Assembly (NCBI RefSeq): GCF_000789235.1
Contig: NZ_KN525716.1
Location: 496,001-560,000 of the forward strand
Source: Wocania ichthyoenteri Th78
GTDB lineage: Bacteria; Bacteroidota; Bacteroidia; Flavobacteriales; Flavobacteriaceae
Length of the DNA stretch: 64,000 bases
Reading direction: 5' to 3'
This document shows positions 1 to 64,000 of this stretch, piece after piece. Made by a program: the position numbers and the translations under genes. Position 1 is the first letter of the stretch. Each line of letters opens with the position of its first letter. The notes beneath the pieces are model-generated. The model was not told where the DNA came from and searched no databases. It was given only the letters and a program-made list of their open reading frames with translations.

Positions 1-704
1 GTTAAACACAACTGTGTTGGTAAGCGTTTGTTTCCGCGAAGCGCAAAATATTCTGGGTTAGATTTATAAAATTTTTCTTCGGGAATAAACTTATTAAAGG
101 TGTGTACTCTTGCTGACGGCACATAATACGGAAAAGCTTTGGTGGTTACTTTTTGTTGTGCTGCAAAGCTTTCATTTTCATAAAACAATCTGGAATGTAC
201 GGTTCGAGTTGATATTTCTGGCGTGTAGGAATAATTGATTTCTTTATCCAAATTAATAGTAGACAGCTTTGGAGTGTCTTCAACATTTGGCGTATACCAT
301 TTGCAACCTAAATATAGTTCTAAGAATTCGTAAACAGCATTTCTAATGGCTTCATCTGAACCACCAGAAATAAGTACATTCTTTTTATCTGTTTTTATTT
401 GAATTTGATGTTGAGACAAAGCCTCACCCAAAACATTCCCTACATATATTTTGTGTTTATTAGTATTTTGAGAACTTTCATCAACAATGTCTAAGGAAAC
501 ACCAGAAATTTTTTGGAGATAATTTTGAAGAATTTCAGCTGATTTGTATTCACTTTTAGTTGCTTCTCCAAGAAAAACAATTTCATAATCAGAAACGCTG
601 TTTTTAATTAAAGTGATGTTTTTATCTTCACAAGACGAAATTAAAAATACAATTAATAGGCATTTTAAAACTTTAGAAATATAGGCATTAAATGTTTTAA
701 ACAT
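1..704 (-). CDS. DUF4838-type lipoprotein, N-terminal part (partial)
   Basis: The reading frame starts at the ATG ending at 704 and runs off the left edge, giving 234 complete codons. I translated it directly from the sequence. It begins with a lipoprotein signal (lipobox ISSC, Cys about residue 22), so it is probably anchored in an outer or inner membrane. The next 130 residues resemble the alpha-glucuronidase-like N-terminal domain that precedes DUF4838 (motif VLISGGSDEAIRNAVYEFLE, then LGCKWYTP). Further on the frame reads NPEYFALRGNKRLPTQLCL, a typical DUF4838 signature. The family is linked to polysaccharide utilisation but its reaction is not established. The start lies 4 bp after the stop of the GH92 gene, so it is co-transcribed with it. 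The C-terminal part is outside the window. Confidence 0.8.
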   Translation of the reverse strand, partial: MFKTFNAYISKVLKCLLIVFLISSCEDKNITLIKNSVSDYEIVFLGEATKSEYKSAEILQNYLQKISGVSLDIVDESSQNTNKHKIYVGNVLGEALSQHQIQIKTDKKNVLISGGSDEAIRNAVYEFLELYLGCKWYTPNVEDTPKLSTINLDKEINYSYTPEISTRTVHSRLFYENESFAAQQKVTTKAFPYYVPSARVHTFNKFIPEEKFYKSNPEYFALRGNKRLPTQLCL

Positions 705-708
705 TTGA

Positions 709-2958
709 TTATTCTTTTAAATTAAACTGAATTTTAGGTGTATTAGTAAGTGCTTTGTGACTGATAAAAAAAGAATTATTAGTTTTTCCATTAATTGAAA
801 ACGACTCTAATTTCCCAGAGCCCTTTTTCTCAATAACCAATTTTTTATTCTTATAATATCGATTATCTAAATGAATGATTATTTTATCAAATCGTGGTGT
901 GGTTAACGTGTATAAAGGATCGGCAGGAGACACTGGATAAATACCCATCATGCTATAAATTAACCATGCAGACATGGTGCCTGTATCATCATTCCCTGGT
1001 AAACCAGCAGGTTTGTTGATAAAATATTCGTTAATTAAATTGGTAACACGTTCTTGTGTTTTCCATTCGTAACCTTTTGCATAATTGTATAAATACGGAT
1101 ATGCAATATCGGGTTCGTTAGCCATATCAAATTGGTTTTTATCAAAAACCTCATCTAGTTTAGCAACATACTTTTTTGATCCTCCCATCAATTTCATTAA
1201 GGCTTTAGCATCGTGAGAAACCATAAAGGTATATTGCCACGAATTGCCTTCAATAAAGCCTAAATTCTTTTCAAAATTGGCACCTTTATTTGGATTAAAA
1301 GGCGAATACCATGAACCATCGTCATTTTTTGGGCGCAATAAATTGAATTCTCTATCGAATAAATTTCTATACGTAACTGAACGTTTTGAAAACAATTTAT
1401 AATCATCTTTTTTACCCAATTTCTTTGCGAGTTGAGCAATTGCAAAATCGGTAATATTATATTCTTGCGTGGTTGAAACCGATCCGCTGTTAGTTGTTTT
1501 TGTTGTTAAATAGCCTTTTTTAATATAGTCTTTAATTCCCGGTCTAAGTGGATTATTATCTAATTGTGTGGCACTTTTCCGCATAGCCTCATAGGCCTTT
1601 TTAATATCAAAATCTTGAATACCTCTTAAATACGTGTCCGCTAAAACAATACCTGCTGGGTCGCCAACCATGGTTGTGGTTTCGGTGGCGTTAAGTTCCC
1701 ATTTAGGTAGCCACCCACTTTCATCGTAAATGTTGAGCATGCTTTTTACCATGTCTGATTGTTGCTTCGGATAAACCAACGACATCAGCGAATGTAAATT
1801 TCTATAGGTATCCCAAAATGAAAATACAGTAAAACGTGTACCATCAGTTTTGGCAGTTTCTCGTTTTCCCATTGCAGGATATTCGCCATTAACATCATTC
1901 AAAGTGTTTGGATGGATTAAAGTGTGATACAATGCCGTGTAAAAAATGGTTTTATCGTCTCTTGTGCCGCCTTCAACTTCTATTTTCGAGAGTAAATCAC
2001 TCCATTGCGAAGCTGTATTTTTATAAATATCTTCAAATGATAGACTTTGAGTTTCTTTTTCTAAATTTTTCCTAGCATTTTCAATGCTTACATAGGACAC
2101 GCCTATTTTTACCTCAACTTCTGTTGGTTTATCAAAATGATAGGTAAAATAACTTCCAATACTATCGCCAATAACTTCTTTTCTGTAGTTTTTATACAAA
2201 CGTGTTTTTCCGTTGTAAGGCATCCATTGCCCTTCTAATCCATCATATTTTCTGGTTTTTTTCCATACTCCAAAATCATCAGCAGGTTTACTAAATTTAG
2301 CTACAAAATAAACCGGATAAGATTCCTCTGGTTTATAGTAACAAAATGAACCCACGTTACGCATCCCTTCAATTTCAGTGGGTGACACAATTTTAACTGT
2401 TGCGCCTTCTTCATTTGTTAAACCTAATCCTAAATTGATTAATATATTGGATTGTCCTTTTGGGAATGAATACTTACTTACCCCAACTCTTGTGGTAGCA
2501 GTTACCTCAGTTTTCACTTTATACTTTGAAAGATTCACGCTGTAATAGCCTGGTTTTGCAAGTTCAAAATCGTAAGTACTGCCATATTCTAAATGATTTG
2601 TATTCAACTCGCCCGTTGTGGGCATCGTTAAAATAACACCTAAATCTGGGCAACCCACGCCACTTAAATTAACATGAGAAAATCCTGTTAAAAAAGTGTT
2701 TTCATTGACATACGGATTTGATAACCATCTGCTATCTTTTTCCAATGGTAAGTTTTGTGATCCTGCAACATTAAATGGCGATACACTAGCCATTCCTCTT
2801 GGTGCAATGGCTCCAGGATTTGTAGCACCAAAATTTGAAGTCCCTATGAATGGGTTAACATAATCAATTGGTTTTTGAGAATATCCAACAAAAACTAGGA
2901 GCATTGGTATTACAATTATGTTCTTTTTTAACTGTTTTAAAATGAAATAGCTCATCAA
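709..2958 (-). CDS. GH92 exo-alpha-mannosidase
   Basis: This 749-residue protein is a calcium-dependent exo-alpha-mannosidase of family GH92, acting outside the cytoplasm on mannose-capped glycans. Family marks are the N-terminal NPFIGT block, the WDTYR motif of the (alpha/alpha)6 barrel, an EGNSWQY segment whose Glu fits the general-acid position, and GNDDTGTMSAW at residues 655-665 in the catalytic-base region. The N-terminus has a type I-like signal peptide ending near VGYSQ rather than a lipobox. Compared with the other GH92 genes here, the last motif is GNDD rather than GNED, and the N-terminal block reads ATNPGAIAPRG instead of NTYPGATVPFG. This suggests a different subfamily and linkage preference. 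It lies 12 bp after the GH29 gene and 4 bp before the DUF4838 gene. Confidence 0.93.
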   Translation of the reverse strand: MMSYFILKQLKKNIIVIPMLLVFVGYSQKPIDYVNPFIGTSNFGATNPGAIAPRGMASVSPFNVAGSQNLPLEKDSRWLSNPYVNENTFLTGFSHVNLSGVGCPDLGVILTMPTTGELNTNHLEYGSTYDFELAKPGYYSVNLSKYKVKTEVTATTRVGVSKYSFPKGQSNILINLGLGLTNEEGATVKIVSPTEIEGMRNVGSFCYYKPEESYPVYFVAKFSKPADDFGVWKKTRKYDGLEGQWMPYNGKTRLYKNYRKEVIGDSIGSYFTYHFDKPTEVEVKIGVSYVSIENARKNLEKETQSLSFEDIYKNTASQWSDLLSKIEVEGGTRDDKTIFYTALYHTLIHPNTLNDVNGEYPAMGKRETAKTDGTRFTVFSFWDTYRNLHSLMSLVYPKQQSDMVKSMLNIYDESGWLPKWELNATETTTMVGDPAGIVLADTYLRGIQDFDIKKAYEAMRKSATQLDNNPLRPGIKDYIKKGYLTTKTTNSGSVSTTQEYNITDFAIAQLAKKLGKKDDYKLFSKRSVTYRNLFDREFNLLRPKNDDGSWYSPFNPNKGANFEKNLGFIEGNSWQYTFMVSHDAKALMKLMGGSKKYVAKLDEVFDKNQFDMANEPDIAYPYLYNYAKGYEWKTQERVTNLINEYFINKPAGLPGNDDTGTMSAWLIYSMMGIYPVSPADPLYTLTTPRFDKIIIHLDNRYYKNKKLVIEKKGSGKLESFSINGKTNNSFFISHKALTNTPKIQFNLKE

Positions 2959-2970
2959 TTATATTTTATA

Positions 2971-4440
2971 TTAATTTACTGCTGATATTTTAAAAACCCA
3001 AGCGTATTTGCTTATAGGGTTATTTCGAATCTTTTCTGGAATTACTATCTTAAACCCTCCATCTAACGCTTTCCATTTCAAATTCGATTTAGACCCTAAC
3101 ATCTTTATTTTGGCACTTCTTTCGGGAACTAAAGATTTAACAATAATTTCAGATGGCATTTTGCTTTCGCCTTCTTCAGCCAAATAAAATAAAAACACAT
3201 TGCCATCTTTGTTCTGGGTCATACATATGTTATCCTCTTTATATGGTGCTATCGGTTTTGTTCCATAGATAGCAGCACTGTTAACGTTCATCCAACTCCC
3301 ATATTCTTTTAATAAATCGTATGCACCTTGTTGCCAATTTCCTTCTGGACTAGGCGCTATATTAAGCAACAAATTCCCTCCTTTTGCAACAACATCTATT
3401 AACATATGGATTCCTTCTCTTCCACTCATATACTTAGCATCGGGTGTATACGACCATCCTCCACCAGAAATAATGCAAGACTCCCATGGATAGGGCAATG
3501 TTTTTTCTGGCACTCTATTTTCTGGTGTTAAATAGTTTTGATTTTTACCATGAACAGCTCTATCAACAACAATTAAACCAGGTTGCTTTTTTCTAGCTTT
3601 TACTACCAACTCATCCATTTTGATATCTTGGTTAATAATACGGTGTTTCAGGTAACCCTCTTTTGCATTGTCAATCGTATGTTTATACCATTCTGTTATC
3701 TCTGCTTTTGGAGTTTTAGCAACCCAACCACCATCTAACCATAGGATATCAATTTTCCCATAATCTGTCATTAACTCCATAATTTGATTATGAGTAAACT
3801 CAACATATTCGTTCCACTTTTCTGGGTTTTCAACAGGAGAATAATTTACGTTTCTATCTTTTGGTGGGTACTTAGGATCCCAGTAATTTTTTACATTCCA
3901 ATCGGGTTTAGAAAAATAAGCTCCTGCCCATAAACCTTCATTTCTAAATGAATTAAAAATTTCTTTCGCAATATTTGCTTTGGGATTTGTTGAAAAAGGC
4001 GTATTTGGTGATGTAATTTTATAATCTGTATATTTTGAATCGAACATGCTAAACCCATCGTGGTGTTTAGTTGTAAACACTACATACTTCATTCCAGCAT
4101 CCTTTGCTGCACTAGCCCATTTATCAGGATCAAAATCAACAGGATTAAACGTTTTTTGAAGCCCTTCATATTCTTTTTTATATGCAAAATAATTATCTGG
4201 ATTACTTCCTTTTTTTCGTTCACACCAACCATATTCTTCTGGTGATAACGACCATGATTCAACAATTCCCCATTGGCTATATGTTCCCCAGTGCATAAGT
4301 AATCCAAACTTAAGACCTTGCCATTGATTTAACTTTTCTAAAACTAATGGATCAGTTTCTGGCACATAGCGTTCGTCTTCGTATATGGCTTGAGAAAAAG
4401 AATAAGTAGAAATTAATAATGCTAATAATAAATTTTTCAT
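2971..4440 (-). CDS. GH29 alpha-L-fucosidase
   Basis: This is a 489-residue alpha-L-fucosidase of family GH29, a retaining exo-enzyme that removes alpha-linked fucose. A signal peptide covers residues 1-17 (cleavage after FSQA is likely), so it acts in the periplasm or beyond. Visible motifs are MHWGTYS near residue 49, TTKHHDGF at 123-130, and ILWLDGGW, whose Asp236 is the expected nucleophile. The C-terminal 90 residues form the small beta-sandwich usual for the family. It is followed 12 bp later by a GH92 mannosidase. It is separated from the upstream GH92 by 251 bp, so it may begin a separate transcript. Its substrate could be core or antennary fucose on N-glycans, but sequence alone does not settle the linkage. 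Confidence 0.93.
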   Translation of the reverse strand: MKNLLLALLISTYSFSQAIYEDERYVPETDPLVLEKLNQWQGLKFGLLMHWGTYSQWGIVESWSLSPEEYGWCERKKGSNPDNYFAYKKEYEGLQKTFNPVDFDPDKWASAAKDAGMKYVVFTTKHHDGFSMFDSKYTDYKITSPNTPFSTNPKANIAKEIFNSFRNEGLWAGAYFSKPDWNVKNYWDPKYPPKDRNVNYSPVENPEKWNEYVEFTHNQIMELMTDYGKIDILWLDGGWVAKTPKAEITEWYKHTIDNAKEGYLKHRIINQDIKMDELVVKARKKQPGLIVVDRAVHGKNQNYLTPENRVPEKTLPYPWESCIISGGGWSYTPDAKYMSGREGIHMLIDVVAKGGNLLLNIAPSPEGNWQQGAYDLLKEYGSWMNVNSAAIYGTKPIAPYKEDNICMTQNKDGNVFLFYLAEEGESKMPSEIIVKSLVPERSAKIKMLGSKSNLKWKALDGGFKIVIPEKIRNNPISKYAWVFKISAVN

Positions 4441-4691
4441 CTGTTTGTTTTTGCTTTACTCAAAAATATTTTTTCTATTGGTAAATAACTACACATAAAA
4501 TGGCTTTAACCGATACTTTTTTTTCTTTAACAAACAAATAAGATAGCAAACTCTTAATTCATAATAAACAACGGATCATATTAACTTTATTTTATAAAAT
4601 TTCAACAACCTCTTTTTAGTTTTCTATAATAATTTGGCTAAAAGATTATAAGAGGGATAGCTTCTAAACATAGAATTTACGAATTCTGTTT

Positions 4692-7019
4692 TTATTTGCT
4701 TAATGAATACGGTGTATTTTCAGGTTTGCTCGCCCATTCCTTATTTGGTGTGGCATTCATATCGAATTCTAAATGCCCACCATTTTGAATATCTTCAAAC
4801 TTGACAAAACTATTTTCCCAAGGTTTTCCATTTAACAAAACACCTTCAATAAAAACATTTTCTTTTGAATTATTTGATGCAGAAACCTCAAAAGTTTTTC
4901 CATTTTCTAAAGTAAGTATCGCATTCTTAAACAAAGGACTTCCAATAACGTATTCATCTACAGAAGGTGTTACCGGATAAAAACCTAGTGAGCTAAAAAC
5001 ATACCATGCCGATGTTTGTCCATTATCTTCATCGCCGCAATACCCATCTGGAGTTGCACTATACAATTTAGCTAACACATCTCGCACTTTTTCTTGAGCT
5101 TTATATGATGCATTGGCATAATTATATAAGTAAATCATGTGTTGAATAGGTTGATTCCCATGTGCATAATTACCCATATTGGCAATTTGCATTTCTCGAA
5201 TTTCGTGAATGGTAAATCCGTAATACGAGGCATCAAAATCTGGTGGCATATCGAAAACCTGATCTAATTTAGATGCAAATTTTTCTTTCCCTCCCATTAA
5301 ATCAATCAAACCTTGCGTATCGTGAAAAACCGACCATGTATAATGTAAACTATTCCCTTCTGTAAACGCGTCTCCCCATTTTAAAGGGTTAAATGGTGTT
5401 TGAAAACTACCATCTTCATTTTTTCCACGCATTAAATTAGTTGATGGGTCAAACAAATTTTTGTAGTTATTTGATTTTTTATAAAAATCCTTAGCTGCGT
5501 TTTTCTTATCTAGTTTTTCCGCCATTCTTGCAATGGTAAAATCTGCAAAAGCATATTCTAAAGTTCGTGCTGCATTTTCATGAATATTAACATCATAAGG
5601 CACATAACCCAGTTCATTATAATAACTTAAACCTGCACGTCCTACTGAGTTTGCTGGACGACCATTACCCACACTTGCATTTTTCAATATCGCGTCATAC
5701 AATACATCAACGTCTTTTTCATTCATATTTCCTTTTAAAAAAGCATCGGCAATAATGGTTGCGGAATTTGAGCCAATCATACAATCGCGATGTCCTGGGC
5801 TTGCCCATTCTGGCAACCAACCAGACTCTTTGTACGTGTTTGCCAATCCTTCCATAATTTGAGTATTTAACTCAGGATACATCATATTAAAAAATGGAAA
5901 TACAGCTCTAAACGTATCCCAAAACCCATTATCGGTAAACATATAACCTGGTAAAACCTCGCCATTATATGGACTATAATGTATTACATTACCTTTAGCA
6001 TCATATTCATAAAATTTTCTTGGGAATAACAAAACGCGGTATAGACAAGAGTAAAAGGTTCTAATATTATCGATATTATCATCTTTTATAACAATTCTTT
6101 GCAACTCTTTTTCCCATGCATTTCTGGCTTTTTCTTTGGTTTTTTCAAATGAATCACTACCAATTTCTGTTTTTAAATTTAATGCTGCTTGCTCGTGACT
6201 GATAAACGACGATGCCACTTTTACGTGAACTTGCTCTCCTTTTTTAGTTTTAAAACCGATGATTGCTCCAACGTGTTCGCCTTTGTTTTCTGTTGAATTT
6301 TCAATGAGTTTCCAGTCATCTCCCCAAGTGTGATTTAGTTCAAAATCTTTATCAAATTCAGCTATAAAATAATTATGAAAATTATCTGGTACTCCACCAC
6401 TATTGTTTCGACAATAGCCAATAATTTTTCTTTCCTTCGGTAGAATTTTCACCATAGAACCTTTAAAAAAAGCATCTAACATAATATATGCCGAATCGGT
6501 TTCTGGGAATGTAAACCTAAAATGTGCTGCGCGTTCTGTTGGCGAAACCTCTGCTGTGACATCGTAATCGGCAAGATATACGCTGTAATGATGTGGTTTT
6601 ACAATTTCTGCTTTATGTGAAAAGTAAGAAACTCTTTCTTCTTCTTTATATTTTAAATTGCCTGTCACTGTCATTAAAGAAAAAGCGGCATAATCATTTA
6701 TCCACGGACTTGGTTGATGAGTTTGTTTAATGCCTCTTATAGTCTTATCATCATATTTATACATCCAACCATCGCCCATTTTTGCAGTTTGTGGCGACCA
6801 GAAATTCATTGCCCAAGGCGTTGCAATAGCTGGGTATGTGTTTCCATTGGACAAGCTAAAATCGGAGTCTGTTCCCATAAGTGGGTTTACATACTCTAAT
6901 AAACTCGTTTCTAATTTGAGTTTATCCGTATTTGTTTGATTTTCTACTTGATTACATGATACAGACCATAACAAAGTAATAGCTATTAAATATTTAACAA
7001 TTTTCATAATACGTACCAC
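4692..7019 (-). CDS. GH92 exo-alpha-mannosidase lipoprotein
   Basis: This 775-residue GH92 enzyme has a lipoprotein signal (lipobox SVSC), so it is membrane-anchored. The ORF opens MVRIMKIVKYL. The methionine at residue 5 (start at 7007) gives a more usual lipoprotein N-terminus, and the longer start would lie only 2 bp after the upstream GH29 stop. GH92 marks are NPLMGTD, an SNGNTYPAIATPW variant of the first glycine-rich block, WDTFRAVFPF, TEGNSLHYTW with the putative acid Glu, and GDEDNGQTSAW at residues 662-672. The first block and GDED differ from the two canonical GNEDCGQMS members in this cluster, so a distinct mannoside or linkage specificity is likely. A 251-bp gap follows before the next gene. 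Confidence 0.93.
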   Translation of the reverse strand: MVRIMKIVKYLIAITLLWSVSCNQVENQTNTDKLKLETSLLEYVNPLMGTDSDFSLSNGNTYPAIATPWAMNFWSPQTAKMGDGWMYKYDDKTIRGIKQTHQPSPWINDYAAFSLMTVTGNLKYKEEERVSYFSHKAEIVKPHHYSVYLADYDVTAEVSPTERAAHFRFTFPETDSAYIMLDAFFKGSMVKILPKERKIIGYCRNNSGGVPDNFHNYFIAEFDKDFELNHTWGDDWKLIENSTENKGEHVGAIIGFKTKKGEQVHVKVASSFISHEQAALNLKTEIGSDSFEKTKEKARNAWEKELQRIVIKDDNIDNIRTFYSCLYRVLLFPRKFYEYDAKGNVIHYSPYNGEVLPGYMFTDNGFWDTFRAVFPFFNMMYPELNTQIMEGLANTYKESGWLPEWASPGHRDCMIGSNSATIIADAFLKGNMNEKDVDVLYDAILKNASVGNGRPANSVGRAGLSYYNELGYVPYDVNIHENAARTLEYAFADFTIARMAEKLDKKNAAKDFYKKSNNYKNLFDPSTNLMRGKNEDGSFQTPFNPLKWGDAFTEGNSLHYTWSVFHDTQGLIDLMGGKEKFASKLDQVFDMPPDFDASYYGFTIHEIREMQIANMGNYAHGNQPIQHMIYLYNYANASYKAQEKVRDVLAKLYSATPDGYCGDEDNGQTSAWYVFSSLGFYPVTPSVDEYVIGSPLFKNAILTLENGKTFEVSASNNSKENVFIEGVLLNGKPWENSFVKFEDIQNGGHLEFDMNATPNKEWASKPENTPYSLSK

Positions 7020-7021
7020 AT

Positions 7022-8365
7022 TTAGTTACTCTCTATTTTTTGACCTTCTTCTCGATACAAATCAACTTCTCCATCCAATAATATGGCAATTACAGTAACA
7101 TCTTTATCTTGAACTTCTTTTGGAACATCTATATACAACAGACCTGGAACAGAGCTCCAATACTGTTTACCAACAATATTATAAGATAATTTAGTACCAT
7201 TGCCAACAACCCACATTCTATTCACTTTATTTTTAAGTCCTTTTATTAACAAAGGCCCATTTGGTTCATTATCAACATATAAATACAAAATATTTTTGCC
7301 TTTAGATAGTGCTGTGTAGCCATTAAAATGTCCGTGAGGAATTCCTGCTCTAGTGCCATATATAGCTTCTTTATGCTTGCTAGTCCAATCACCAATACCC
7401 TTTAAAATATCTATTTGTTCCTGTGGGATAGTACCATCTGGTTTGGGACCTATATCAAGCAATAAATTTCCACCCATACTAATACAGTCAACTAAAATAC
7501 GGATGAGTTGATTTACCGATTTATATTCTTTATCATTTGGTTGGTAGCCCCAAGAATTATTCATGGTCATACACAATTCCCAATAGTTATTTTTAGGTTT
7601 TGTAATGGGTACACCTTGCTCTGGAGTTGCATAGTCGCCATAACCTTGTAGTCTGGAATTTATAATAGTTGTGGGCGTTTTATCCAATAATAATTCACGA
7701 ATTCCCTTAGCTTTCCATTGTTCTGCAGATTGCTCCCAATCACCATCAAACCAATATAAATCTGGGTTATAATTAGTCAATTCTTCAATCTGCCCAAAAT
7801 TGAATTTAGTAAATTTTTTCCACCTTTTTGCATCATCTGTGTATCGCTTTTTATCCCTTAAAAAATTCGGGTAATCTGGGTATGACCAATCTAATAGTGA
7901 ATAATACAAGCCCACTTTAAGTTTTTCTTTACGAGCAGCATTTACAAACGGCGTTAGTACATCTTTTTTTGCCTTTGCTTGTTTTACGGTATTCAAGTCA
8001 CCTTGTTTAGAATTCCAAAGCGCTACACCATCATGATGTTTTGCAGTTATCACAGTGTATTTAGCTCCACTTTCTTTAATAAGTTTTGCCCAATACTCAG
8101 GATCATATTTTTTTGCAGTAAAACCATCCAACTGATTCATGTAATCTTGATGAGAAATGTATTTATTAAAAAACGACCAAGATTCGTCTATGCCATTTAC
8201 TGAATATATACCCCAATGAATGAAAATACCTAATTTAGCATCTTTAAACCATTCAAGACGTTCTTCTTTTGAAAGTTCTTCATTCTGACTTTTAGCAACT
8301 GTGCTACAAAAAAGTAAAGACAATACAATTGCTACTTTTAAAACGCATGTTTTTTTTCTTACCAT
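7022..8365 (-). CDS. GH29 alpha-L-fucosidase
   Basis: This 447-residue protein is the second GH29 alpha-L-fucosidase of the locus. A signal peptide ends near AKSQ (residues 1-27). Motifs are IHWGIYSVNG at about 49-58, TAKHHDG at 107-113, and LYWFDGDW, where Asp207 is the expected nucleophile. It is only distantly similar to the GH29 at 2971-4440 and lacks the longer loops of that enzyme, so the two probably cut different fucose linkages. Its start codon overlaps the last 7 bp of the upstream cytochrome gene, and the downstream GH92 follows immediately. It is therefore translationally linked to the redox cassette, which is the strongest physical tie between that cassette and glycan degradation. 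Confidence 0.92.
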   Translation of the reverse strand: MVRKKTCVLKVAIVLSLLFCSTVAKSQNEELSKEERLEWFKDAKLGIFIHWGIYSVNGIDESWSFFNKYISHQDYMNQLDGFTAKKYDPEYWAKLIKESGAKYTVITAKHHDGVALWNSKQGDLNTVKQAKAKKDVLTPFVNAARKEKLKVGLYYSLLDWSYPDYPNFLRDKKRYTDDAKRWKKFTKFNFGQIEELTNYNPDLYWFDGDWEQSAEQWKAKGIRELLLDKTPTTIINSRLQGYGDYATPEQGVPITKPKNNYWELCMTMNNSWGYQPNDKEYKSVNQLIRILVDCISMGGNLLLDIGPKPDGTIPQEQIDILKGIGDWTSKHKEAIYGTRAGIPHGHFNGYTALSKGKNILYLYVDNEPNGPLLIKGLKNKVNRMWVVGNGTKLSYNIVGKQYWSSVPGLLYIDVPKEVQDKDVTVIAILLDGEVDLYREEGQKIESN

Positions 8366-10488
8366 AATATAATTTCATCAATAAAAATCCATGGTGGGTT
8401 GCCTGCACCTTCATGCCATTTTGGTAATACTTTAGGATTTTCGGCAATAACTTTAAAGTATTGTGCTTTGGTGCTTTCTGGCATTTTGATATTAAACTTT
8501 TTAATTACTGTCGATTCAGTTGTTTCATCTTCTACAATAGGTAACGAACCAACTAACTTAAATCCTGAGGTTTTATTTGAAGACGCATAAACTTGGATGT
8601 TTTTTGGGAACATTATCCAATCTCTAGATCGTCCTAAACAATTAACTGTAACTGTGTTAACTGTTTTAACTTCTCCTAAATTTAAAGTAGTATTTAAGTC
8701 GTTACCAAGATAACCATTCCATTTTTCATCCTTAAAATTTTCGGAACCTAATTTAAAATCAAATAGTTTTTTAGGTCCAAAATATTGTTTTTCAGGTTTG
8801 TGCACAATAGTATAATCTACAACTTGATGGGTTACTTTTATAAAGTCTTCTTTCATGGTTTCGCTAGGTAACCAGCCTTTCTTATAAGCTTTTACAGCTA
8901 TACTAGTTGCAGTGTTAATTAAAATTGGCTCTTTATAAACCGAAGAAGTAGAGTCTGGTTCGGCACCATCAAGTGTATAGAAAACTTTAGTCCCTTTTAT
9001 TTTTGAATCTAATTTAATAGATAGCGTATCGGTAAAAAGAGTGTTTTTAGTTAATAATATTGGAGATTTTATTTGTGTTGTTTTTACAAAATCTTCAGCG
9101 ACACCGTTATTCAAATTAACATTAAATTTATTTTGAATTTGCTCTGCTGCGTTTTTAGTAATACTAGTTTCCCAAGCAAATACTCGTTCTAATTTAATTG
9201 ATGACAAAAGATTTTCTAAGCCTTTATCACTAACTCCAGTTTTTACTAAGTTTAATGTATTAAGTGTTTTTGATTCTTTTAAATACAATAAAGTTTTATC
9301 TGTTATTTGTGTGTTACTTACATCTAACTTTTTTAAGTTTTTAAGATTCTCAATCTCAGAAGTCATGGCATCTGTTAACATCGAGTTGCTTAAATCTAAT
9401 TCTATAATTTGTTCTTTTAAGTTAGCTAATTCTTTAACTGCTTTTTTAGTGATACTGTCTTTATTAAATTTCACCCACAATTCTGGTTGATTAGGCACTA
9501 CTTTTCTAACTAAAAAACCAGCAGCTTCAGCTGTTTGAATATCGCTAAAAGAAGCTTCCTTAATTTTCTTTTTATTGAAAACTAAATAGGTATTTAATAG
9601 ACTATTTAAAGTATCACTTTTTGGCATAGCAACAACTTTAGTATTAAAATCAGCACTCTTATTTATCCAATATTGAATTAACCAAATTTCATCTTTTGTA
9701 AGTTGAGGCTTTCCTTCTGGCGGCATGTGTTTTTCATCCGAAATTGGTAACAAAATATGCTCATACAACATACTTTTGTTTGCATTTCCTAAGATTATAA
9801 CATCGCCAGATTCTCCTCCTTTTAATATACTTTCTTTAGAGTGTAATGCTAATTCACCTTTTCTTTTTGAAGTATTATGACATTGAATACACTTGTTATC
9901 AAATATTTTTAAAACCACATCATCATACATTTTTAAACTATCAATGTGTGTTATGGTTTTTGCTTTTGGTAATGGTTTTAAATGTTCTGTAATAAAATTA
10001 TCACCGTGCGTTAAAACACTTCCAAAATGTCCAGCAACGGTTATTCCAATTAAGGTTACTACAAAAAGCGGAAAGAATAATTGTTTTATGAATTTTCCTT
10101 TTTTATCAGCTAATAGAAATAAAAGAGTGATTAATATCGCTGAAGCAATTCCTGTCCAGAAATGAATATCCAATACATCTTCTGAATAACCACCTTCTAA
10201 AGATAAAAAGTATCCTAAAACACAGGCTAAAATTGAAAAAAATGATGAAAACCCTAAGGCGTATTTTATGGTGGTTTTGGGATAATTTTTTCTTAATCTG
10301 CCTATAATATCTAAGAAAAAAGTAAGTATTAATGCACCAATGGGAAGATGAAGAATTAATGGATGAAATCGCCCTAATGCTTGTACAAACCTTGGAATAT
10401 CTTCAGCATTTTCGGCATAAGTTGCATTAAAAGCTAACAGACATATAATAAAAATAATTTGTGTTTTTGTGTTTTTAATCATCCTCAA
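8359..10488 (-). CDS. DUF2231 membrane c-type cytochrome with LRR, CHB_HEX_C-like and F5/8-like domains
   Basis: This is a 709-residue multidomain protein. After a signal-like segment (about 10-25) come four hydrophobic helices (about 45-65, 75-97, 110-127, 138-158) resembling DUF2231. A PSCyt1-like cytochrome c domain follows, with haem motif C200-I-Q-C203-H204 and a downstream HMPP whose Met255 could be the distal ligand. Leucine-rich repeats span about 355-445. A chitobiase C-terminal-like domain lies at about 475-550 (FYTLDGAEPD), and an F5/8 type C-like module at about 570-709 ends WHEGAGNPPWIFIDEI. The arrangement points to a membrane-anchored electron carrier with a carbohydrate-binding tail; no substrate is known. 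It sits 9 bp after the small lipoprotein gene and overlaps the GH29 start. Confidence 0.85.
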   Translation of the reverse strand: MRMIKNTKTQIIFIICLLAFNATYAENAEDIPRFVQALGRFHPLILHLPIGALILTFFLDIIGRLRKNYPKTTIKYALGFSSFFSILACVLGYFLSLEGGYSEDVLDIHFWTGIASAILITLLFLLADKKGKFIKQLFFPLFVVTLIGITVAGHFGSVLTHGDNFITEHLKPLPKAKTITHIDSLKMYDDVVLKIFDNKCIQCHNTSKRKGELALHSKESILKGGESGDVIILGNANKSMLYEHILLPISDEKHMPPEGKPQLTKDEIWLIQYWINKSADFNTKVVAMPKSDTLNSLLNTYLVFNKKKIKEASFSDIQTAEAAGFLVRKVVPNQPELWVKFNKDSITKKAVKELANLKEQIIELDLSNSMLTDAMTSEIENLKNLKKLDVSNTQITDKTLLYLKESKTLNTLNLVKTGVSDKGLENLLSSIKLERVFAWETSITKNAAEQIQNKFNVNLNNGVAEDFVKTTQIKSPILLTKNTLFTDTLSIKLDSKIKGTKVFYTLDGAEPDSTSSVYKEPILINTATSIAVKAYKKGWLPSETMKEDFIKVTHQVVDYTIVHKPEKQYFGPKKLFDFKLGSENFKDEKWNGYLGNDLNTTLNLGEVKTVNTVTVNCLGRSRDWIMFPKNIQVYASSNKTSGFKLVGSLPIVEDETTESTVIKKFNIKMPESTKAQYFKVIAENPKVLPKWHEGAGNPPWIFIDEIILW

Positions 10489-10497
10489 ATATATATG

Positions 10498-11286
10498 CTA
10501 GTTAAAAATAAATTCGTCCATAAACAACCATGCTTTTTGTCCTTTTCCTTCGTGCCACTCAGGAATAGATTGCAAATTATTTATTTTAATTTTTAATGAC
10601 GTAATTTCGGCATCAATAGGAATATTTATAGTTCCATTTTTCTTATCAACAAGTTGACTTAAAGGCTTTATAATTTTTTCCTTTTTTGAATCATTATCCA
10701 TAAATATAATAATACTTTCTGGAGGAAATATCCATGATGCAGCATCATTCAAATAACTAATTGTAACAGATTTTACATGATTTTTTTTGTTGAATTTTAC
10801 AGTTGATATAGCAGTGGTATCAAATCCAACCCATTCTTTATCAGTAAAATTTAATGATGCTTTAGTTTGGTTAATTACTGTTTTATCTCCTTGTCCACTA
10901 TACTTTTCAGAAGCTTTAGTGTACCACAAAATATTATCGGCAGATATGCCTTTTTTAAACAATTCTATTTCGGTAACTTCACTTGGTTTCCAATTATTAT
11001 GAAATGCTTTAAATTTATAAATCCCAGGATTTGAAACTTGAATGGGTTGTGTGTATTTTTCCGAATTTAAACTAGGTTCGTTGCCATTTGATGTGTAATG
11101 GATGGCTACATTTTCAACTTTTAAATGAGCTCGAATGGCAACAAAAGAATCTATAAACGTTTTGTTGACTATTACGCGAGGTTGCGCTAAACTAATACTG
11201 TTTTGTTGTAAAAAATTAGTTTGCTCTTCCTGTTTACAACTAAGCATTAAAAAAAACATAAAGCACAGACTCATTAATAACCTCAT
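10498..11286 (-). CDS. lipoprotein with CHB_HEX_C-like and F5/8-like modules
   Basis: I place the start at 11286 rather than at the longer in-frame ATG at 11328. That start makes an ATGA overlap with the stop of the upstream NHL gene and gives a clean lipoprotein signal (MRLLMSLCFMFFLMLSC, Cys17). The mature 245 residues contain a chitobiase C-terminal-like domain (about 32-110, IHYTSNGNEPS) and a beta-rich module (about 125-262) ending in WHEGKGQKAWLFMDEF. Both match the C-terminal half of the neighbouring DUF2231 cytochrome, and the second also resembles the tail of the GH20 at 16257. There is no catalytic domain, so it is probably a surface or periplasmic binding subunit of the cassette. 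The function is inferred only. Confidence 0.8.
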   Translation of the reverse strand: MRLLMSLCFMFFLMLSCKQEEQTNFLQQNSISLAQPRVIVNKTFIDSFVAIRAHLKVENVAIHYTSNGNEPSLNSEKYTQPIQVSNPGIYKFKAFHNNWKPSEVTEIELFKKGISADNILWYTKASEKYSGQGDKTVINQTKASLNFTDKEWVGFDTTAISTVKFNKKNHVKSVTISYLNDAASWIFPPESIIIFMDNDSKKEKIIKPLSQLVDKKNGTINIPIDAEITSLKIKINNLQSIPEWHEGKGQKAWLFMDEFIFN

Positions 11287-12326
11287 ACTCTTGTTAATTT
11301 TATAGGATAGGTTTGACCTGAATTCCATTGTGCTACATATATATTTTCATCGTCATCTATACACACATCGTGTGGATGCTGAAACAATCTTACGGTTTGA
11401 TACAATTCTTCTAAAGCATTATTTTTGTATTCTGGTAAAGTAGCTCCTGGACACGAAACGACCTCATTTTTTTCATTCATAATTAATAAAAACCCAGAAT
11501 CGCTATTTGGCGCATTTTTAGATTTTAACACCGCAAAATAAATATCGTTTTTATGAATTACTGGTCGGCAAATTAAAGCTCCGGGAACAGGAATTGATTC
11601 TAAATAATTACCTTTTAAATCAAACCGTTTTAACACATTCATTTCTCTAGCCGAAATTAAAAGTGATGAATTCTTTTTATCTCTATTATCATAACAAATA
11701 CCATGGGCGTTTAAAAACTGACCGTTTTCTTTTCCTCGTCCTCCAAAAATATTGAGTAATTCGCCTTTATGATTATAGTGTGTTATGTATTGATTTCCAT
11801 AACCATCGGCTACATAAAAATCACCATTCTCTAAAATGGTAGTTTCGGTTGGTTTAAACTCCTCTCTGCTATTATATTTCCCTGTATCCGCGGGATAATC
11901 AATTTCAAAAACCACCTTTCCGTCTATAGTTGTTTTTATTACTTGATGTCTTTCATAGTCTGTAATCAACAAAAAATCTTCACCGTTTTCTTTAACCAAA
12001 GTAAGACCATGACCGCCTGGAAATTTGGTACCCCAAGTTTTAATTAATTTTCCAGATTTATCATAAATAATGATATTGTTTTTAGTATGATTGGTTAGCA
12101 AAACGATTCTTCCTTTAGAATCTTGAACCATTTCATGGCAATCTTTTACAGGTGTTTTTAATACATCTAGATTTCCCCAATTCATATCTACTTTATAGCG
12201 ATGCGAATTGTGCCCAATAATAACATCGTTTTTAGAACTGAATTGTAATGCGTTGCCACACATAGGATAGGCTAGTATGCCTATAGAAAACAATGACGAC
12301 TGTTTTAAAAATTGTCTGCGACTCAT
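11283..12326 (-). CDS. NHL-repeat beta-propeller protein with twin-arginine-like signal
   Basis: This 347-residue protein begins MSRRQFLKQSS, a twin-arginine-like export signal, followed by a short hydrophobic stretch. The rest is a series of about six NHL-type repeats. Typical turns are GHGLTL, NGDFYVADGYGNQYI, GQFLNAHGICYD and HPHDVCIDDDENIYVAQW, which predict a six-bladed propeller like those of peptidyl-alpha-hydroxyglycine lyase-like proteins. Twin-arginine export implies folding or cofactor loading before secretion. The family supports no firm reaction, and it could be a lyase or a scaffold. It lies 9 bp after DUF1501 and shares an ATGA overlap with the lipoprotein downstream, so the two are translationally coupled. 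Confidence 0.82.
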   Translation of the reverse strand: MSRRQFLKQSSLFSIGILAYPMCGNALQFSSKNDVIIGHNSHRYKVDMNWGNLDVLKTPVKDCHEMVQDSKGRIVLLTNHTKNNIIIYDKSGKLIKTWGTKFPGGHGLTLVKENGEDFLLITDYERHQVIKTTIDGKVVFEIDYPADTGKYNSREEFKPTETTILENGDFYVADGYGNQYITHYNHKGELLNIFGGRGKENGQFLNAHGICYDNRDKKNSSLLISAREMNVLKRFDLKGNYLESIPVPGALICRPVIHKNDIYFAVLKSKNAPNSDSGFLLIMNEKNEVVSCPGATLPEYKNNALEELYQTVRLFQHPHDVCIDDDENIYVAQWNSGQTYPIKLTRV

Positions 12327-12335
12327 AGTAAAATC

Positions 12336-13793
12336 TTAGGATAAAATATCGTTAACGACATGACCAGAAACATCGGTAAGCCTAAAGCGTCTGCCTTGAT
12401 GTTTATGGGTAAACTTAGTATGATCTACACCCATAAGGTGCATAATAGTAGCTTGTAAATCATGAACATGCATGGGGTCTTTAGCAATGTTATACCCAAA
12501 ATCGTCTGTTTCTCCATAAGTAAACCCTGGTTTTACACCACCGCCAGCCATAAACATAGTAAAGCATTTTGGGTGGTGATCTCTACCATAATTCATATCC
12601 GTTAAAGTACCTTGACTATAATTTGTTCTTCCAAACTCGCCGCCCCAAACCACTAAAGTATCTTCAAGTAACCCACGTTGTTTTAAATCCATAATAAGCG
12701 CTGCTGTAGCTTGATCAATATCTTTGGCTTGTTTTTCTATTTGAGAAGGTAAATCAAAATGCTGATCCCAACCCATGTGATACAATTGAATAAATCTCAC
12801 ATCGCGCTCAGCCATGCGTCTTGCTAACAAACAATTTGCCGCATAAGTTCCTGGAACCATTGCATCTGCACCATACATTTGAATAATGTGATCTGGCTCT
12901 TCTTCAATATTCATAGTTTCTGGAACTGAAGTTTGCATACGGTACGCCATTTCATATTGTGCAATACGACTATTTATTTCTGGGTCGCCAAATTGAGCTT
13001 CTTGTTTTTGATTTAACTCACTAATATGATCGAGCATGGCGCGTCTTTGTGACCTCGACATACCATCTGGATCTTTTAAATACAGAACAGGATCTTTGCC
13101 GGATCTAAATTGTACACCTTGGTGTAATGAGCTCAAAAACCCGTTACCCCAAAGTCTAGAATATAAAGGTTGTGAAAAAGGGCGACCAGTTCCTCTGGAT
13201 AATAATACAGAAAATGTAGGCAAGTTTTCGTTAAGACTTCCTAATCCGTAACTCATCCACGAGCCTATACTTGGTCGACCAGGTTGTTGAGAACCTGTTT
13301 GAAAAAAGGTAATGGCTGGATCGTGGTTTATAGCTTCTGTATGCATGGATTTAATAAAGCATAATTCATCAACAACTTTGGCTGTATAAGGCATTAAACT
13401 ACTTACCCATGCTCTAGATTCACCATACTGGTTAAACTTAAAGTTGCTACCAACCAACGGAAAACTTTCTTGTCCAGAAGTCATTCCCGTTAATCGTTGT
13501 CCTTGTCGTACAGAATCTGGAAGATCTTGCCCTCTCATTTTATTTAAAAGCGGTTTGTAATCAAAAAGTTCTAATTGCGAAGGACCACCACTTTGGAATA
13601 AATAAATGACACGTTTTGCTTTAGGCGCAAAATGAGGCAAGTTTAGTCCTGTTGGGTTTAAATTACTGTTACCTGATAAAGAAGAAAACGGATCTAATAA
13701 TGATGCAGCAGCTAAACCACCAATACCTAATCCCACTTTTTTTAAAAAATGCCTTCTATTATTATTTATAAAATGTTTTGATAATTCTTCCAT
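12336..13793 (-). CDS. DUF1501 family protein
   Basis: This 485-residue DUF1501 protein is distantly related to the alkaline phosphatase/sulfatase fold. It starts with a twin-arginine signal (NNRRHFLKKVG, then an Ala/Gly-rich helix to about residue 35). Family marks include YLFQSGGPSQLELFD, HNPAITFF-like spacing (NHDPAITFFQTGSQQPGRPS), GWDQHFDLP, VVWGGEFGRT and GRDHHPKCF, with several His and Asp residues that could bind metal. DUF1501 genes are typically paired with PSD1/DUF1553 genes in Planctomycetes and some Bacteroidota, exactly as here, where the PSD1 gene ends 4 bp upstream. The molecular function of the pair is unknown. Confidence 0.92.
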   Translation of the reverse strand: MEELSKHFINNNRRHFLKKVGLGIGGLAAASLLDPFSSLSGNSNLNPTGLNLPHFAPKAKRVIYLFQSGGPSQLELFDYKPLLNKMRGQDLPDSVRQGQRLTGMTSGQESFPLVGSNFKFNQYGESRAWVSSLMPYTAKVVDELCFIKSMHTEAINHDPAITFFQTGSQQPGRPSIGSWMSYGLGSLNENLPTFSVLLSRGTGRPFSQPLYSRLWGNGFLSSLHQGVQFRSGKDPVLYLKDPDGMSRSQRRAMLDHISELNQKQEAQFGDPEINSRIAQYEMAYRMQTSVPETMNIEEEPDHIIQMYGADAMVPGTYAANCLLARRMAERDVRFIQLYHMGWDQHFDLPSQIEKQAKDIDQATAALIMDLKQRGLLEDTLVVWGGEFGRTNYSQGTLTDMNYGRDHHPKCFTMFMAGGGVKPGFTYGETDDFGYNIAKDPMHVHDLQATIMHLMGVDHTKFTHKHQGRRFRLTDVSGHVVNDILS

Positions 13794-13797
13794 AATT

Positions 13798-16158
13798 TTA
13801 TCCTTTAATAATAGCCTCGTCTAGATTGAAAATTAAACTCGAAAGCAAAGTATATGCATATTCAGTTTTTGAAGTATTTTCTGTTTTAACCAAATTTTTT
13901 GTATTGGTTTCAAAATCGTTTTCAACAGTTTCAACATATTGTACTAATTTATCCAGTTCTTCTTCCGTAGGAAAACGAGATGTTATTTTTCTAAATATAA
14001 GGTTAATCCGATCGTTATCAGACATTGTTTTATCTTTCAATATGTCTTTTGCTAAATGTTCTGCAGCTTCAATAAGTTGCGGATCGTTAAGCATTACTAA
14101 AGCCTGTAATGGCGTACTTGTTTTTTGACGTTTTACTTCGCAAAAATCTCTAGTCGGCGCATCAAAAGTCATCATAGAAGGAGGCGGAACGGTACGCTTC
14201 CAAAACGTATATAAGCTTCTTCTGTGCAAATTCTCGCCTGTATCTGGTATATATTTTGTGAGTCCTTGTCCAGATGTTGTTTCTGCCCAAAGCCCTGGGG
14301 GTTGATAAGGTTTTACGCTTGGACCTCCTATTTTATTAACCAACAAACCACTTACTGCCAAAGCATTATCACGAACCATTTCTGCTGTTAACTTACTTCT
14401 TGGATATCTTGCTAATAATACATTGTCTGGATCTAACTCTAATAAATTAGGTGCTATTTTAGACGTCTGTTTATACGTGCTAGACATAACTAAACGCTTA
14501 TACATTTTCTTCATATCCCAGCCTTCTTCTCTAAAAGTAACTGCTAACCAATCTAATAATTCTGGATGTGATGGTAACGCACCTTGATTACCAAAATCAT
14601 CTGAAGTTGAAACAATTCCAACACCAAAAATGTGTTGCCACATGCGGTTTACTGCAACTCTTGCGGTTAAGGAATTATCCTTATCAAATAACCAATTGGC
14701 AAGCCCTAATCTGTTTTTTGGAAGTGAATCCGAATACTTCAAAATGAAGTTTGGTGTACCCAATTCTACCTCTTCATCTGGCGCATCATATTGCCCACGT
14801 TTTAATATGTGTGTTTTTCTATTTGGTGCATTGTCTTTCATCACCATAAGTTTAACCTCTTTTATAGAGTCTGGTAAATTTATAAATACTAAGGTTTCAT
14901 CAATTTCTTTTTGAGTAATTTTAATATTAGGTTCAGGAATTTCGCCATAATCAATTTGCCCTTTTTCACCTACTTTATTAAAAAATCCATAAAAACCATA
15001 AAACTCTCTTTGTGAAATTGGATCGTATTTATGGTCGTGGCATCTAGCACATTCCATGGTTAAACCCATTATGGCTTTTGATGTAGTATTAGCTCTATCC
15101 ATAACGTATTCCACACGATATTCTTCATCAATTACCCCACCCTCTTGAGTTATTTTATGGTTTCTGTTAAATGCCGTAGCAACTATTTGTTCGGGCGTAG
15201 CATTCGGTATTAAATCGCCTGCCAGTTGCCATTTAACAAACTCATCATAAGGAATATTTCTATTAAAAGCACTAATTACCCAATCTCTCCATGGCCACAT
15301 AATACGCTCTAAATCATCTTGATATCCATGCGTATCAGCATACCTAGATATGTCTAACCAAGTGGCTGCCATTCGCTCTCCGTAAGCGGTTGATGCTAAT
15401 AATTTATCAACTACCTTTTCGTAAGCATTGGTATTTTTATCATTTAAAAAGGCATCAATATCTTCTATTTTTGGAGGAAGCCCTGTGAGGTCAAAATATA
15501 CTCTTCTAATTAACTGCTCTTTTGAAGCTGCTTCAGATGGTGCTAAGCCTTCTTGCTCTAATTGCTTTGCTATAAAATAGTCAATCTTATTAGTAGCCCA
15601 ATCCTGGTTTGCTATTTTTGGAACCTCTTTTTTTTGTGGTGGCACGAAAGACCAATGTGCCTTCCATTCTGCACCTTGTTCTATCCATTTAATTAAAACT
15701 TGCTTTTCATATTCAGACAAACTTAAATTAGAATTTGGTGGTGGCATCACTTGTTGCGGGTCGGTATTTGTAATTTTATAAACCAACCGACTTTTCTCTG
15801 GTTTTCCTGGAACAATAGCGTGATTATCTAAATTACTTGCTAAAGCTTTATAGGCGCCTTCTTTGGTATCTAATCTTAATCCCGCTTCACGAGTACCTTC
15901 ATCAGGACCGTGACACAAATAACAGCGGTCTGATAGAATGGGTTTTACATCAAATATATAATCAATAGCACCGGGTAAATTGCTTGTTTTTTCGTTTGAA
16001 TGTGAATTAGATTTCTCAGTAGAATTGGTTTCACCAATAGATTGATACGAGTTATCTGAAACAGTCAATCCATACTTTACTAATAAAACAATAACAAATG
16101 GCACTAAAAAATATAGTGCTAAAACAAAACGATTACTAGAATATTTACCTTTTGCCAT
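13798..16158 (-). CDS. PSD1 protein: PSCyt1 cytochrome c + DUF1549 + DUF1553
   Basis: This 786-residue protein has an N-terminal membrane anchor (about 11-30), a Ser/Asn-rich linker, and a planctomycete-type cytochrome c domain with haem motif C79-Y-L-C82-H83 followed by GPDE and a later MPPP. A DUF1549 domain (about 190-395) contains a second CxxCH (C370-A-R-C373-H374), and a DUF1553 domain covers about 490-760 (NRMWQHIFGVGIV, FDAPTRDFC). The anchor and the haem motifs imply a periplasm- or surface-facing redox protein; the family's substrate is not known. It is the first gene of the five-gene cassette. A 98-bp gap separates it from the upstream GH20, and the DUF1501 start follows 4 bp after its stop. 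Confidence 0.92.
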   Translation of the reverse strand: MAKGKYSSNRFVLALYFLVPFVIVLLVKYGLTVSDNSYQSIGETNSTEKSNSHSNEKTSNLPGAIDYIFDVKPILSDRCYLCHGPDEGTREAGLRLDTKEGAYKALASNLDNHAIVPGKPEKSRLVYKITNTDPQQVMPPPNSNLSLSEYEKQVLIKWIEQGAEWKAHWSFVPPQKKEVPKIANQDWATNKIDYFIAKQLEQEGLAPSEAASKEQLIRRVYFDLTGLPPKIEDIDAFLNDKNTNAYEKVVDKLLASTAYGERMAATWLDISRYADTHGYQDDLERIMWPWRDWVISAFNRNIPYDEFVKWQLAGDLIPNATPEQIVATAFNRNHKITQEGGVIDEEYRVEYVMDRANTTSKAIMGLTMECARCHDHKYDPISQREFYGFYGFFNKVGEKGQIDYGEIPEPNIKITQKEIDETLVFINLPDSIKEVKLMVMKDNAPNRKTHILKRGQYDAPDEEVELGTPNFILKYSDSLPKNRLGLANWLFDKDNSLTARVAVNRMWQHIFGVGIVSTSDDFGNQGALPSHPELLDWLAVTFREEGWDMKKMYKRLVMSSTYKQTSKIAPNLLELDPDNVLLARYPRSKLTAEMVRDNALAVSGLLVNKIGGPSVKPYQPPGLWAETTSGQGLTKYIPDTGENLHRRSLYTFWKRTVPPPSMMTFDAPTRDFCEVKRQKTSTPLQALVMLNDPQLIEAAEHLAKDILKDKTMSDNDRINLIFRKITSRFPTEEELDKLVQYVETVENDFETNTKNLVKTENTSKTEYAYTLLSSLIFNLDEAIIKG

Positions 16159-16181
16159 TTTTATGAATTTTATTTAAACAC

Positions 16182-16212
16182 TCATGTTAATTATAATATA
16201 AAGTTAATCAAA
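16182..16212 (-). promoter_or_regulatory. weak candidate promoter for the PSD1 cassette
   Basis: On the minus strand a TTTG box (16209-16212) lies 19 bp before TAACATGA (16182-16189), a poor match to the Bacteroidota -7 box TAnnTTTG. The -33 side sits in a CGATTTTTTTTTG run much like the one upstream of the large secreted proteins at 35192 and 39554. If real, the redox cassette could be transcribed separately from the GH20 upstream. Confidence 0.3.
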
Positions 16213-16256
16213 AAAAAATCGACAGATAACGTGTTACTATAGCTTGATAAAAGATT

Positions 16257-18581
16257 TTAGCGGACAATAATTTCGTCAACGAAAATCCAAGTGTCATTTC
16301 CTCTTTCAGATTTCTTTAAATTTTTAGCTTTTACTTTAACAAATCGCACTTTTTGAGTATCAAAATCGATGCTAAAATCTTTAAGTGTTATTCCTGCATT
16401 ATTTTGATACGGTCTGTCGATTTTTCCAACACTAGAGAATATTTTTCCATCGTTAGACACTAATACTTCAACTTGCGTTGGAAAATAAATGCTCGGTCCT
16501 TGGCTTTCCATTGTTCCAACAGATACATTAGAGATCTCGGTTTCATCTTCTAAATCTATAGTCAATTCCATATCTTTTACTAACCACGCTTGCCATTGCC
16601 CATCATGGAAATTTTTAGTTCCACGAACAATATTTACCATGTTTGCAGATTCTTTTCCTTTGTAGCTATCGCTGTATTTAGTATTGTAAACCACTTTTTT
16701 ACCAACCGCTTTATGATAATTAAATGTTTTTTTAAATACTTTTCCAACAGGTTTATTATCCTCGTAAAGCGATGCTTTTATGGTTGTAGTTGAATTGATT
16801 TCAATGGGTTTAGTATAAGCAATTGCAGTTTCATCAAGTGGCGTATCATTTAAAGCATAACGAATATCTGCCACAGGAAACTCATTTTTTAATGATATAG
16901 TAATGGTATTTGTGGTGTCATCAACATCAGTCTCAGATCTTAAAGTATACGCACTTTTTGCATAATTTATGCCTTGATGCTTATAACTTATAAAAATATT
17001 TTCCATACGTGATGAAAAATTCGTCCAATCTCTACTTCCTTTGGAACTCCAAAGTGCTTCGGATAAAGCTGCTAACCTTGGATAAATCATATATTCTGAA
17101 TGCGATTCGGTAGTAATATGTTCTGCCCATAAATTGGCTTGTCCACCTAAAACATGTTTTGCTTGTTCATCACTCATCGTTTCAACAATAGGATCAAATT
17201 GATACACTTTACTTACTGGCGAATTTCCGCCCCAAGCTAAAGGTTCTGTATCTATTGGTCCTTGATAATGATCAAAATAACAATGTGTGCCTGGTGTCAT
17301 TACCACATCGTGTCCTTGTTCTGAGGCTTCTAATCCGCCTTTAACACCGCGCCAACTCATAACGGTTGCTCCCGGTGCTAATCCGCCTTCTAAAATTTCG
17401 TCCCAACCAATAAGCACGCGTTCTTTAGAGCTTATAAAACGTTCCATACGTTTTATAAAATAGCTTTGTAACTCTTCTGGAGATTTAAGATTCTCATCCT
17501 TCATGCGTTTTTTACAATGTATACATGCTTTCCAATTGGTTTTTGTGGCCTCATCTCCACCAACATGAATATATTTTGATGGAAACAATTCCATAACTTC
17601 AGTTAATACATCTTCTAAAAATTCAAAGGTAGAATCTTTTCCTGCGCAATAAATATCGGTTATTGGCCATAAGCCACCCGATGGCACTGGAACAGGTTTT
17701 TCTAAACAAGATAATTCTGGATACGAAGCTATAGCACTTGTAACATGCGCTGGCATTTCAATTTCTGGCACTACGGTTACACCACGACTTTCTGCATAAA
17801 CTACAATTTCTTTAATATCTTCTTGAGTATAAAAACCACCATAAGTTGCTTTTTCATCTAATTCTGGAGTGTAACGACCATCCCATGGCTTATCTTCTTG
17901 ATCAACTCTAAATGCACCAACTTCGGTTAGTTTAGGATATTTTTTAATTTCTATACGCCAGCCTTGGTCATCTACCAAATGAAAATGAAACGTATTCATT
18001 TTATGATACGCTAAACGATCGATTGTTTTTTTAATATATTCTTTTTTAAAGAAATGACGAGACACATCTAACATTAAACCTCGCCATTGAAAACGTGGTG
18101 CATCCACTATTTCAAGATTAGGAATTACCCAATTAACATCTGTAATTTTAGATTGTGACTCAATAGCAGTTGGCAATAATTGTCTAAGTGTTTGAACACC
18201 ATATAAAAGCCCATTAAAATCGTTAAATTCAATAGTTATTATATTATTTTCGACTACTAATTTATAGCCTTCTTCTTCTATATTTTCTGAAGTTTTAAAT
18301 TGAATAAAATTTGATTTAGGCTGAGCTTTAACCATTTTTAAATCCCACCCTTGAGCCATTTTAAATCTATCAATTAAAATTTGAGAAACTGTAGATTGCG
18401 CCTCATCTGTAACATAAAAGACCGTGTTTTCGTTAAACTCGAAATTTCCTTCGTTTAGTTTTAAGGTTTCAGGTTTTGGAATAACTTGAATATCATTTTC
18501 AGTAAACACCTTAGTTTCTTTAGTATCACAACTAAAAACAATCAGGCTTAATGTAAACACTATTAATACTTTTAATTTCAT
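16257..18581 (-). CDS. GH20 beta-N-acetylhexosaminidase with CHB_HEX_C-like and F5/8-like tail
   Basis: I start this gene at 18581, giving 774 residues. The MKLKVLIV start gives a standard lipoprotein signal (VFSC, Cys18), whereas the longer frame to 18620 would overlap the upstream GH92. GH20 enzymes release terminal beta-GlcNAc or beta-GalNAc by substrate-assisted catalysis. An N-terminal GH20b domain covers about 25-150. The catalytic barrel has FHFHLVDDQGWR, EIEMPAH and HVGGDEA with the Asp343-Glu344 pair. The C-terminus adds a chitobiase-like domain (about 555-625) and an F5/8-like module (about 635-774) ending DTWIFVDEIIV, homologous to the tails of two cassette proteins downstream. The gap to the GH92 upstream is 22 bp. 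Confidence 0.93.
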   Translation of the reverse strand: MKLKVLIVFTLSLIVFSCDTKETKVFTENDIQVIPKPETLKLNEGNFEFNENTVFYVTDEAQSTVSQILIDRFKMAQGWDLKMVKAQPKSNFIQFKTSENIEEEGYKLVVENNIITIEFNDFNGLLYGVQTLRQLLPTAIESQSKITDVNWVIPNLEIVDAPRFQWRGLMLDVSRHFFKKEYIKKTIDRLAYHKMNTFHFHLVDDQGWRIEIKKYPKLTEVGAFRVDQEDKPWDGRYTPELDEKATYGGFYTQEDIKEIVVYAESRGVTVVPEIEMPAHVTSAIASYPELSCLEKPVPVPSGGLWPITDIYCAGKDSTFEFLEDVLTEVMELFPSKYIHVGGDEATKTNWKACIHCKKRMKDENLKSPEELQSYFIKRMERFISSKERVLIGWDEILEGGLAPGATVMSWRGVKGGLEASEQGHDVVMTPGTHCYFDHYQGPIDTEPLAWGGNSPVSKVYQFDPIVETMSDEQAKHVLGGQANLWAEHITTESHSEYMIYPRLAALSEALWSSKGSRDWTNFSSRMENIFISYKHQGINYAKSAYTLRSETDVDDTTNTITISLKNEFPVADIRYALNDTPLDETAIAYTKPIEINSTTTIKASLYEDNKPVGKVFKKTFNYHKAVGKKVVYNTKYSDSYKGKESANMVNIVRGTKNFHDGQWQAWLVKDMELTIDLEDETEISNVSVGTMESQGPSIYFPTQVEVLVSNDGKIFSSVGKIDRPYQNNAGITLKDFSIDFDTQKVRFVKVKAKNLKKSERGNDTWIFVDEIIVR

Positions 18582-18603
18582 CAGTCTTTTTTTTATTTTA
18601 TTA

Positions 18604-20802
18604 TTACTTTTTAGGAACATCGCTCATTGTAAAAACTAGTGTTCCCCCGTTTATTATTTCTTTATGTGAAATGTAATTTCTGCTAATTGTTTGTCCGTTT
18701 AACATAATAGATTCAATATATTTATTAGTTTTTGAATTGTTAATCGTCTCAATTTTAAACCGCTTGCCGTTTTCTAAATTGATGGTGGCTTTATCAAAAA
18801 TTGGTGAACCAAAACTATACAATCCTTCTGCTGGATTTACTGGATAAAATCCTAAACTGCCAAAAATATACCACGACGACATTTGCCCACAATCCTCATT
18901 TCCGCAGTGTCCGTTTGGTTCATTTTTATACTGCGTTTCAAGAATTTCTCTAACTATCTTTTGCGTTTTCCAAGGTTTATCAATGTTATTATACAAATAT
19001 GCTACATGATGACTGGGCTCGTTACCGTGTGCGTATTGCCCAATCATTCCTGTGCTGAAAATTGGTAATTCATCAGTTGGTAACGGATTTAGCGTAAACA
19101 TAGAATCTAGTTTTTGCTCAAATCGCTCTTTACCACCAACGGTTTCAATAAGTCCGTTAACATCATGCTGAACCGACCAAAAGTATTGCCATGCGTTACT
19201 TTCACAGAAATAAGCAGAGTAATCTTTAGGAATAAAGTCTTTTACAAATGTGCCATCTTCTAATTTTGGGCGCATAAAACTACTTTTAGCATCGTACACG
19301 TTTTTCCAATTTTCTGAGCGTTTTAAGAAATATTCATAATCATCGGTTTTATTTAAAACTTTTGCAAATTGCGCCACACACCAATCGCCATAAGCATATT
19401 CTAATGTTTTTGAAACCGACCAGTTTTCGTGCGTTTCATCAACAGGAATAAACCCAAGTTTTTTATAAATATCAATTTGTCTGCTATCGTCCATCGCGCT
19501 TGCTTTACAAGCTTCAAAAGCTAATTGCGCATCAAAATCGATGCCTTTAAAATAGGCATCAACAATTACAGGAATGGCGTGATAGCCAATCATCATATTA
19601 GTTTCATTACCCTGCATGGACCAAACTGGTAACAATCCTGTTTCTTGGTAGTGTGCCAGTAACGATTGTACCATATCACTAACACGTTCTGGATGCATAA
19701 TCGTATATAACGGATGTGCTGCTCTGTAGGTATCCCACAACGAAAACGTGTCATACCTTTCGTAGCCTTCAGCTTTCATTATAGTATCATTTGCTCCTTT
19801 ATAATTACTGTTATAATCGCTTAAAAGTGTTGGTGCTAACATGCTCTGGTAAAGCATAGTATAAAAAATATGCTTTTGGGTTTCGTTTTTAGTTTCTATG
19901 TTAATTTTTTGCAATTGATTTTCCCAAATGCTATCCGCTTGTTTTTTATAAGTTTCAAAATTAAAATGTGGTGCTTCATTTTTTAAAGATAATGTAGCAC
20001 CTTCATCATTTGCTGTTGAAAGCCCTGTTTTTAAAACAATTACCTCATTTTCTCTTGTATTATAATTTAAGATGATTTTTGTGTTTTTTGCTTTTGCAAA
20101 ATGTTTAACTAGAGTATCATTTTGATATAATTGATACGACTCAAAAGGCTTTGAAAATTCAATTTGAAAATACACGCGTTGATCTTTTGCCCAACCTGTA
20201 GATTTTCGGTAACCTTCAATAGTGGTATTATTTATAACCTTGATATATGTGTCGGTTGGCACATCCCAATTGAGCGCATAACCTAAATCAATATGAATTT
20301 GCGATAAACTATCATGTGGAAATGTGTATTTATGAATGCCTGTGCGTTTGGTTGCAGTAACTTCGGCTTTAATGCCATAATCTAACAAATCGACTGAATA
20401 ATAACCGGGTGATGCTGCTTCTTTATTATGCGAAAAACTAGAAAACGGTTTGAAATTATTGTCTTTAATACGTTTATTGAATCTGCTATTGGTTGGCATG
20501 ACCAAAATATCGTATAAATCGCCTGCCCCGGTGCCGGTTAAATGCATGTGCGAAAACCCGGAAATAATGGAATCTTGATAAAAATATCCCGCAATGCGAT
20601 CCCAACCCGGAATACCAATATCTGGACTTAATTGTACCATCCCGAAAGGTACTGTTGCTCCCGGATACGTATTTCCCGGACCATCAGTACCTATAAACGG
20701 ATTAACATAATATGTTAATTTTTTAGTGGATTCATTTTTATCTTTAGTACAATTAAAAAATAGTAAACCAATTAAGATTAAAATGACACTTTTCTTTAAC
20801 AT
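18604..20802 (-). CDS. GH92 exo-alpha-mannosidase lipoprotein
   Basis: This 732-residue GH92 lipoprotein (lipobox FFNC, Cys18) has the canonical motif set: NPFIGTDGPGNTYPG at the N-terminus, WDTYRAAHPL, SVSKTLEYAYGDW, CESNAWQYFW with the putative general-acid Glu, and GNEDCGQMSSWY at residues 634-645. It closely resembles the GH92 at 25961 in architecture and is the sort of enzyme that trims alpha-1,2 or alpha-1,3 mannose from high-mannose N-glycans. The exact linkage cannot be read from sequence. It starts 2 bp after the GH10-like gene and is followed 22 bp later by GH20, so mannose and GlcNAc removal are co-expressed. Confidence 0.94.
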   Translation of the reverse strand: MLKKSVILILIGLLFFNCTKDKNESTKKLTYYVNPFIGTDGPGNTYPGATVPFGMVQLSPDIGIPGWDRIAGYFYQDSIISGFSHMHLTGTGAGDLYDILVMPTNSRFNKRIKDNNFKPFSSFSHNKEAASPGYYSVDLLDYGIKAEVTATKRTGIHKYTFPHDSLSQIHIDLGYALNWDVPTDTYIKVINNTTIEGYRKSTGWAKDQRVYFQIEFSKPFESYQLYQNDTLVKHFAKAKNTKIILNYNTRENEVIVLKTGLSTANDEGATLSLKNEAPHFNFETYKKQADSIWENQLQKINIETKNETQKHIFYTMLYQSMLAPTLLSDYNSNYKGANDTIMKAEGYERYDTFSLWDTYRAAHPLYTIMHPERVSDMVQSLLAHYQETGLLPVWSMQGNETNMMIGYHAIPVIVDAYFKGIDFDAQLAFEACKASAMDDSRQIDIYKKLGFIPVDETHENWSVSKTLEYAYGDWCVAQFAKVLNKTDDYEYFLKRSENWKNVYDAKSSFMRPKLEDGTFVKDFIPKDYSAYFCESNAWQYFWSVQHDVNGLIETVGGKERFEQKLDSMFTLNPLPTDELPIFSTGMIGQYAHGNEPSHHVAYLYNNIDKPWKTQKIVREILETQYKNEPNGHCGNEDCGQMSSWYIFGSLGFYPVNPAEGLYSFGSPIFDKATINLENGKRFKIETINNSKTNKYIESIMLNGQTISRNYISHKEIINGGTLVFTMSDVPKK

Positions 20803-20804
20803 GA

Positions 20805-21929
20805 TTATTTATTAATTAATGCTTTTGTTTCTTTTATAGCTTTTAAATATTCATCAGTTAGCGCTGGCGCATCAAAAAAGGTAACACCTTTTGCGCCATT
20901 ATCTTTGGCATGCATAATGGCTTGTTTTAATTCTTCAACCGATTTAAAATCTGGCATATAAACACCTGTATTTATGGCAATGTTTTCAGATTCAACATCG
21001 GTAACACCTTGTTTAGTTGCGTATCCAATCCAATCTACTTCTTCATTATAAAATCCGTGATAAATCATTGGGTAAACTTCATCAATATCCCATTTATCCC
21101 AACGTTGACGCACCATGTGGTCTGCCATTTCTGGATAAGGAAATACTGCTGCTGTTAATATTTTATTGTTTGCATGTGCAATTTTATAAGCATCATCAAC
21201 TACGGATTTTATAGCATTCAATCTGAAATTTTTCCACTCCATGTCAATAGACGTGTTTTTGCTGTCTCTTGGGTTTTTATGATGTATTTTTTCGAACGCA
21301 CCAACACATTCATCACAATAACAGAAATCAAATTCTGCCATTTCGGTATCTTGTACTAAATTGTATTTTGGCAATAAGCCAATTGGTAAAAAAATATCTG
21401 AAAAACGAATGTAATCTAAATGTACACTTTCTACACCTTCAACTTTTGCCAAACCTTCAACCAAACCTAAAACGTGATTACGAGATTCCTTTCTGGTTGG
21501 GCATAACCATTGATAATAATCTACATAAGGACGTGTATCGAAACATGATTTTCCATCTCTACTCACAACATACCATTCTGGGTGTTTAAGTGCCACAGTG
21601 TCTCCGGGTCTGTTCATAGCCATTATCCAAGCATGCACATTTAAACCAGCTGCTTTTGCAATTGGTGTTAATCGTGCTAATTCTTTTGGGTCTGTGCCTG
21701 TGTTTATGAGTACCTCATCGATACCTCCAGCTTTATATTTTTTAAATTCGGCTTCGTAAAACGCGTTAGGTTTTTCTTTATTTGAAGTTATCCACGTTCC
21801 AAATTTAAAGGCTTCTTTAGTAATTTCAGTTGGAGCAGTTTCTGTGCTTTCCTGTTTTCTTTCTTTTTGATTACAAGCAACAAAAATTAGTAATGCTAAT
21901 AGAATTGATAGTTTTTTTAGTGTTTTCAT
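20805..21929 (-). CDS. GH10-like TIM-barrel lipoprotein, putative glycoside hydrolase
   Basis: This 374-residue lipoprotein (lipobox FVAC, Cys19) resembles the broad COG1649/GHL10 group of putative glycosidases. Features are FGTWITSN at the start of the barrel, VHAWIMAMNRPGD, SVHLDYIRFSD (the characteristic Asp on a barrel strand), a CYCDECVG cysteine cluster and DIDEVYPMIYHGFY. The family is annotated as glycosidase-like, but few members have a measured activity. The HLDYIRF motif is the best clue to a catalytic site. It lies 9 bp after the CBM9-like gene and 2 bp before GH92. Its position next to GH130 and GH92 suggests a role in N-glycan core or mannan breakdown, which is inference. Confidence 0.75.
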   Translation of the reverse strand: MKTLKKLSILLALLIFVACNQKERKQESTETAPTEITKEAFKFGTWITSNKEKPNAFYEAEFKKYKAGGIDEVLINTGTDPKELARLTPIAKAAGLNVHAWIMAMNRPGDTVALKHPEWYVVSRDGKSCFDTRPYVDYYQWLCPTRKESRNHVLGLVEGLAKVEGVESVHLDYIRFSDIFLPIGLLPKYNLVQDTEMAEFDFCYCDECVGAFEKIHHKNPRDSKNTSIDMEWKNFRLNAIKSVVDDAYKIAHANNKILTAAVFPYPEMADHMVRQRWDKWDIDEVYPMIYHGFYNEEVDWIGYATKQGVTDVESENIAINTGVYMPDFKSVEELKQAIMHAKDNGAKGVTFFDAPALTDEYLKAIKETKALINK

Positions 21930-21938
21930 CTTATTTTT

Positions 21939-23012
21939 TTATTTAGAAATGAATTTTCCGTCTTCTTTTAAAATTAATGTTTTTTGAGTAAATGGACTTA
22001 TAATGATTAAATTCCAACCTGTATCGTGAAATTTTAATTCTGGAATTATTGCTTTTTCATCAACTGTAAATAGCTTTAAAAGTGTTTTATCTGCCAATTG
22101 CCATGAGTTTGTTTTTTTAAAGTGTCCCTTTTGTTTTCTATATATCTCGTACATTTTCCACTTTATTTTATCGTCTTGCGGAATAGTGAAGGTTTCATCA
22201 CCACCAACTTCTTTAGAAGAAAAATAAACGTATCCCCAGTTTTCTGGCAAGTGCATATTTATAACACCAGTTGGAGACCATACCCAATTATACTCGTGTA
22301 AAAACTTACCGTCTTTACCTTTTTTACGTGAATATTTCCCATGTATAATATCGTGTTCCCAATTTACTCTTGAAAAATTAACACGATAAAATTGATTTCT
22401 TGGCACGTTATCTTGATTATAAGCTGTTCTTAAATTTTTAAAAGGAATGGCTATTTCAAGCGTCCAACTTTTGTCAACATCATTTGGATTATTTAATGTA
22501 CCATCAACCGTTATTGCCGATTTTAAACCTGTATAATTCCAGTCATTTAATACCACATTACCAAGTTCCCTGTAAGGTTTATTTATAAACAAATCCCAAA
22601 CCGTATTAAGGGCATTAATTTCTAATTCGTAATAATTATGAGTATCACCATCAGGATCTATAAACACTTCAAAGTCGTTATTATAAAACACAACAGCATC
22701 ACGTTCTTTTATATCACCCCAAACATGCGGTTCTTTCATTTCAGCCAAAATATAATAGTAATTTTCATCCCAAAGCATTTTTACGTTGGTTTCATATTTT
22801 GGGGTTTTGACACCTTCAATATCAATAAAATTATTCGTCCATTTTGCTTTTTCCCAAACCGCTTCATTGGCTTTACCATCAATAGTTATGGCTTCCGAAA
22901 TTTTATGAGCGACATAAGTTTGTGGAATAATTTCCTTTTTTGATTGTGCGCAACTTATTATAGAAACACAAAAAAAATATAGTGAAAAATATTTGTTTAA
23001 ACTTTGATTCAT
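21939..23012 (-). CDS. CBM9-like carbohydrate-binding lipoprotein
   Basis: This 357-residue protein has a lipoprotein-type signal (SIISC, Cys about 21). It is followed by a carbohydrate-binding family 9-like domain: ITIDGKANEAVWEKA, VKMLWDENYYYILAEM, NDFEVFIDPDGDTHNYYELEINALNT and WTLEIAIPFKNL are the usual landmarks. After about residue 260 comes a helical and beta C-terminal extension ending KTLILKEDGKFISK. Such proteins in polysaccharide loci are thought to bind glycans or act as accessory lyase-like proteins. No catalytic residues can be assigned. It lies 9 bp upstream of the GH10-like gene, and the 67-bp gap before it contains a REP-like repeat. Confidence 0.82.
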   Translation of the reverse strand: MNQSLNKYFSLYFFCVSIISCAQSKKEIIPQTYVAHKISEAITIDGKANEAVWEKAKWTNNFIDIEGVKTPKYETNVKMLWDENYYYILAEMKEPHVWGDIKERDAVVFYNNDFEVFIDPDGDTHNYYELEINALNTVWDLFINKPYRELGNVVLNDWNYTGLKSAITVDGTLNNPNDVDKSWTLEIAIPFKNLRTAYNQDNVPRNQFYRVNFSRVNWEHDIIHGKYSRKKGKDGKFLHEYNWVWSPTGVINMHLPENWGYVYFSSKEVGGDETFTIPQDDKIKWKMYEIYRKQKGHFKKTNSWQLADKTLLKLFTVDEKAIIPELKFHDTGWNLIIISPFTQKTLILKEDGKFISK

Positions 23013-23035
23013 TTTTATTCAAATGTTAAGACATC

Positions 23036-23068
23036 TTGACTACATTTCGACTTCACTCGATGTGACAA
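23036..23068. repeat. REP-like intergenic repeat
   Basis: The gap between GH130 and the CBM9-like gene holds a CATTTCGACTTCACTCGATG core flanked by TTGACTA and GTGACAATCA, with an imperfect inverted structure (TTTCGA / TCGATG). It resembles the short GC-richer extragenic repeats scattered in flavobacterial genomes. It lies inside a probable operon, so it may act as an mRNA hairpin. Confidence 0.5.
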
Positions 23069-23079
23069 TCAAAATTATT

Positions 23080-24051
23080 CTATAAACTATTATCTTTTGT
23101 AAATTGGATCACTTCACTTAATTTTCCATAAGCTAAACCAACAACAGTATCTGCTGCACCGTAATAAATGGCTAATTTATCTGATTCAGTATCATGTAAT
23201 GCAGCACACGGAAATACTACATTAGGCACATCGCCTACCATTTCGTATGTAGCAGCTGGACCTAATAAATAAGATTGTGTTCTATATTTCACTTTATCGG
23301 GTTCCTTTTCGTCTAAAAGCGCTGATCCCATAGCATATCGAAACCCATTACAGGTATTTATAACACCGTGATAAATCATTAACCAACCTTCGTCTGTTAA
23401 AATAGGAATAGGACCTGCTCCAATTTTTGTACATTGCCATGCGCTATCCTCAAAATTTGTTGCTTTCATTACGCAACGGTGCTCTCCCCAATATTTCATA
23501 TCGGGACTGTAACTAATATAAATATCGCCAAATGGTGTGTGTCCATTATCGCTTGGTCTGCTTAACATAGCATATTTTCCGTTTATTTTCTGCGGAAACA
23601 AAACACCATTTCTATTAAATGGTAAAAAAGCATTTTCGCACTGAAAAAACTCCTTAAAATCGAATGTGTATCCAATACCAATTGTTGGTCCATGATAGCC
23701 ATTACACCAGGTTATCCAATAGCGATCTTCAATGAATACTACACGTGGGTCGTATTTATAATCCGATTCTATCATATTGGTATTTCCTGCTTGCATTTTA
23801 ATGGGTTCGTGATTGATTTCCCAATCAATTCCATTTTTGCTAAAACCAGCAAAAATATTCATCTGTACTGCTTTATTATCGCATCTAAAAACACCTGCAT
23901 AGCCCTCTTTAAAAGCTACAACGGCACTATTAAATATACTATTAGAAGTTGGTATAGCATATCTATCTATTATCGGATTATTGCTATGACGCCATAAAAC
24001 ATCTTGACAATTTTCAGGCTTATCCTGCCAAGGAAAAATTTTGTTTTGCAT
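23080..24051 (-). CDS. GH130 beta-1,4-mannosyl-GlcNAc phosphorylase-like enzyme
   Basis: This 323-residue GH130 protein has no signal peptide, so it is cytoplasmic, unlike almost every other enzyme of the locus. GH130 enzymes phosphorolyse beta-mannosides to mannose-1-phosphate. Visible features are YKYDPRVVF (Asp101, the expected general acid), [25 protein letters not shown] with nearby Arg and His residues for phosphate, and the C-terminal [15 protein letters not shown]. The short N-terminus and the context of GH92 and GH20 genes favour the subgroup acting on Man-beta-1,4-GlcNAc from N-glycan cores. Mannan phosphorylase activity remains possible. It starts 2 bp after the symporter gene, which probably supplies its substrate. 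Confidence 0.9.
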
Positions 24052-24053
24052 TC

Positions 24054-25931
24054 TTAATTTTTATATTTTTTTACTTTATCTAACCATGTGAATTTTAATA
24101 TTAATGATGTTATAGCAAAAACTAATAATGTCCACAACGTATTTTGATAGTCTCTTACCATAAAATAAATAGGTAGTAAAATCATACTAGATTGCCAAAT
24201 TACACCAATAACACAATTAATCATGTCACTCACAAAATCGTTGTTTTTTGTGAACGATTCATCTTCTTTTTTTAGCGCTTTGTATACTGGATTCCACCAT
24301 CCCCAAGGCCGTACATTAGTGTAAAAGTTTTTAAGAGTTTCCATATTAGTTGCTGGTGTTAACCAAGTGCCTAAAAAGGATCCTAAAAGGGATACAAAAA
24401 ATATAATTGGAAACACATAGATGGCTGGAATTTGGGCTAAATCATATAACCACGTGCCTACTTCAAAATTAGCTTTATTTTGATCTAATAAAAACTGAAG
24501 CGTAGCAATAATTAAACCCGCTAGCATACCCCAAAAATAACCCCAGCCATTAAAGCGCCACCAGATCCATTTTAAAAAGTTTGAAGCTACATAACCTCCG
24601 TATAATGCACTTGTAATCCAGAGTGTTAAAGAGTTTATAGAATCTGCAAAAAAACCCATAACAACACCAACAATTACCACAGCAAACGATGCGATATGAC
24701 TTGCTTTTATATAATGCTTAGATGATGCTTCTGGTTTAAAATATTTTTTATAAATATCGTTTACAATGTATGCTGGGCCAGAATTTACAAATGCTGAAAA
24801 GGTTGACATAAAAGCTGCTAAAAGTCCTGCTAACAGTAAACCTTTAATACCTACAGGAACATGAAAATTAATAACCTTTGGTAGTATAATTTCTAAATCG
24901 TTAGACCCAATACTTTTTAATGCACTCATTTCTGGAGTTAAGAAAACCAAACCTATAACTACTATACCTCCAATTAATAAATAACGTGGAATAAAAAGTA
25001 CCAAATTAGTAAATCCACTCATGTAAGCTGCTTCTTTAACAGAACGTGTTGACAAAATGCGTTGCATATCGTAACTTGGTGTTGGTCCTGCAATACTTGC
25101 AAAAATACCTTTAAATAAAGACATCCCTATAAAAGCACCAAACATTTTATAGCCTTGAGAATCTATTAAATCGTTAAATGATTTGAGTTTTCCATCCCAG
25201 AATCCTTCAAGCTCCATTCCAAATAAAATGGAGTTCCATTCTTTAGGAATAACAGCTGCTATTTGTGCATCTGTAATCGTTACAAATGCATAAATGGTAA
25301 TCAAAATACCTGCCAAAACCATGATTCCGTATTGCAACACTTCGGTAGCTACAACAGAAAACATTCCTCCTTTTATGGTATAAATCGTGGTTAGAAAAAT
25401 AATGATGAGCGCATAACTTTGCTCAGAAGCTAATAAAGTAGTATCTCCCATTGTGAGTGTTAAATCCCAAGGTAAAATAATGGTCATAAATTTACCAACG
25501 CCTTCAAAGAAATATGCTATAAACCCAACTGATGCTATAATAGCAAAAATGGCGACAATAAGATGTGATGCTCTACCAGGTTTGTCATCACCAAAACGCG
25601 TTAAAATCCATTCAGAACCTGTCATGATATTAGAACGACGTATCCAGGCAGCGAGAAAAATCATAATGAAAATTTGATTCCAAATAGGCCAAATCCACAT
25701 AAACATAAAACTTTTAGCACCGTATAAAAACAGAATACCAACCATCCACGCTGTTCCAGAAACATCAAACATTCCAGAACCATTACTCAAACCTAAATAA
25801 TACCATTTAATACTATTTCCTCCTAAAAAATATGAATCTAATCCCTTTGAGGCTTTTTTAGAAATCCAAATACCTACTCCTAAAGTTAATACGATGTAGA
25901 TTACAATTATTGATACATCAATGATATCCAT
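24054..25931 (-). CDS. sodium:solute symporter (SSS family)
   Basis: This 625-residue SSS-family cation symporter has about 14 predicted membrane segments, beginning at residue 4. The N-terminal signature [17 protein letters not shown] and [16 protein letters not shown] match sugar- and organic-acid-type members. The C-terminus carries an extra pair of helices after a soluble loop (about 530-560), which is common in long family members. It sits between GH92 (29 bp) and GH130 (2 bp). The likely cargo is therefore the product handed from extracytoplasmic glycosidases to the cytoplasmic phosphorylase, namely Man-beta-1,4-GlcNAc or a monosaccharide. The cargo is inference; the transporter family is secure. 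Confidence 0.92.
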
Positions 25932-25960
25932 TTACTATTTGGTTGTTAGTTAATTAGTGT

Positions 25961-28210
25961 TTAGTTATTGGTTGTTCCCCAATTTTTATTGGGTTGACTT
26001 CCCATAACAAAATGTAATGTACCACCTTCTATAATTTGCTTGTGTGAAATAGAAGTCTGATTAAAATCTACTCCATTTAAAGTTGCCGATTGTATATATA
26101 TGTTTTTATTTGAAACGTTTTCTGCTTCAATGATAAATGATTTTTCTTCAGAAATTTTTATGGTAGCTTTTTCAAAAATCGGACTTCCTATTTCATATTC
26201 CGCAGAAGCGGGATTCATAGGATACAAGCCAATAGAACTCAATGCATACCACGCACTCATTTGTCCGCAATCCTCATTTCCACTTAACCCATTTGGTGTA
26301 GTATTGTATTGTGTATCCATAATATGATGCGCCCAATATTGCGTGCGCCAAGGTTGGTCTGCATGATTAAACATGTAAGCAATATGATGACTTGGTTCAT
26401 TACCATGTGCGTATTGCCCAATAAGTCCCGTAATGTCTGCTGAAACATTATCACCTGTAATTTCAGAGCTTTCGGTAAATAATTGCTCTAAACGGTTTGT
26501 AAAGGTTTCGTTGCCACCGTGTAAAGTGATTAAATTATCTACCGCGTGTGGTACAAACCAACTGTGTTGCCACGCGTTACCTTCGGTATAATCAGTTTGT
26601 TCTCTGTGATTGGAGTGTTTCGGATCGAAAGGTTCGTTCCAAGATTTTCCATCTTCAGATTTTCCACGCATAAAACCTGTTTCATTATCAAATAAATGCT
26701 GATAGGCTTTTGAGCGATTCAAGAAAAACTCATAATCATCGTTTTTACCTAATGCTTTCGCCATTTGCGCCACACACCAATCATCATAGGCATACTCTAA
26801 AGTAATAGTAACCGATTCGTCTATTAAATTATACGGAATATAACTGTGTTTTTTATAATGATTCAATCCGCGTTCATCTTGCATCATCGTAGTTTTCATG
26901 GCTTCAAAAGCTTTTTCTGCATCAAAATCACGAATCCCTTTTTGGTAGGCTTCAACAATTACAGGGATGGAATGATAGCCTGTCATCGTATTGGTTTCAT
27001 TGGCATAAAGCGTCCAAACTGGTAGAATTTTTTTAGTTTCGTAATATGCCAACATGGTGTTTATAATATCTGAAACCTTGTCCGGTGCAGTCAAAGTTAA
27101 AAGCGGATGTTCGGCTCTAAACGTATCCCAAAGCGACAATGTTGAATATGCGGTATAATTTTCAGCAGTTATAATTTCATCGTTTTCTTTTCTGAATTGT
27201 CCATTTTTATCGCTAAAAGTTACTGGTGCCACTTGCGCGTGATACATGGCTGTGTAAAACATGGTTTTTAATGAATCAACTGAAGTTTCAACTTCGATTT
27301 TTGTTAAGGCTTCATTCCATGTATTTTCAGCTTTATTTTTAACGACATCAAAATTAAAATCGCCTGTTTCTAAATTGTCTTTAGCATTTTCAACACTTAC
27401 AGAAGACAAGGCTACTTTTGTGAATAATTCAGATGAATTATTAGCATCAAAAAATAATTGCACCGATGTTTTTTCACCTTCTGAAGATTTATTTTCTATA
27501 CGATTCCCATCAGTAAAAATATGATGCTTTGTTATTGGCTTTGAAAACTTAGCGACAAAAAACACTTTTTGATTGGCTGCCCAACCTTTACTAAAACGGT
27601 AACCACTAATAGTATAATCATCTTCAATATTAATTGAGCTTTTAAGAACTCTATCCCAATTTATGGCAAATCCTAAATCGATAACTACTGCTTGTTTATC
27701 TTCTTTTGCAAATGTGTATTTATGGTAAGCTGTACGTAATGCTGTGGTTAACTCAACATTCACATTATGGTCTTCTAAAAACACTTGATAATACCCTGGT
27801 GACGCTTTTTCGTTTTTATGATTGTATTTCGATTTATAAGCTAATGAATCGCGTGACAATGGTGTTGAAGATAAATCAACTTCTTTATTTATGGGCATAA
27901 AAAGCACATCTGCTAAATCGCCAATACCTGTACCACTTAACGCTAAATGACTAAAACCAACTGCTATAGAATCAGAATAGTGATAGCCTGAACACCAATC
28001 CCAACTACTAATGCCATTTACTGGAGTTACTTGCAACATACCAAAAGGAACCGTTGCTCCTGGGTAGGTGTGACCATGGCCGCCTGTACCTATAAATGGG
28101 TCGACATGAATAGTGTTTTTTGATGTGTTTTGGGCTATTTTTCTATCTTCTTTCTTACAAGAAATGAGGACTGCAAAAACAAGAATTATAAGCGCATATT
28201 TGTATAACAT
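25961..28210 (-). CDS. GH92 exo-alpha-mannosidase lipoprotein
   Basis: This 749-residue GH92 lipoprotein (lipobox LISC, Cys18) has canonical motifs: DPFIGTGGHGHTYPG, WDTFRAEHPL, SVTITLEYAYDDW, YTEGNAWQHSW with the putative acid Glu, and GNEDCGQMSAWY at 644-655. It is the closest relative in the window of the GH92 at 18604. It is the first gene of a tightly packed run with the symporter and GH130, and has a 435-bp upstream gap with a candidate promoter. It probably trims alpha-mannose from N-glycans to expose the core Man-GlcNAc unit. Confidence 0.94.
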   Translation of the reverse strand: MLYKYALIILVFAVLISCKKEDRKIAQNTSKNTIHVDPFIGTGGHGHTYPGATVPFGMLQVTPVNGISSWDWCSGYHYSDSIAVGFSHLALSGTGIGDLADVLFMPINKEVDLSSTPLSRDSLAYKSKYNHKNEKASPGYYQVFLEDHNVNVELTTALRTAYHKYTFAKEDKQAVVIDLGFAINWDRVLKSSINIEDDYTISGYRFSKGWAANQKVFFVAKFSKPITKHHIFTDGNRIENKSSEGEKTSVQLFFDANNSSELFTKVALSSVSVENAKDNLETGDFNFDVVKNKAENTWNEALTKIEVETSVDSLKTMFYTAMYHAQVAPVTFSDKNGQFRKENDEIITAENYTAYSTLSLWDTFRAEHPLLTLTAPDKVSDIINTMLAYYETKKILPVWTLYANETNTMTGYHSIPVIVEAYQKGIRDFDAEKAFEAMKTTMMQDERGLNHYKKHSYIPYNLIDESVTITLEYAYDDWCVAQMAKALGKNDDYEFFLNRSKAYQHLFDNETGFMRGKSEDGKSWNEPFDPKHSNHREQTDYTEGNAWQHSWFVPHAVDNLITLHGGNETFTNRLEQLFTESSEITGDNVSADITGLIGQYAHGNEPSHHIAYMFNHADQPWRTQYWAHHIMDTQYNTTPNGLSGNEDCGQMSAWYALSSIGLYPMNPASAEYEIGSPIFEKATIKISEEKSFIIEAENVSNKNIYIQSATLNGVDFNQTSISHKQIIEGGTLHFVMGSQPNKNWGTTNN

Positions 28211-28312
28211 TTGATAAAGTGCTTTTATATTTTAAAAACTAAATAAATATCTTTATTTTTAATGGAGTGGTTAAGTATTTTAGACTAATAACAGTGTTGC
28301 ATAGCTAAACAA

Positions 28313-28344
28313 CAAAAATAGCCATTCGGTTTTAATGCTAAAAA
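28313..28344 (-). promoter_or_regulatory. candidate promoter for the GH92-symporter-GH130 operon
   Basis: On the minus strand TATTTTTG (28313-28320) matches the Bacteroidota -7 box TAnnTTTG. A TTTT run (28341-28344) stands 20 bp upstream in place of the TTTG -33 box. The predicted 5' leader to the GH92 start is about 95 bases. Confidence 0.42.
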
Positions 28345-28613
28345 TTCTTATTTGGTTTTCATTACTAAAAATTATTTTATATAAAAAGAAAAGGCCTTCG
28401 TCTAATTTTTTTACAATATAACTAAAACGTATAACTTTTTAAATCCTTTAAATAATTGAATCTTTTGATGCAAAGAAAGTATTGGTTGTTGTTTGATTAT
28501 TAGTAGATTTCAATTAAATATATTCTTAATTTTGATGTGTAGTTTATGATTATATTTTGAGTTAGTCACAATAATTTAATCAAAATTAATTATGAGTTTT
28601 TCATTTAGTTTTT

Positions 28614-28640
28614 AAAGGGTAAATAATGTATTTGCCCTTT
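28614..28640. terminator. putative terminator hairpin after the EEP-fold gene
   Basis: Arms AAAGGGTAAATA (28614-28625) and TATTTGCCCTTT (28629-28640) pair almost completely around a 3-base loop, 5 bp beyond the stop of the minus-strand gene. On the minus strand the stem is followed by AAAAAC rather than a T-run, so intrinsic termination is uncertain. It may instead protect the 3' end. Confidence 0.45.
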
Positions 28641-28645
28641 ATTTT

Positions 28646-29443
28646 TCACTCTTTTAGTAATTCCAACACACTTAAAACAGGTCTGTGATCTGAAGCAATT
28701 TCTTCATCAATAACTTTTGTTTCAATTACACGCCATCTATTTACCGGTCTAAAAAGAATATAATCTATTTTATATTCAGGATTTACTGCTGGAAAGGTCG
28801 ATATGTTTTCAGAAAAAGATTGCTTCCATTCTTTAAAAAAAACTTGCATCGTTTCGCTTTCTGGTTTTGCATTTAAATCACCTGCTAAAATAGTAGGTAC
28901 TTCATCTTGAGAAAAAATAGTGTTAATTTGATTTGCTTGACTTATTCTATCGGTTTCATCTTCTGTATGATCTAAATGTGTACCAACAAATCTAATAGAA
29001 TCACCACTTTTAATCTGTATATTTATCTCTAGTGCTGCACGAGGTTCTTTGTTTTCTCTTGCTACTAAAGCATGGTTTTTAGTGCTTAAAAAAGAGTGTT
29101 TTGATAATATACCTTCACCGTATTCGCCACCATCAAAAGGCATTGCTTTTCCAAATACACCAACCATTTTTACACGTAAACTTAACTCGGTTACCAAATC
29201 CATTTTTAAAACTCTTTTGGTTTTAAAATCTACTTCTTGCAAAGCCACTAAATCTGGTTTTGTATCGCTAATTGTTTTAGCCAATAAATCTAAATCAAAT
29301 GGTTTCTCGGCATTTACCGTTTCGCCATGATAAATATTATACGTTAGCACACGAATAATTCGTGATGAATCTATTTTAGTTTGTGCATTAATCAACGAAA
29401 ACAGCATGACAAATAATAACCCGAAAATGTACTTTTTATTCAT
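28646..29443 (-). CDS. secreted endonuclease/exonuclease/phosphatase-fold hydrolase
   Basis: This 265-residue protein has a signal peptide (to about SLINAQ, residue 21) and a complete EEP fold. Motifs are VLTYNIYHG, VALQEVD (metal-binding Glu), GTHLDH, AGDLNAKP, IDYILF and SDHRPV (catalytic His). The fold covers Mg-dependent nucleases, inositol phosphatases and sphingomyelinases. Export and context favour a phosphodiester or phosphomonoester on a glycoconjugate, for example a lipid-linked or phosphorylated glycan, over intracellular DNA repair. That is inference. It lies 89 bp after GH123 and ends a four-gene run starting with GH20. Confidence 0.85.
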   Translation of the reverse strand: MNKKYIFGLLFVMLFSLINAQTKIDSSRIIRVLTYNIYHGETVNAEKPFDLDLLAKTISDTKPDLVALQEVDFKTKRVLKMDLVTELSLRVKMVGVFGKAMPFDGGEYGEGILSKHSFLSTKNHALVARENKEPRAALEINIQIKSGDSIRFVGTHLDHTEDETDRISQANQINTIFSQDEVPTILAGDLNAKPESETMQVFFKEWKQSFSENISTFPAVNPEYKIDYILFRPVNRWRVIETKVIDEEIASDHRPVLSVLELLKE

Positions 29444-29532
29444 AATTAATGAAAATGTATTTATATTAATATCACAATTAAATATTCCAATATAAAGTAT
29501 GTTAAATCTAAAAACTTTAAATAAACTAAAAG

Positions 29533-31299
29533 CTAATCAACTATTCTTTTTGTTAAAATATTTAATGAATTTTTAGAATCTTTTAATAAATCCTCTAAAT
29601 TATCTGGTTTAGTTGTTATGTTAAATTGAGCCACCAGTTCGTTTAAATACTCTAACTCATCTAACAAACCTTTTGTTTTAAATGATTCTTTAAGAATTCT
29701 GATTTTTTCGGCATCTTGAATGCCTTCTCTTAATGTTTCAAAACGGATTGAACTACGATTATCGGGATACACGATGTAAGTATCTCCAGCTGGCCAAGCT
29801 CTAAAACGTGAATCTTGCAATGGTTTTTCTACCCAACTATTGTATGCCCAACGTAAAAAACCATCAAAATCGGCAGCCACAGTATACCAACCTATAAATA
29901 CACCCTCTGCTGGTGGCGAAAAAGTAAAAGTATTTGGAAACCCGTCTGAACAGCATACGTAATGCGTACTTATATAATTTTTAGCTCTACGTTTTATCAA
30001 ATCTTCTTCATCAACAGGATGACCAAACGCTACCGACATATCTTTTAGCTCATTAGGATACAACTTATAACTTTTATGGTTATCGGCAAACGACACTCCA
30101 AATTCTGGAGCATATTTATTAAGTAACTTTAACATGGCTTTCATTTCTTCTGGCCCACGTTCATCCATAGCAATTCTTGTTATAGAGCTCCATCCTTTTT
30201 TTGTTAAGTGTGTTTTAAATTCCTTTAAAAACGGAATCCAAAGTGCTTCATAAGCTTTTGTTCCAGGAGATGCTTTTATTTTAATTTCTTTGTTTTCAGC
30301 TTCATCAAAATAATAAAACTCATTACCCCATGGCACCATAGAATAACAACTAATTTGGTTTTTCACTCCCAAATCCATCATAAATTGCACCCAATTATCA
30401 AAAACTGTAAAATCATATTCCCAAGTGCCATCGGTTTTCTTTTTCCAATCAATCATCGCTTCAAATTGATCAAAGGTTTGTCCACCCCAAGGCCGCTTGT
30501 TTAAAGACACGGTAATTACTTTTTGACCAGCATCTGCGAGCCTTTTCATTATTGGTTTTAATAACTCCCAATGCGCTTGAGACCAAACTTCAACACTATG
30601 AAAACGTGCCACTGCATAAGGATTCTGCCATAAATCCAAATGGAATTTCCAATCCGTTGCTGGTGGTAATACTTTATCAATTACATTTAAAGTGAATTGG
30701 AACTTTTTAGAATTCTGCCCATCAATATGTACTGTAAAAATACTTTTATATGTTCCGCTTTTTGCATCGGCTGGCACATCAATAGTAATCCAAATAGGCC
30801 TAGTTTCTTGCGCTTTAATAGTATAGGAATTTATAGGTTCTAAGGCATCGGCAGCTAAAAACGAAGCAAAATTTTCAGGTTTTCTGTAACCACATCCACC
30901 AGCAAACTCATCTGTAATAACGTATTTTACAAAATTGATTTTTACTATTTTGGATGATAAAACATGACCTGAATCTGATTTAAAATCAGAAATTTCAGTA
31001 GTCACATTATTAATTGAATCGTTGCTCCAAAGTACTAATTGCGCCGATATACGCTCACCTTTCCAGGCAGTTCCTGTCCAAGTATTTTTTTGTTGAATTT
31101 TAGGGGTTACACTTTTCACAAAACGCATGTTTGTTGAAGTTACTGATGCTTGCAGTCCCTTTGAAACAGCTGACCAGTTTTCAGTTTTACTAGGCGATGG
31201 ATCCTGAGGTTCTTGATACGTTTGAGCAATTAAAACCTCTTTTTTTTGACAGCTAAAGATGATTAAACAAATACTTAATAATAGTAAAATACGATTCAT
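29533..31299 (-). CDS. GH123-like beta-N-acetylgalactosaminidase (DUF4091) lipoprotein
   Basis: This 588-residue lipoprotein (lipobox IFSC, Cys17) has an N-terminal beta-sandwich (about 55-210) and a TIM-barrel domain typical of GH123/DUF4091. The adjacent acidic pair Asp379-Glu380 in RIAMDERGPEEM matches the catalytic Asp-Glu of GH123, which uses substrate-assisted hydrolysis of beta-GalNAc. Other landmarks are FHLDLWQNPYAVAR, YSMVPWGNEF and VYPDNRSSIRFETLREGIQDAE near the C-terminus. Characterised members act on glycosphingolipid-type GalNAc. The sulfatase 10 bp upstream and GH20 further up suggest a beta-GalNAc-containing, possibly sulfated, glycan as substrate. Confidence 0.85.
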   Translation of the reverse strand: MNRILLLLSICLIIFSCQKKEVLIAQTYQEPQDPSPSKTENWSAVSKGLQASVTSTNMRFVKSVTPKIQQKNTWTGTAWKGERISAQLVLWSNDSINNVTTEISDFKSDSGHVLSSKIVKINFVKYVITDEFAGGCGYRKPENFASFLAADALEPINSYTIKAQETRPIWITIDVPADAKSGTYKSIFTVHIDGQNSKKFQFTLNVIDKVLPPATDWKFHLDLWQNPYAVARFHSVEVWSQAHWELLKPIMKRLADAGQKVITVSLNKRPWGGQTFDQFEAMIDWKKKTDGTWEYDFTVFDNWVQFMMDLGVKNQISCYSMVPWGNEFYYFDEAENKEIKIKASPGTKAYEALWIPFLKEFKTHLTKKGWSSITRIAMDERGPEEMKAMLKLLNKYAPEFGVSFADNHKSYKLYPNELKDMSVAFGHPVDEEDLIKRRAKNYISTHYVCCSDGFPNTFTFSPPAEGVFIGWYTVAADFDGFLRWAYNSWVEKPLQDSRFRAWPAGDTYIVYPDNRSSIRFETLREGIQDAEKIRILKESFKTKGLLDELEYLNELVAQFNITTKPDNLEDLLKDSKNSLNILTKRIVD

Positions 31300-31309
31300 T
31301 ATAATAATT

Positions 31310-32902
31310 TTAAAAATATGCTTTTAAGACATCTTCGTTATCAGGCCAAGGCACAGTTTGATTGGTGTTGGTATTTGTTGGCATTTGAGCGTTTACACTT
31401 CTTAAATAAGTACTTAACTCGGTGGCTAACACTTTAAGTTTACCACTTTCTTTTGATGCTAAATTGGATGTTTCTCCAATATCTTCAGCAATATTAAATA
31501 ACTCGAAATGACTGTCTAAATGATAATAAATTAATTTCCAATCGCCTTTTCTTACGGTGCTTGTTGCTCCAATACCTGGTCCAGTTGGCCCCCAATTGTT
31601 TGGATAGTGCCAAAATAAAGCTCTGTTATTATTATCTTGTTTTTCTCCTTTTAAAATTGAAGTAAAGCTTTTTCCGTCAACAGGTTGAACAGTTTTATAA
31701 TTATCAATCCCTGCAAGCTCAATAATAGTTGGAAAAAAATCTTCGATGATAACAAAATCATTAGTTGTTGAGTTTATTTTTGTAACTCCTGGCCATTTTA
31801 CAAGCATTGGTTCTCTAATACCGCCTTCGTGCGCAGACCCTTTTCCACTTGATAAAGGTTTATTATGAGTATGCCTTTCACCACCACGAGCTACAGCACT
31901 TAAACCTCCATTATCAGACATAAATAAAATAATAGTATTATCAGCAATCCTTTTTTCATCGAGATAATTCATTAAATCACCTAAACTTTTATCCATACCT
32001 TCAACCATTGAAGCGTATTTGGCTTCAATAGAATTAAGCCCTTTCTCAATATATTTTTGTTCATATCTTGAATCTCCTTGAATTGGTGTATGCACCGCAT
32101 AATGCGCTATATATAAATAAAATGGCTTTTTATTCTCAATGGCTTTATCCATTGCTAAAATAGATTCTTGAGTTAAAGCTTCTGATAAAAAAATATCTTT
32201 TTCGTGATACTTTTCTAAACCAGGAACATCCCAAATACTATTTTTATTAATATCTTTTTTAAAGTTTTTTGTTCCATAGTAACTTCCTGGTGCACCAGCT
32301 GCATGTCCTGCAATGTTAATATCGAATCCCAAGTTTATTGGGTTTTCCCCTGGAGTTCCTAAAGCACCAAAATGTGCTTTTCCAGTATGAATAGTTAAAT
32401 AGCCATTATCTTTAAGAATTTGAGGTAACGTAGTAACATGTGTTGAACGCTCAATGGTATCTGTTGGTTGAATACCATTTAAATTCCATTCAGGCATTAA
32501 TAAACCTTTAGGCGATTTACCCTCAGAAATTCCTCTTCTTAAAGTCCAATTTGTTACACGATGTCTTGCTGCATTCATTCCAGACATCAAGCTTACTCTT
32601 GTTGGTGAACACACAGCTGTAGCATAAGCTTGTGTAAATTTCATACCTTGATTTGCAAGACGTTCCATATTTGGTGTATCATAAATGTTATTCAGATCTG
32701 TTTTTTCTTTCCAAAAAGGTACTGATGTGTCTTGCCAACCCATATCATCTACCATAAACAAAATAATATTAGGTTTTTTTTCAATAGTATTCAGTTCTTT
32801 TTTATCTGATTTGCATGAAATAAAAGCAATAAAAAAGAAAAGAAATATCACTATTTTTTTTGATATTTTAATCATAAGCTTTAATGTGTTTATATTTATC
32901 AT
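31310..32902 (-). CDS. S1-family sulfatase lipoprotein
   Basis: This 530-residue sulfatase has a lipoprotein-type signal (AFISC, Cys30). The start could be the methionine at residue 1 or the one at residue 10 (32875), which gives a more usual signal length. The formylglycine motif C98-S-P-T-R102 is intact, metal ligands Asp52-Asp53 are in FMVDDMGW, and GKAHFG, HYAVHTP, SDNGG and HEGG follow as expected for family S1. It needs a maturase, and none is in the window. The subfamily, and so the sulfate position, cannot be fixed by eye. Being 10 bp upstream of GH123, it probably desulfates GalNAc or GlcNAc residues before glycosidase attack. Confidence 0.92.
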   Translation of the reverse strand: MININTLKLMIKISKKIVIFLFFFIAFISCKSDKKELNTIEKKPNIILFMVDDMGWQDTSVPFWKEKTDLNNIYDTPNMERLANQGMKFTQAYATAVCSPTRVSLMSGMNAARHRVTNWTLRRGISEGKSPKGLLMPEWNLNGIQPTDTIERSTHVTTLPQILKDNGYLTIHTGKAHFGALGTPGENPINLGFDINIAGHAAGAPGSYYGTKNFKKDINKNSIWDVPGLEKYHEKDIFLSEALTQESILAMDKAIENKKPFYLYIAHYAVHTPIQGDSRYEQKYIEKGLNSIEAKYASMVEGMDKSLGDLMNYLDEKRIADNTIILFMSDNGGLSAVARGGERHTHNKPLSSGKGSAHEGGIREPMLVKWPGVTKINSTTNDFVIIEDFFPTIIELAGIDNYKTVQPVDGKSFTSILKGEKQDNNNRALFWHYPNNWGPTGPGIGATSTVRKGDWKLIYYHLDSHFELFNIAEDIGETSNLASKESGKLKVLATELSTYLRSVNAQMPTNTNTNQTVPWPDNEDVLKAYF

Positions 32903-32976
32903 TCTTCAAAAGGTAGCATGAAGCTTCCATATAAGCGTTCTCTTGGGTATTAAGAATTAGCTATGGAAGTTTTATT

Positions 32977-34602
32977 TTATTCATCATCTTTAAAATAATT
33001 GATTCCCAAACTATCCCAATGCTTTTGTGTCTTTTTAAGAGCTCGTTTAAAACTCTGATAATCTTTATTTTCTAGTTGAGTCCAACCAACCTCTGCATAA
33101 GCTGCAATTCTTGGAAATGTTTGCCTCTCAACATCAGAATTAGTCGGTGTCCATTCGCTCCACATTTGGCAGCCTAAACCTAATATATTTTTATGATATT
33201 GCTTCTCTAAACCATCGGGGATAGGGTTAAAACCATAGGCTTTTTCTAAGCTAATAGACTTATAATTATAATCTAAATAGGTATTACTATGCAACGAGTT
33301 TACTATATCATAGCCCTTTTTAGCAGCATCTCTTGCTAAATCTATATCACCTTTCCAGAAATGCACTACCACATTTTTAGCCAATTCTGTTTCGGCTTCT
33401 TTATCATGCTTTTTTTCTTCAAAACCTTTATGAATGTTTTTTCCTAAAATCTCATTCCACCCCATCATTCTTCTTCCATTTTGTTCTATAAATTGAGATA
33501 TTTTATTGGTAAAATCAATTTGTAAATCGGCAGGCGTTTTAATACCTTGTTCTTTCATGTATTTTTGAACAGATTTTGATTCTTCCCAAACTTTATAACC
33601 TACTTCATCACCGCCTATATGGATAACTTCTGAAGGAAACAATTCAAACATTTCATTTAATACATTTTTTATAAACTGAATTACCTCGGGTTTTGTAACA
33701 TCATAATTATCATATAAACGTCCAAATTTAATAGGTACATCTATATCTATTCCTGCAGTACCTAACCAAGTGTAAGCTGCTATTGCTGCACTAGAATGTC
33801 CAGGCATTTCAAATTCTGGAACTATAGTAATATTTCTTTCTGCTGCATATGCTACTATATCTTTTATTTGTTCTTGAGTATAAAAACCTCCATGAGGTCT
33901 CCCTGAAGTTTTTCCGCTTTTCCAAGTTTCAATTTCGCTGTCTGTTCTAAATGCTCCAACTTCTGTTAACAAAGGATATTTTTTAATTTCTATGCGCCAC
34001 CCAGCATCATCAATTAAATGCCAATGAAATACATTCATTTTTAACAATGCCATTTGGTCTAGCATTTGCTTTACAAACTTTTCCCCATGAAAATATCGTG
34101 ACTCATCCAACATATAAGCCCGCCATTTAAAACGTGGTTTATCTTTAATATTAACTGTAGGTATTAAATATTTAGCTTCATTTAGTCCTTCTGGAATTTC
34201 TTTTGACAGTAGTTGTTTTATGGTTTGCACTCCATAGAAAAAACCTCCATATCCATTGGCACTAACTGTTATTTGTTTTGGAACAATATTTAAATTGTAC
34301 TCATCATCATTTAGAGAGGTGTCTAATTTAAATAAAATATCTGCATTTTCTTTATCGGTTTTATGAAGATTTATTTTTATGAAATCTTTAATAGATGAGA
34401 TAAAATAACCACTTCCCTTTTTAGCTTCTTTAGCATCACCATAAACAGTCATACCATCCTCTAATGAAAATGAAAATTCACCTAAAACTACAGAAGATGG
34501 TTGAGGAAGAATTGCTATTTCTGATTTTGAAAATGTTTTGTTTTTTTCATTACAACTATATAACAAAATGAATACAAGAGTTAAACGATAAATTGTTTGC
34601 AT
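32977..34602 (-). CDS. GH20 beta-N-acetylhexosaminidase lipoprotein
   Basis: This 541-residue GH20 lipoprotein (lipobox LYSC, Cys17) has a GH20b domain (about 28-150) and a barrel with FHWHLIDDAGWR, EFEMPGH and HIGGDEVGY, where Asp332-Glu333 are the catalytic pair. It lacks the chitobiase/F5/8-like tail of the other GH20 in the locus and is only about 70% of its length. It is the first gene of the leftward locus and has the only perfect-palindrome promoter site in the region upstream. It probably removes terminal GlcNAc or GalNAc. A 74-bp gap follows before the sulfatase. Confidence 0.94.
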   Translation of the reverse strand: MQTIYRLTLVFILLYSCNEKNKTFSKSEIAILPQPSSVVLGEFSFSLEDGMTVYGDAKEAKKGSGYFISSIKDFIKINLHKTDKENADILFKLDTSLNDDEYNLNIVPKQITVSANGYGGFFYGVQTIKQLLSKEIPEGLNEAKYLIPTVNIKDKPRFKWRAYMLDESRYFHGEKFVKQMLDQMALLKMNVFHWHLIDDAGWRIEIKKYPLLTEVGAFRTDSEIETWKSGKTSGRPHGGFYTQEQIKDIVAYAAERNITIVPEFEMPGHSSAAIAAYTWLGTAGIDIDVPIKFGRLYDNYDVTKPEVIQFIKNVLNEMFELFPSEVIHIGGDEVGYKVWEESKSVQKYMKEQGIKTPADLQIDFTNKISQFIEQNGRRMMGWNEILGKNIHKGFEEKKHDKEAETELAKNVVVHFWKGDIDLARDAAKKGYDIVNSLHSNTYLDYNYKSISLEKAYGFNPIPDGLEKQYHKNILGLGCQMWSEWTPTNSDVERQTFPRIAAYAEVGWTQLENKDYQSFKRALKKTQKHWDSLGINYFKDDE

Positions 34603-34633
34603 GTTTTAAGATTAAAATTTAATAATATTTTGG

Positions 34634-34653
34634 TGTGTTCGAACACAAATTTA
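34634..34653 (-). promoter_or_regulatory. promoter -7 box overlapped by a perfect 14-bp palindromic operator
   Basis: On the minus strand TAAATTTG (34646-34653) matches the Bacteroidota -7 consensus TAnnTTTG. Its last two bases begin the perfect palindrome TGTGTTCGAACACA (34634-34647), which has a central CG as in many LacI-family operators. No good -33 TTTG is seen at 19-20 bp. The position at the expected transcription start, about 32 bp before the GH20 ATG, suggests a repressor-type site. Confidence 0.5.
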
Positions 34654-35108
34654 ATGTTATTTTTTAAATCTTGTAGTATTATTTTGTATATATAAATAGT
34701 CAAAGATAAAGGAGGTATACATCGCTTACCACAAACTTAAACGAAAGTTATATTATAAAGCATACACAATATGTTTTCTAGACCCATATTTTCTGCCATT
34801 AAATAACATATGGATTAATCTATCACATAATCTCAATAGTTTTTTCTCTTCTGTTGGGAATATCGTTTGCAATATATAATATATTCAACATCATTACCTT
34901 GAAGATAAAAAGTTGAGTTCCCTTATAGTTTGTAATAAAAATAATTAGTAACAATAAGAAAAGTAATCATATAATAATATAGCTTATTATTAAAACCATT
35001 TAAAAGTGAATATTTTTTATTTATTAATATTTAAGCGAAAAAGTTAGTCACTAACCTAAATCATTAGGATTCATGTTGAATCTTTAATTTTGACTCATTA
35101 CATTTCAT

Positions 35109-35140
35109 CGATTTTTTTTGCACTTCATGGAGTTTTTTTA
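35109..35140 (+). promoter_or_regulatory. shared -33-like element upstream of the M14 gene
   Basis: The string CGATTTTTTTTGCACTTCAT, followed by GGAGTTTTTTTA, is nearly the same as the sequence at 39473-39500 upstream of the next gene. TTTG at 35117-35120 fits a -33 box, but no clean TAnnTTTG stands 19-20 bp downstream. It is supported mainly by the similarity between the two genes. Confidence 0.4.
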
Positions 35141-35191
35141 ATTATTATTATATATTAGCCGCATAAAAATTCATTAAAACTCTCAAATCTG

Positions 35192-38100
35192 ATGAAAAAA
35201 ATTACTCTTGTATGCGCCATCTTTTTATTAATAGCGCAAATTACTTTCTCTCAAAATGATAGCAAAGCTAAAGCTGAAAAGTATATATCCTCTAAAGGGG
35301 AGGTAACTTTTACTTTTAAAGTAGATAACAGTAGTGACATTGAAAAACACACAAAAGATTTTTCAATTGTTTATTATAATCCTAAAACCAAAATTGTTAA
35401 AGCATGGGCAAATGAAAAACAATTTAGAGTATTTGAATCTAAAAACATTCCTTTTGAAGTTCCAAAAAGTGAAAATGAAGTAGATGAAGCATTTATATAT
35501 GATAATTCTTCAAAAACTAAAAAAGAGAGTTTAGCAGCTAAAGGTCTAGCAAATACACTTACTTTTCCTGTTTCTAGCTATCCAACTTATGCAGATTATG
35601 CACAACAAATGCAAGACTTTGAGGATGACAATCCAACTTTAGTCGAAAAAATAAGTATTGGTACAACAACTCAAGGCGATAAAGAATTATTGTTTGTAAA
35701 AATATCAGATAATGTTGGAACAGATGAGCAAGAGCCAAAACTAATGCTAACTTCATCAATGCATGGTGATGAGATTGCTGGCTACCCAATGATGCTTAGT
35801 TTAATAAATTATATACTTACTGTTTACGCAGATACAGGACATTCAGACCACGCAAGAGTAAAAAACTTAGTAGAAAATGCTGAAATTTGGATTAACCCAA
35901 GTGCTAATCCAGATGGAACATACCATAACAGTCCTAGCAATACTTCAGTAGCTAATGCTAGAAGAGGTAATGCAAACAATATAGATTTAAATAGAAACTA
36001 CCCAGATAATGTTCAAGGTGCTCATACTGATGGCGAAGTTTATCAAGTTGAAACCTTAGCATTTATGGCTTTAGCAGATGCTAATCATTTTGTAATAGCT
36101 GCAAACTTTCATGGTGGCACAGAATTGGTAAACTATCCTTTTGATAATGCTTATGTAAGCCAATATACCCATCCAGATGGGGAATGGTTTGAATATACGG
36201 GTATTCAATATGCAACACATGCACAGAATGACAGTGATGCAGCTCCTTATAACGATACAACTTATATGACTGCTGATGATGACAGTAATGTCTACCCAAG
36301 TCCTGGTGTAACACATGGTGCAGAATGGTATCGTGTTTATGGTGGTCGTCAAGATTATATGAATTTTTATCATCAATGTAAAGAAATTACAATAGAATTA
36401 TCTGATACTAAAATTTTGCCTGCAAGCCAATTAGATGATTATTGGTATTATAACAGAGATGCTTTATTAGACTTTTTAACACAAGGGACTTATGGATTTA
36501 CAGGAGTTGTTAAAGATGCCAATACAAATAACCCCATTGATGCCACAGTAACTATTGTTGGTCATGATGCTTACGGATCGCACACAGTTACTGACATATC
36601 ACATGGTGATTATTATCGACCGATTAAAGGTGGAGGTGATACAGATCCAAATACAACTGGTGATAATAATGCAACGGCGACTTATGACATTCTTTTTGAA
36701 GCCCCTTGCTATGAATCATTTACCTTGACAAATCAAAGTATTGCAAATGACCAAAAAATCGTTTTACCAGATGTTTTATTAGTTCCTGCATCTGCAAGTG
36801 GACCTTCTAATCTTGTTACTTCAGATATTTCAGATACATCGGTAACAATTAGTTGGGGAGGAATTTATAATGCAACCTTTGACTATAGATATCGAGTAGT
36901 CGGTGCACCAACATGGACAACTACTAATACAAGTAACTCTTCGGAGGGACTTACTGGCTTAACACCTTCCACACAATATGAATTTCAAGTAAGAAGCACT
37001 TGTAATAGTAGCACTTCATCTTTCAGTAACTCCATACTTTTTACAACTACAGCATTACCTACTTGTACAGGATCATCTATTTCTTCTTTTCCTTACTCTG
37101 AAGGTTTTGAAAGCGATTTAGGTTCTTGGTCTCAAGCTGTAAATGGAAGTGTTGATGATATTGACTGGACTCGTAAACAAGAAGAAGGAGATGGTGACTC
37201 AACTCCTTCAAGCAATACAGGCCCTTCATTAGCTTCAGAAAATTCTTGGTTTTTATTCACAGAAGCATCAACAAATGTTTCTCCAGTTGGAAGTCCAAAT
37301 AAATCAGCTCATTTAATCAGCCCTTGTTTTGAATTAAGTGGTTATGAAAATGCCCAATTCACATTTGACACTCATATGTATGGTGCGAATATTGATGGTA
37401 CAGCTTCAATATCTTTAGATATTAGTATAGATAACGGTTCAAATTATACAAATCTATTTACAAATAATATACAACAACAAACTGCCAATGCAGATCCATG
37501 GACAACTCAAACTATAAATCTTTCCGCATATGACGGACAAACTATAAAACTTAGAATTAATGCGGTTACTGGTGGTGGATTTGCTAGTGATATTGCAATT
37601 GACAATATTAATTTAACAGCAGATGTTATAACATCAACAACGTGGTATCAAGATGCCGATAGTGATACATTTGGGAATCCATCTGTAAGTCAAGTAGCTG
37701 TTTCTCAACCAGCTGGTTACGTAGCAAACAATACCGATTGTGATGATACTGATGATACACTCCACCCAAATACCGTATGGTACTTAGGCGTGGATGCTGA
37801 TGGAGATTCGTTCTTTGGAAGTCAATTAACAGCAACACAATGTACAAACCCTGGTGGATACTCTTTAGTTGCACCAACGCTTGATGATTGTGATGATACT
37901 GATGATACACTCCACCCAAATACCGTATGGTACTTAGGCGTGGATGCTGATGGAGATTCGTTCTTTGGAAGTCAATTAACAGCAACACAATGTACAAACC
38001 CTGGTGGATACTCTTTAGTTGCACCAACGCTTGATGATTGTGATGATACTGATGATACACTCCACCCAAATACCGTATGGTACTTAGGCGTGGATGCTGA

Positions 38101-39316
38101 TGGAGATTCGTTCTTTGGAAGTCAATTAACAGCAACACAATGTACAAACCCTGGTGGATACTCTTTAGTTGCACCAACGCTTGATGATTGTGATGATACT
38201 GATGATACACTCCACCCAAATACCGTATGGTACTTAGGCGTGGATGCTGATGGAGATTCGTTCTTTGGAAGTCAATTAACAGCAACACAATGTACAAACC
38301 CTGGTGGATACTCTTTAGTTGCACCAACGCTTGATGATTGTGATGATACTGATGATACACTCCACCCAAATACCGTATGGTACTTAGGCGTGGATGCTGA
38401 TGGAGATTCGTTCTTTGGAAGTCAATTAACAGCAACACAATGTACAAACCCTGGTGGATACTCTTTAGTTGCACCAACGCTTGATGATTGTGATGATACT
38501 GATGATACACTCCACCCAAATACCGTATGGTACTTAGGCGTGGATGCTGATGGAGATTCGTTCTTTGGAAGTCAATTAACAGCAACACAATGTACAAACC
38601 CTGGTGGATACTCTTTAGTTGCACCAACGCTTGATGATTGTGATGATACTGATGATACACTCCACCCAAATACCGTATGGTACTTAGGCGTGGATGCTGA
38701 TGGAGATTCGTTCTTTGGAAGTCAATTAACAGCAACACAATGTACAAACCCTGGTGGATACTCTTTAGTTGCACCAACGCTTGATGATTGTGATGATACT
38801 GATGATACACTCCACCCAAATACCGTATGGTACTTAGGTGTGGATGCTGATGGAGATTCGTTCTTTGGAAGTCAATTAACAGCAACACAATGTACAAACC
38901 CTGGTGGATACTCTTTAGTTGCACCAACGCTTGATGATTGTGATGATACTGATCCGTCTGTAAACCCTGGGGCTACCGAAATTCCTAGTAACGGTATTGA
39001 TGATGACTGTAACGCTGCAACACCAGATGGTGCTTTAGATATTGATGATGATTTTAATCTTAACAATGTACTAATATCACCTAACCCCTTTAATAATAAT
39101 CTTAGCATTAAATTACCGCTTAGTTATAATAACAGCGAATTTAAAATCAAAATATTTGATTTGAATGGAAGACTGGTATTTAACAAACGGTATTCTAGTA
39201 TTAACGGAACAATAAATGTTTCTAACTTAAATAAGTTAGATCAAGCTCCATACTTATTAAAAATTATTAGTAATGAAACAGGACTGAATATTATTAGAAG
39301 ATTAATTAAATATTAA
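35192..39316 (+). CDS. secreted M14 zinc carboxypeptidase with FN3, MAM-like, MopE-like repeats and T9SS sorting domain
   Basis: This 1374-residue protein has a signal peptide (1-20). The M14 metallopeptidase domain covers about 125-435, with zinc ligands His191, Glu194 (MHGDE) and His307 (NFHGG), Arg268 (LNRNY) and catalytic Glu402 (ITIELSD). It continues with a carboxypeptidase regulatory-like domain (about 435-525), an FN3 domain (about 530-620) and a MAM-like jelly roll (about 625-800). Asp-rich MopE-like metal-binding units follow (about 810-1280), including eight almost identical 50-residue copies. The C-terminal ~75 residues (ISPNPFNNNLSI, FDLNGRLVF) form a type A T9SS sorting domain, so it is exported across the outer membrane and attached to the surface or released. 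It is followed by a strong terminator. Confidence 0.93.
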   Translation: MKKITLVCAIFLLIAQITFSQNDSKAKAEKYISSKGEVTFTFKVDNSSDIEKHTKDFSIVYYNPKTKIVKAWANEKQFRVFESKNIPFEVPKSENEVDEAFIYDNSSKTKKESLAAKGLANTLTFPVSSYPTYADYAQQMQDFEDDNPTLVEKISIGTTTQGDKELLFVKISDNVGTDEQEPKLMLTSSMHGDEIAGYPMMLSLINYILTVYADTGHSDHARVKNLVENAEIWINPSANPDGTYHNSPSNTSVANARRGNANNIDLNRNYPDNVQGAHTDGEVYQVETLAFMALADANHFVIAANFHGGTELVNYPFDNAYVSQYTHPDGEWFEYTGIQYATHAQNDSDAAPYNDTTYMTADDDSNVYPSPGVTHGAEWYRVYGGRQDYMNFYHQCKEITIELSDTKILPASQLDDYWYYNRDALLDFLTQGTYGFTGVVKDANTNNPIDATVTIVGHDAYGSHTVTDISHGDYYRPIKGGGDTDPNTTGDNNATATYDILFEAPCYESFTLTNQSIANDQKIVLPDVLLVPASASGPSNLVTSDISDTSVTISWGGIYNATFDYRYRVVGAPTWTTTNTSNSSEGLTGLTPSTQYEFQVRSTCNSSTSSFSNSILFTTTALPTCTGSSISSFPYSEGFESDLGSWSQAVNGSVDDIDWTRKQEEGDGDSTPSSNTGPSLASENSWFLFTEASTNVSPVGSPNKSAHLISPCFELSGYENAQFTFDTHMYGANIDGTASISLDISIDNGSNYTNLFTNNIQQQTANADPWTTQTINLSAYDGQTIKLRINAVTGGGFASDIAIDNINLTADVITSTTWYQDADSDTFGNPSVSQVAVSQPAGYVANNTDCDDTDDTLHPNTVWYLGVDADGDSFFGSQLTATQCTNPGGYSLVAPTLDDCDDTDDTLHPNTVWYLGVDADGDSFFGSQLTATQCTNPGGYSLVAPTLDDCDDTDDTLHPNTVWYLGVDADGDSFFGSQLTATQCTNPGGYSLVAPTLDDCDDTDDTLHPNTVWYLGVDADGDSFFGSQLTATQCTNPGGYSLVAPTLDDCDDTDDTLHPNTVWYLGVDADGDSFFGSQLTATQCTNPGGYSLVAPTLDDCDDTDDTLHPNTVWYLGVDADGDSFFGSQLTATQCTNPGGYSLVAPTLDDCDDTDDTLHPNTVWYLGVDADGDSFFGSQLTATQCTNPGGYSLVAPTLDDCDDTDDTLHPNTVWYLGVDADGDSFFGSQLTATQCTNPGGYSLVAPTLDDCDDTDPSVNPGATEIPSNGIDDDCNAATPDGALDIDDDFNLNNVLISPNPFNNNLSIKLPLSYNNSEFKIKIFDLNGRLVFNKRYSSINGTINVSNLNKLDQAPYLLKIISNETGLNIIRRLIKY
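37741..38940 (+). repeat. eight 150-bp tandem repeats inside the M14 gene
   Basis: Eight consecutive 150-bp units begin at 37741, 37891, 38041, 38191, 38341, 38491, 38641 and 38791. The only base difference I see is C to T near 38839 in the last copy. Each encodes 50 residues containing DDTDDTLHPN, VDADGDSFFG and a Cys pair, a MopE-like Asp-rich unit. The near identity at silent sites means recent expansion or gene conversion. The copy number may vary between strains or be misassembled. Confidence 0.97.
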
Positions 39317-39334
39317 TCTAACCAAACCAATTTA

Positions 39335-39368
39335 GAAAAGGGTTGAATATTAATATTCAACCCTTTTC
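39335..39368 (+). terminator. terminator after the M14 gene (perfect 34-bp palindrome)
   Basis: Two 17-base arms, the left one GAAAAGGGTTGAATATT, pair perfectly with no unpaired base, 18 bp past the stop. The arm is followed by TTGTTAT. In RNA the middle AT pairs would open to form the loop. It is a likely intrinsic terminator. Confidence 0.8.
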
Positions 39369-39480
39369 TTGTTATACACTATCTTAATTATCTAAACTTA
39401 AAAAATCATAATAAATATAAAAATATTAATACACTTATAATCAATTGATTAGAAACAAATAATGCATTTCAACGATTTTT

Positions 39481-39512
39481 TTTGCATTTCATAGAGTTTT
39501 AATGTATGTTTG
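39481..39512 (+). promoter_or_regulatory. promoter for the first LamG/T9SS gene
   Basis: TTTG (39481-39484) and TATGTTTG (39505-39512) are separated by 20 bp, an excellent match to the Bacteroidota primary sigma promoter TTTG-N19/20-TAnnTTTG. Transcription should start near 39519, leaving a leader of about 35 bases. Confidence 0.75.
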
Positions 39513-39553
39513 ACCATTAAAATAATTAGTCCCAAGCTAAAATTTAACCTCTT

Positions 39554-42500
39554 ATGAAAAAAATTACTTTTTTAATAAGGTCTAGTATACTTATTTTAAG
39601 TGTATTACTCTCAACAAGTACGATTTCACAAACATGTGTAACAGCACCAATAACTACATATCCATATAATGAAGGCTTTGAGTCTGGAATAGGAGTTTGG
39701 ACACAAGATGCTGGTGATGTCTTTGATTGGACAAATTTAAGTGGTCCAACTGGTTCTGGAGGTACTGGACCAACAACTGCTAATGGAGGGATATATTATA
39801 TGTATACTGAAGCTTCTAGCCCAAGAAGCTCTGGAGATACAGCAAATCTGGAAAGCCCTTGTTTTGATTTAACAAGTGCGTCTTCTGCTCAATTTTCTTT
39901 CTGGTATCACATGCTTGGTCCAAGTATGGGAACATTACATGTTGAGTTAAGTACAGATAATGGCTCTACTTATCCAACATCATTATGGTCTTTATCTGGA
40001 GATCAAGGTAATTCATGGACACAAATAAACCTTAATTTAACTCCTTATGTTGGTAGCACAATAAAAATTAGATTCAGAGGAGTAAGAGGGAGTAGCTACC
40101 AAAGTGACATGGCTATTGATGATATTGCTTTAACTGCTGTTTTAGGCCCAACTCCAGAAATAAATATTCAAGGTGCTGGAAACAATATAGTAAACGACCC
40201 TACATTGTCTAACACCCCTTCTATAACAAACGATACCGATTTTGGAAATGTTGATATCTCTATTGGTACAAATGCAAATACTTTTACAATACAAAATACA
40301 GGTACAGGTACACTTAACTTAACTGGTGGTCCTTTAGTAGTTATTGGTGGTGCAGATGCTACAGATTTTACAGTTACAGCAAATCCATCTGCATCAGTAG
40401 CAGCTAGTGGTAGTACAACATTTACTATTACATTTAATCCAAGTGCCTCGGGCTCACGAACTGCTACAGTGAGCATAGCAAACGATGATTCGGACGAAAA
40501 TCCATATACTTTTAACATACAAGGTACTGGTACAACCACATTACAAGAAATAGATATCACTGGAAATGGTAATAGCATACCCCATGATTTACTGTTAACT
40601 AATATCCCCTCAGCTACAAATGATACTGATTTTGGAAATGTTAATATAACTGGTAGTACAAATGCAAATACTTTTACTATTAATAATTTAGGAACTATAT
40701 CTGACTTAATTTTAACAGGTGCACCACTAGTACAAATTGGAGGTGCAAATGCTGCAGATTTTACAGTAACTACAGTACCCTCAACTCCAATTGCTGCAAG
40801 TAGTAGTACTACTTTTATAATAACTTTTAATCCTACTACTTTAGGAGTAAAAAACGCTACAGTTTCTATTGCGAATAATGATCCAACTGATGCAGAAAAT
40901 CCATACACTTTTAATATTCAAGGTACTGGTACAAATATATTAGCGCCTGGAGGTGTGGATACAAGTTTAGGTTTATGGTTAAAAGGTAATGATGGATTGA
41001 GTTATACTGATGGTCAGAGTGTGGGTCTTTGGTCTGATCAAGGTAATGGTGCAGATGCTACTGTTAATACTGCTGGTCAAGAACCTACGTACTATGATAA
41101 TGCAACCCAAAATATAAACTTTAACCCCGTTGTTAATTTTGATAACTTATCTACTGTATCAGATAGTAGTTATGACTATACGCAATTACCTCAAGAATAT
41201 CTAGAAGGTACTTCAGGCTTTTACAGCAACGAGGTTTTCATGGTTGTAATTCCTAATGTTACCGTAGATTCAAGTTTTGGTAGCATGGATATTTTTTGTT
41301 CAGATTCGAACCCTTCCGCAACTCAAAATGACGGTACTGGAATTGGTTTTGGTGCATATTCACAACGATTTAGTGGTGAGGTTTTTTGTTATGCACGTGC
41401 TTTATCTAGTGGAGTTAACTCTGGATTTGGTGTTGCAGAAACTGGTTCTGCTACTTATACAAATGCAGGTATAATCAATACAAGACATAATGTTGCTAAT
41501 AATGGTCAAGAATTATACTACAACGCCATAGATAAAGTAGACACAACATCTGATGCTGCAGCTTGGGCTACAATTACTGATGGCAAATTTTGGATTGGAC
41601 GTAGTGAAGGTTGGAGAGCTAGTCTTGACGGTAGAGTAGCCGAAATAATCACCTACTCATCTCGTAAAAGTGATGCAGACTTAACTCAAGAACGAAATAG
41701 AATACAATCTTATTTAGCTATAAAATATGGTATAACTTTAGGTGTTAATGGGACTTCTCAAGATTATGTAAATAGTGATGGAACTGTTATATGGGATCAG
41801 TCTACCAACTCTGGTTATAATTATGACATAGCTGGTATTGGTCGTGATGATAAATCTAAATTAAACCAAAAACAATCTAGTAGTATTAATAATGCTACAG
41901 ACGGAACTGGACTAATTGAGGGTATACTAACCATAGGTATATCAGATCTTTATAACACAAATAATTTAAACACAAATACATTTACAAACGATAAAGAATT
42001 TTTAACTTGGGGTAATAATGGAGCTGATTTAAACTTAGCGGCATCTATAATAAGTGTAGACATGAGTGCTGGAATTGGAGGGTTAACTACTCCTGTTTCA
42101 TTTACAGGTATGCAACGCATCTGGAAAGTTGTTGAAAATGGTGGTGATATTCCTTCTTGCAAAGTTAGAATTCCACAAAATGCAATAAGGAATATTACGC
42201 CTCCAGGAAGCTATTTAATGTTTATTTCTGATACACCAGTTTTTGACCCTACTGCAGATTATAGAGTATTAACTCCAGACGGAAGTGGAAACTTAGAAAC
42301 AGATTACGATTTTAATGCTACAAAATACATTACTTTTGGATATGCTCCTCAAGTAATAGTTGAGCGTTCTGTTTATTTTGATGGCTTAGTTGATTATATT
42401 GATGTTGAAGACAACTTAGATTTAAACACTAATACATTTACAATTTCTGCATGGATTAAAAGAGATACTGGAGCTATAAATGCTTCGATTGTTTCAAAAA

Positions 42501-44977
42501 GAGATGCAGCCAACACTGAAGGCTACGATTTTAGAATTAATGGCTCTGGAGAATTGGAATTCAATCTAAATGGTGGTGCATCAGAACTAACATCATCTGT
42601 TGCTATACCAGAAAACGAGTGGCATCAAGTAGCAGTAATTTATAATAGTGGTACTGCAACTTTATACATAGATGGTGTCGCAGATACCTCTGCATCATCC
42701 TTAGCAGCCCCAGTTGCAACGTCTCGAAAATTTCTAATTGCAGCTGCAGATGGTTACGACCCAAATACAACAGATTATTTTGCAGGAAATATAGATGAAG
42801 TACGCGTGTGGGATATTGCCCTTTCAGTAGATCAGCTACGTTATATTATGAATCAAGAAATCATAGATGCTAGTGTAGTGCCAACACCAACGCTAATACA
42901 AGGAGATATAATCCCTACAACCATTACAAATAATGAAATAGCATCTATTCCTTGGTCTAGTTTAGCTGGATATTACCCAATGTCTGTGTACACTTACACA
43001 AACACAAACGATATGTCTGGTAATAATCATCAAGGAGCCTTAAGAAATTTAGATACTGTAGATTACCAAACTGCACCATTCCCTTACGAATCGCAAGCAG
43101 CTGGTTCATGGGATGCAGATGCTACTTGGTTAAATAATACGGTACAAACATTGCCAAATACATTTTCTATTATTGATGGCACAACACCAATTGATTGGAA
43201 TATTGTTGAGATTAATAATGATATATATTTAGGCGCATCACCAACTGGTGTGAGATCAAGAGATTGTTCTGTACAAGGCTTAATTATAAATAGTGGCGAC
43301 TTACAAGTTAATGGAGATACAGCATCAAACGATGGTATAGGTTTAACTGTTACCCATTATTTAAAACTTGATGGCACTATAGATTTAGAAGGCGAATCTC
43401 AACTTATACAAACAGATGGTAGCGATTTAAATCTTACTAGTTCTGGAACTTTAGAAAGAGATCAACAAGGAAATTCTAATACTTATTTATATAACTATTG
43501 GTGTTCACCTGTTGGTGTAAGTAATGCTACAACAAATAATAATAGTTATACACTAAATGATATATTTACCAATGTTACCTTTTTAACCTCTGGATATAAT
43601 GGTAATACTTCGCCGGCAATTGCAGACTACTGGATTTGGAAATACACCAACTTAACTGCTGATGAATACGCTTTATGGCAACATGTTAGAAGCACTGGAA
43701 CATTAAATACAGGAGAAGGCTTTACCATGAAAGGCCCAGGTACTGCTACACCAGACCAAAACTATATATTACGAGGCAAACCAAATAATGGAGATTTTAC
43801 ATTGCCACTAGGTTTAGGAAACGAATATTTAATGGGCAACCCATACCCATCAGCAATGGATGCCGACGAGTTTATTAGAGACAACATTAGTGCTGCCGAT
43901 GGCGGTAAAGCAGGTAATACAGACAACGTTATTAATGGGGCATTGTATTTCTGGGATCATTTTGCCAACAACACGCATGTTTTAAAAAACTATGAGGGTG
44001 GATATGCTACATATACATTAATGGGTAGTACTATGGCTATTTCTAATGACGCCAGAATTAATGCTTCTGGAGCGTCATCCGGAAGACTCCCTAGAAGATA
44101 TATTCCCGTTGGACAAGGCTTTTTTGTGTCATCAATTGCTGATGCTGGTTTAACCGGCTTAACCCAACCAATAGCTGGTGGTAGTGTTCAATTTAAAAAT
44201 AGCCAACGTGCTTTTATGAAAGAAAGTGTTGCACAATCACTGTTTGTTAAAAACGGATCTAAAACTAAGTCTTCTGCCAAAAATCAAGACACAGATACAC
44301 GGCAAAAAATTAGATTAATGTATGACTCACCAGACGGATATCATCGTCAATTACTAGTTGGAGTAGATGCTAATGCCTCAAATAATTTCGATTTAGGTTA
44401 CGATGCCCTACTTGCTGAAACTAATGATGAGGATATGTATTGGCAGTTTAGTAGTGCTAATTTTATAATACAAGCGGTTAATAATTTTAATGAAGACCAA
44501 ACACTTCCTATAGGTGTAAAAACTAACAAACAAGGTTTAGCAACTATAAAAATTGACGCCTTAGAAAATATTGAAAATACAACTGATATTTATTTACATG
44601 ATAAAGAATTAGATACCTATCATGATTTAAAACAAAGTAATTACGAAGTTTATTTAGAAGCAGGCGAGTATTCAGGTCGTTTCGAAATTACTTTTACCAA
44701 TGCATCAAAAGCTTTAGGAGCTGATGATTTTGAAAACACGACCCTAGAAGTCTATTTTTCTAACGAAAAAGAAAGCTTTATTGTGCACAACCCAGATTTA
44801 AAATATATAGAGTCTGTAAGTGTTTACAATATTTTAGGGCAATCTATTTATGAATTTAATAGTAAATCTTCTAAAAACTACATAGAACACAAAACAAAAA
44901 GTATAATGACAGGCGTTTATATTGTAAAAATGAAAACAGATAATAGTATACTTTCTAAAAAAATATTAATAAAATAG
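39554..44977 (+). CDS. very large secreted LamG-domain protein with T9SS sorting domain
   Basis: This 1807-residue protein has a signal peptide (to about residue 26) and a MAM-like domain (about 28-200; [16 protein letters not shown]). Two choice-of-anchor-D-like beta domains follow (about 205-330 and 335-460; [25 protein letters not shown]), then a DUF8202-like domain (about 465-790; [31 protein letters not shown]). A LamG jelly roll lies at about 935-1110 ([25 protein letters not shown]). A long beta-rich region precedes a type A T9SS sorting domain ([22 protein letters not shown]). No catalytic domain is recognised, so it is probably a surface adhesin or glycan-binding protein. Its C-terminal ~600 residues are homologous to the next gene. 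Precise domain borders are approximate. Confidence 0.85.
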
Positions 44978-45024
44978 TTGAAGTGTAGACCCCAAATCTA
45001 TTTTTTACTTAACTATGCTTTGTT

Positions 45025-45055
45025 AGAGCCCTGAATTAATTTAGGGCTCTTTTAT
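45025..45055 (+). terminator. terminator after the first LamG gene
   Basis: Arms AGAGCCCT (45025-45032) and AGGGCTCT (45043-45050) form a GC-rich stem, followed by TTTTATTT. It is 47 bp past the stop and before the next gene's promoter. Confidence 0.85.
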
Positions 45056-45096
45056 TTCATAAAAAATCATTTAAACGATTTTTTATGCTTTTTATC

Positions 45097-45126
45097 GATG
45101 TTTTTAAAAATAATTACTTACATTTG
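45097..45126 (+). promoter_or_regulatory. candidate promoter for the second LamG gene
   Basis: TACATTTG (45119-45126) matches TAnnTTTG exactly. The -33 position holds only GATG (45097-45100), a weak match at 18 bp. The leader before the ATG (TTAGCCCCAACTAAATTAAC, then CTGCTT) closely resembles that of the gene at 39554. Confidence 0.5.
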
Positions 45127-45180
45127 TTTTTACAAGCTATTGACAGTTAAATATTTAGCCCCAACTAAATTAACCTGCTT

Positions 45181-48100
45181 ATGAGAAATTTTATACTTTT
45201 TAAAGTACTGATTGTATTTGTTTTATTTTCTTATACAACACACGCCCAAGACTCTGATGGAGATGGCGTACCTGATTCAGTTGATATAGATGATGATAAC
45301 GATGGTATTATTGATACTTATGAGTGCTCTGCTACTATTCAATTTAATAACGCTTCATTACTTACAGCTACTGATTTAGATGATGTAAAAGCTGGTGAAA
45401 AAGTAATTTATTCCAATGCGCTTTTATATCAAAACCAATATTATGATATCGTTTTAACTATTATAACTATTAATGGATCATTTACTGTAGATTGTAATAA
45501 TGAATTACGTGTAGATGGTTTTGATTCTAGTACTGATGAGTATATAACATATTCTTTTGATTTAGTAGAAGCAGGAACAGCAACTCCAAGTAACCCAATT
45601 GGTATACCTGCAATTTTATATGGAATGGTTTTAGAATCAAGAGATATTGATACAAGAAGCGGTGACGATTTTACCGAAATAGCTGGATTCAATCCATCAA
45701 CTTCAACATCATCAGTAACAGGATATTTAAATGCTACAACCAACTTAGAGCAAGCAGGGTTTATTAATGGAGGAGGTCCAACAGGTTATACTACATATAG
45801 GTTAGACCCTACAATTGCCGGATCAACTACAGATTGGGAAGACGAACCTCATGATGGAGGAACACAAGGTAATGACCCTGACTTTTATTTATATATGGAA
45901 TTTGATATATTTTCTCATGTCGATTTATTGTACGGAGCAACTGGGACAGTTACTACTAGTACTCGATTAACCAATTTTGGAGTAAGTTCTAAATGTGATT
46001 TTGATAACGATAATATTTTAGATACTGTAGATATAGATAGTGACAATGATGGAATACCAGATAATGTAGAAGCACAACCAACTATAGGATACATACCTCC
46101 AAGTAATGTTAGTAGCAGTATAACTGATGCAAATGGCAATGGTCTTGATGACGTTTATGAATCTGCCATGGGAGGCACAGACTTAAACAACTTAGAAGAT
46201 ACAGATGGTGACAAATTAAAAGATTATTTAGATAGCGATACGGATAATGATGGAACACCTGATATTCAAGAAAATGGTCAAGCAAATATTTTGAGTGGAT
46301 TAGATGTTGATAATGATGGTTTAGACGATGTTTTTGATGTAGTTTTTGCCTATTTAGATATAAACGATGAAGTAAGTGTAGGCGATATTGCAGATTTAAC
46401 AAATTCATTTGAAGATGTTGATAGCGATGCTACTATTGGAGGAGATTTAGATTACAGAGATTTATTTGATATTAACCCCCCAGTTATTGCATCTATTGAT
46501 TTTGATGGAATAGACGATTATTTATCTAGAGCATCTTTTATTAATGGCTTAAATGACGTAACCTTAATGGCTTGGATAAAATCTGATGCTGGCAATTCAA
46601 CCAATATGGTTATTGCAGGAGAAGATACAGGATGTAAATTATGGTTAGAAAATGGAAATACGCCTAAGTTTACAATAAAATCAGCTGGAAACTCAGAGAC
46701 AACTGTAAGTTGTAGTTCTATTAGCTTTGATGAATGGCATCATATTACAGGAACTTATAAAAGTTCAACAGGATTAATAAGCTTGTATTTAGATGGTGCT
46801 CTATTAAGCTCTACTAATGTTACTAATACAGGAGCAGTAATAGAAAACACTGAAGATTCTAATGAGGATTTTGAAGTAGGTAGATTATCAACAGATGTAA
46901 GTAATAAAGAATACTTTAAAGGAAACATAGATGAAGTTAGAGTATTTAACACAGCACTTATTCCTGATCAAATTCAACAAATGGTATACCAGGAAATTGA
47001 AAATAACTCTGGAAACATAAGAGGAAGTATTATTCCCAAAAATATTGGAGATATATCGGGATGCAGTACCATCCTTTGGAATAATTTAATAGCCTATTAC
47101 CCAATGACAAATATAAAAAAGGGCACAACTTCTGATTATTCAGGATATGATAAAGAATTGTATTTAAACTATATAACCACAATTCAAGAGCAAACAGCAC
47201 CAATGCCTTATAAAGCTTCTAACAATGGAGCTTGGTCTACCGAAGGAACTTGGCAGTATGGTAATGTATGGGATATTGAAAATATATCAAGCAATAAAGA
47301 TTGGTGTATTGTAGCTATAAAAAACGATGTAAACACATCTAATAGTCATAGCACATTAGGTTTATTGATTGATTCTGGATCAACATTAACTATTAATAAT
47401 GATAAAGAGCTAAACAATAGCTGGTATTTAAAATTAGATGGTAAAATCGATTTACAAGGCGAGTCTCAACTAATACAAGGCGCAGATAGCTCATTAGATG
47501 TTACAAGTGCTGGTACACTAGAACGCGATCAACAAGGCACTAAAGATTTGTATACTTATAATTATTGGTCCTCACCTGTTGGTTTAAGTAATACAACAAG
47601 CAATAATAATAGCTATACATTAAACGATATACTTAATGATGGATCAGTAGCTACTAATCCACTTCCAATTAATTTTGTAACGGGTTATAATGGAGCTCCT
47701 GGAACTCCTGGAACGACACCTGTTGGCATTGCAAGCTATTGGGTTTGGAAGTACGCCAATAGATTAACCGATGATTATGCATCATGGCAACACGTAAAAA
47801 ATACGGGGACTGTATTAGCTGGCGAAGGTTACACTATGAAAGGTGTTGATAATAGTCCAACATCGTTTACCGAAGAGCAAAACTATGTATTCAACGGGAA
47901 ACCTAACAATGGTGATATAAAATTAACCCTATCTGCCGGAAACGACTATTTAGTTGGTAACCCGTACGCATCAGCTATAGATGCCAACGAGTTTATACTA
48001 GACAACATTAGTGCTGGAGCAGGTAGAGCAGCAACCAATATTATTGATGGCACACTATACTTCTGGGATCATTTTGCTGGCAACACACACATTTTACGTG

Positions 48101-49056
48101 AGTATCAAGGTGGTTACGCAACGTACACTTTAATGGGTGGTATTAAAGCCGTATCAACAGATACTAGAATTAATGCTTCTGGTCAAATTGGAACTAAAGT
48201 TCCGCAACAATATATTCCTGTTAGTCAAGGATTCTTTGTAACTGCTGATGCAGGAGGTATTGTTACTTTTAAAAATAGCCAGCGTACTTTTAAAACTGAA
48301 GCTTCAGATCCTTCTTTATTCTTAAAAGGTTCAAGTACAAAAGGTAAATCGAGTACTGCCAAAACCAATTCGGACGATAGACAAAAAATAAGATTGATGT
48401 TTGACTCCCCTAAGGGTTACCATCGTCAATTATTAGTTGGTGAAGATACGTATGCAACTAGTGATATAGATAAAGGTTATGATGCGCCTTTAATTGAAAA
48501 TAACGTTGAAGATTTATTTTGGATATTTAACAACAAAAACTTTGTTATTCAAGCCGTAAATAATTTTGATGATACCCAAATATTACCCTTAGGTATTAAA
48601 ATTGATAAAGAAGGCTTAGCAACAATAAAAATTGATGAGCTTGAAAATATAGATAGTAATAAGGCTATTTATTTGCACGATAAAGAACTGAACATATATC
48701 ACGATTTAAAAGAGAGTAAGTATAATGTCCATTTAGCTACTGGCGAATATCTAAACCGTTTTGAGTTAACATTCTCAAAAGCATCACAATCATTAAGTAC
48801 AGATGAGACAAATAAAAACCCTATCGAGGTTTATTTTTCTAATGAAGACATGAATGTGGTGGTACATAATCCGAATTCTCAACTCATTGAATCGGTTGAA
48901 ATGATTAATATTTTAGGGCAATCGCTATTCAAATTCGAAATAAATTCAAACGACGATTATTTAAGATATAAAGCATCGCAAATGAAAACTGGAACGTACA
49001 TTTTAAAAATAGAAACAGAATACGGAAAGCTTTCTAAAAAAGTATTAATAAATTGA
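45181..49056 (+). CDS. secreted thrombospondin-type-3/LamG protein with T9SS sorting domain
   Basis: This 1291-residue protein has a signal peptide (to about THAQ, residue 23). It then begins directly with calcium-binding thrombospondin type 3-like repeats (DSDGDGVPDSVDIDDDNDG) and carries more of them at about 275-420. A LamG jelly roll covers about 440-610 (VTLMAWIKSDAGN, NIDEVRVFNTAL). The C-terminal ~600 residues match the preceding gene ([26 protein letters not shown]) and end in a type A T9SS sorting domain (MINILGQSLFKF, KTGTYILKIET). It is probably a surface-exposed adhesive or glycan-binding protein with no recognised enzyme domain. It is separated from hisS by a shared terminator. 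Confidence 0.87.
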   Translation: MRNFILFKVLIVFVLFSYTTHAQDSDGDGVPDSVDIDDDNDGIIDTYECSATIQFNNASLLTATDLDDVKAGEKVIYSNALLYQNQYYDIVLTIITINGSFTVDCNNELRVDGFDSSTDEYITYSFDLVEAGTATPSNPIGIPAILYGMVLESRDIDTRSGDDFTEIAGFNPSTSTSSVTGYLNATTNLEQAGFINGGGPTGYTTYRLDPTIAGSTTDWEDEPHDGGTQGNDPDFYLYMEFDIFSHVDLLYGATGTVTTSTRLTNFGVSSKCDFDNDNILDTVDIDSDNDGIPDNVEAQPTIGYIPPSNVSSSITDANGNGLDDVYESAMGGTDLNNLEDTDGDKLKDYLDSDTDNDGTPDIQENGQANILSGLDVDNDGLDDVFDVVFAYLDINDEVSVGDIADLTNSFEDVDSDATIGGDLDYRDLFDINPPVIASIDFDGIDDYLSRASFINGLNDVTLMAWIKSDAGNSTNMVIAGEDTGCKLWLENGNTPKFTIKSAGNSETTVSCSSISFDEWHHITGTYKSSTGLISLYLDGALLSSTNVTNTGAVIENTEDSNEDFEVGRLSTDVSNKEYFKGNIDEVRVFNTALIPDQIQQMVYQEIENNSGNIRGSIIPKNIGDISGCSTILWNNLIAYYPMTNIKKGTTSDYSGYDKELYLNYITTIQEQTAPMPYKASNNGAWSTEGTWQYGNVWDIENISSNKDWCIVAIKNDVNTSNSHSTLGLLIDSGSTLTINNDKELNNSWYLKLDGKIDLQGESQLIQGADSSLDVTSAGTLERDQQGTKDLYTYNYWSSPVGLSNTTSNNNSYTLNDILNDGSVATNPLPINFVTGYNGAPGTPGTTPVGIASYWVWKYANRLTDDYASWQHVKNTGTVLAGEGYTMKGVDNSPTSFTEEQNYVFNGKPNNGDIKLTLSAGNDYLVGNPYASAIDANEFILDNISAGAGRAATNIIDGTLYFWDHFAGNTHILREYQGGYATYTLMGGIKAVSTDTRINASGQIGTKVPQQYIPVSQGFFVTADAGGIVTFKNSQRTFKTEASDPSLFLKGSSTKGKSSTAKTNSDDRQKIRLMFDSPKGYHRQLLVGEDTYATSDIDKGYDAPLIENNVEDLFWIFNNKNFVIQAVNNFDDTQILPLGIKIDKEGLATIKIDELENIDSNKAIYLHDKELNIYHDLKESKYNVHLATGEYLNRFELTFSKASQSLSTDETNKNPIEVYFSNEDMNVVVHNPNSQLIESVEMINILGQSLFKFEINSNDDYLRYKASQMKTGTYILKIETEYGKLSKKVLIN

Positions 49057-49131
49057 GTTAGTTTTAGTTAGTTGATAAGTATAATCTGAGTTTAAAACCC
49101 AAATCAACCATTTACTAGATTATGCTTTATT

Positions 49132-49165
49132 AAAGCGTCCTAAAAAATTAGGACGCTTTTTTATT
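49132..49165. terminator. bidirectional terminator between the LamG gene and hisS
   Basis: A perfect 12-bp stem, AAAGCGTCCTAA (49132-49143) with TTAGGACGCTTT (49148-49159), encloses an AAAA loop. It is followed by TTTTATTTT on the plus strand. It lies between convergent genes and could serve both, ending 1 bp before the hisS stop codon. Confidence 0.88.
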
Positions 49166-50873
49166 TTATATGAGTAATTAATTCTTGTAATGAAAATTTA
49201 AATTGTTTACCAGAAACCATATCTTTTAAAGTATATGTATGCGAGTTAATTTCCTCTTCGCCTACTAAAACTACAAAAGGAATCGCACGTTTATTAGCAT
49301 GATTCATTTGCTTTTTCATTTTAGCAGCATCAGGATATAATTCAGCATTAATATCCTTTAAACGTAATTCTTTAATGGCTTTTAAACTGAATAGAGCTTC
49401 TTTTTCGCCAAAATTAATGAATAGTACCTCAACATTTTTAGTAACCGTTTCTGGAAATAAACCCAATTCTTCAAGCACTAAATAAATACGGTCTAAACCA
49501 AAGCTAATACCAACGCCACTAACATCTTTCATCCCGAAAATTCCTGTTAAGTCGTCGTAACGACCACCACCGCCAATAGAACCCATTTGTACGTTTTTGG
49601 GAGCAGAAACTTCAAAAATAGCACCTGTATAATAATTCAATCCGCGTGCTAAAGTAACATCGAGTTGCAGTGTAGCAGTTGATAATCCTAATTCAGAAAT
49701 AGCAGTATTGATGAATGCTAATTCTTCAATTCCTTTTTTTCCTTCTTCGGAAGTATTTAAAATGCTTTTTAAGCTTTCAATTTGAGATTCAAAAGACCCT
49801 GAAAGGTTAAATAATGGTTGTAATTTTTCAATTCCTGCTTCTGAAATGCCTTTACTTAGCATTTCCTCCTTCACCTTCTCCTCGCCTATTTTATCAAGTT
49901 TATCTAAAGCTACTGTAAAGTCAATTAACTTATCACTAGCTCCAATAACTTCGGCAATTCCAGAAAGTATTTTACGGTTATTGATTTTAATAGTAACACC
50001 TTCTAATTTTAAAGCTGAAAAAACAATGTCGTAAAGTTGAATAAACTCAACTTCTTGCCACAAACTTTTACTACCAACTACATCGGCATCACATTGATAA
50101 AACTCTCTAAAACGCCCTTTTTGTGGTCTATCTGCTCTCCAAACGGGTTGTATTTGGTAGCGTTTAAACGGGAATTCTATTTCGTTTTGGTGTTGTACCA
50201 CATAGCGTGCAAATGGGACAGTTAGATCGTAGCGTAAGGCTTTTTCTGAAATAATGTTTGCTAAAGAACTTTGATTCATTACAATCCATTGGTAAAAAAA
50301 ACTACACGTATGAGTATAGAAAAAATTAAAATCAGTACTATCCTCATTGTCATATATTCTTATTTTGGAAGTTTCTTTCTTTTTTGATAAAAAATTAAAT
50401 ATTTCATCTTTATTAGTTGTAAAATAAACATAAAATGAAGTGATGAATTTATCATCAAAATATTCACTTCCTTTTCCTTTTAATTCAGAATTTTTATCAT
50501 AAAGTTTTTTGAAATTTTCAACTAACAAAACTGATTCTGCCATCTCAGCATCATAAAATGAGATAATATCCTTCTCTCCAATTATATATTCATTTATAAA
50601 GGATTCAAAAAGAAAATTGCTTCTAAGAGTAAAAAGTTGAATAAATTTCTCCAAATAATCCCCAGAATTCAAAATCTTAAAAATCAACCGATCCCCTTCG
50701 TCACCATATTTTCCCATTAAGGTACTTGAGTTTTCAAAACTTGGGGTTTCAATAGGTTGAAATCCAAAGGTTTCAAAAGCACCACGAATGGTATTAAAAA
50801 TATAGTTTCGCTTGGCGACTTGCTCTGGATTAAAATCTCTGGTTCCTTTTGGAATACTTGGTTTTTGAGCCAT
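49161..50873 (-). CDS. hisS: histidyl-tRNA synthetase with a large internal insertion
   Basis: HisS charges tRNA-His in the cytoplasm. I start it at 50873 ([14 protein letters not shown]), 570 residues. The open frame continues to 50984, but that extension is the translation of REP-like DNA. Class II marks are present: TPSFEN in motif 1, [18 protein letters not shown] in motif 2, [10 protein letters not shown], and GISFGLDRI in motif 3. The unusual feature lies between ILNSGDYL (ends residue 74) and [14 protein letters not shown] (about 208). Flavobacterial HisS normally has about 20 residues here, but this one has about 130 (coordinates about 50259-50651), rich in Phe, Asn, Lys and Ile. The frame is intact and the catalytic motifs are unharmed, so the enzyme is probably functional. 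Confidence 0.95.
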
Positions 50874-50879
50874 ATTAAC

Positions 50880-50897
50880 TACCTGCGAAGGCAGGTA
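50880..50897. repeat. hairpin repeat in the hisS leader
   Basis: ACCTGC GAAG GCAGGT forms a 7-bp stem (with the flanking T/A pair) and a 4-base loop, only 6 bp upstream of the hisS ATG. It matches a short hairpin repeat common in flavobacterial intergenic DNA, and might influence hisS translation. Confidence 0.6.
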
Positions 50898-50930
50898 TCT
50901 CTTTAAAATTATTAAATACTTTTTATGTGG

Positions 50931-50951
50931 ATTCCGCATCAAGTGCGGAAT
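50931..50951. repeat. REP-like inverted repeat
   Basis: ATTCCGCA and TGCGGAAT (8 bp each) flank a TCAAG loop and are followed by GACA. This GC-richer, palindromic element resembles flavobacterial extragenic repeats. When translated on the minus strand it produces the spurious [12 protein letters not shown] extension in front of hisS. Confidence 0.7.
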
Positions 50952-51108
50952 GACAAAACAACGATTAAAACATTGCTTAAACAAAAATATATAATGAAAA
51001 CGTCATTATTAGCTTTTTTATCAGAAAAATAGCCTGTACTGAGCGTAGGCTAAATATGGTAATCTCTTAAATTGAAAATGAATTACTATAATTTACTATT
51101 CGATAAAC

Positions 51109-51141
51109 AGATTGCCACGTCGTACCCCCTCGCAATGACGG
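51109..51141. repeat. REP-like repeat (TCGCAATGACG type)
   Basis: The sequence AGATTGCCACGTCGTACCCC followed by CTCGCAATGACGG is a well-known style of dispersed intergenic repeat, with CGTC and GACG as partial arms. It is the third repeat in the 275-bp hisS upstream region. Confidence 0.6.
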
Positions 51142-51148
51142 TTCAATT

Positions 51149-51616
51149 TTAATTAATCAATTTATCAAAATAATTATACAATTCACCTTTGGTAATAACT
51201 GCGCCTTGTTCAATCATTTTAAACTTGTCTAGGTTTTTATCATCGGTATAGTCTTTATCTGCTTGTAAAAACTCTACATTTTCGTCCATTAAATTGTCTC
51301 GCAACCAATTATAACCTTCTTTGGTCGTTATATCAATATCGTTTTTTAAATTAATAACAATAGCATGCATTTTATCTTCATCTAAATGAAATAAATACAT
51401 ATGTTGTGGCGAAATATGCTCTAAATATTTGGCTTTGTTTAAAGCACCTTCCCAAATTAAATCGCTAAAAACATCTAGTTCTGTTTCTGCTAGTTCTGGC
51501 TTGTTCACTTTTAGATTTTCCCACTCGTCTGCCGTAACAGATTGTGTTGCTAAAAAATTGATGAATTCTTGATGTAATTCTTCAAATTGTTCTTTTGTAA
51601 GTCTTGAATACTTCAT
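51149..51616 (-). CDS. DUF6495 family protein
   Basis: This is a 155-residue soluble, acidic protein with no signal peptide or membrane segment. It matches a conserved flavobacterial family (DUF6495) of unknown function that I associate with this position between hisS and the ribosomal operon. Notable features are an N-terminal helical region (EQFEELHQEFINFLA), an internal LNKAKYLEHISPQHMYLFHL stretch, and a C-terminal GAVITKGELYNYFDKLI. No catalytic motif is visible. It is co-directional with rplI but separated by 100 bp that contain a terminator and a REP-like hairpin, so it is probably expressed independently. Confidence 0.82.
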   Translation of the reverse strand: MKYSRLTKEQFEELHQEFINFLATQSVTADEWENLKVNKPELAETELDVFSDLIWEGALNKAKYLEHISPQHMYLFHLDEDKMHAIVINLKNDIDITTKEGYNWLRDNLMDENVEFLQADKDYTDDKNLDKFKMIEQGAVITKGELYNYFDKLIN

Positions 51617-51633
51617 AATAAGATCTATTTTTC

Positions 51634-51653
51634 ATTTCCGTGAAAACGGAAAT
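51634..51653. repeat. REP-like hairpin (ATTTCCG/CGGAAAT)
   Basis: ATTTCCG and CGGAAAT arms enclose a TGAAAA loop. Outer arms ATAAGAT and ATCTTAT add a further paired region. This type of hairpin is dispersed in flavobacterial intergenic DNA. It lies just upstream of the DUF6495 start. Confidence 0.6.
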
Positions 51654-51664
51654 CTTATAAATTT

Positions 51665-51695
51665 CACAAAAAAAGCCCCAACTAGGTTGAGGCTT
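51665..51695 (-). terminator. terminator of the rpsF-rpsR-rplI operon
   Basis: On the minus strand AAGCCTCAAC and GTTGGGGCTT pair with one mismatch around a 3-base loop and run straight into a T-tract (TTTTTTT), 22 bp past the rplI stop. It is a classic intrinsic terminator. Confidence 0.88.
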
Positions 51696-51716
51696 AATAT
51701 ATTATAATTTTAAAGT

Positions 51717-52160
51717 TTATGCTTGTGCAACAACTTCAAATTCTAAATCAACAGATACTTCTCTGTGTAAACGTACTACAGCAGTATATTTACCAAGTCT
51801 CTTTACAGTTGTAACTGTAATGAATTTTTTATCGATTGATTGTCCTTCTTTTTCTAAAGCAGCAGCAACATCAATGTTATTTACAGATCCAAATAATTTA
51901 TCGCCTGTACCTACTTTAGCTGGTATTTTAATTTCTAATGCTTTTATTGCTTCTGCAATTACATTTGCATCATCAACTATTTTCTTTTCTTTATAAGCGC
52001 GTTGCTTTAAGTTTTCTGCCAATACTTTTTTAGCAGAAACTGTAGCTAAAATAGCTTGCTTTTGAGGGATTAAAAAATTTCTACCATAACCGTTCTTAAC
52101 TGTTACAATATCGTCTTTAAATCCTAAATTCTCAACGTCTTGTTTTAATATAAGTTCCAT
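51717..52160 (-). CDS. rplI: 50S ribosomal protein bL9
   Basis: This 147-residue bL9 protein binds 23S rRNA near the L1 stalk. The N-terminal domain carries the family signature LKQDVENLGFKDDIVTVKNGYGRNFLIP. A long helix follows (about 40-75), then the C-terminal domain with VGTGDKLFGSV and a late VDLEFEV. Length is normal. It is the third gene of the rpsF-rpsR-rplI operon, 13 bp after rpsR, and is followed by an intrinsic terminator. Confidence 0.97.
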   Translation of the reverse strand: MELILKQDVENLGFKDDIVTVKNGYGRNFLIPQKQAILATVSAKKVLAENLKQRAYKEKKIVDDANVIAEAIKALEIKIPAKVGTGDKLFGSVNNIDVAAALEKEGQSIDKKFITVTTVKRLGKYTAVVRLHREVSVDLEFEVVAQA

Positions 52161-52173
52161 TGTTATGATAATT

Positions 52174-52470
52174 TTATTTTAATAAATCTGCTACGTAAGG
52201 CATCAATGCTAAGTGGCGTGCTCTTTTTACAGCTACAGCTACTTTTCTTTGATACTTTAATGACGTTCCTGTTAAACGACGTGGTAAAATTTTACCTTGC
52301 TCGTTTATAAATCGCATTAAAAAATCTGGATCTTTGTAATCAACATACTTAATCCCAGACTTTTGAAACATACAATATTTCTTTGCCTTGTTTGTATCGA
52401 TGTTAAGCGGAGTTAAATATCTAATTTCTCCGTCTTTTTTTCCTTTAGATTGTTGTTCTATTGATGACAT
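52174..52470 (-). CDS. rpsR: 30S ribosomal protein bS18
   Basis: This 98-residue bS18 protein assembles with bS6 on the 30S platform. The C-terminal core ([34 protein letters not shown]) is unmistakable. The N-terminal 30 residues are a charged extension ([14 protein letters not shown]) typical of Bacteroidota. A single Cys ([10 protein letters not shown]) replaces the zinc-binding set seen in some bacteria. It starts 2 bp after the rpsF stop, consistent with coupled expression. Confidence 0.97.
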
Positions 52471-52472
52471 AA

Positions 52473-52811
52473 TTAAGCTTTTTGTTTAAGTTTATCTCGT
52501 CTTCTCTCTGCCCAAGAAATAGCATGTTTATCTAACGCTACCGTTAAATAACGCATAAAACGCTCGTCACGTCTAAATTCTACTTCTAATGGAGTAATTA
52601 CTTCACCAGGTACAGTGTACTCAAACAAGTGGTAAAATCCACTTTTCTTGTTTTGAATTGGGTAAGCTAATTTTTTTAGTCCCCAATCTTCTTTAGCTAT
52701 CATCTTAGCGCCGTTAGAAACAAGAAAATCTTCGTATTTCTTTACTGTTTCCTTTATCTGATCTTCAGATAAAACGGGATTTAAGATGAAAACAGTTTCA
52801 TAATGATTCAT
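52473..52811 (-). CDS. rpsF: 30S ribosomal protein bS6
   Basis: This 112-residue bS6 protein is the bS18 partner on the 30S subunit. The ferredoxin-like fold shows [17 protein letters not shown] at the start, [24 protein letters not shown] in the middle and [18 protein letters not shown] near the end. Length is normal. It is first in the operon, with a good promoter at 52843-52874 and a leader of about 25 bases. The 210-bp region upstream is shared with the divergent LytTR regulator gene. Confidence 0.97.
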
Positions 52812-52842
52812 AAAAATCGTTTTTATTGTTAAAAATTGGCTG

Positions 52843-52874
52843 CAAAAATAAATAATTTCCTTATATTACACAAC
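52843..52874 (-). promoter_or_regulatory. promoter of the rpsF operon
   Basis: On the minus strand GTTG (52871-52874) and TATTTTTG (52843-52850) are 20 bp apart. The -7 box matches TAnnTTTG exactly and the -33 box has one mismatch to TTTG. Confidence 0.6.
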
Positions 52875-52957
52875 TATAAGTCTTCCTATTTTTTTAGCAA
52901 AAAGCATTATTTTTAAAATGTTAAAATTATGTTAAAAACAACACTTTACCGATGATT

Positions 52958-52989
52958 TTTGGTTTTTAGCCGAATTTTTTGTACTATTG
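52958..52989 (+). promoter_or_regulatory. promoter of the LytTR regulator gene
   Basis: TTTG (52958-52961) and TACTATTG (52982-52989) are separated by 20 bp. The -7 box has one mismatch to TAnnTTTG. Transcription should start near 52996, about 26 bases before the ATG at 53022. Confidence 0.6.
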
Positions 52990-53021
52990 TCGATATCTTA
53001 ACCGAAATAATATAAAATGTT

Positions 53022-53717
53022 ATGACTTTAAACTGTGTAGTAGTAGACGATTCAGCAATACAACGTCTCTCTATAGTTAAGTTAGTAGAGAATCACCCCT
53101 CTCTAAACTTAATTGCAGAGTATAGTAGTGCTTTAGAAACTAAAAATGGTTTAAATACGCATCAAGTAGACTTAATTTTCCTTGACATTGAAATGCCAGT
53201 GTTAAATGGATTTGAACTTTTAGACGTATTAAACAACAAACCTCAAATTATTTTTGTAACCGGTAAAACCGAATATGCTTTTAAAGCATTTAATTACGAT
53301 GCTACCGATTATTTACACAAACCAATTACCAGAGAACGCTTTAACACCTCTGTTGATAAAGCCCTAGAGCAACACAAATTGACTTTAGACTTTAACGAAG
53401 AAGAAGGTGAACACATTTTTGTAAAGAGTAACCTTAAAAAACGTAAAGTTTATATTAAGGATATAAAATGGATTGAAGCCCTTGGTGATTACGTAAAACT
53501 AGTTACAGAAGAAACAAGCTTAGTAGTGTTATCTACTATGAAATCTTTTGAAAAAGAATTACCGGAAAATAAATTTTTAAGAATTCACAAATCTTATATT
53601 GTTAATCTTGATAAAATAGATAGATTTAACAGTAAAAATGTTGAAGTTGGTGCTTATGAAATCCCTTTAAGTAGGAATAAAAAGACACAACTTGTAGACG
53701 CTTTAAATAATATTTAA
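53022..53717 (+). CDS. LytTR-family response regulator
   Basis: This is a 231-residue two-domain regulator. The receiver domain (1-120) has the acidic pocket VVVDD at 7-10, the phospho-acceptor Asp55 (LIFLDIEMP) and the conserved Lys in YLHKPI. A LytTR DNA-binding domain covers about 130-228 (FVKSNLKKRKVYIKDIKWIE, LRIHKSYIVNLDKID). It is a complete AlgR/LytR-type transcription factor. No sensor histidine kinase is adjacent, so the partner lies elsewhere. It is convergent with priA, leaving 3 bp between the stops. Confidence 0.95.
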   Translation: MTLNCVVVDDSAIQRLSIVKLVENHPSLNLIAEYSSALETKNGLNTHQVDLIFLDIEMPVLNGFELLDVLNNKPQIIFVTGKTEYAFKAFNYDATDYLHKPITRERFNTSVDKALEQHKLTLDFNEEEGEHIFVKSNLKKRKVYIKDIKWIEALGDYVKLVTEETSLVVLSTMKSFEKELPENKFLRIHKSYIVNLDKIDRFNSKNVEVGAYEIPLSRNKKTQLVDALNNI

Positions 53718-53720
53718 AAT

Positions 53721-56171
53721 TTAAAAGTTATCGACATTTAAAATTACTTTAACCGACCGAAAATCTTTTATACTCAAGAAGCTGTTATTTATTTTAATAA
53801 TAGCTTTTTTTGTTTTTCCTAAACTTTGATGTTTGGGAATTTTTACTAAAATATTTTTATGAAATTGATTTCTAATTCTAGCAATTGGTGGAGATTCTGG
53901 CCCTAAAATATGTTCTGTAAATACTTGTCTTAAAGATTTAGCTAACCAAATGGAAGCAGCGTCTACCCTATTATAATCTTTATGCTTTAAAGTAATTTTG
54001 ATTTGCTTATAAATTGGCGGGTATTTAAAATTATACCTATCGTTCATTTGCTCATTAAACATCTCAATATAATTATTTGTAGAGACTTGCTGCAATATAT
54101 TATGATGTGGATTATAGGTTTGAATTAAAACCTTACCACGTTCGTCTGTTCTACCAGCTCTACCAGATACTTGTAGCATCAATTGAAAACTACGTTCGTG
54201 CGCTCTAAAATCTGGAAAATTTAACATATTATCGGCATTCATTATACCAACTAACTTAACATTTCTAAAATCTAAGCCCTTAGTAAGCATTTGTGTACCT
54301 ACTAAAATATCTATTTCCTGTTGCTCTAAGGCTGTAATTATTTTTTCGTAACCATATTTACCTCGTGTAGTATCTAAATCCATTCTGGCCACCTTATAAT
54401 CTGGAAATATAAGCTTTACCTCTCCTTCAATTTGCTCAGTTCCAAAACCTTTATTATCTAAATCTTGACTACCACACGCCATACAATCTTGCATCATTGC
54501 CGAATTATACCCACAATAATGGCAACGCAACTGATTGCGGTATTGGTGATATGTTAAACTCACATCGCAGTTTGGACATTGTGGCGAATGCCCACAGGTT
54601 TTACACTCTATTATTGGCGAAAATCCGCGACGGTTTTGAAACAATATAATTTGATGCCCTGCTTTTAATGTTTCGGTCATTTCTTCAATCAATCGATCAC
54701 TAAAATGCCCTTTCATGCGTTTCTTTTTTAGTTTATCTTTAATATCGACCAATTCTATATCTGGCATCAACACATCATTAAATCGATGCATTAATTCAAC
54801 AAAACCATACTTATTTTGTTTTGCATTAAAATAACTTTCTAAACTTGGGGTTGCCGAACCTAAAAGCACTTTTGCATGATGCATATTTCCTAAAACAACA
54901 GCCGTATCGCGCGCATGATAACGGGGTGCAGGATCAAATTGTTTAAAGGATTGTTCGTGTTCTTCGTCTACAACTATTAATCCTAAATTATCAAAGGGTA
55001 AAAAAATGGATGAGCGCGCCCCTAAAACGATTTTCGCTTTCGCGGAATTTTGCAAAACATGATTCCAAACCTCAACACGCTCGTGTGATGAATATTTAGA
55101 ATGAAAAATAGCTACTTGCTCGCCAAAATAATTTTGTAAACGTGTTACCAATTGTGTGGTTAAAGCAATTTCTGGCAATAAATACAGCACCTGTTTCCCG
55201 TTTTTAATTACCTCTTCTATTAACTTTACATACACTTCTGTTTTACCAGACGAGGTTACACCATGCAATAATGTTACATTGTGTTTTTTAAAAGTATCTT
55301 TTATTTCTTTTAAGGCTGTTTGTTGGTAATCATTAAGATTTTTAGTCGCTTCATTATCGTCACCCGAATACTGAACTCTATCTGTTTGAATATGATATTC
55401 TTCAAAAACTCTTTTATCAATTAACGCTTTTATTATCGCTACAGAAGCATCACTTTCGTCTGATAAATCTGAAACTTTTACAGGTTTTTTAGCTTTTGCT
55501 GAAACAGAAAACAATGTCATTACAACATCCCGCTGTTTTGGCGCTCGATTTAAATCTTCTAATAATTTTTGTAATGCTTTTTCAGATGAAAAGTTTGAAT
55601 GCAACTTTACATAACGCACCAATTTGGGTTTATACTTTTCGTAAACTTCTTCTTCAACAGTAATTGCTTCTTTTTCAATCAACCTTTTAATTACTGGCAA
55701 TACATTCTTTTTATCAAGAATATTAGAAATATCATGAATTTTTAACGACGATTGATGGTGTAAAGCTTCGTAAACCAAAAACTCATCATCTTTTAAAATA
55801 GATTCATCAATAGCTTTTTTGTGCTTAGTAACTACCGTTTCGCTTTCTAAAATAAAAGCACTTGGTAATGCCGCTCGCATCACATCGCCTAAAGTACACA
55901 TGTAGTACTTAGAAATCCATTGCCATAATTGTAATTGCTTTTCGTTTACTATGGGCGCATCGTCTAAAATTTGATGAATGTCTTTGGCCTCATAAGCTGC
56001 TGGTGCTTCATTATGAATTCTAAAAACAATTCCTGTATATATTTTTGATTTTCCAAAGGGTACAGAAACGCGCATTCCAACACTTAAAAAATTAGATTCA
56101 GAAGGTGTTATGCTATAGGTGAATAGCTTTGGAAGCGGAATGGGAATTATTACATCAATGAAGTGCTGCAT
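53721..56171 (-). CDS. priA: primosomal protein N' (replication restart helicase)
   Basis: This 816-residue PriA is the DNA helicase that reloads the replisome at collapsed forks. The N-terminal DNA-binding domain is followed by the helicase core: Walker A LLHGVTSSGKTEVY (about 303-316), DEEH box (VVDEEHEQSF), GSATPS and the late QVSGRAGR motif. Zinc-binding cysteines are present in CKTCGHSPQCPNC, RCHYCGY and CMACGSQ. Length and order are normal for the family. It overlaps nothing; the stop is 3 bp from the convergent regulator gene and the YihY-family gene ends 3 bp before its start, so the two minus-strand genes are probably co-transcribed. Confidence 0.97.
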   Translation of the reverse strand: MQHFIDVIIPIPLPKLFTYSITPSESNFLSVGMRVSVPFGKSKIYTGIVFRIHNEAPAAYEAKDIHQILDDAPIVNEKQLQLWQWISKYYMCTLGDVMRAALPSAFILESETVVTKHKKAIDESILKDDEFLVYEALHHQSSLKIHDISNILDKKNVLPVIKRLIEKEAITVEEEVYEKYKPKLVRYVKLHSNFSSEKALQKLLEDLNRAPKQRDVVMTLFSVSAKAKKPVKVSDLSDESDASVAIIKALIDKRVFEEYHIQTDRVQYSGDDNEATKNLNDYQQTALKEIKDTFKKHNVTLLHGVTSSGKTEVYVKLIEEVIKNGKQVLYLLPEIALTTQLVTRLQNYFGEQVAIFHSKYSSHERVEVWNHVLQNSAKAKIVLGARSSIFLPFDNLGLIVVDEEHEQSFKQFDPAPRYHARDTAVVLGNMHHAKVLLGSATPSLESYFNAKQNKYGFVELMHRFNDVLMPDIELVDIKDKLKKKRMKGHFSDRLIEEMTETLKAGHQIILFQNRRGFSPIIECKTCGHSPQCPNCDVSLTYHQYRNQLRCHYCGYNSAMMQDCMACGSQDLDNKGFGTEQIEGEVKLIFPDYKVARMDLDTTRGKYGYEKIITALEQQEIDILVGTQMLTKGLDFRNVKLVGIMNADNMLNFPDFRAHERSFQLMLQVSGRAGRTDERGKVLIQTYNPHHNILQQVSTNNYIEMFNEQMNDRYNFKYPPIYKQIKITLKHKDYNRVDAASIWLAKSLRQVFTEHILGPESPPIARIRNQFHKNILVKIPKHQSLGKTKKAIIKINNSFLSIKDFRSVKVILNVDNF

Positions 56172-56174
56172 AAA

Positions 56175-57116
56175 CTAACATCGTTTTCGTAGTTTATTCA
56201 AAGATGCATTTAATTCGTAACCTAACAATAAAATATTTGAGTTTAACCACAAATAAAATAACAGAATTAATAATGCACCGATAGAACCGTAAAGTTTATT
56301 GTATTGGCTAAAGTTTTCAATGTAAAGACCAAACAAATAAGACGAAATAATAATAAGTATGGTTGTAAATAGTGCCCCTACCGAAAAAAACTTAGAATAC
56401 CTTCCTTCTTTTGTTCCAAAATAATACAAAGTCGCTGTGGCTATATAAACCATAATTACAAAAAACACATATTTTGCAATATCTAACCAAAATACGGTTT
56501 GAGATTCCACCTCATAACCTCTATTTTCTAGAGCATGCAGCAATTCTTGCACAACATAAATTTGAAAATATCCCAAAACCACAATGGTTACAATTAGCAA
56601 AAAAGCCAATATTAATGCTATGCTTAAAGCATACATGTATTGCTTAAACACATTGCGTGTTAACTGTTCATGGTATGAGTTTTCAAAACCAGAAAACACT
56701 GCATTTACACCATTTGCCATTAAAGCAATGGACAGCACAAAAACTGAAGATAGTAAACCTCCGCGTTGGGTTTTATCAATGTTTTCAAAGATATTTTGAA
56801 AGAAAAAATCGGAGGTATTTGGTGGTAAAAATGAGTTTAAGAAATTCCAGAATTCTATTTTAAAATCATCAATAGGCACATACGGAATAATAATTAAAAC
56901 AAACAATAAAAAAGGAAACAGTGCCATAAAAAAACTAAAAGCAATAGCACTAGCACGTGTTGTTAAAGCCCCTTTTACAATGCCAATTATATACATTTCC
57001 AAAAGATCATAAATAGAAAGCCCTTCAAATCCTGGTAATTTAATTTGCTTAAAAAAGCGAACCAATATATTAATTACAGGAATTTTATCTAATTTATCTT
57101 CAATGGATTCGCTCAC
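56175..57116 (-). CDS. YihY/virulence factor BrkB family membrane protein
   Basis: This 313-residue integral membrane protein belongs to the YihY/BrkB family, often mislabelled ribonuclease BN. Six hydrophobic segments can be picked out, starting with SAIAFSFFMALFPFLLFVLII at about 60-80 and ending with LYGSIGALLILLFYLWLNSNILLLG. The family motifs ASAIAFSFF and the final GYELNA are present. The function is unsettled; transport or a membrane-integrity role has been proposed. It precedes priA by 3 bp and follows nadC by 70 bp. Confidence 0.92.
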   Translation of the reverse strand: MSESIEDKLDKIPVINILVRFFKQIKLPGFEGLSIYDLLEMYIIGIVKGALTTRASAIAFSFFMALFPFLLFVLIIIPYVPIDDFKIEFWNFLNSFLPPNTSDFFFQNIFENIDKTQRGGLLSSVFVLSIALMANGVNAVFSGFENSYHEQLTRNVFKQYMYALSIALILAFLLIVTIVVLGYFQIYVVQELLHALENRGYEVESQTVFWLDIAKYVFFVIMVYIATATLYYFGTKEGRYSKFFSVGALFTTILIIISSYLFGLYIENFSQYNKLYGSIGALLILLFYLWLNSNILLLGYELNASLNKLRKRC

Positions 57117-57186
57117 GTAATTATTATTATTTAATCTTTTATTGTAAAGCCGTTACCAATTAAAGTATAAGTCTTTATAATGCTTA

Positions 57187-58047
57187 CTATTTTATAGCTT
57201 TTAAACTTAAATCCATATTATGCACAGAGTGTGTTAAAGCACCACATGAAATATAATTTACACCACATTCGGCATAATGCCTTACTGTAGCTTCATTTAT
57301 ATTTCCAGATGACTCTGTTAAGCATTTATTGCCAATTATTTTTACAGCTTTTCTGGTGTCTTCGTAATCAAAATTATCAAGTAGTATTCTATAAATACCA
57401 TCGTTTTTTAAAATTTCTTCAACTTCGGTTAAGTTTCTAGCTTCAACCATAATATCTAAATTTTTACCCGTTTCGGTAAGGTATTCTTTAGTCATTTCTA
57501 TAGCTTTTGTTATGCCTCCAGCAAAATCTATATGGTTATCTTTTAGCATAATCATATCATATAAAGCAAATCTATGATTTTCGCCACCTCCTAATTTTAC
57601 TGCCCATTTTTCTAGAACTCTAATTCCTGGAGTTGTTTTACGTGTATCTAAAATTTTAGTGTTTGTTCCTTCTAATAAATCAACAAATGTTTTTGTTTTT
57701 GTTGCAATAGCACTCATACGTTGCATAGCGTTTAAAACGGTACGCTCTGCTTTTAAAATGGATTGCGAAGCCCCTTCTACAAACATTACAATATCTCCAT
57801 AAGTTACTTCTGATCCGTCTTCAATACGTACATCTAACTTTAAATTCTTGTCGACGTAAGCAAATACTTTCTTCGCAAAATTAACACCGCCAATTATGCC
57901 TTTATCTTTTACTAAAAGTTTAGCCTTTCCTCTTGCATTATCGGGAATACATGCTAACGAGCTATGATCTCCATCACCTACATCTTCTCTTATGGCATTA
58001 GAAATTATATATTTTAATTCAGTATCAAATTGTTCTTGTGTAATCAT
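57187..58047 (-). CDS. nadC: nicotinate-nucleotide pyrophosphorylase (quinolinate phosphoribosyltransferase)
   Basis: This 286-residue NadC converts quinolinate and PRPP to nicotinate mononucleotide in NAD synthesis. Key motifs are EDVGDGDHSS at about 20-29, LNAMQRMSAIAT, ILDTRKTTPGIRVLEKWAVKLGGG, HRFALYDMIMLKDNH (substrate-binding Lys and Asp) and VEARNL. Length is normal for the family. It is divergent from rlmH across 125 bp. The neighbours are unrelated to NAD synthesis, so the gene appears to be an isolated housekeeping gene here. Confidence 0.97.
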   Translation of the reverse strand: MITQEQFDTELKYIISNAIREDVGDGDHSSLACIPDNARGKAKLLVKDKGIIGGVNFAKKVFAYVDKNLKLDVRIEDGSEVTYGDIVMFVEGASQSILKAERTVLNAMQRMSAIATKTKTFVDLLEGTNTKILDTRKTTPGIRVLEKWAVKLGGGENHRFALYDMIMLKDNHIDFAGGITKAIEMTKEYLTETGKNLDIMVEARNLTEVEEILKNDGIYRILLDNFDYEDTRKAVKIIGNKCLTESSGNINEATVRHYAECGVNYISCGALTHSVHNMDLSLKAIK

Positions 58048-58172
58048 GTTTTAGAATAGTTTGTGCTAAAATAAGAAATTGATTTGCTAAATTAAATTTT
58101 ACATTTACCAAATTTTTAAATTTTTCATGTTTAAATACATAATTCGTTAATAGTAAATATTAATTTTGCTAC

Positions 58173-58646
58173 ATGACTATAAAACTAATAGCAATAGGCA
58201 AAACAGATAACAAAGAGCTTCAATCGTTAATTAATGGTTATACAAAACGCTTAAGTTTTTACATTAATTTTTCTTTAGACATAATTCCTGACATTAAAAA
58301 CCCAAAAAATCTTAGCGAAACCCAACAAAAACAAAAAGAAGGCGCCCTTATTTTAGGAAAATTAAAAACTACTGATGTTTTAGTTTTGTTAGATGAAAAT
58401 GGTAAACAATATAATTCTGTTAGCTTTTCAAATTATTTACAGAAACATATGAATTCTGGTATAAAACAACTTGTTTTTGTTATTGGTGGACCTTACGGAT
58501 TTTCTGAAGATGTGTATAAAAAAGCTAATGGGAAAGTATCATTATCTAAAATGACATTTTCCCATCAAATGGTTCGCTTATTTGTTATTGAGCAACTTTA
58601 TAGAAGCTTTACTATCTTGAGGAATGAACCTTATCATCATAAATAA
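58173..58646 (+). CDS. rlmH: 23S rRNA pseudouridine1915 N3-methyltransferase
   Basis: This 157-residue RlmH is an SPOUT-class methyltransferase that modifies pseudouridine 1915 in helix 69 of 23S rRNA. The family signatures LVFVIGGPYGFSEDV (knot and SAM-binding loop), LSKMTFSHQMVRLFVIEQLYR and the C-terminal ILRNEPYHHK are all present. Length matches the E. coli protein. It is a stand-alone gene facing nadC in divergent orientation and convergent with the hibernation factor gene. Confidence 0.97.
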   Translation: MTIKLIAIGKTDNKELQSLINGYTKRLSFYINFSLDIIPDIKNPKNLSETQQKQKEGALILGKLKTTDVLVLLDENGKQYNSVSFSNYLQKHMNSGIKQLVFVIGGPYGFSEDVYKKANGKVSLSKMTFSHQMVRLFVIEQLYRSFTILRNEPYHHK

Positions 58647-58765
58647 AAGAGTATTCAATAACAGTTTTACTCAATCGTAAAAAAAAAAGTCGTAGTTGCT
58701 ATTTCCAGTGCTTATTCAATTGCAATAAATCTGCTTTTTTCTTCACCTTCTTCTGTCAAAATTAA

Positions 58766-59065
58766 TTAATGTGTTTTATAAACTTCTTTACGTTTTTTAA
58801 GTTGACGTTCTAAATCGCTTATGGTTTCTCTAACTGACACTTCAAAATTATGCTCGTTTGAGGTTGCAAAAATTCTTGGTCCTGGCAAACTTAATTCAAT
58901 GTTACAGATTTTGCCTAAATCATGTTGCTTTTCATCTTGCTTAAAATAAACCATCGCGCTTATTAAAAAATCGTATCTGTTAAATAGTTTTTGTAATTTT
59001 TCTTCTGTAAAAGCCGATAGTGTTTCGCTTACATCTACACCTACATACTGTATGTTAACTGTCAT
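58766..59065 (-). CDS. ribosome hibernation-promoting factor (HPF/RaiA-like)
   Basis: This 99-residue short-form HPF/RaiA protein binds the 30S decoding region in stationary phase and blocks translation. The beta-alpha-beta fold reads VNIQYVGVDVSETLSAFTEEKLQKL at the start, CNIELSLPGPRIFATSN in the middle, and a Lys-rich helix ERQLKKRKEVYKTH at the end. The long C-terminal dimerisation domain of long HPF is absent. In the same frame after the stop, 17 further codons are open and end LTEEGEEKSRFIAIE. The gene lies 93 bp after the acyl-CoA ligase. Confidence 0.92.
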   Translation of the reverse strand: MTVNIQYVGVDVSETLSAFTEEKLQKLFNRYDFLISAMVYFKQDEKQHDLGKICNIELSLPGPRIFATSNEHNFEVSVRETISDLERQLKKRKEVYKTH

Positions 59066-59108
59066 AAATAATTTATTTTTATTTGTACACTCAAATTTAA
59101 AAAAGTTT

Positions 59109-59124
59109 CATCTTTTCAAAGATG
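59109..59124 (-). terminator. possible terminator of the acyl-CoA ligase gene
   Basis: CATCTTT and AAAGATG can pair around a very short loop. On the minus strand the stem is followed by AAACTTTTTT. The stem is short and AT-rich, so this is only a weak candidate. Confidence 0.35.
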
Positions 59125-59158
59125 ATTTTTATCATAATAAAATCATAAATATATAGTT

Positions 59159-60802
59159 TTATTCAAAAATTACTTTGTCATTCGTTTCAAACCACGATGT
59201 ATAAAACTGCTGATGTATTTTTTCAATACTATTACGTTTTACTTTCAATGAAGGTGTAATCAAGCTGTTATCAACCGTCCAGTCTTCTTTCATTATTACA
59301 ATTTTCTCAACTTTTTCGTGTTTTTCTAGACTTGGATTTATAGATTTTACCGTTTCAATTAGTGAATTAGATAAGGCTTCTTTAGATTTTGCTCTACCAA
59401 GTTCAGATAAAGTGATTAAAGCAATAGGTTGAGGAATTCCGGTTCCAACCACACATATTTGCTCAATGTCTGTGTTTTTAGACAGTAGCATCTCAATTTT
59501 AGAAGGCGAAATATATTTGCCTTTATCGGTTTTAAATTCATCTTTAGCACGACCTGTAATGGTTAAATAGCCATCGTGATCGTACTCCCCTTTATCACCT
59601 GTTTTAAAAAATCCAGTATCATCAAAAACACTTGCTGTGATTTCTGGTGCTTTGTAATAGCCTTTCATTAAACAGTTGTTTTTTATTAAAATCTCGCCCT
59701 CTGATGAAAACTTAACCTGTACAGTATCTAAAGCTTTTCCAACGGTACCTATCTTATTTTCATTTGGTCTTGTGGCGTGCGATATAATACAGTCTTCAGT
59801 CATTCCATAAACTTGAAAAATAGTAACATCAATTTTTTTAAACCATTTTATTAGACTAATAGATAAAGGTGCAGCACCAGAAACAATAAAAGAAGCATCT
59901 TTTAAACCTAGTTTTTCTTTCAGTTTAGATTTCACTAAACTATTTAGCAAAGGTATTTTCAATAAAAAACTTAATCTTTTTTGTGGAATGCTTTCTAATA
60001 TTTTTTCTTGAAACTTAGCCCAAATTCTTGGTACTGCCATAAACAAGTGTGGTTGGCATTTTTCAAGATCTGATGCAAACGTTTCTAAAGATTCTGCAAA
60101 CGAAAATTCTGCACCAATAACAATGCCGTGAGTTCCAATACCAATGCGTTCGGCAACATGTGCTAAAGGTAAATAAGAAAACAATCGTGGTAATGGAGGC
60201 AACTTAATTACAGACTTAATGACACGCATACTTTCCATAATATTACCAACACTGTGCATTACGCCTTTTGGTGTTCCGGTAGTTCCAGATGTATAAATAA
60301 TGGTGTGCAATTGATTGACATCAATATTAGATAATGTTTCTAATGGTTTTTGATGTTGAATAATATCTTCCCATAAGTCGCCTTCGTTTTCTCCAAAGAC
60401 TCCAACACTAATTTTATGAATATTGGGAATTCCAGATTTTTGAGATTCAAAATCGTCTAACTTTCCAATAATGATAGCCTTAGATTTACTATGTTCTATA
60501 ATCTGATGAATCGATGAGGCATTTAAAGTGGGATAAATAGGAATTGACACATAACCAGCCATCATAATAGCCAAATCTGAAAGCAACCAATGGGCACAAT
60601 TTTTAGACAATAAAGCAATATGGCTATGCTCTGGTAAATTGTACGATTTTAGTTTTGAAGCTATTTTACAAACTTCATCTTTTGCTTCCTTAAACGTATA
60701 AGTAATTACCTTTCCGTTAATAGGTTGCTTTAAAAAAGTACGGTTTGGTGTTTTATTTTCCCAATGCATAAAGGCTTCGAGAGGAGAGTTGAATGCAGTC
60801 AT
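59159..60802 (-). CDS. AMP-dependent long-chain acyl-CoA ligase-like enzyme
   Basis: This 547-residue member of the adenylate-forming superfamily is closest to long-chain acyl-CoA synthetases. The AMP-binding loop IIYTSGTTGTPKGVMHS is at about 168-184. FQVYGMTEDCIIS carries the conserved Thr-Glu, and TGDKGEYDHDGYLTITGRAKDEFKTDKGKYISP gives the hinge and C-terminal Lys region. The N-terminus lacks a signal. At 547 residues it is slightly shorter than typical FadD15-like proteins (about 590). It activates a fatty acid with ATP and CoA; chain length cannot be judged. It is divergent from the ITPase gene across 87 bp. Confidence 0.92.
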   Translation of the reverse strand: MTAFNSPLEAFMHWENKTPNRTFLKQPINGKVITYTFKEAKDEVCKIASKLKSYNLPEHSHIALLSKNCAHWLLSDLAIMMAGYVSIPIYPTLNASSIHQIIEHSKSKAIIIGKLDDFESQKSGIPNIHKISVGVFGENEGDLWEDIIQHQKPLETLSNIDVNQLHTIIYTSGTTGTPKGVMHSVGNIMESMRVIKSVIKLPPLPRLFSYLPLAHVAERIGIGTHGIVIGAEFSFAESLETFASDLEKCQPHLFMAVPRIWAKFQEKILESIPQKRLSFLLKIPLLNSLVKSKLKEKLGLKDASFIVSGAAPLSISLIKWFKKIDVTIFQVYGMTEDCIISHATRPNENKIGTVGKALDTVQVKFSSEGEILIKNNCLMKGYYKAPEITASVFDDTGFFKTGDKGEYDHDGYLTITGRAKDEFKTDKGKYISPSKIEMLLSKNTDIEQICVVGTGIPQPIALITLSELGRAKSKEALSNSLIETVKSINPSLEKHEKVEKIVIMKEDWTVDNSLITPSLKVKRNSIEKIHQQFYTSWFETNDKVIFE

Positions 60803-60889
60803 ATTGGTTTCGGTTAGATTTTAAAGATATGAAAAAGCTTTAAACCTAAATTAGTTTACTTTTGATTATTCATTTTTATATCAACATTT

Positions 60890-61462
60890 ATGCAACTCGT
60901 TTTCGCTACCAACAACTCAAATAAATTAAAAGAAGTACAAGCTTTAATACCAGCACACATTAAACTTTTAAGCTTAAAAGATATTGATTGTTTTGAAGAT
61001 ATTCCTGAAACCCAAAACACGATTGAAGGTAACGCCATCCAAAAAGCAGAATATGTAAAACAACATTATGGCTACGATTGTTTTGCTGACGATACAGGCT
61101 TAGAAGTTGACATATTAAATGGTGAACCTGGAGTGTTTTCGGCACGTTATGCTGGAGAACAACGAAATGCTGACGACAATATGAATAAGTTGCTTACTAA
61201 ATTAAACCATAAAAATAATCGAAACGCACAATTTAAAACAGTAATTGCTTTACAATTAAACAACAAACAGTATACATTTACAGGTATTTGTAAAGGAGAA
61301 ATAACAACTACTAAACATGGTGAAAAGGGCTTTGGTTACGACCCTATTTTTAAACCTAAAGACTACGATGTTACGTTTTCAGAAATGGATTTAAGTCTAA
61401 AAAACAGTATCGGACATCGTGGAAAAGCCATTTTTAAATTAATACAGTTTTTAAATTCTTAA
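60890..61462 (+). CDS. rdgB: dITP/XTP pyrophosphatase
   Basis: This 190-residue RdgB/HAM1-family enzyme hydrolyses non-canonical purine NTPs (ITP, dITP, XTP) to monophosphates and protects DNA from deaminated bases. Motifs are LVFATNNSNKLKEVQAL at the start, FADDTGLEVDILNGEPGVFSARYAGE with catalytic Asp and Lys/Glu residues, EKGFGYDPIFKP and NSIGHRGKA near the end. Length is normal. It is followed 63 bp later by the ppGpp enzyme gene in the same direction, so the two may share a transcript. Confidence 0.97.
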   Translation: MQLVFATNNSNKLKEVQALIPAHIKLLSLKDIDCFEDIPETQNTIEGNAIQKAEYVKQHYGYDCFADDTGLEVDILNGEPGVFSARYAGEQRNADDNMNKLLTKLNHKNNRNAQFKTVIALQLNNKQYTFTGICKGEITTTKHGEKGFGYDPIFKPKDYDVTFSEMDLSLKNSIGHRGKAIFKLIQFLNS

Positions 61463-61525
61463 AAATAGTTACAAAAAACCATATTTCGTGTTGGCTGTTA
61501 ATTTTCTTTATGCTACTTTTAATTT

Positions 61526-63739
61526 ATGACAGAGGAAGCCTTAGAAAAAGAAAATATTGCCATTACCAAAGCCTACAAAGAACTACTAAAAGTAAGCTAC
61601 CGAACACTTAGTAAAGAAGACAAAAAGCTTATCCGTAGTGCTTTTGATGTTGCTATTGATGCACATAGCGACCAACGCAGAAAATCTGGTGAAGCTTATA
61701 TTTTTCATCCAATTGCTGTAGCAAAAATAGTTGCTCAAGAAATTGGTTTAGATGCAACCTCAATTGCTGCTGCATTACTACACGATGTGGTTGAAGATAG
61801 CGAAGATTATTCTATATCAGATATTGAAGGTTTATTTGGAGAAACTGTTGCTAAAATTGTAAATGGACTCACAAAAATATCATCACTTAAAAAAGATATG
61901 GATGTGTCGTTGCAAGCAGAGAATTTTCGTAAAATGCTGCTTACATTAAATGATGATGTGCGTGTAATCATTATAAAAATTGCCGATAGACTTCATAATA
62001 TGCAAACGATGGATTCTATGCGTACAGACAAGCAAGTAAAAATAGCATCCGAAACCTTATATATTTACGCACCTTTAGCCCACCGAATTGGGTTGTATAA
62101 TATTAAAACTGAGCTTGAAGATTTGGGTTTAAAATATACCGAACCTGAAGTTTACAACGATATTTTAAATAAAATAAAAGAAAGTAAAGAAGAGCAAGAC
62201 AAATACATTGCAGCATTTAGTGAGGTTATAAAAAATTCTTTAGATAAAGAATTAATGGATTACACTATAAAAGGGCGACCTAAATCCATCTTCTCTATAC
62301 GTAGAAAGATGCTAAATCAGGGGGTTTCGTTCGATGAAGTCTACGATAAGTTTGCCGTTAGAATTATATACAAAAGTGATGAAGTCAATGAAAAATTTCT
62401 AGCTTGGAAAATATACTCTATTGTAACCGATAATTTTAGACCAAACCCTATTCGTCTTCGCGATTGGATTTCTTCGCCAAAAGGAACAGGTTACGAGGCG
62501 TTGCATATTACCGTAATGGGTCCAAAAGGACGTTGGGTAGAAGTGCAAATACGTAGTGAACGTATGAATGAAATTGCAGAAAAAGGTTATGCGGCGCATT
62601 ATAAATACAAGCAAAATAGTGAAAAAGAAGATAGTTTAGAAACTTGGATTAACAAACTTCAAGAGGCTTTAGAAAATCCAGATACTAATGCTGTAGATTT
62701 TGTTGAACAATTCAAATTAAACTTATATTCAAAAGAAATATTTGTATTTACTCCAAATGGAGAGTTAAAATCTTTACCCAAAGGCGCAACCTCTTTAGAT
62801 TTTGCTTTCAGCATACATACCGAAGTTGGTATGAAAACACGAGGTGCAAAAGTAAACGGAAAGTTAGTGCCTTTAAGTCACGAATTACAAAGTGGCGACC
62901 AAGTAGACATTTTAACATCAGAATCGGCTAAACCTAATGCAAACTGGCTAGATTACGCCACTACAGCAAGAGCTAGAAGCAAAATAAAATCTGCTTTAAA
63001 AGAAGATAAAAAACAAATTGGAGAAGAAGGCAAAGAAATTCTTAGACGAAAACTAAAACAGTTAAAAATAACGCTTAATGAAGCATCTGTAAACGAATTA
63101 GTAAATTATTTTAGGTTAAAAACAAGTCTCGATTTATTTTACAGAGTGGGTATTGGTACTATAGATAATTCGATGCTTAAAGATTATGCTTCCTCCAGAA
63201 GTAATGCTTTAATGAGTTTTATAAAAAATAAAATATCTAGAAAGCAAACCATAAAAAAAGAAGATTTAGAGAAAGATGAAGTCACCGCAAAATATGACTC
63301 ATTAGTTTTTGGTAAGGAGGAAGAAAAACTAGATTATAAATTATCAAACTGCTGCAACCCAATTCCTGGCGATAATGTATTCGGATTTTTAACAGTGAAT
63401 GAAGGTATTAAGGTGCACAAAAAAAACTGTCCAAATGCAGTAAGCTTACAATCTAACTATGCATACCGAATTATGCCTGCAAAATGGGTAGACTCTTCGC
63501 AACAGGAGTTTTTGGTTAAAATTGTGCTAACAGGAATAGACCACATAGGTTTAGTAAACGAAATTACCAGCATTGTATCAGAAAACATGCATGTAAATAT
63601 GAAAAGTATTAGTTTTGAAAGTGATGACGGATTGTTTTCTGGCAAAATTAATGTGGTTGTAAAAAACAATACTATTATAAAAAAGTTATTAGAAAAACTT
63701 AAAAAAATTAATGGTATAGATAAGGTTACTAGAGTATAA
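61526..63739 (+). CDS. RelA/SpoT-type bifunctional (p)ppGpp synthetase/hydrolase
   Basis: This 737-residue Rsh enzyme controls the stringent response. The HD hydrolase domain (about 50-150) keeps HDVVEDSED and DRLHNMQT, so hydrolase activity is expected. The synthetase domain (about 235-350) has FDEVYDKFAVRIIY, KGTGYEALH and EVQIRSERMNEIAEKGYAAH. A TGS domain follows (about 405-465, VFTPNGELKSLPKGAT), then a zinc-finger-like CCNPIPGD and a C-terminal ACT domain (about 660-735). Both catalytic halves look intact, as usual for the single Rsh of Bacteroidota. It is followed by a probable fur gene. Confidence 0.96.
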   Translation: MTEEALEKENIAITKAYKELLKVSYRTLSKEDKKLIRSAFDVAIDAHSDQRRKSGEAYIFHPIAVAKIVAQEIGLDATSIAAALLHDVVEDSEDYSISDIEGLFGETVAKIVNGLTKISSLKKDMDVSLQAENFRKMLLTLNDDVRVIIIKIADRLHNMQTMDSMRTDKQVKIASETLYIYAPLAHRIGLYNIKTELEDLGLKYTEPEVYNDILNKIKESKEEQDKYIAAFSEVIKNSLDKELMDYTIKGRPKSIFSIRRKMLNQGVSFDEVYDKFAVRIIYKSDEVNEKFLAWKIYSIVTDNFRPNPIRLRDWISSPKGTGYEALHITVMGPKGRWVEVQIRSERMNEIAEKGYAAHYKYKQNSEKEDSLETWINKLQEALENPDTNAVDFVEQFKLNLYSKEIFVFTPNGELKSLPKGATSLDFAFSIHTEVGMKTRGAKVNGKLVPLSHELQSGDQVDILTSESAKPNANWLDYATTARARSKIKSALKEDKKQIGEEGKEILRRKLKQLKITLNEASVNELVNYFRLKTSLDLFYRVGIGTIDNSMLKDYASSRSNALMSFIKNKISRKQTIKKEDLEKDEVTAKYDSLVFGKEEEKLDYKLSNCCNPIPGDNVFGFLTVNEGIKVHKKNCPNAVSLQSNYAYRIMPAKWVDSSQQEFLVKIVLTGIDHIGLVNEITSIVSENMHVNMKSISFESDDGLFSGKINVVVKNNTIIKKLLEKLKKINGIDKVTRV

Positions 63740-63928
63740 GAGATTGTTTTAAAAACACATTAATTGTTTTTTATGTTTCTTTCACGCACTATTTCGTTAA
63801 AATTTTTAACCATATATTACGATATGCTTAAAAATTTTGCCTCATATTGCTTCAAAAATAATCTATGAAAATTCCAATCATATATTTCTAAACAGTCTCT
63901 AAAAAAAGTGTAAATTTGCGATGAAATT

Positions 63929-64000
63929 ATGAATGCAAAAGCAGATACAAAAAATCAAGATATAGTTAAAAGCGTATTTACTGGCTTTTTAGAAAACAAC
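63929..64000 (+). CDS. probable Fur family regulator, first 24 codons (partial)
   Basis: Starting at the ATG at 63929 the frame reads MNAKADTKNQDIVKSVFTGF and is open to the window end. The alternative ATG at 63921 meets TGA after two codons. The N-terminus and the position right after the rsh gene fit a ferric uptake regulator family protein, which often follows this gene in Flavobacteriaceae. Only 24 residues are visible, so the identity rests mostly on context. Confidence 0.5.
   Translation, partial: MNAKADTKNQDIVKSVFTGFLENN

Follow-up and report, generated by a model that had tools for sequence, protein, structure and literature searches.

Why should genes for haem proteins lie among genes that dismantle the sugar chains of glycoproteins? 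The question is raised by the window analyzed here, a 64,000-nucleotide stretch of the Wocania ichthyoenteri Th78 genome, in which a cassette of five genes is surrounded by genes for GH92 (n = 4), GH29 (n = 2), GH20 (n = 2), GH130, GH123, a sulfatase and an SSF sodium symporter. The GH92, GH130, GH20 and GH29 families serve N-glycan breakdown, and this whole set of an N-glycan degradation locus is present in the window. The placement of the cassette beside these enzymes hints at a redox step in the breakdown of glycoprotein sugar chains. If N-glycan catabolism has such a step, glycan breakdown is not the purely hydrolytic process it is usually taken to be, and the PSD1/DUF1501 family would have its first substrate class.

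Related proteins are known from other phyla. An extract of a report on freshwater Verrucomicrobia (PMC5615132) describes proteins that unite Planctomycete-specific cytochrome (PSCyt) and PSD domains and have a constant neighboring gene family; the PSCyt/PSD1 genes lie near sulfatases and are associated with carbohydrate-binding modules, and a role in carbohydrate metabolism is suggested, while the same extract states that nothing is known of the proteins' function. An extract of PMC2754498 counts PSD1 and PSC2 domains 41 times each in the Rhodopirellula baltica genome.

Layout of the cassette and its setting

The cassette and its surroundings comprise the following features:

13798..16158, minus strand: PSD1 protein (Pfam, 51-row invariant residues, CxxCH count, AlphaFold model)
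12336..13793, minus strand: DUF1501 protein with RR signal motif (Pfam, model, Foldseek, profile-profile comparison, residue counts)
11283..12326, minus strand: NHL-repeat protein with RR signal motif (Pfam, 29-row alignment, PDB profile search)
10498..11286, minus strand: lipoprotein, CHB_HEX_C_1 plus discoidin-like module (a longer frame starts at 11328)
8359..10482, minus strand: DUF2231-cytochrome protein (Pfam, 37-row alignment, hydropathy, PDB profile; alternative TTG start at 10488)
16159..16256, no strand: T-rich gap of 98 bp separating GH20 from PSD1, conserved in part among close relatives
16257..18620, minus strand: GH20 beta-hexosaminidase, context (Pfam; C-terminal module shared with the lipoprotein and DUF2231 protein)
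7022..8365, minus strand: GH29 alpha-L-fucosidase, context (Pfam; overlaps DUF2231 by 7 bp)
4692..7019, minus strand: GH92, context (Pfam)
18604..20802, minus strand: GH92, context
23080..24051, minus strand: GH130, context (nearest solved structure UHGB_MP)
24054..25931, minus strand: SSF sodium symporter, context
25961..28210, minus strand: GH92, context

The original prediction of five consecutive genes was borne out by the minus-strand open reading frames and by Pfam matches, which exceeded the curated cut-offs for all five proteins. Its CxxCH counts (two in the PSD1 protein and one in the DUF2231 protein) and its spacing were likewise accurate: gaps of 4 bp (PSD1 to DUF1501) and 9 bp are followed by an ATGA overlap at 11283-11286 between NHL and lipoprotein, and the DUF2231 and GH29 genes overlap by 7 bp at 8359-8365. 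The gap between lipoprotein and DUF2231 is 9 or 15 bp, the DUF2231 start being TTG 10488 or ATG 10482. The five genes stand as first described, but PSD1 is parted from GH20 by the 98-bp gap, so a transcript common to the two can only be presumed. Promoter-like and terminator-like sites were no commoner in this gap than in shuffled sequences; it is a possible regulatory site.

The GH130 of the window is closest to UHGB_MP (4udg, E 2.9e-151), and in this and in its GH92, GH20 and GH29 genes the cluster resembles Bacteroidota N-glycan loci. It differs from them in carrying a haem cassette and in having neither a SusC/SusD domain nor an adjacent SusC/SusD pair in the ORFs scanned by Pfam (709-50984). 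TatC and a cytochrome-c assembly gene are both present in the genome.

Predicted haem proteins and a shared C-terminal module

The PSD1 protein combines the Pfam domains PSCyt1, PSCyt2 and PSD1 in one chain, arranged as an N-terminal hydrophobic anchor, a PSCyt1 haem-c domain, PSCyt2/DUF1549 and PSD1/DUF1553, with no LamG domain detected by Pfam. Its first haem motif, C79xxC82H83 in PSCyt1, is accompanied by an invariant M138 (51 rows), and the second, C370xxC373H374, lies in PSCyt2/DUF1549. Two CxxCH motifs were present in all 51 rows, consisting of the window and 50 of 54 listed short-form relatives. The AlphaFold model (pLDDT 81.9) had no structural relatives in the PDB at E<=0.001.

The DUF2231 protein carries DUF2231, PSCyt1 and CHB_HEX_C_1 (Pfam). 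Its four-helix membrane domain has invariant histidines (37 rows) at positions 40, 45, 107, 152 and 159, placed by hydropathy at helix ends, followed by a cytochrome c part (C198xxC201H202, Met253), a leucine-rich-repeat-like stretch and a hexosaminidase-type C-terminal module; PDB profiles matched LRR proteins and the GH20 beta-hexosaminidase 6q63 (E 6.6e-46). A single CxxCH was found in 37/37 rows (the window and 36 of 39 listed relatives). From these motifs, both the PSD1 and the DUF2231 proteins are predicted to bind haem.

The same C-terminal module is common to the GH20 enzyme, the DUF2231 protein and the lipoprotein, the last identified by Pfam through CHB_HEX_C_1. Because a BNR-repeat protein of locus L040 also bears it (Pfam), and its CHB_HEX_C part occurs on a GH92, the module may have a generic role and need not serve for targeting. 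The NHL protein (NHL repeat, Pfam) has an RR motif near its N terminus in 27 of 29 rows and four invariant histidines (His64, His106, His208 and His319) in the 29-row alignment. Against PDB profiles it matched PAL (3fvz, E 5.2e-10), with TRIM-type NHL domains scoring higher.

Conservation and linkage to N-glycan genes

Loss of gene order in related loci was one of the outcomes that would have counted against the original prediction; the order held, distant relatives included. PSD1 immediately precedes DUF1501 in 75 of the 78 readable loci, the lipoprotein-type gene directly follows NHL wherever it was seen (20 loci), and all five genes occur in order in 24 of 25 class I loci, which belong to one bacterial family. 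The tail of the cassette is more variable: the best-scoring DUF1501 is not followed by a DUF2231 gene in 32 of 80 loci, two of which end at a contig edge and two of which (L059 and L088) have another DUF1501 copy and then DUF2231, a label that in the tblastn/blastp survey can mean the C-terminal module alone. Among loci surveyed, the 7-bp overlap with GH29 recurs solely in L028.

Using 4.2 Mb per genome to derive expected counts, and considering the matches listed, GH92 lay within 10 kb of 12/25 class I cassettes (expected 0.32) and GH20 within 10 kb of 10/25 (expected 0.36). For related cassettes the GH92 counts were 0/27 (class II) and 1/22 among the matches listed; for GH20, class II gave 0/27 within 10 kb and 2/27 within 20 kb (expected 0.39), again among matches listed. 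The difference between class I and all other cassettes for GH92 at 10 kb gave a Fisher p of 2.5e-6, with loci that are not phylogenetically independent; the accompanying test of GH92 presence takes the two genome draws to be the same 299 genomes. The last 33 weak or partial GH20 rows were outside the count; when they were compared by hand with the cassette positions, none had a cassette on its contig at a distance of 20 kb or less. The observed counts therefore stand, and the class I expectation would rise by ~0.1. Since class I rests on NHL, cassettes in an N-glycan locus that have no NHL (for example, G001) fall outside the 25.

The linkage is recurrent. At 20 kb it spans 10 of 22 genera and several junctions, and the cassette joins the GH92/GH130/GH20 cluster at at least five different junctions, where the comparison covered less sequence for G287 (5 kb to one side), G193 (1-17044) and the class III locus G001 (one-sided). 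In a tree of 60 of the 111 loci, drawn after removal of those lacking an NHL match and of two identical rows, supported branches forced at least seven changes of linkage state, and the number was still seven when eight loci on contigs <19 kb were also dropped. A Saprospiraceae locus has GH92 and GH130 (tblastn) together with GH47, GH20 and a BNR-repeat sialidase-like gene (Pfam) around PSD1-DUF1501-NHL; no DUF2231 was found there. Proximity to N-glycan enzymes, which the original prediction suggested looking for in other Bacteroidota, is seen again at other junctions and in lineages far apart, and gives a concrete PSD1 substrate class to test.

The linkage is real but optional. Twelve of the 25 class I cassettes are >20 kb from any listed GH92 (G158 by ~23 kb), and five of these 12 genomes have no GH92 among the matches listed. 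Conversely, six loci holding most of the N-glycan genes (G291, G145, G310, G113, G224 and G131) have no cassette, which is thus not needed for the pathway. On both counts an essential part in the N-glycan operon is ruled out, and 'embedded in' that operon, as first worded, is an overstatement, although the linkage itself greatly exceeds chance expectation and is peculiar to this type of cassette.

The unlinked copies also bear on a different explanation, that the cassette serves some general redox purpose in the periplasm with no glycan role and that glycan operons merely offer suitable expression. Consistent with this, the 25 most frequent of the 199 families in 127 ORFs within 7 kb of the 12 unlinked cassettes include no glycoside hydrolase (128 were found and L109:9071-13504 was left out). 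However, the catabolic cluster joined is repeatedly GH92/GH130/GH20, related cassettes are not so linked, two cassette proteins carry the hexosaminidase-type module, and in G317, one of the 12, the cassette adjoins DUF4015-like and CBM9 genes typical of the N-glycan locus. We regard a general redox job as rather unlikely.

A sulfatase-like fold with histidine at the nucleophile position

The DUF1501 alignment, comprising the window and 45 of 81 listed relatives, has an RR motif near the N terminus in 46/46 rows. Judged from its model (pLDDT 78.4), the protein has an alkaline-phosphatase/sulfatase-like fold: the best 50 of 673 Foldseek matches all belong to the alkaline-phosphatase superfamily and include sulfatases, LtaS-type proteins and phosphonate hydrolases. 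Probabilities for these listed matches were 0.96-1.00, yet TM-scores were low (0.25-0.38). Profile-profile comparison (hhalign) aligned a sulfatase profile to the C-terminal half with 81% probability. Residues conserved in the alignment are D78, H157, D343, H345, E386, H406 and H407, candidates for a metal site with a catalytic nucleophile.

These matches could indicate that DUF1501 is a superfamily hydrolase removing sulfate or phosphate from glycans, with the cytochromes in an auxiliary redox role. A sulfatase gene follows DUF2231 in L044, L047 and L057 (at 12, -1 and 28 bp, respectively), and the window has a sulfatase gene of its own. CxPxR is the formylglycine motif of S1 sulfatases, and its C98 and R102 are invariant in 16 sulfatases. 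In DUF1501 the motif is absent and the nucleophile position is His157, a histidine in 46/46 rows, which rules out a formylglycine (S1) sulfatase. Together with the low TM-scores and a near-constant partner whose two haem motifs hydrolysis leaves unexplained, this makes hydrolysis by DUF1501 an unlikely account.

A possible route for electrons

Our preferred, though tentative, reading is that the cassette performs an accessory, haem-linked oxidation of an N-glycan product in the periplasm and is an autonomous, optional add-on to N-glycan catabolism. The five proteins would form a periplasmic/inner-membrane redox unit, perhaps a complex, in which the PSD1-DUF1501 pair oxidizes an N-glycan-derived sugar or oligosaccharide in the periplasm. 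DUF1501 would be the metal-binding, sulfatase-fold subunit holding the substrate. Electrons would be accepted by the two haems of PSD1 and move on to the DUF2231 protein, first to its cytochrome c domain and then through its histidine-rich membrane domain to the quinone pool. Gene order, haem motifs, the shared module, the fold class of DUF1501 and the repeated N-glycan linkage are observed; the complex, its topology, the substrate, the oxidative direction and the electron path are inferred from them. The lack of a PDB fold match for PSD1 and the two class II cassettes with GH20 at 20 kb count against this reading. This route would not be universal, given the 32/80 loci with no following DUF2231 and the Saprospiraceae locus. 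NHL and the lipoprotein, jointly absent from G001, may be an accessory pair, and the unit may be positioned on the glycan attacked by GH20 through the hexosaminidase-type module that both the lipoprotein and the DUF2231 tail carry. A more specific version, in which Bacteroidota use a respiratory-chain-linked haem system to oxidize N-glycan building blocks in the periplasm and DUF1501 is a repurposed sulfatase fold with its nucleophile changed to histidine, is doubtful as a whole.

Electrons could also flow in reverse: quinol would reduce the DUF2231 cytochrome and PSD1, and the glycan would then undergo a reductive or oxygen-activating step. The haem and histidine anatomy is direction-neutral, but Pfam recognized no oxygenase or reductase domain in the five proteins, and we consider reverse flow quite improbable. 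Chance clustering of five genes with no shared function is refuted by the kept order of PSD1-DUF1501, NHL-lipoprotein and the five class I genes, and by comparison with control cassettes of classes II-IV, and has practically no probability left.

Relation to known systems

No published description of the five-gene cassette was found in the open PMC literature, among the matches listed. The cassette shares with the Verrucomicrobia PSCyt/PSD1 systems the joining of PSCyt and PSD in one protein, a fixed neighboring gene family, proximity to sulfatases and association with carbohydrate-binding modules; it differs in its Bacteroidota host, the added NHL, lipoprotein and DUF2231-cytochrome genes, a window PSD1 protein in which no LamG was found and its specific linkage with N-glycan genes. 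DUF1501 resembles S1 sulfatases and the alkaline-phosphatase superfamily in fold and C-terminal profile, but has an invariant histidine in place of the S1 nucleophile. The C-terminal module of the DUF2231 protein is like that of 6q63, whereas a membrane cytochrome replaces the catalytic domain.

PAL (peptidyl-alpha-hydroxyglycine lyase) is an NHL-propeller enzyme in which several histidines form a metal site. The cassette NHL protein is similar to PAL in having conserved histidines at repeated positions, but is by score closer to TRIM-type NHL domains. The 3-keto-glycoside pathway uses a Gfo/Idh/MocA-type dehydrogenase and a keto-sugar lyase; neither was found in the window ORFs scanned. Two other loci do have Gfo/Idh/MocA genes, L031 close to PSD1-DUF1501 and L041 close to the cassette.

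Genes of the cassette and their surroundings

The original prediction had placed five consecutive genes at 8359-16158, overlapping a GH29 gene, and all five were confirmed, running on the minus strand from 16158 down to 8359 with the following products:

PSD1 gene product, minus strand: PSCyt1, PSCyt2 and PSD1 domains
DUF1501 gene product, minus strand: DUF1501 domain
NHL gene product, minus strand: NHL domain
Lipoprotein gene product, minus strand: CHB_HEX_C_1 domain
DUF2231 gene product, minus strand: DUF2231, PSCyt1 and CHB_HEX_C_1 domains

In gene order, the spacing is 4 bp, 9 bp, an ATGA overlap and a last gap of 9 or 15 bp, set by which start codon the DUF2231 gene uses; that gene overlaps GH29 by 7 bp. 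Flanking genes in the window encode GH92, GH29, GH20, GH130 and GH123 enzymes, a sulfatase and an SSF symporter. The GH130 is closest to UHGB_MP (E = 2.9e-151) and one GH92 to 6f8z (E = 2e-195), so that N-glycan breakdown fits. GH20 and PSD1 are 98 bp apart, which makes a separate promoter possible.

Two further genes at 20805-23012, for a DUF4015-like putative glycosidase and a CBM9-like protein, accompany the GH92 and GH130 genes. They turn up close to cassettes as well, in two loci fetched around DUF1501 relatives (L044 and L048) and in one genome of the family (G317). Three large plus-strand genes (35192-49056) encode an M14 carboxypeptidase with a MAM domain and two Laminin_G proteins. 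Each of the three products carries a type IX secretion sorting tail, and they may target the polypeptide portion of glycoproteins.

Modular make-up

Relatives of DUF1501 were collected as the best 80 of 590 candidates with flanks of up to 10 kb, giving 80 loci, mostly from Bacteroidota, with genes labelled by blast. By these labels, PSD1 lies immediately upstream of DUF1501 in 75 of the 78 loci with a readable upstream side. All five genes occur in order in 17 of the 80 loci and PSD1-DUF1501 alone, at the best-scoring DUF1501 copy, in 26, the remainder being intermediate, cut or exceptional. In 20 loci, one of them truncated at a contig end, the gene after NHL is of the lipoprotein type, and no such gene was seen at any other place in the gene runs of the 80. 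The cassette is modular, with a PSD1-DUF1501 core to which DUF2231 is often added and NHL and the lipoprotein are further additions. In a genome of the window's own genus (G001), PSD1, DUF1501 and DUF2231 are placed between GH20 and GH92, and both NHL and the lipoprotein are absent.

The window's genome carries a second PSD1-DUF1501 pair (L002, G000:C1:1486518-1488896), whose DUF1501 shares 49% identity with that of the window and which is followed by an ORF resembling, by eye, Tat-exported sugar isomerase/epimerases. Two or three pairs stand in tandem in L058, L075, L078 and L088, often with a long PSD1; the long form scanned, from L056, has a Laminin_G_3 domain.

Linkage to N-glycan genes across the family

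A profile of the NHL protein, run against 299 genomes of the family, matched in 76. Cassettes with an NHL score of 546 bits or more (class I, including the window's) comprise 25 loci in 22 genera, with the five genes complete in 24; the exception, G158, has no lipoprotein match. Lower-scoring cassettes (classes II and III/IV) served as controls, and no lipoprotein was found in the seven of these regions examined.

Distances were measured to listed GH92 and GH20 matches within the same genomes. For GH92, 13/25 class I cassettes, in 10 genera, had a listed match within 20 kb (0.54 expected), compared with 0/27 for class II at both 10 and 20 kb and 1/22 for class III/IV. Listed GH20 matches lay within 10 kb in 10/25 (0.36 expected), 0/27 and 0/22 cassettes of the three groups, and within 20 kb in 11/25, 2/27 and 0/22. 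With genome kinship left in, the GH92 excess of class I over the rest at 10 kb gave p = 2.5e-6 (Fisher test), and GH92 anywhere in the genome was found for 20/25 class I against 140/274 other genomes (p = 0.006).

In class I, 12/25 cassettes have a listed GH92 within 10 kb (0.32 expected). Other results speak against a tight coupling: for twelve class I cassettes, no listed GH92 falls within 20 kb. Among these twelve, G158 has a GH92 about 23 kb away, the cassette of G317 still has DUF4015-like and CBM9 genes next to it, and five genomes have no GH92 match. In a scan of 127 neighbours of the twelve, the 25 most frequent of 199 families included no glycoside hydrolase family. Conversely, the cassette was absent from the stretches read in six loci with GH92, SSF, GH130, CBM9 and GH20 genes, and the 76 genomes matched by the NHL profile include none of these six; one of them, G291, shares its genus with the cassette-bearing G127.

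Other neighbourhoods were also observed. L031, L032, L034, L035, L037 and L039 carry PSD1-DUF1501 in a common setting, with FGE-sulfatase-like, xylose-isomerase-like, Gfo/Idh/MocA and GH109-type genes in L031, which suggests an NAD-linked oxidative glycosidase context. A sulfatase gene follows DUF2231 at 12 bp in L044, -1 bp in L047 and 28 bp in L057.

Repeated joining

The cassette occupies several junctions. It lies between GH20 and GH92c or GH29 in the window, G003, G206, G215, G306 and G165, a group to which G294 otherwise belongs, GH20 there preceding the cassette by about 10 kb; between GH92b and GH20 in G242 and G023; after GH29 in G127; and divergent from the GH genes in G034, G249 and G200. 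A two-gene regulator intervenes in L042, L048 and L055; the L042 pair, scanned for domains, consists of a histidine kinase and a LytTR response regulator.

A DUF1501 tree was built from 60 loci with NHL, of which 20 are linked to N-glycan genes. On it the linked state requires 11 changes, at least seven forced by well-supported branches; without eight short-contig loci (52 left), it requires 10, seven of them forced. Linkage labels were clustered on both trees (0/500 shuffles as low), and much of the linkage is therefore inherited. Farther afield, a Saprospiraceae locus (L040) has PSD1-DUF1501-NHL amid GH92 and GH130 (tblastn), GH47, GH20 and a BNR-repeat sialidase-like protein, with no DUF2231 in the locus, and Phaeodactylibacter (L049) has two GH92 genes and a sulfatase-like gene ahead of the five. 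At L040:12968-17704, GH20 sits where relatives carry the lipoprotein, and the BNR-repeat protein after it has the same CHB_HEX_C plus F5/8 module.

Proteins and proposed mechanism

Searches of open PMC literature found no earlier account of the five genes as a unit or of their repeated link to N-glycan genes, nor of the shared module of hexosaminidase type or the DUF1501 histidine replacement; a carbohydrate role for PSCyt proteins had already been proposed in PMC5615132. The most economical model would be periplasmic oxidation, with PSD1-DUF1501 acting on an N-glycan product, DUF2231 passing electrons to quinone and NHL forming an accessory pair with the lipoprotein; the substrate, the direction and the formation of a complex are all presumed here. 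The genome encodes haem c assembly and Tat export.

In PSD1, two haem motifs and a candidate distal Met (M138) are invariant across 51 rows. Its predicted fold had no PDB match at E ≤ 0.001, and by sequence only the first cytochrome domain matched solved haem proteins (FoxE, E = 2.5e-4). For the DUF1501 fold, all 50 matches listed were sulfatases and relatives, with low TM-scores. His157 stands at the sulfatase nucleophile position in 46/46 rows, an equivalence based on the motif together with the secondary structure of the model, as the profile alignment spans only the C-terminal half; the nucleophile of the window's sulfatase is C98, and the spacing to the next Pro and Thr-Gly is identical in DUF1501.

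The NHL protein has four invariant histidines at repeated positions. DUF2231 has four hydrophobic segments with invariant His40, His45, His107, His152 and His159 at their ends, which would face the cytochrome-domain side under the predicted topology; Cys198, Cys201, His202 and Met253 are also invariant. About 220 residues at the C-terminal end of this protein match the corresponding end of a beta-hexosaminidase of solved structure. The lipoprotein profile recognises the same module, at 2.6e-57 in DUF2231 and at 3e-32 in the GH20 of the operon.
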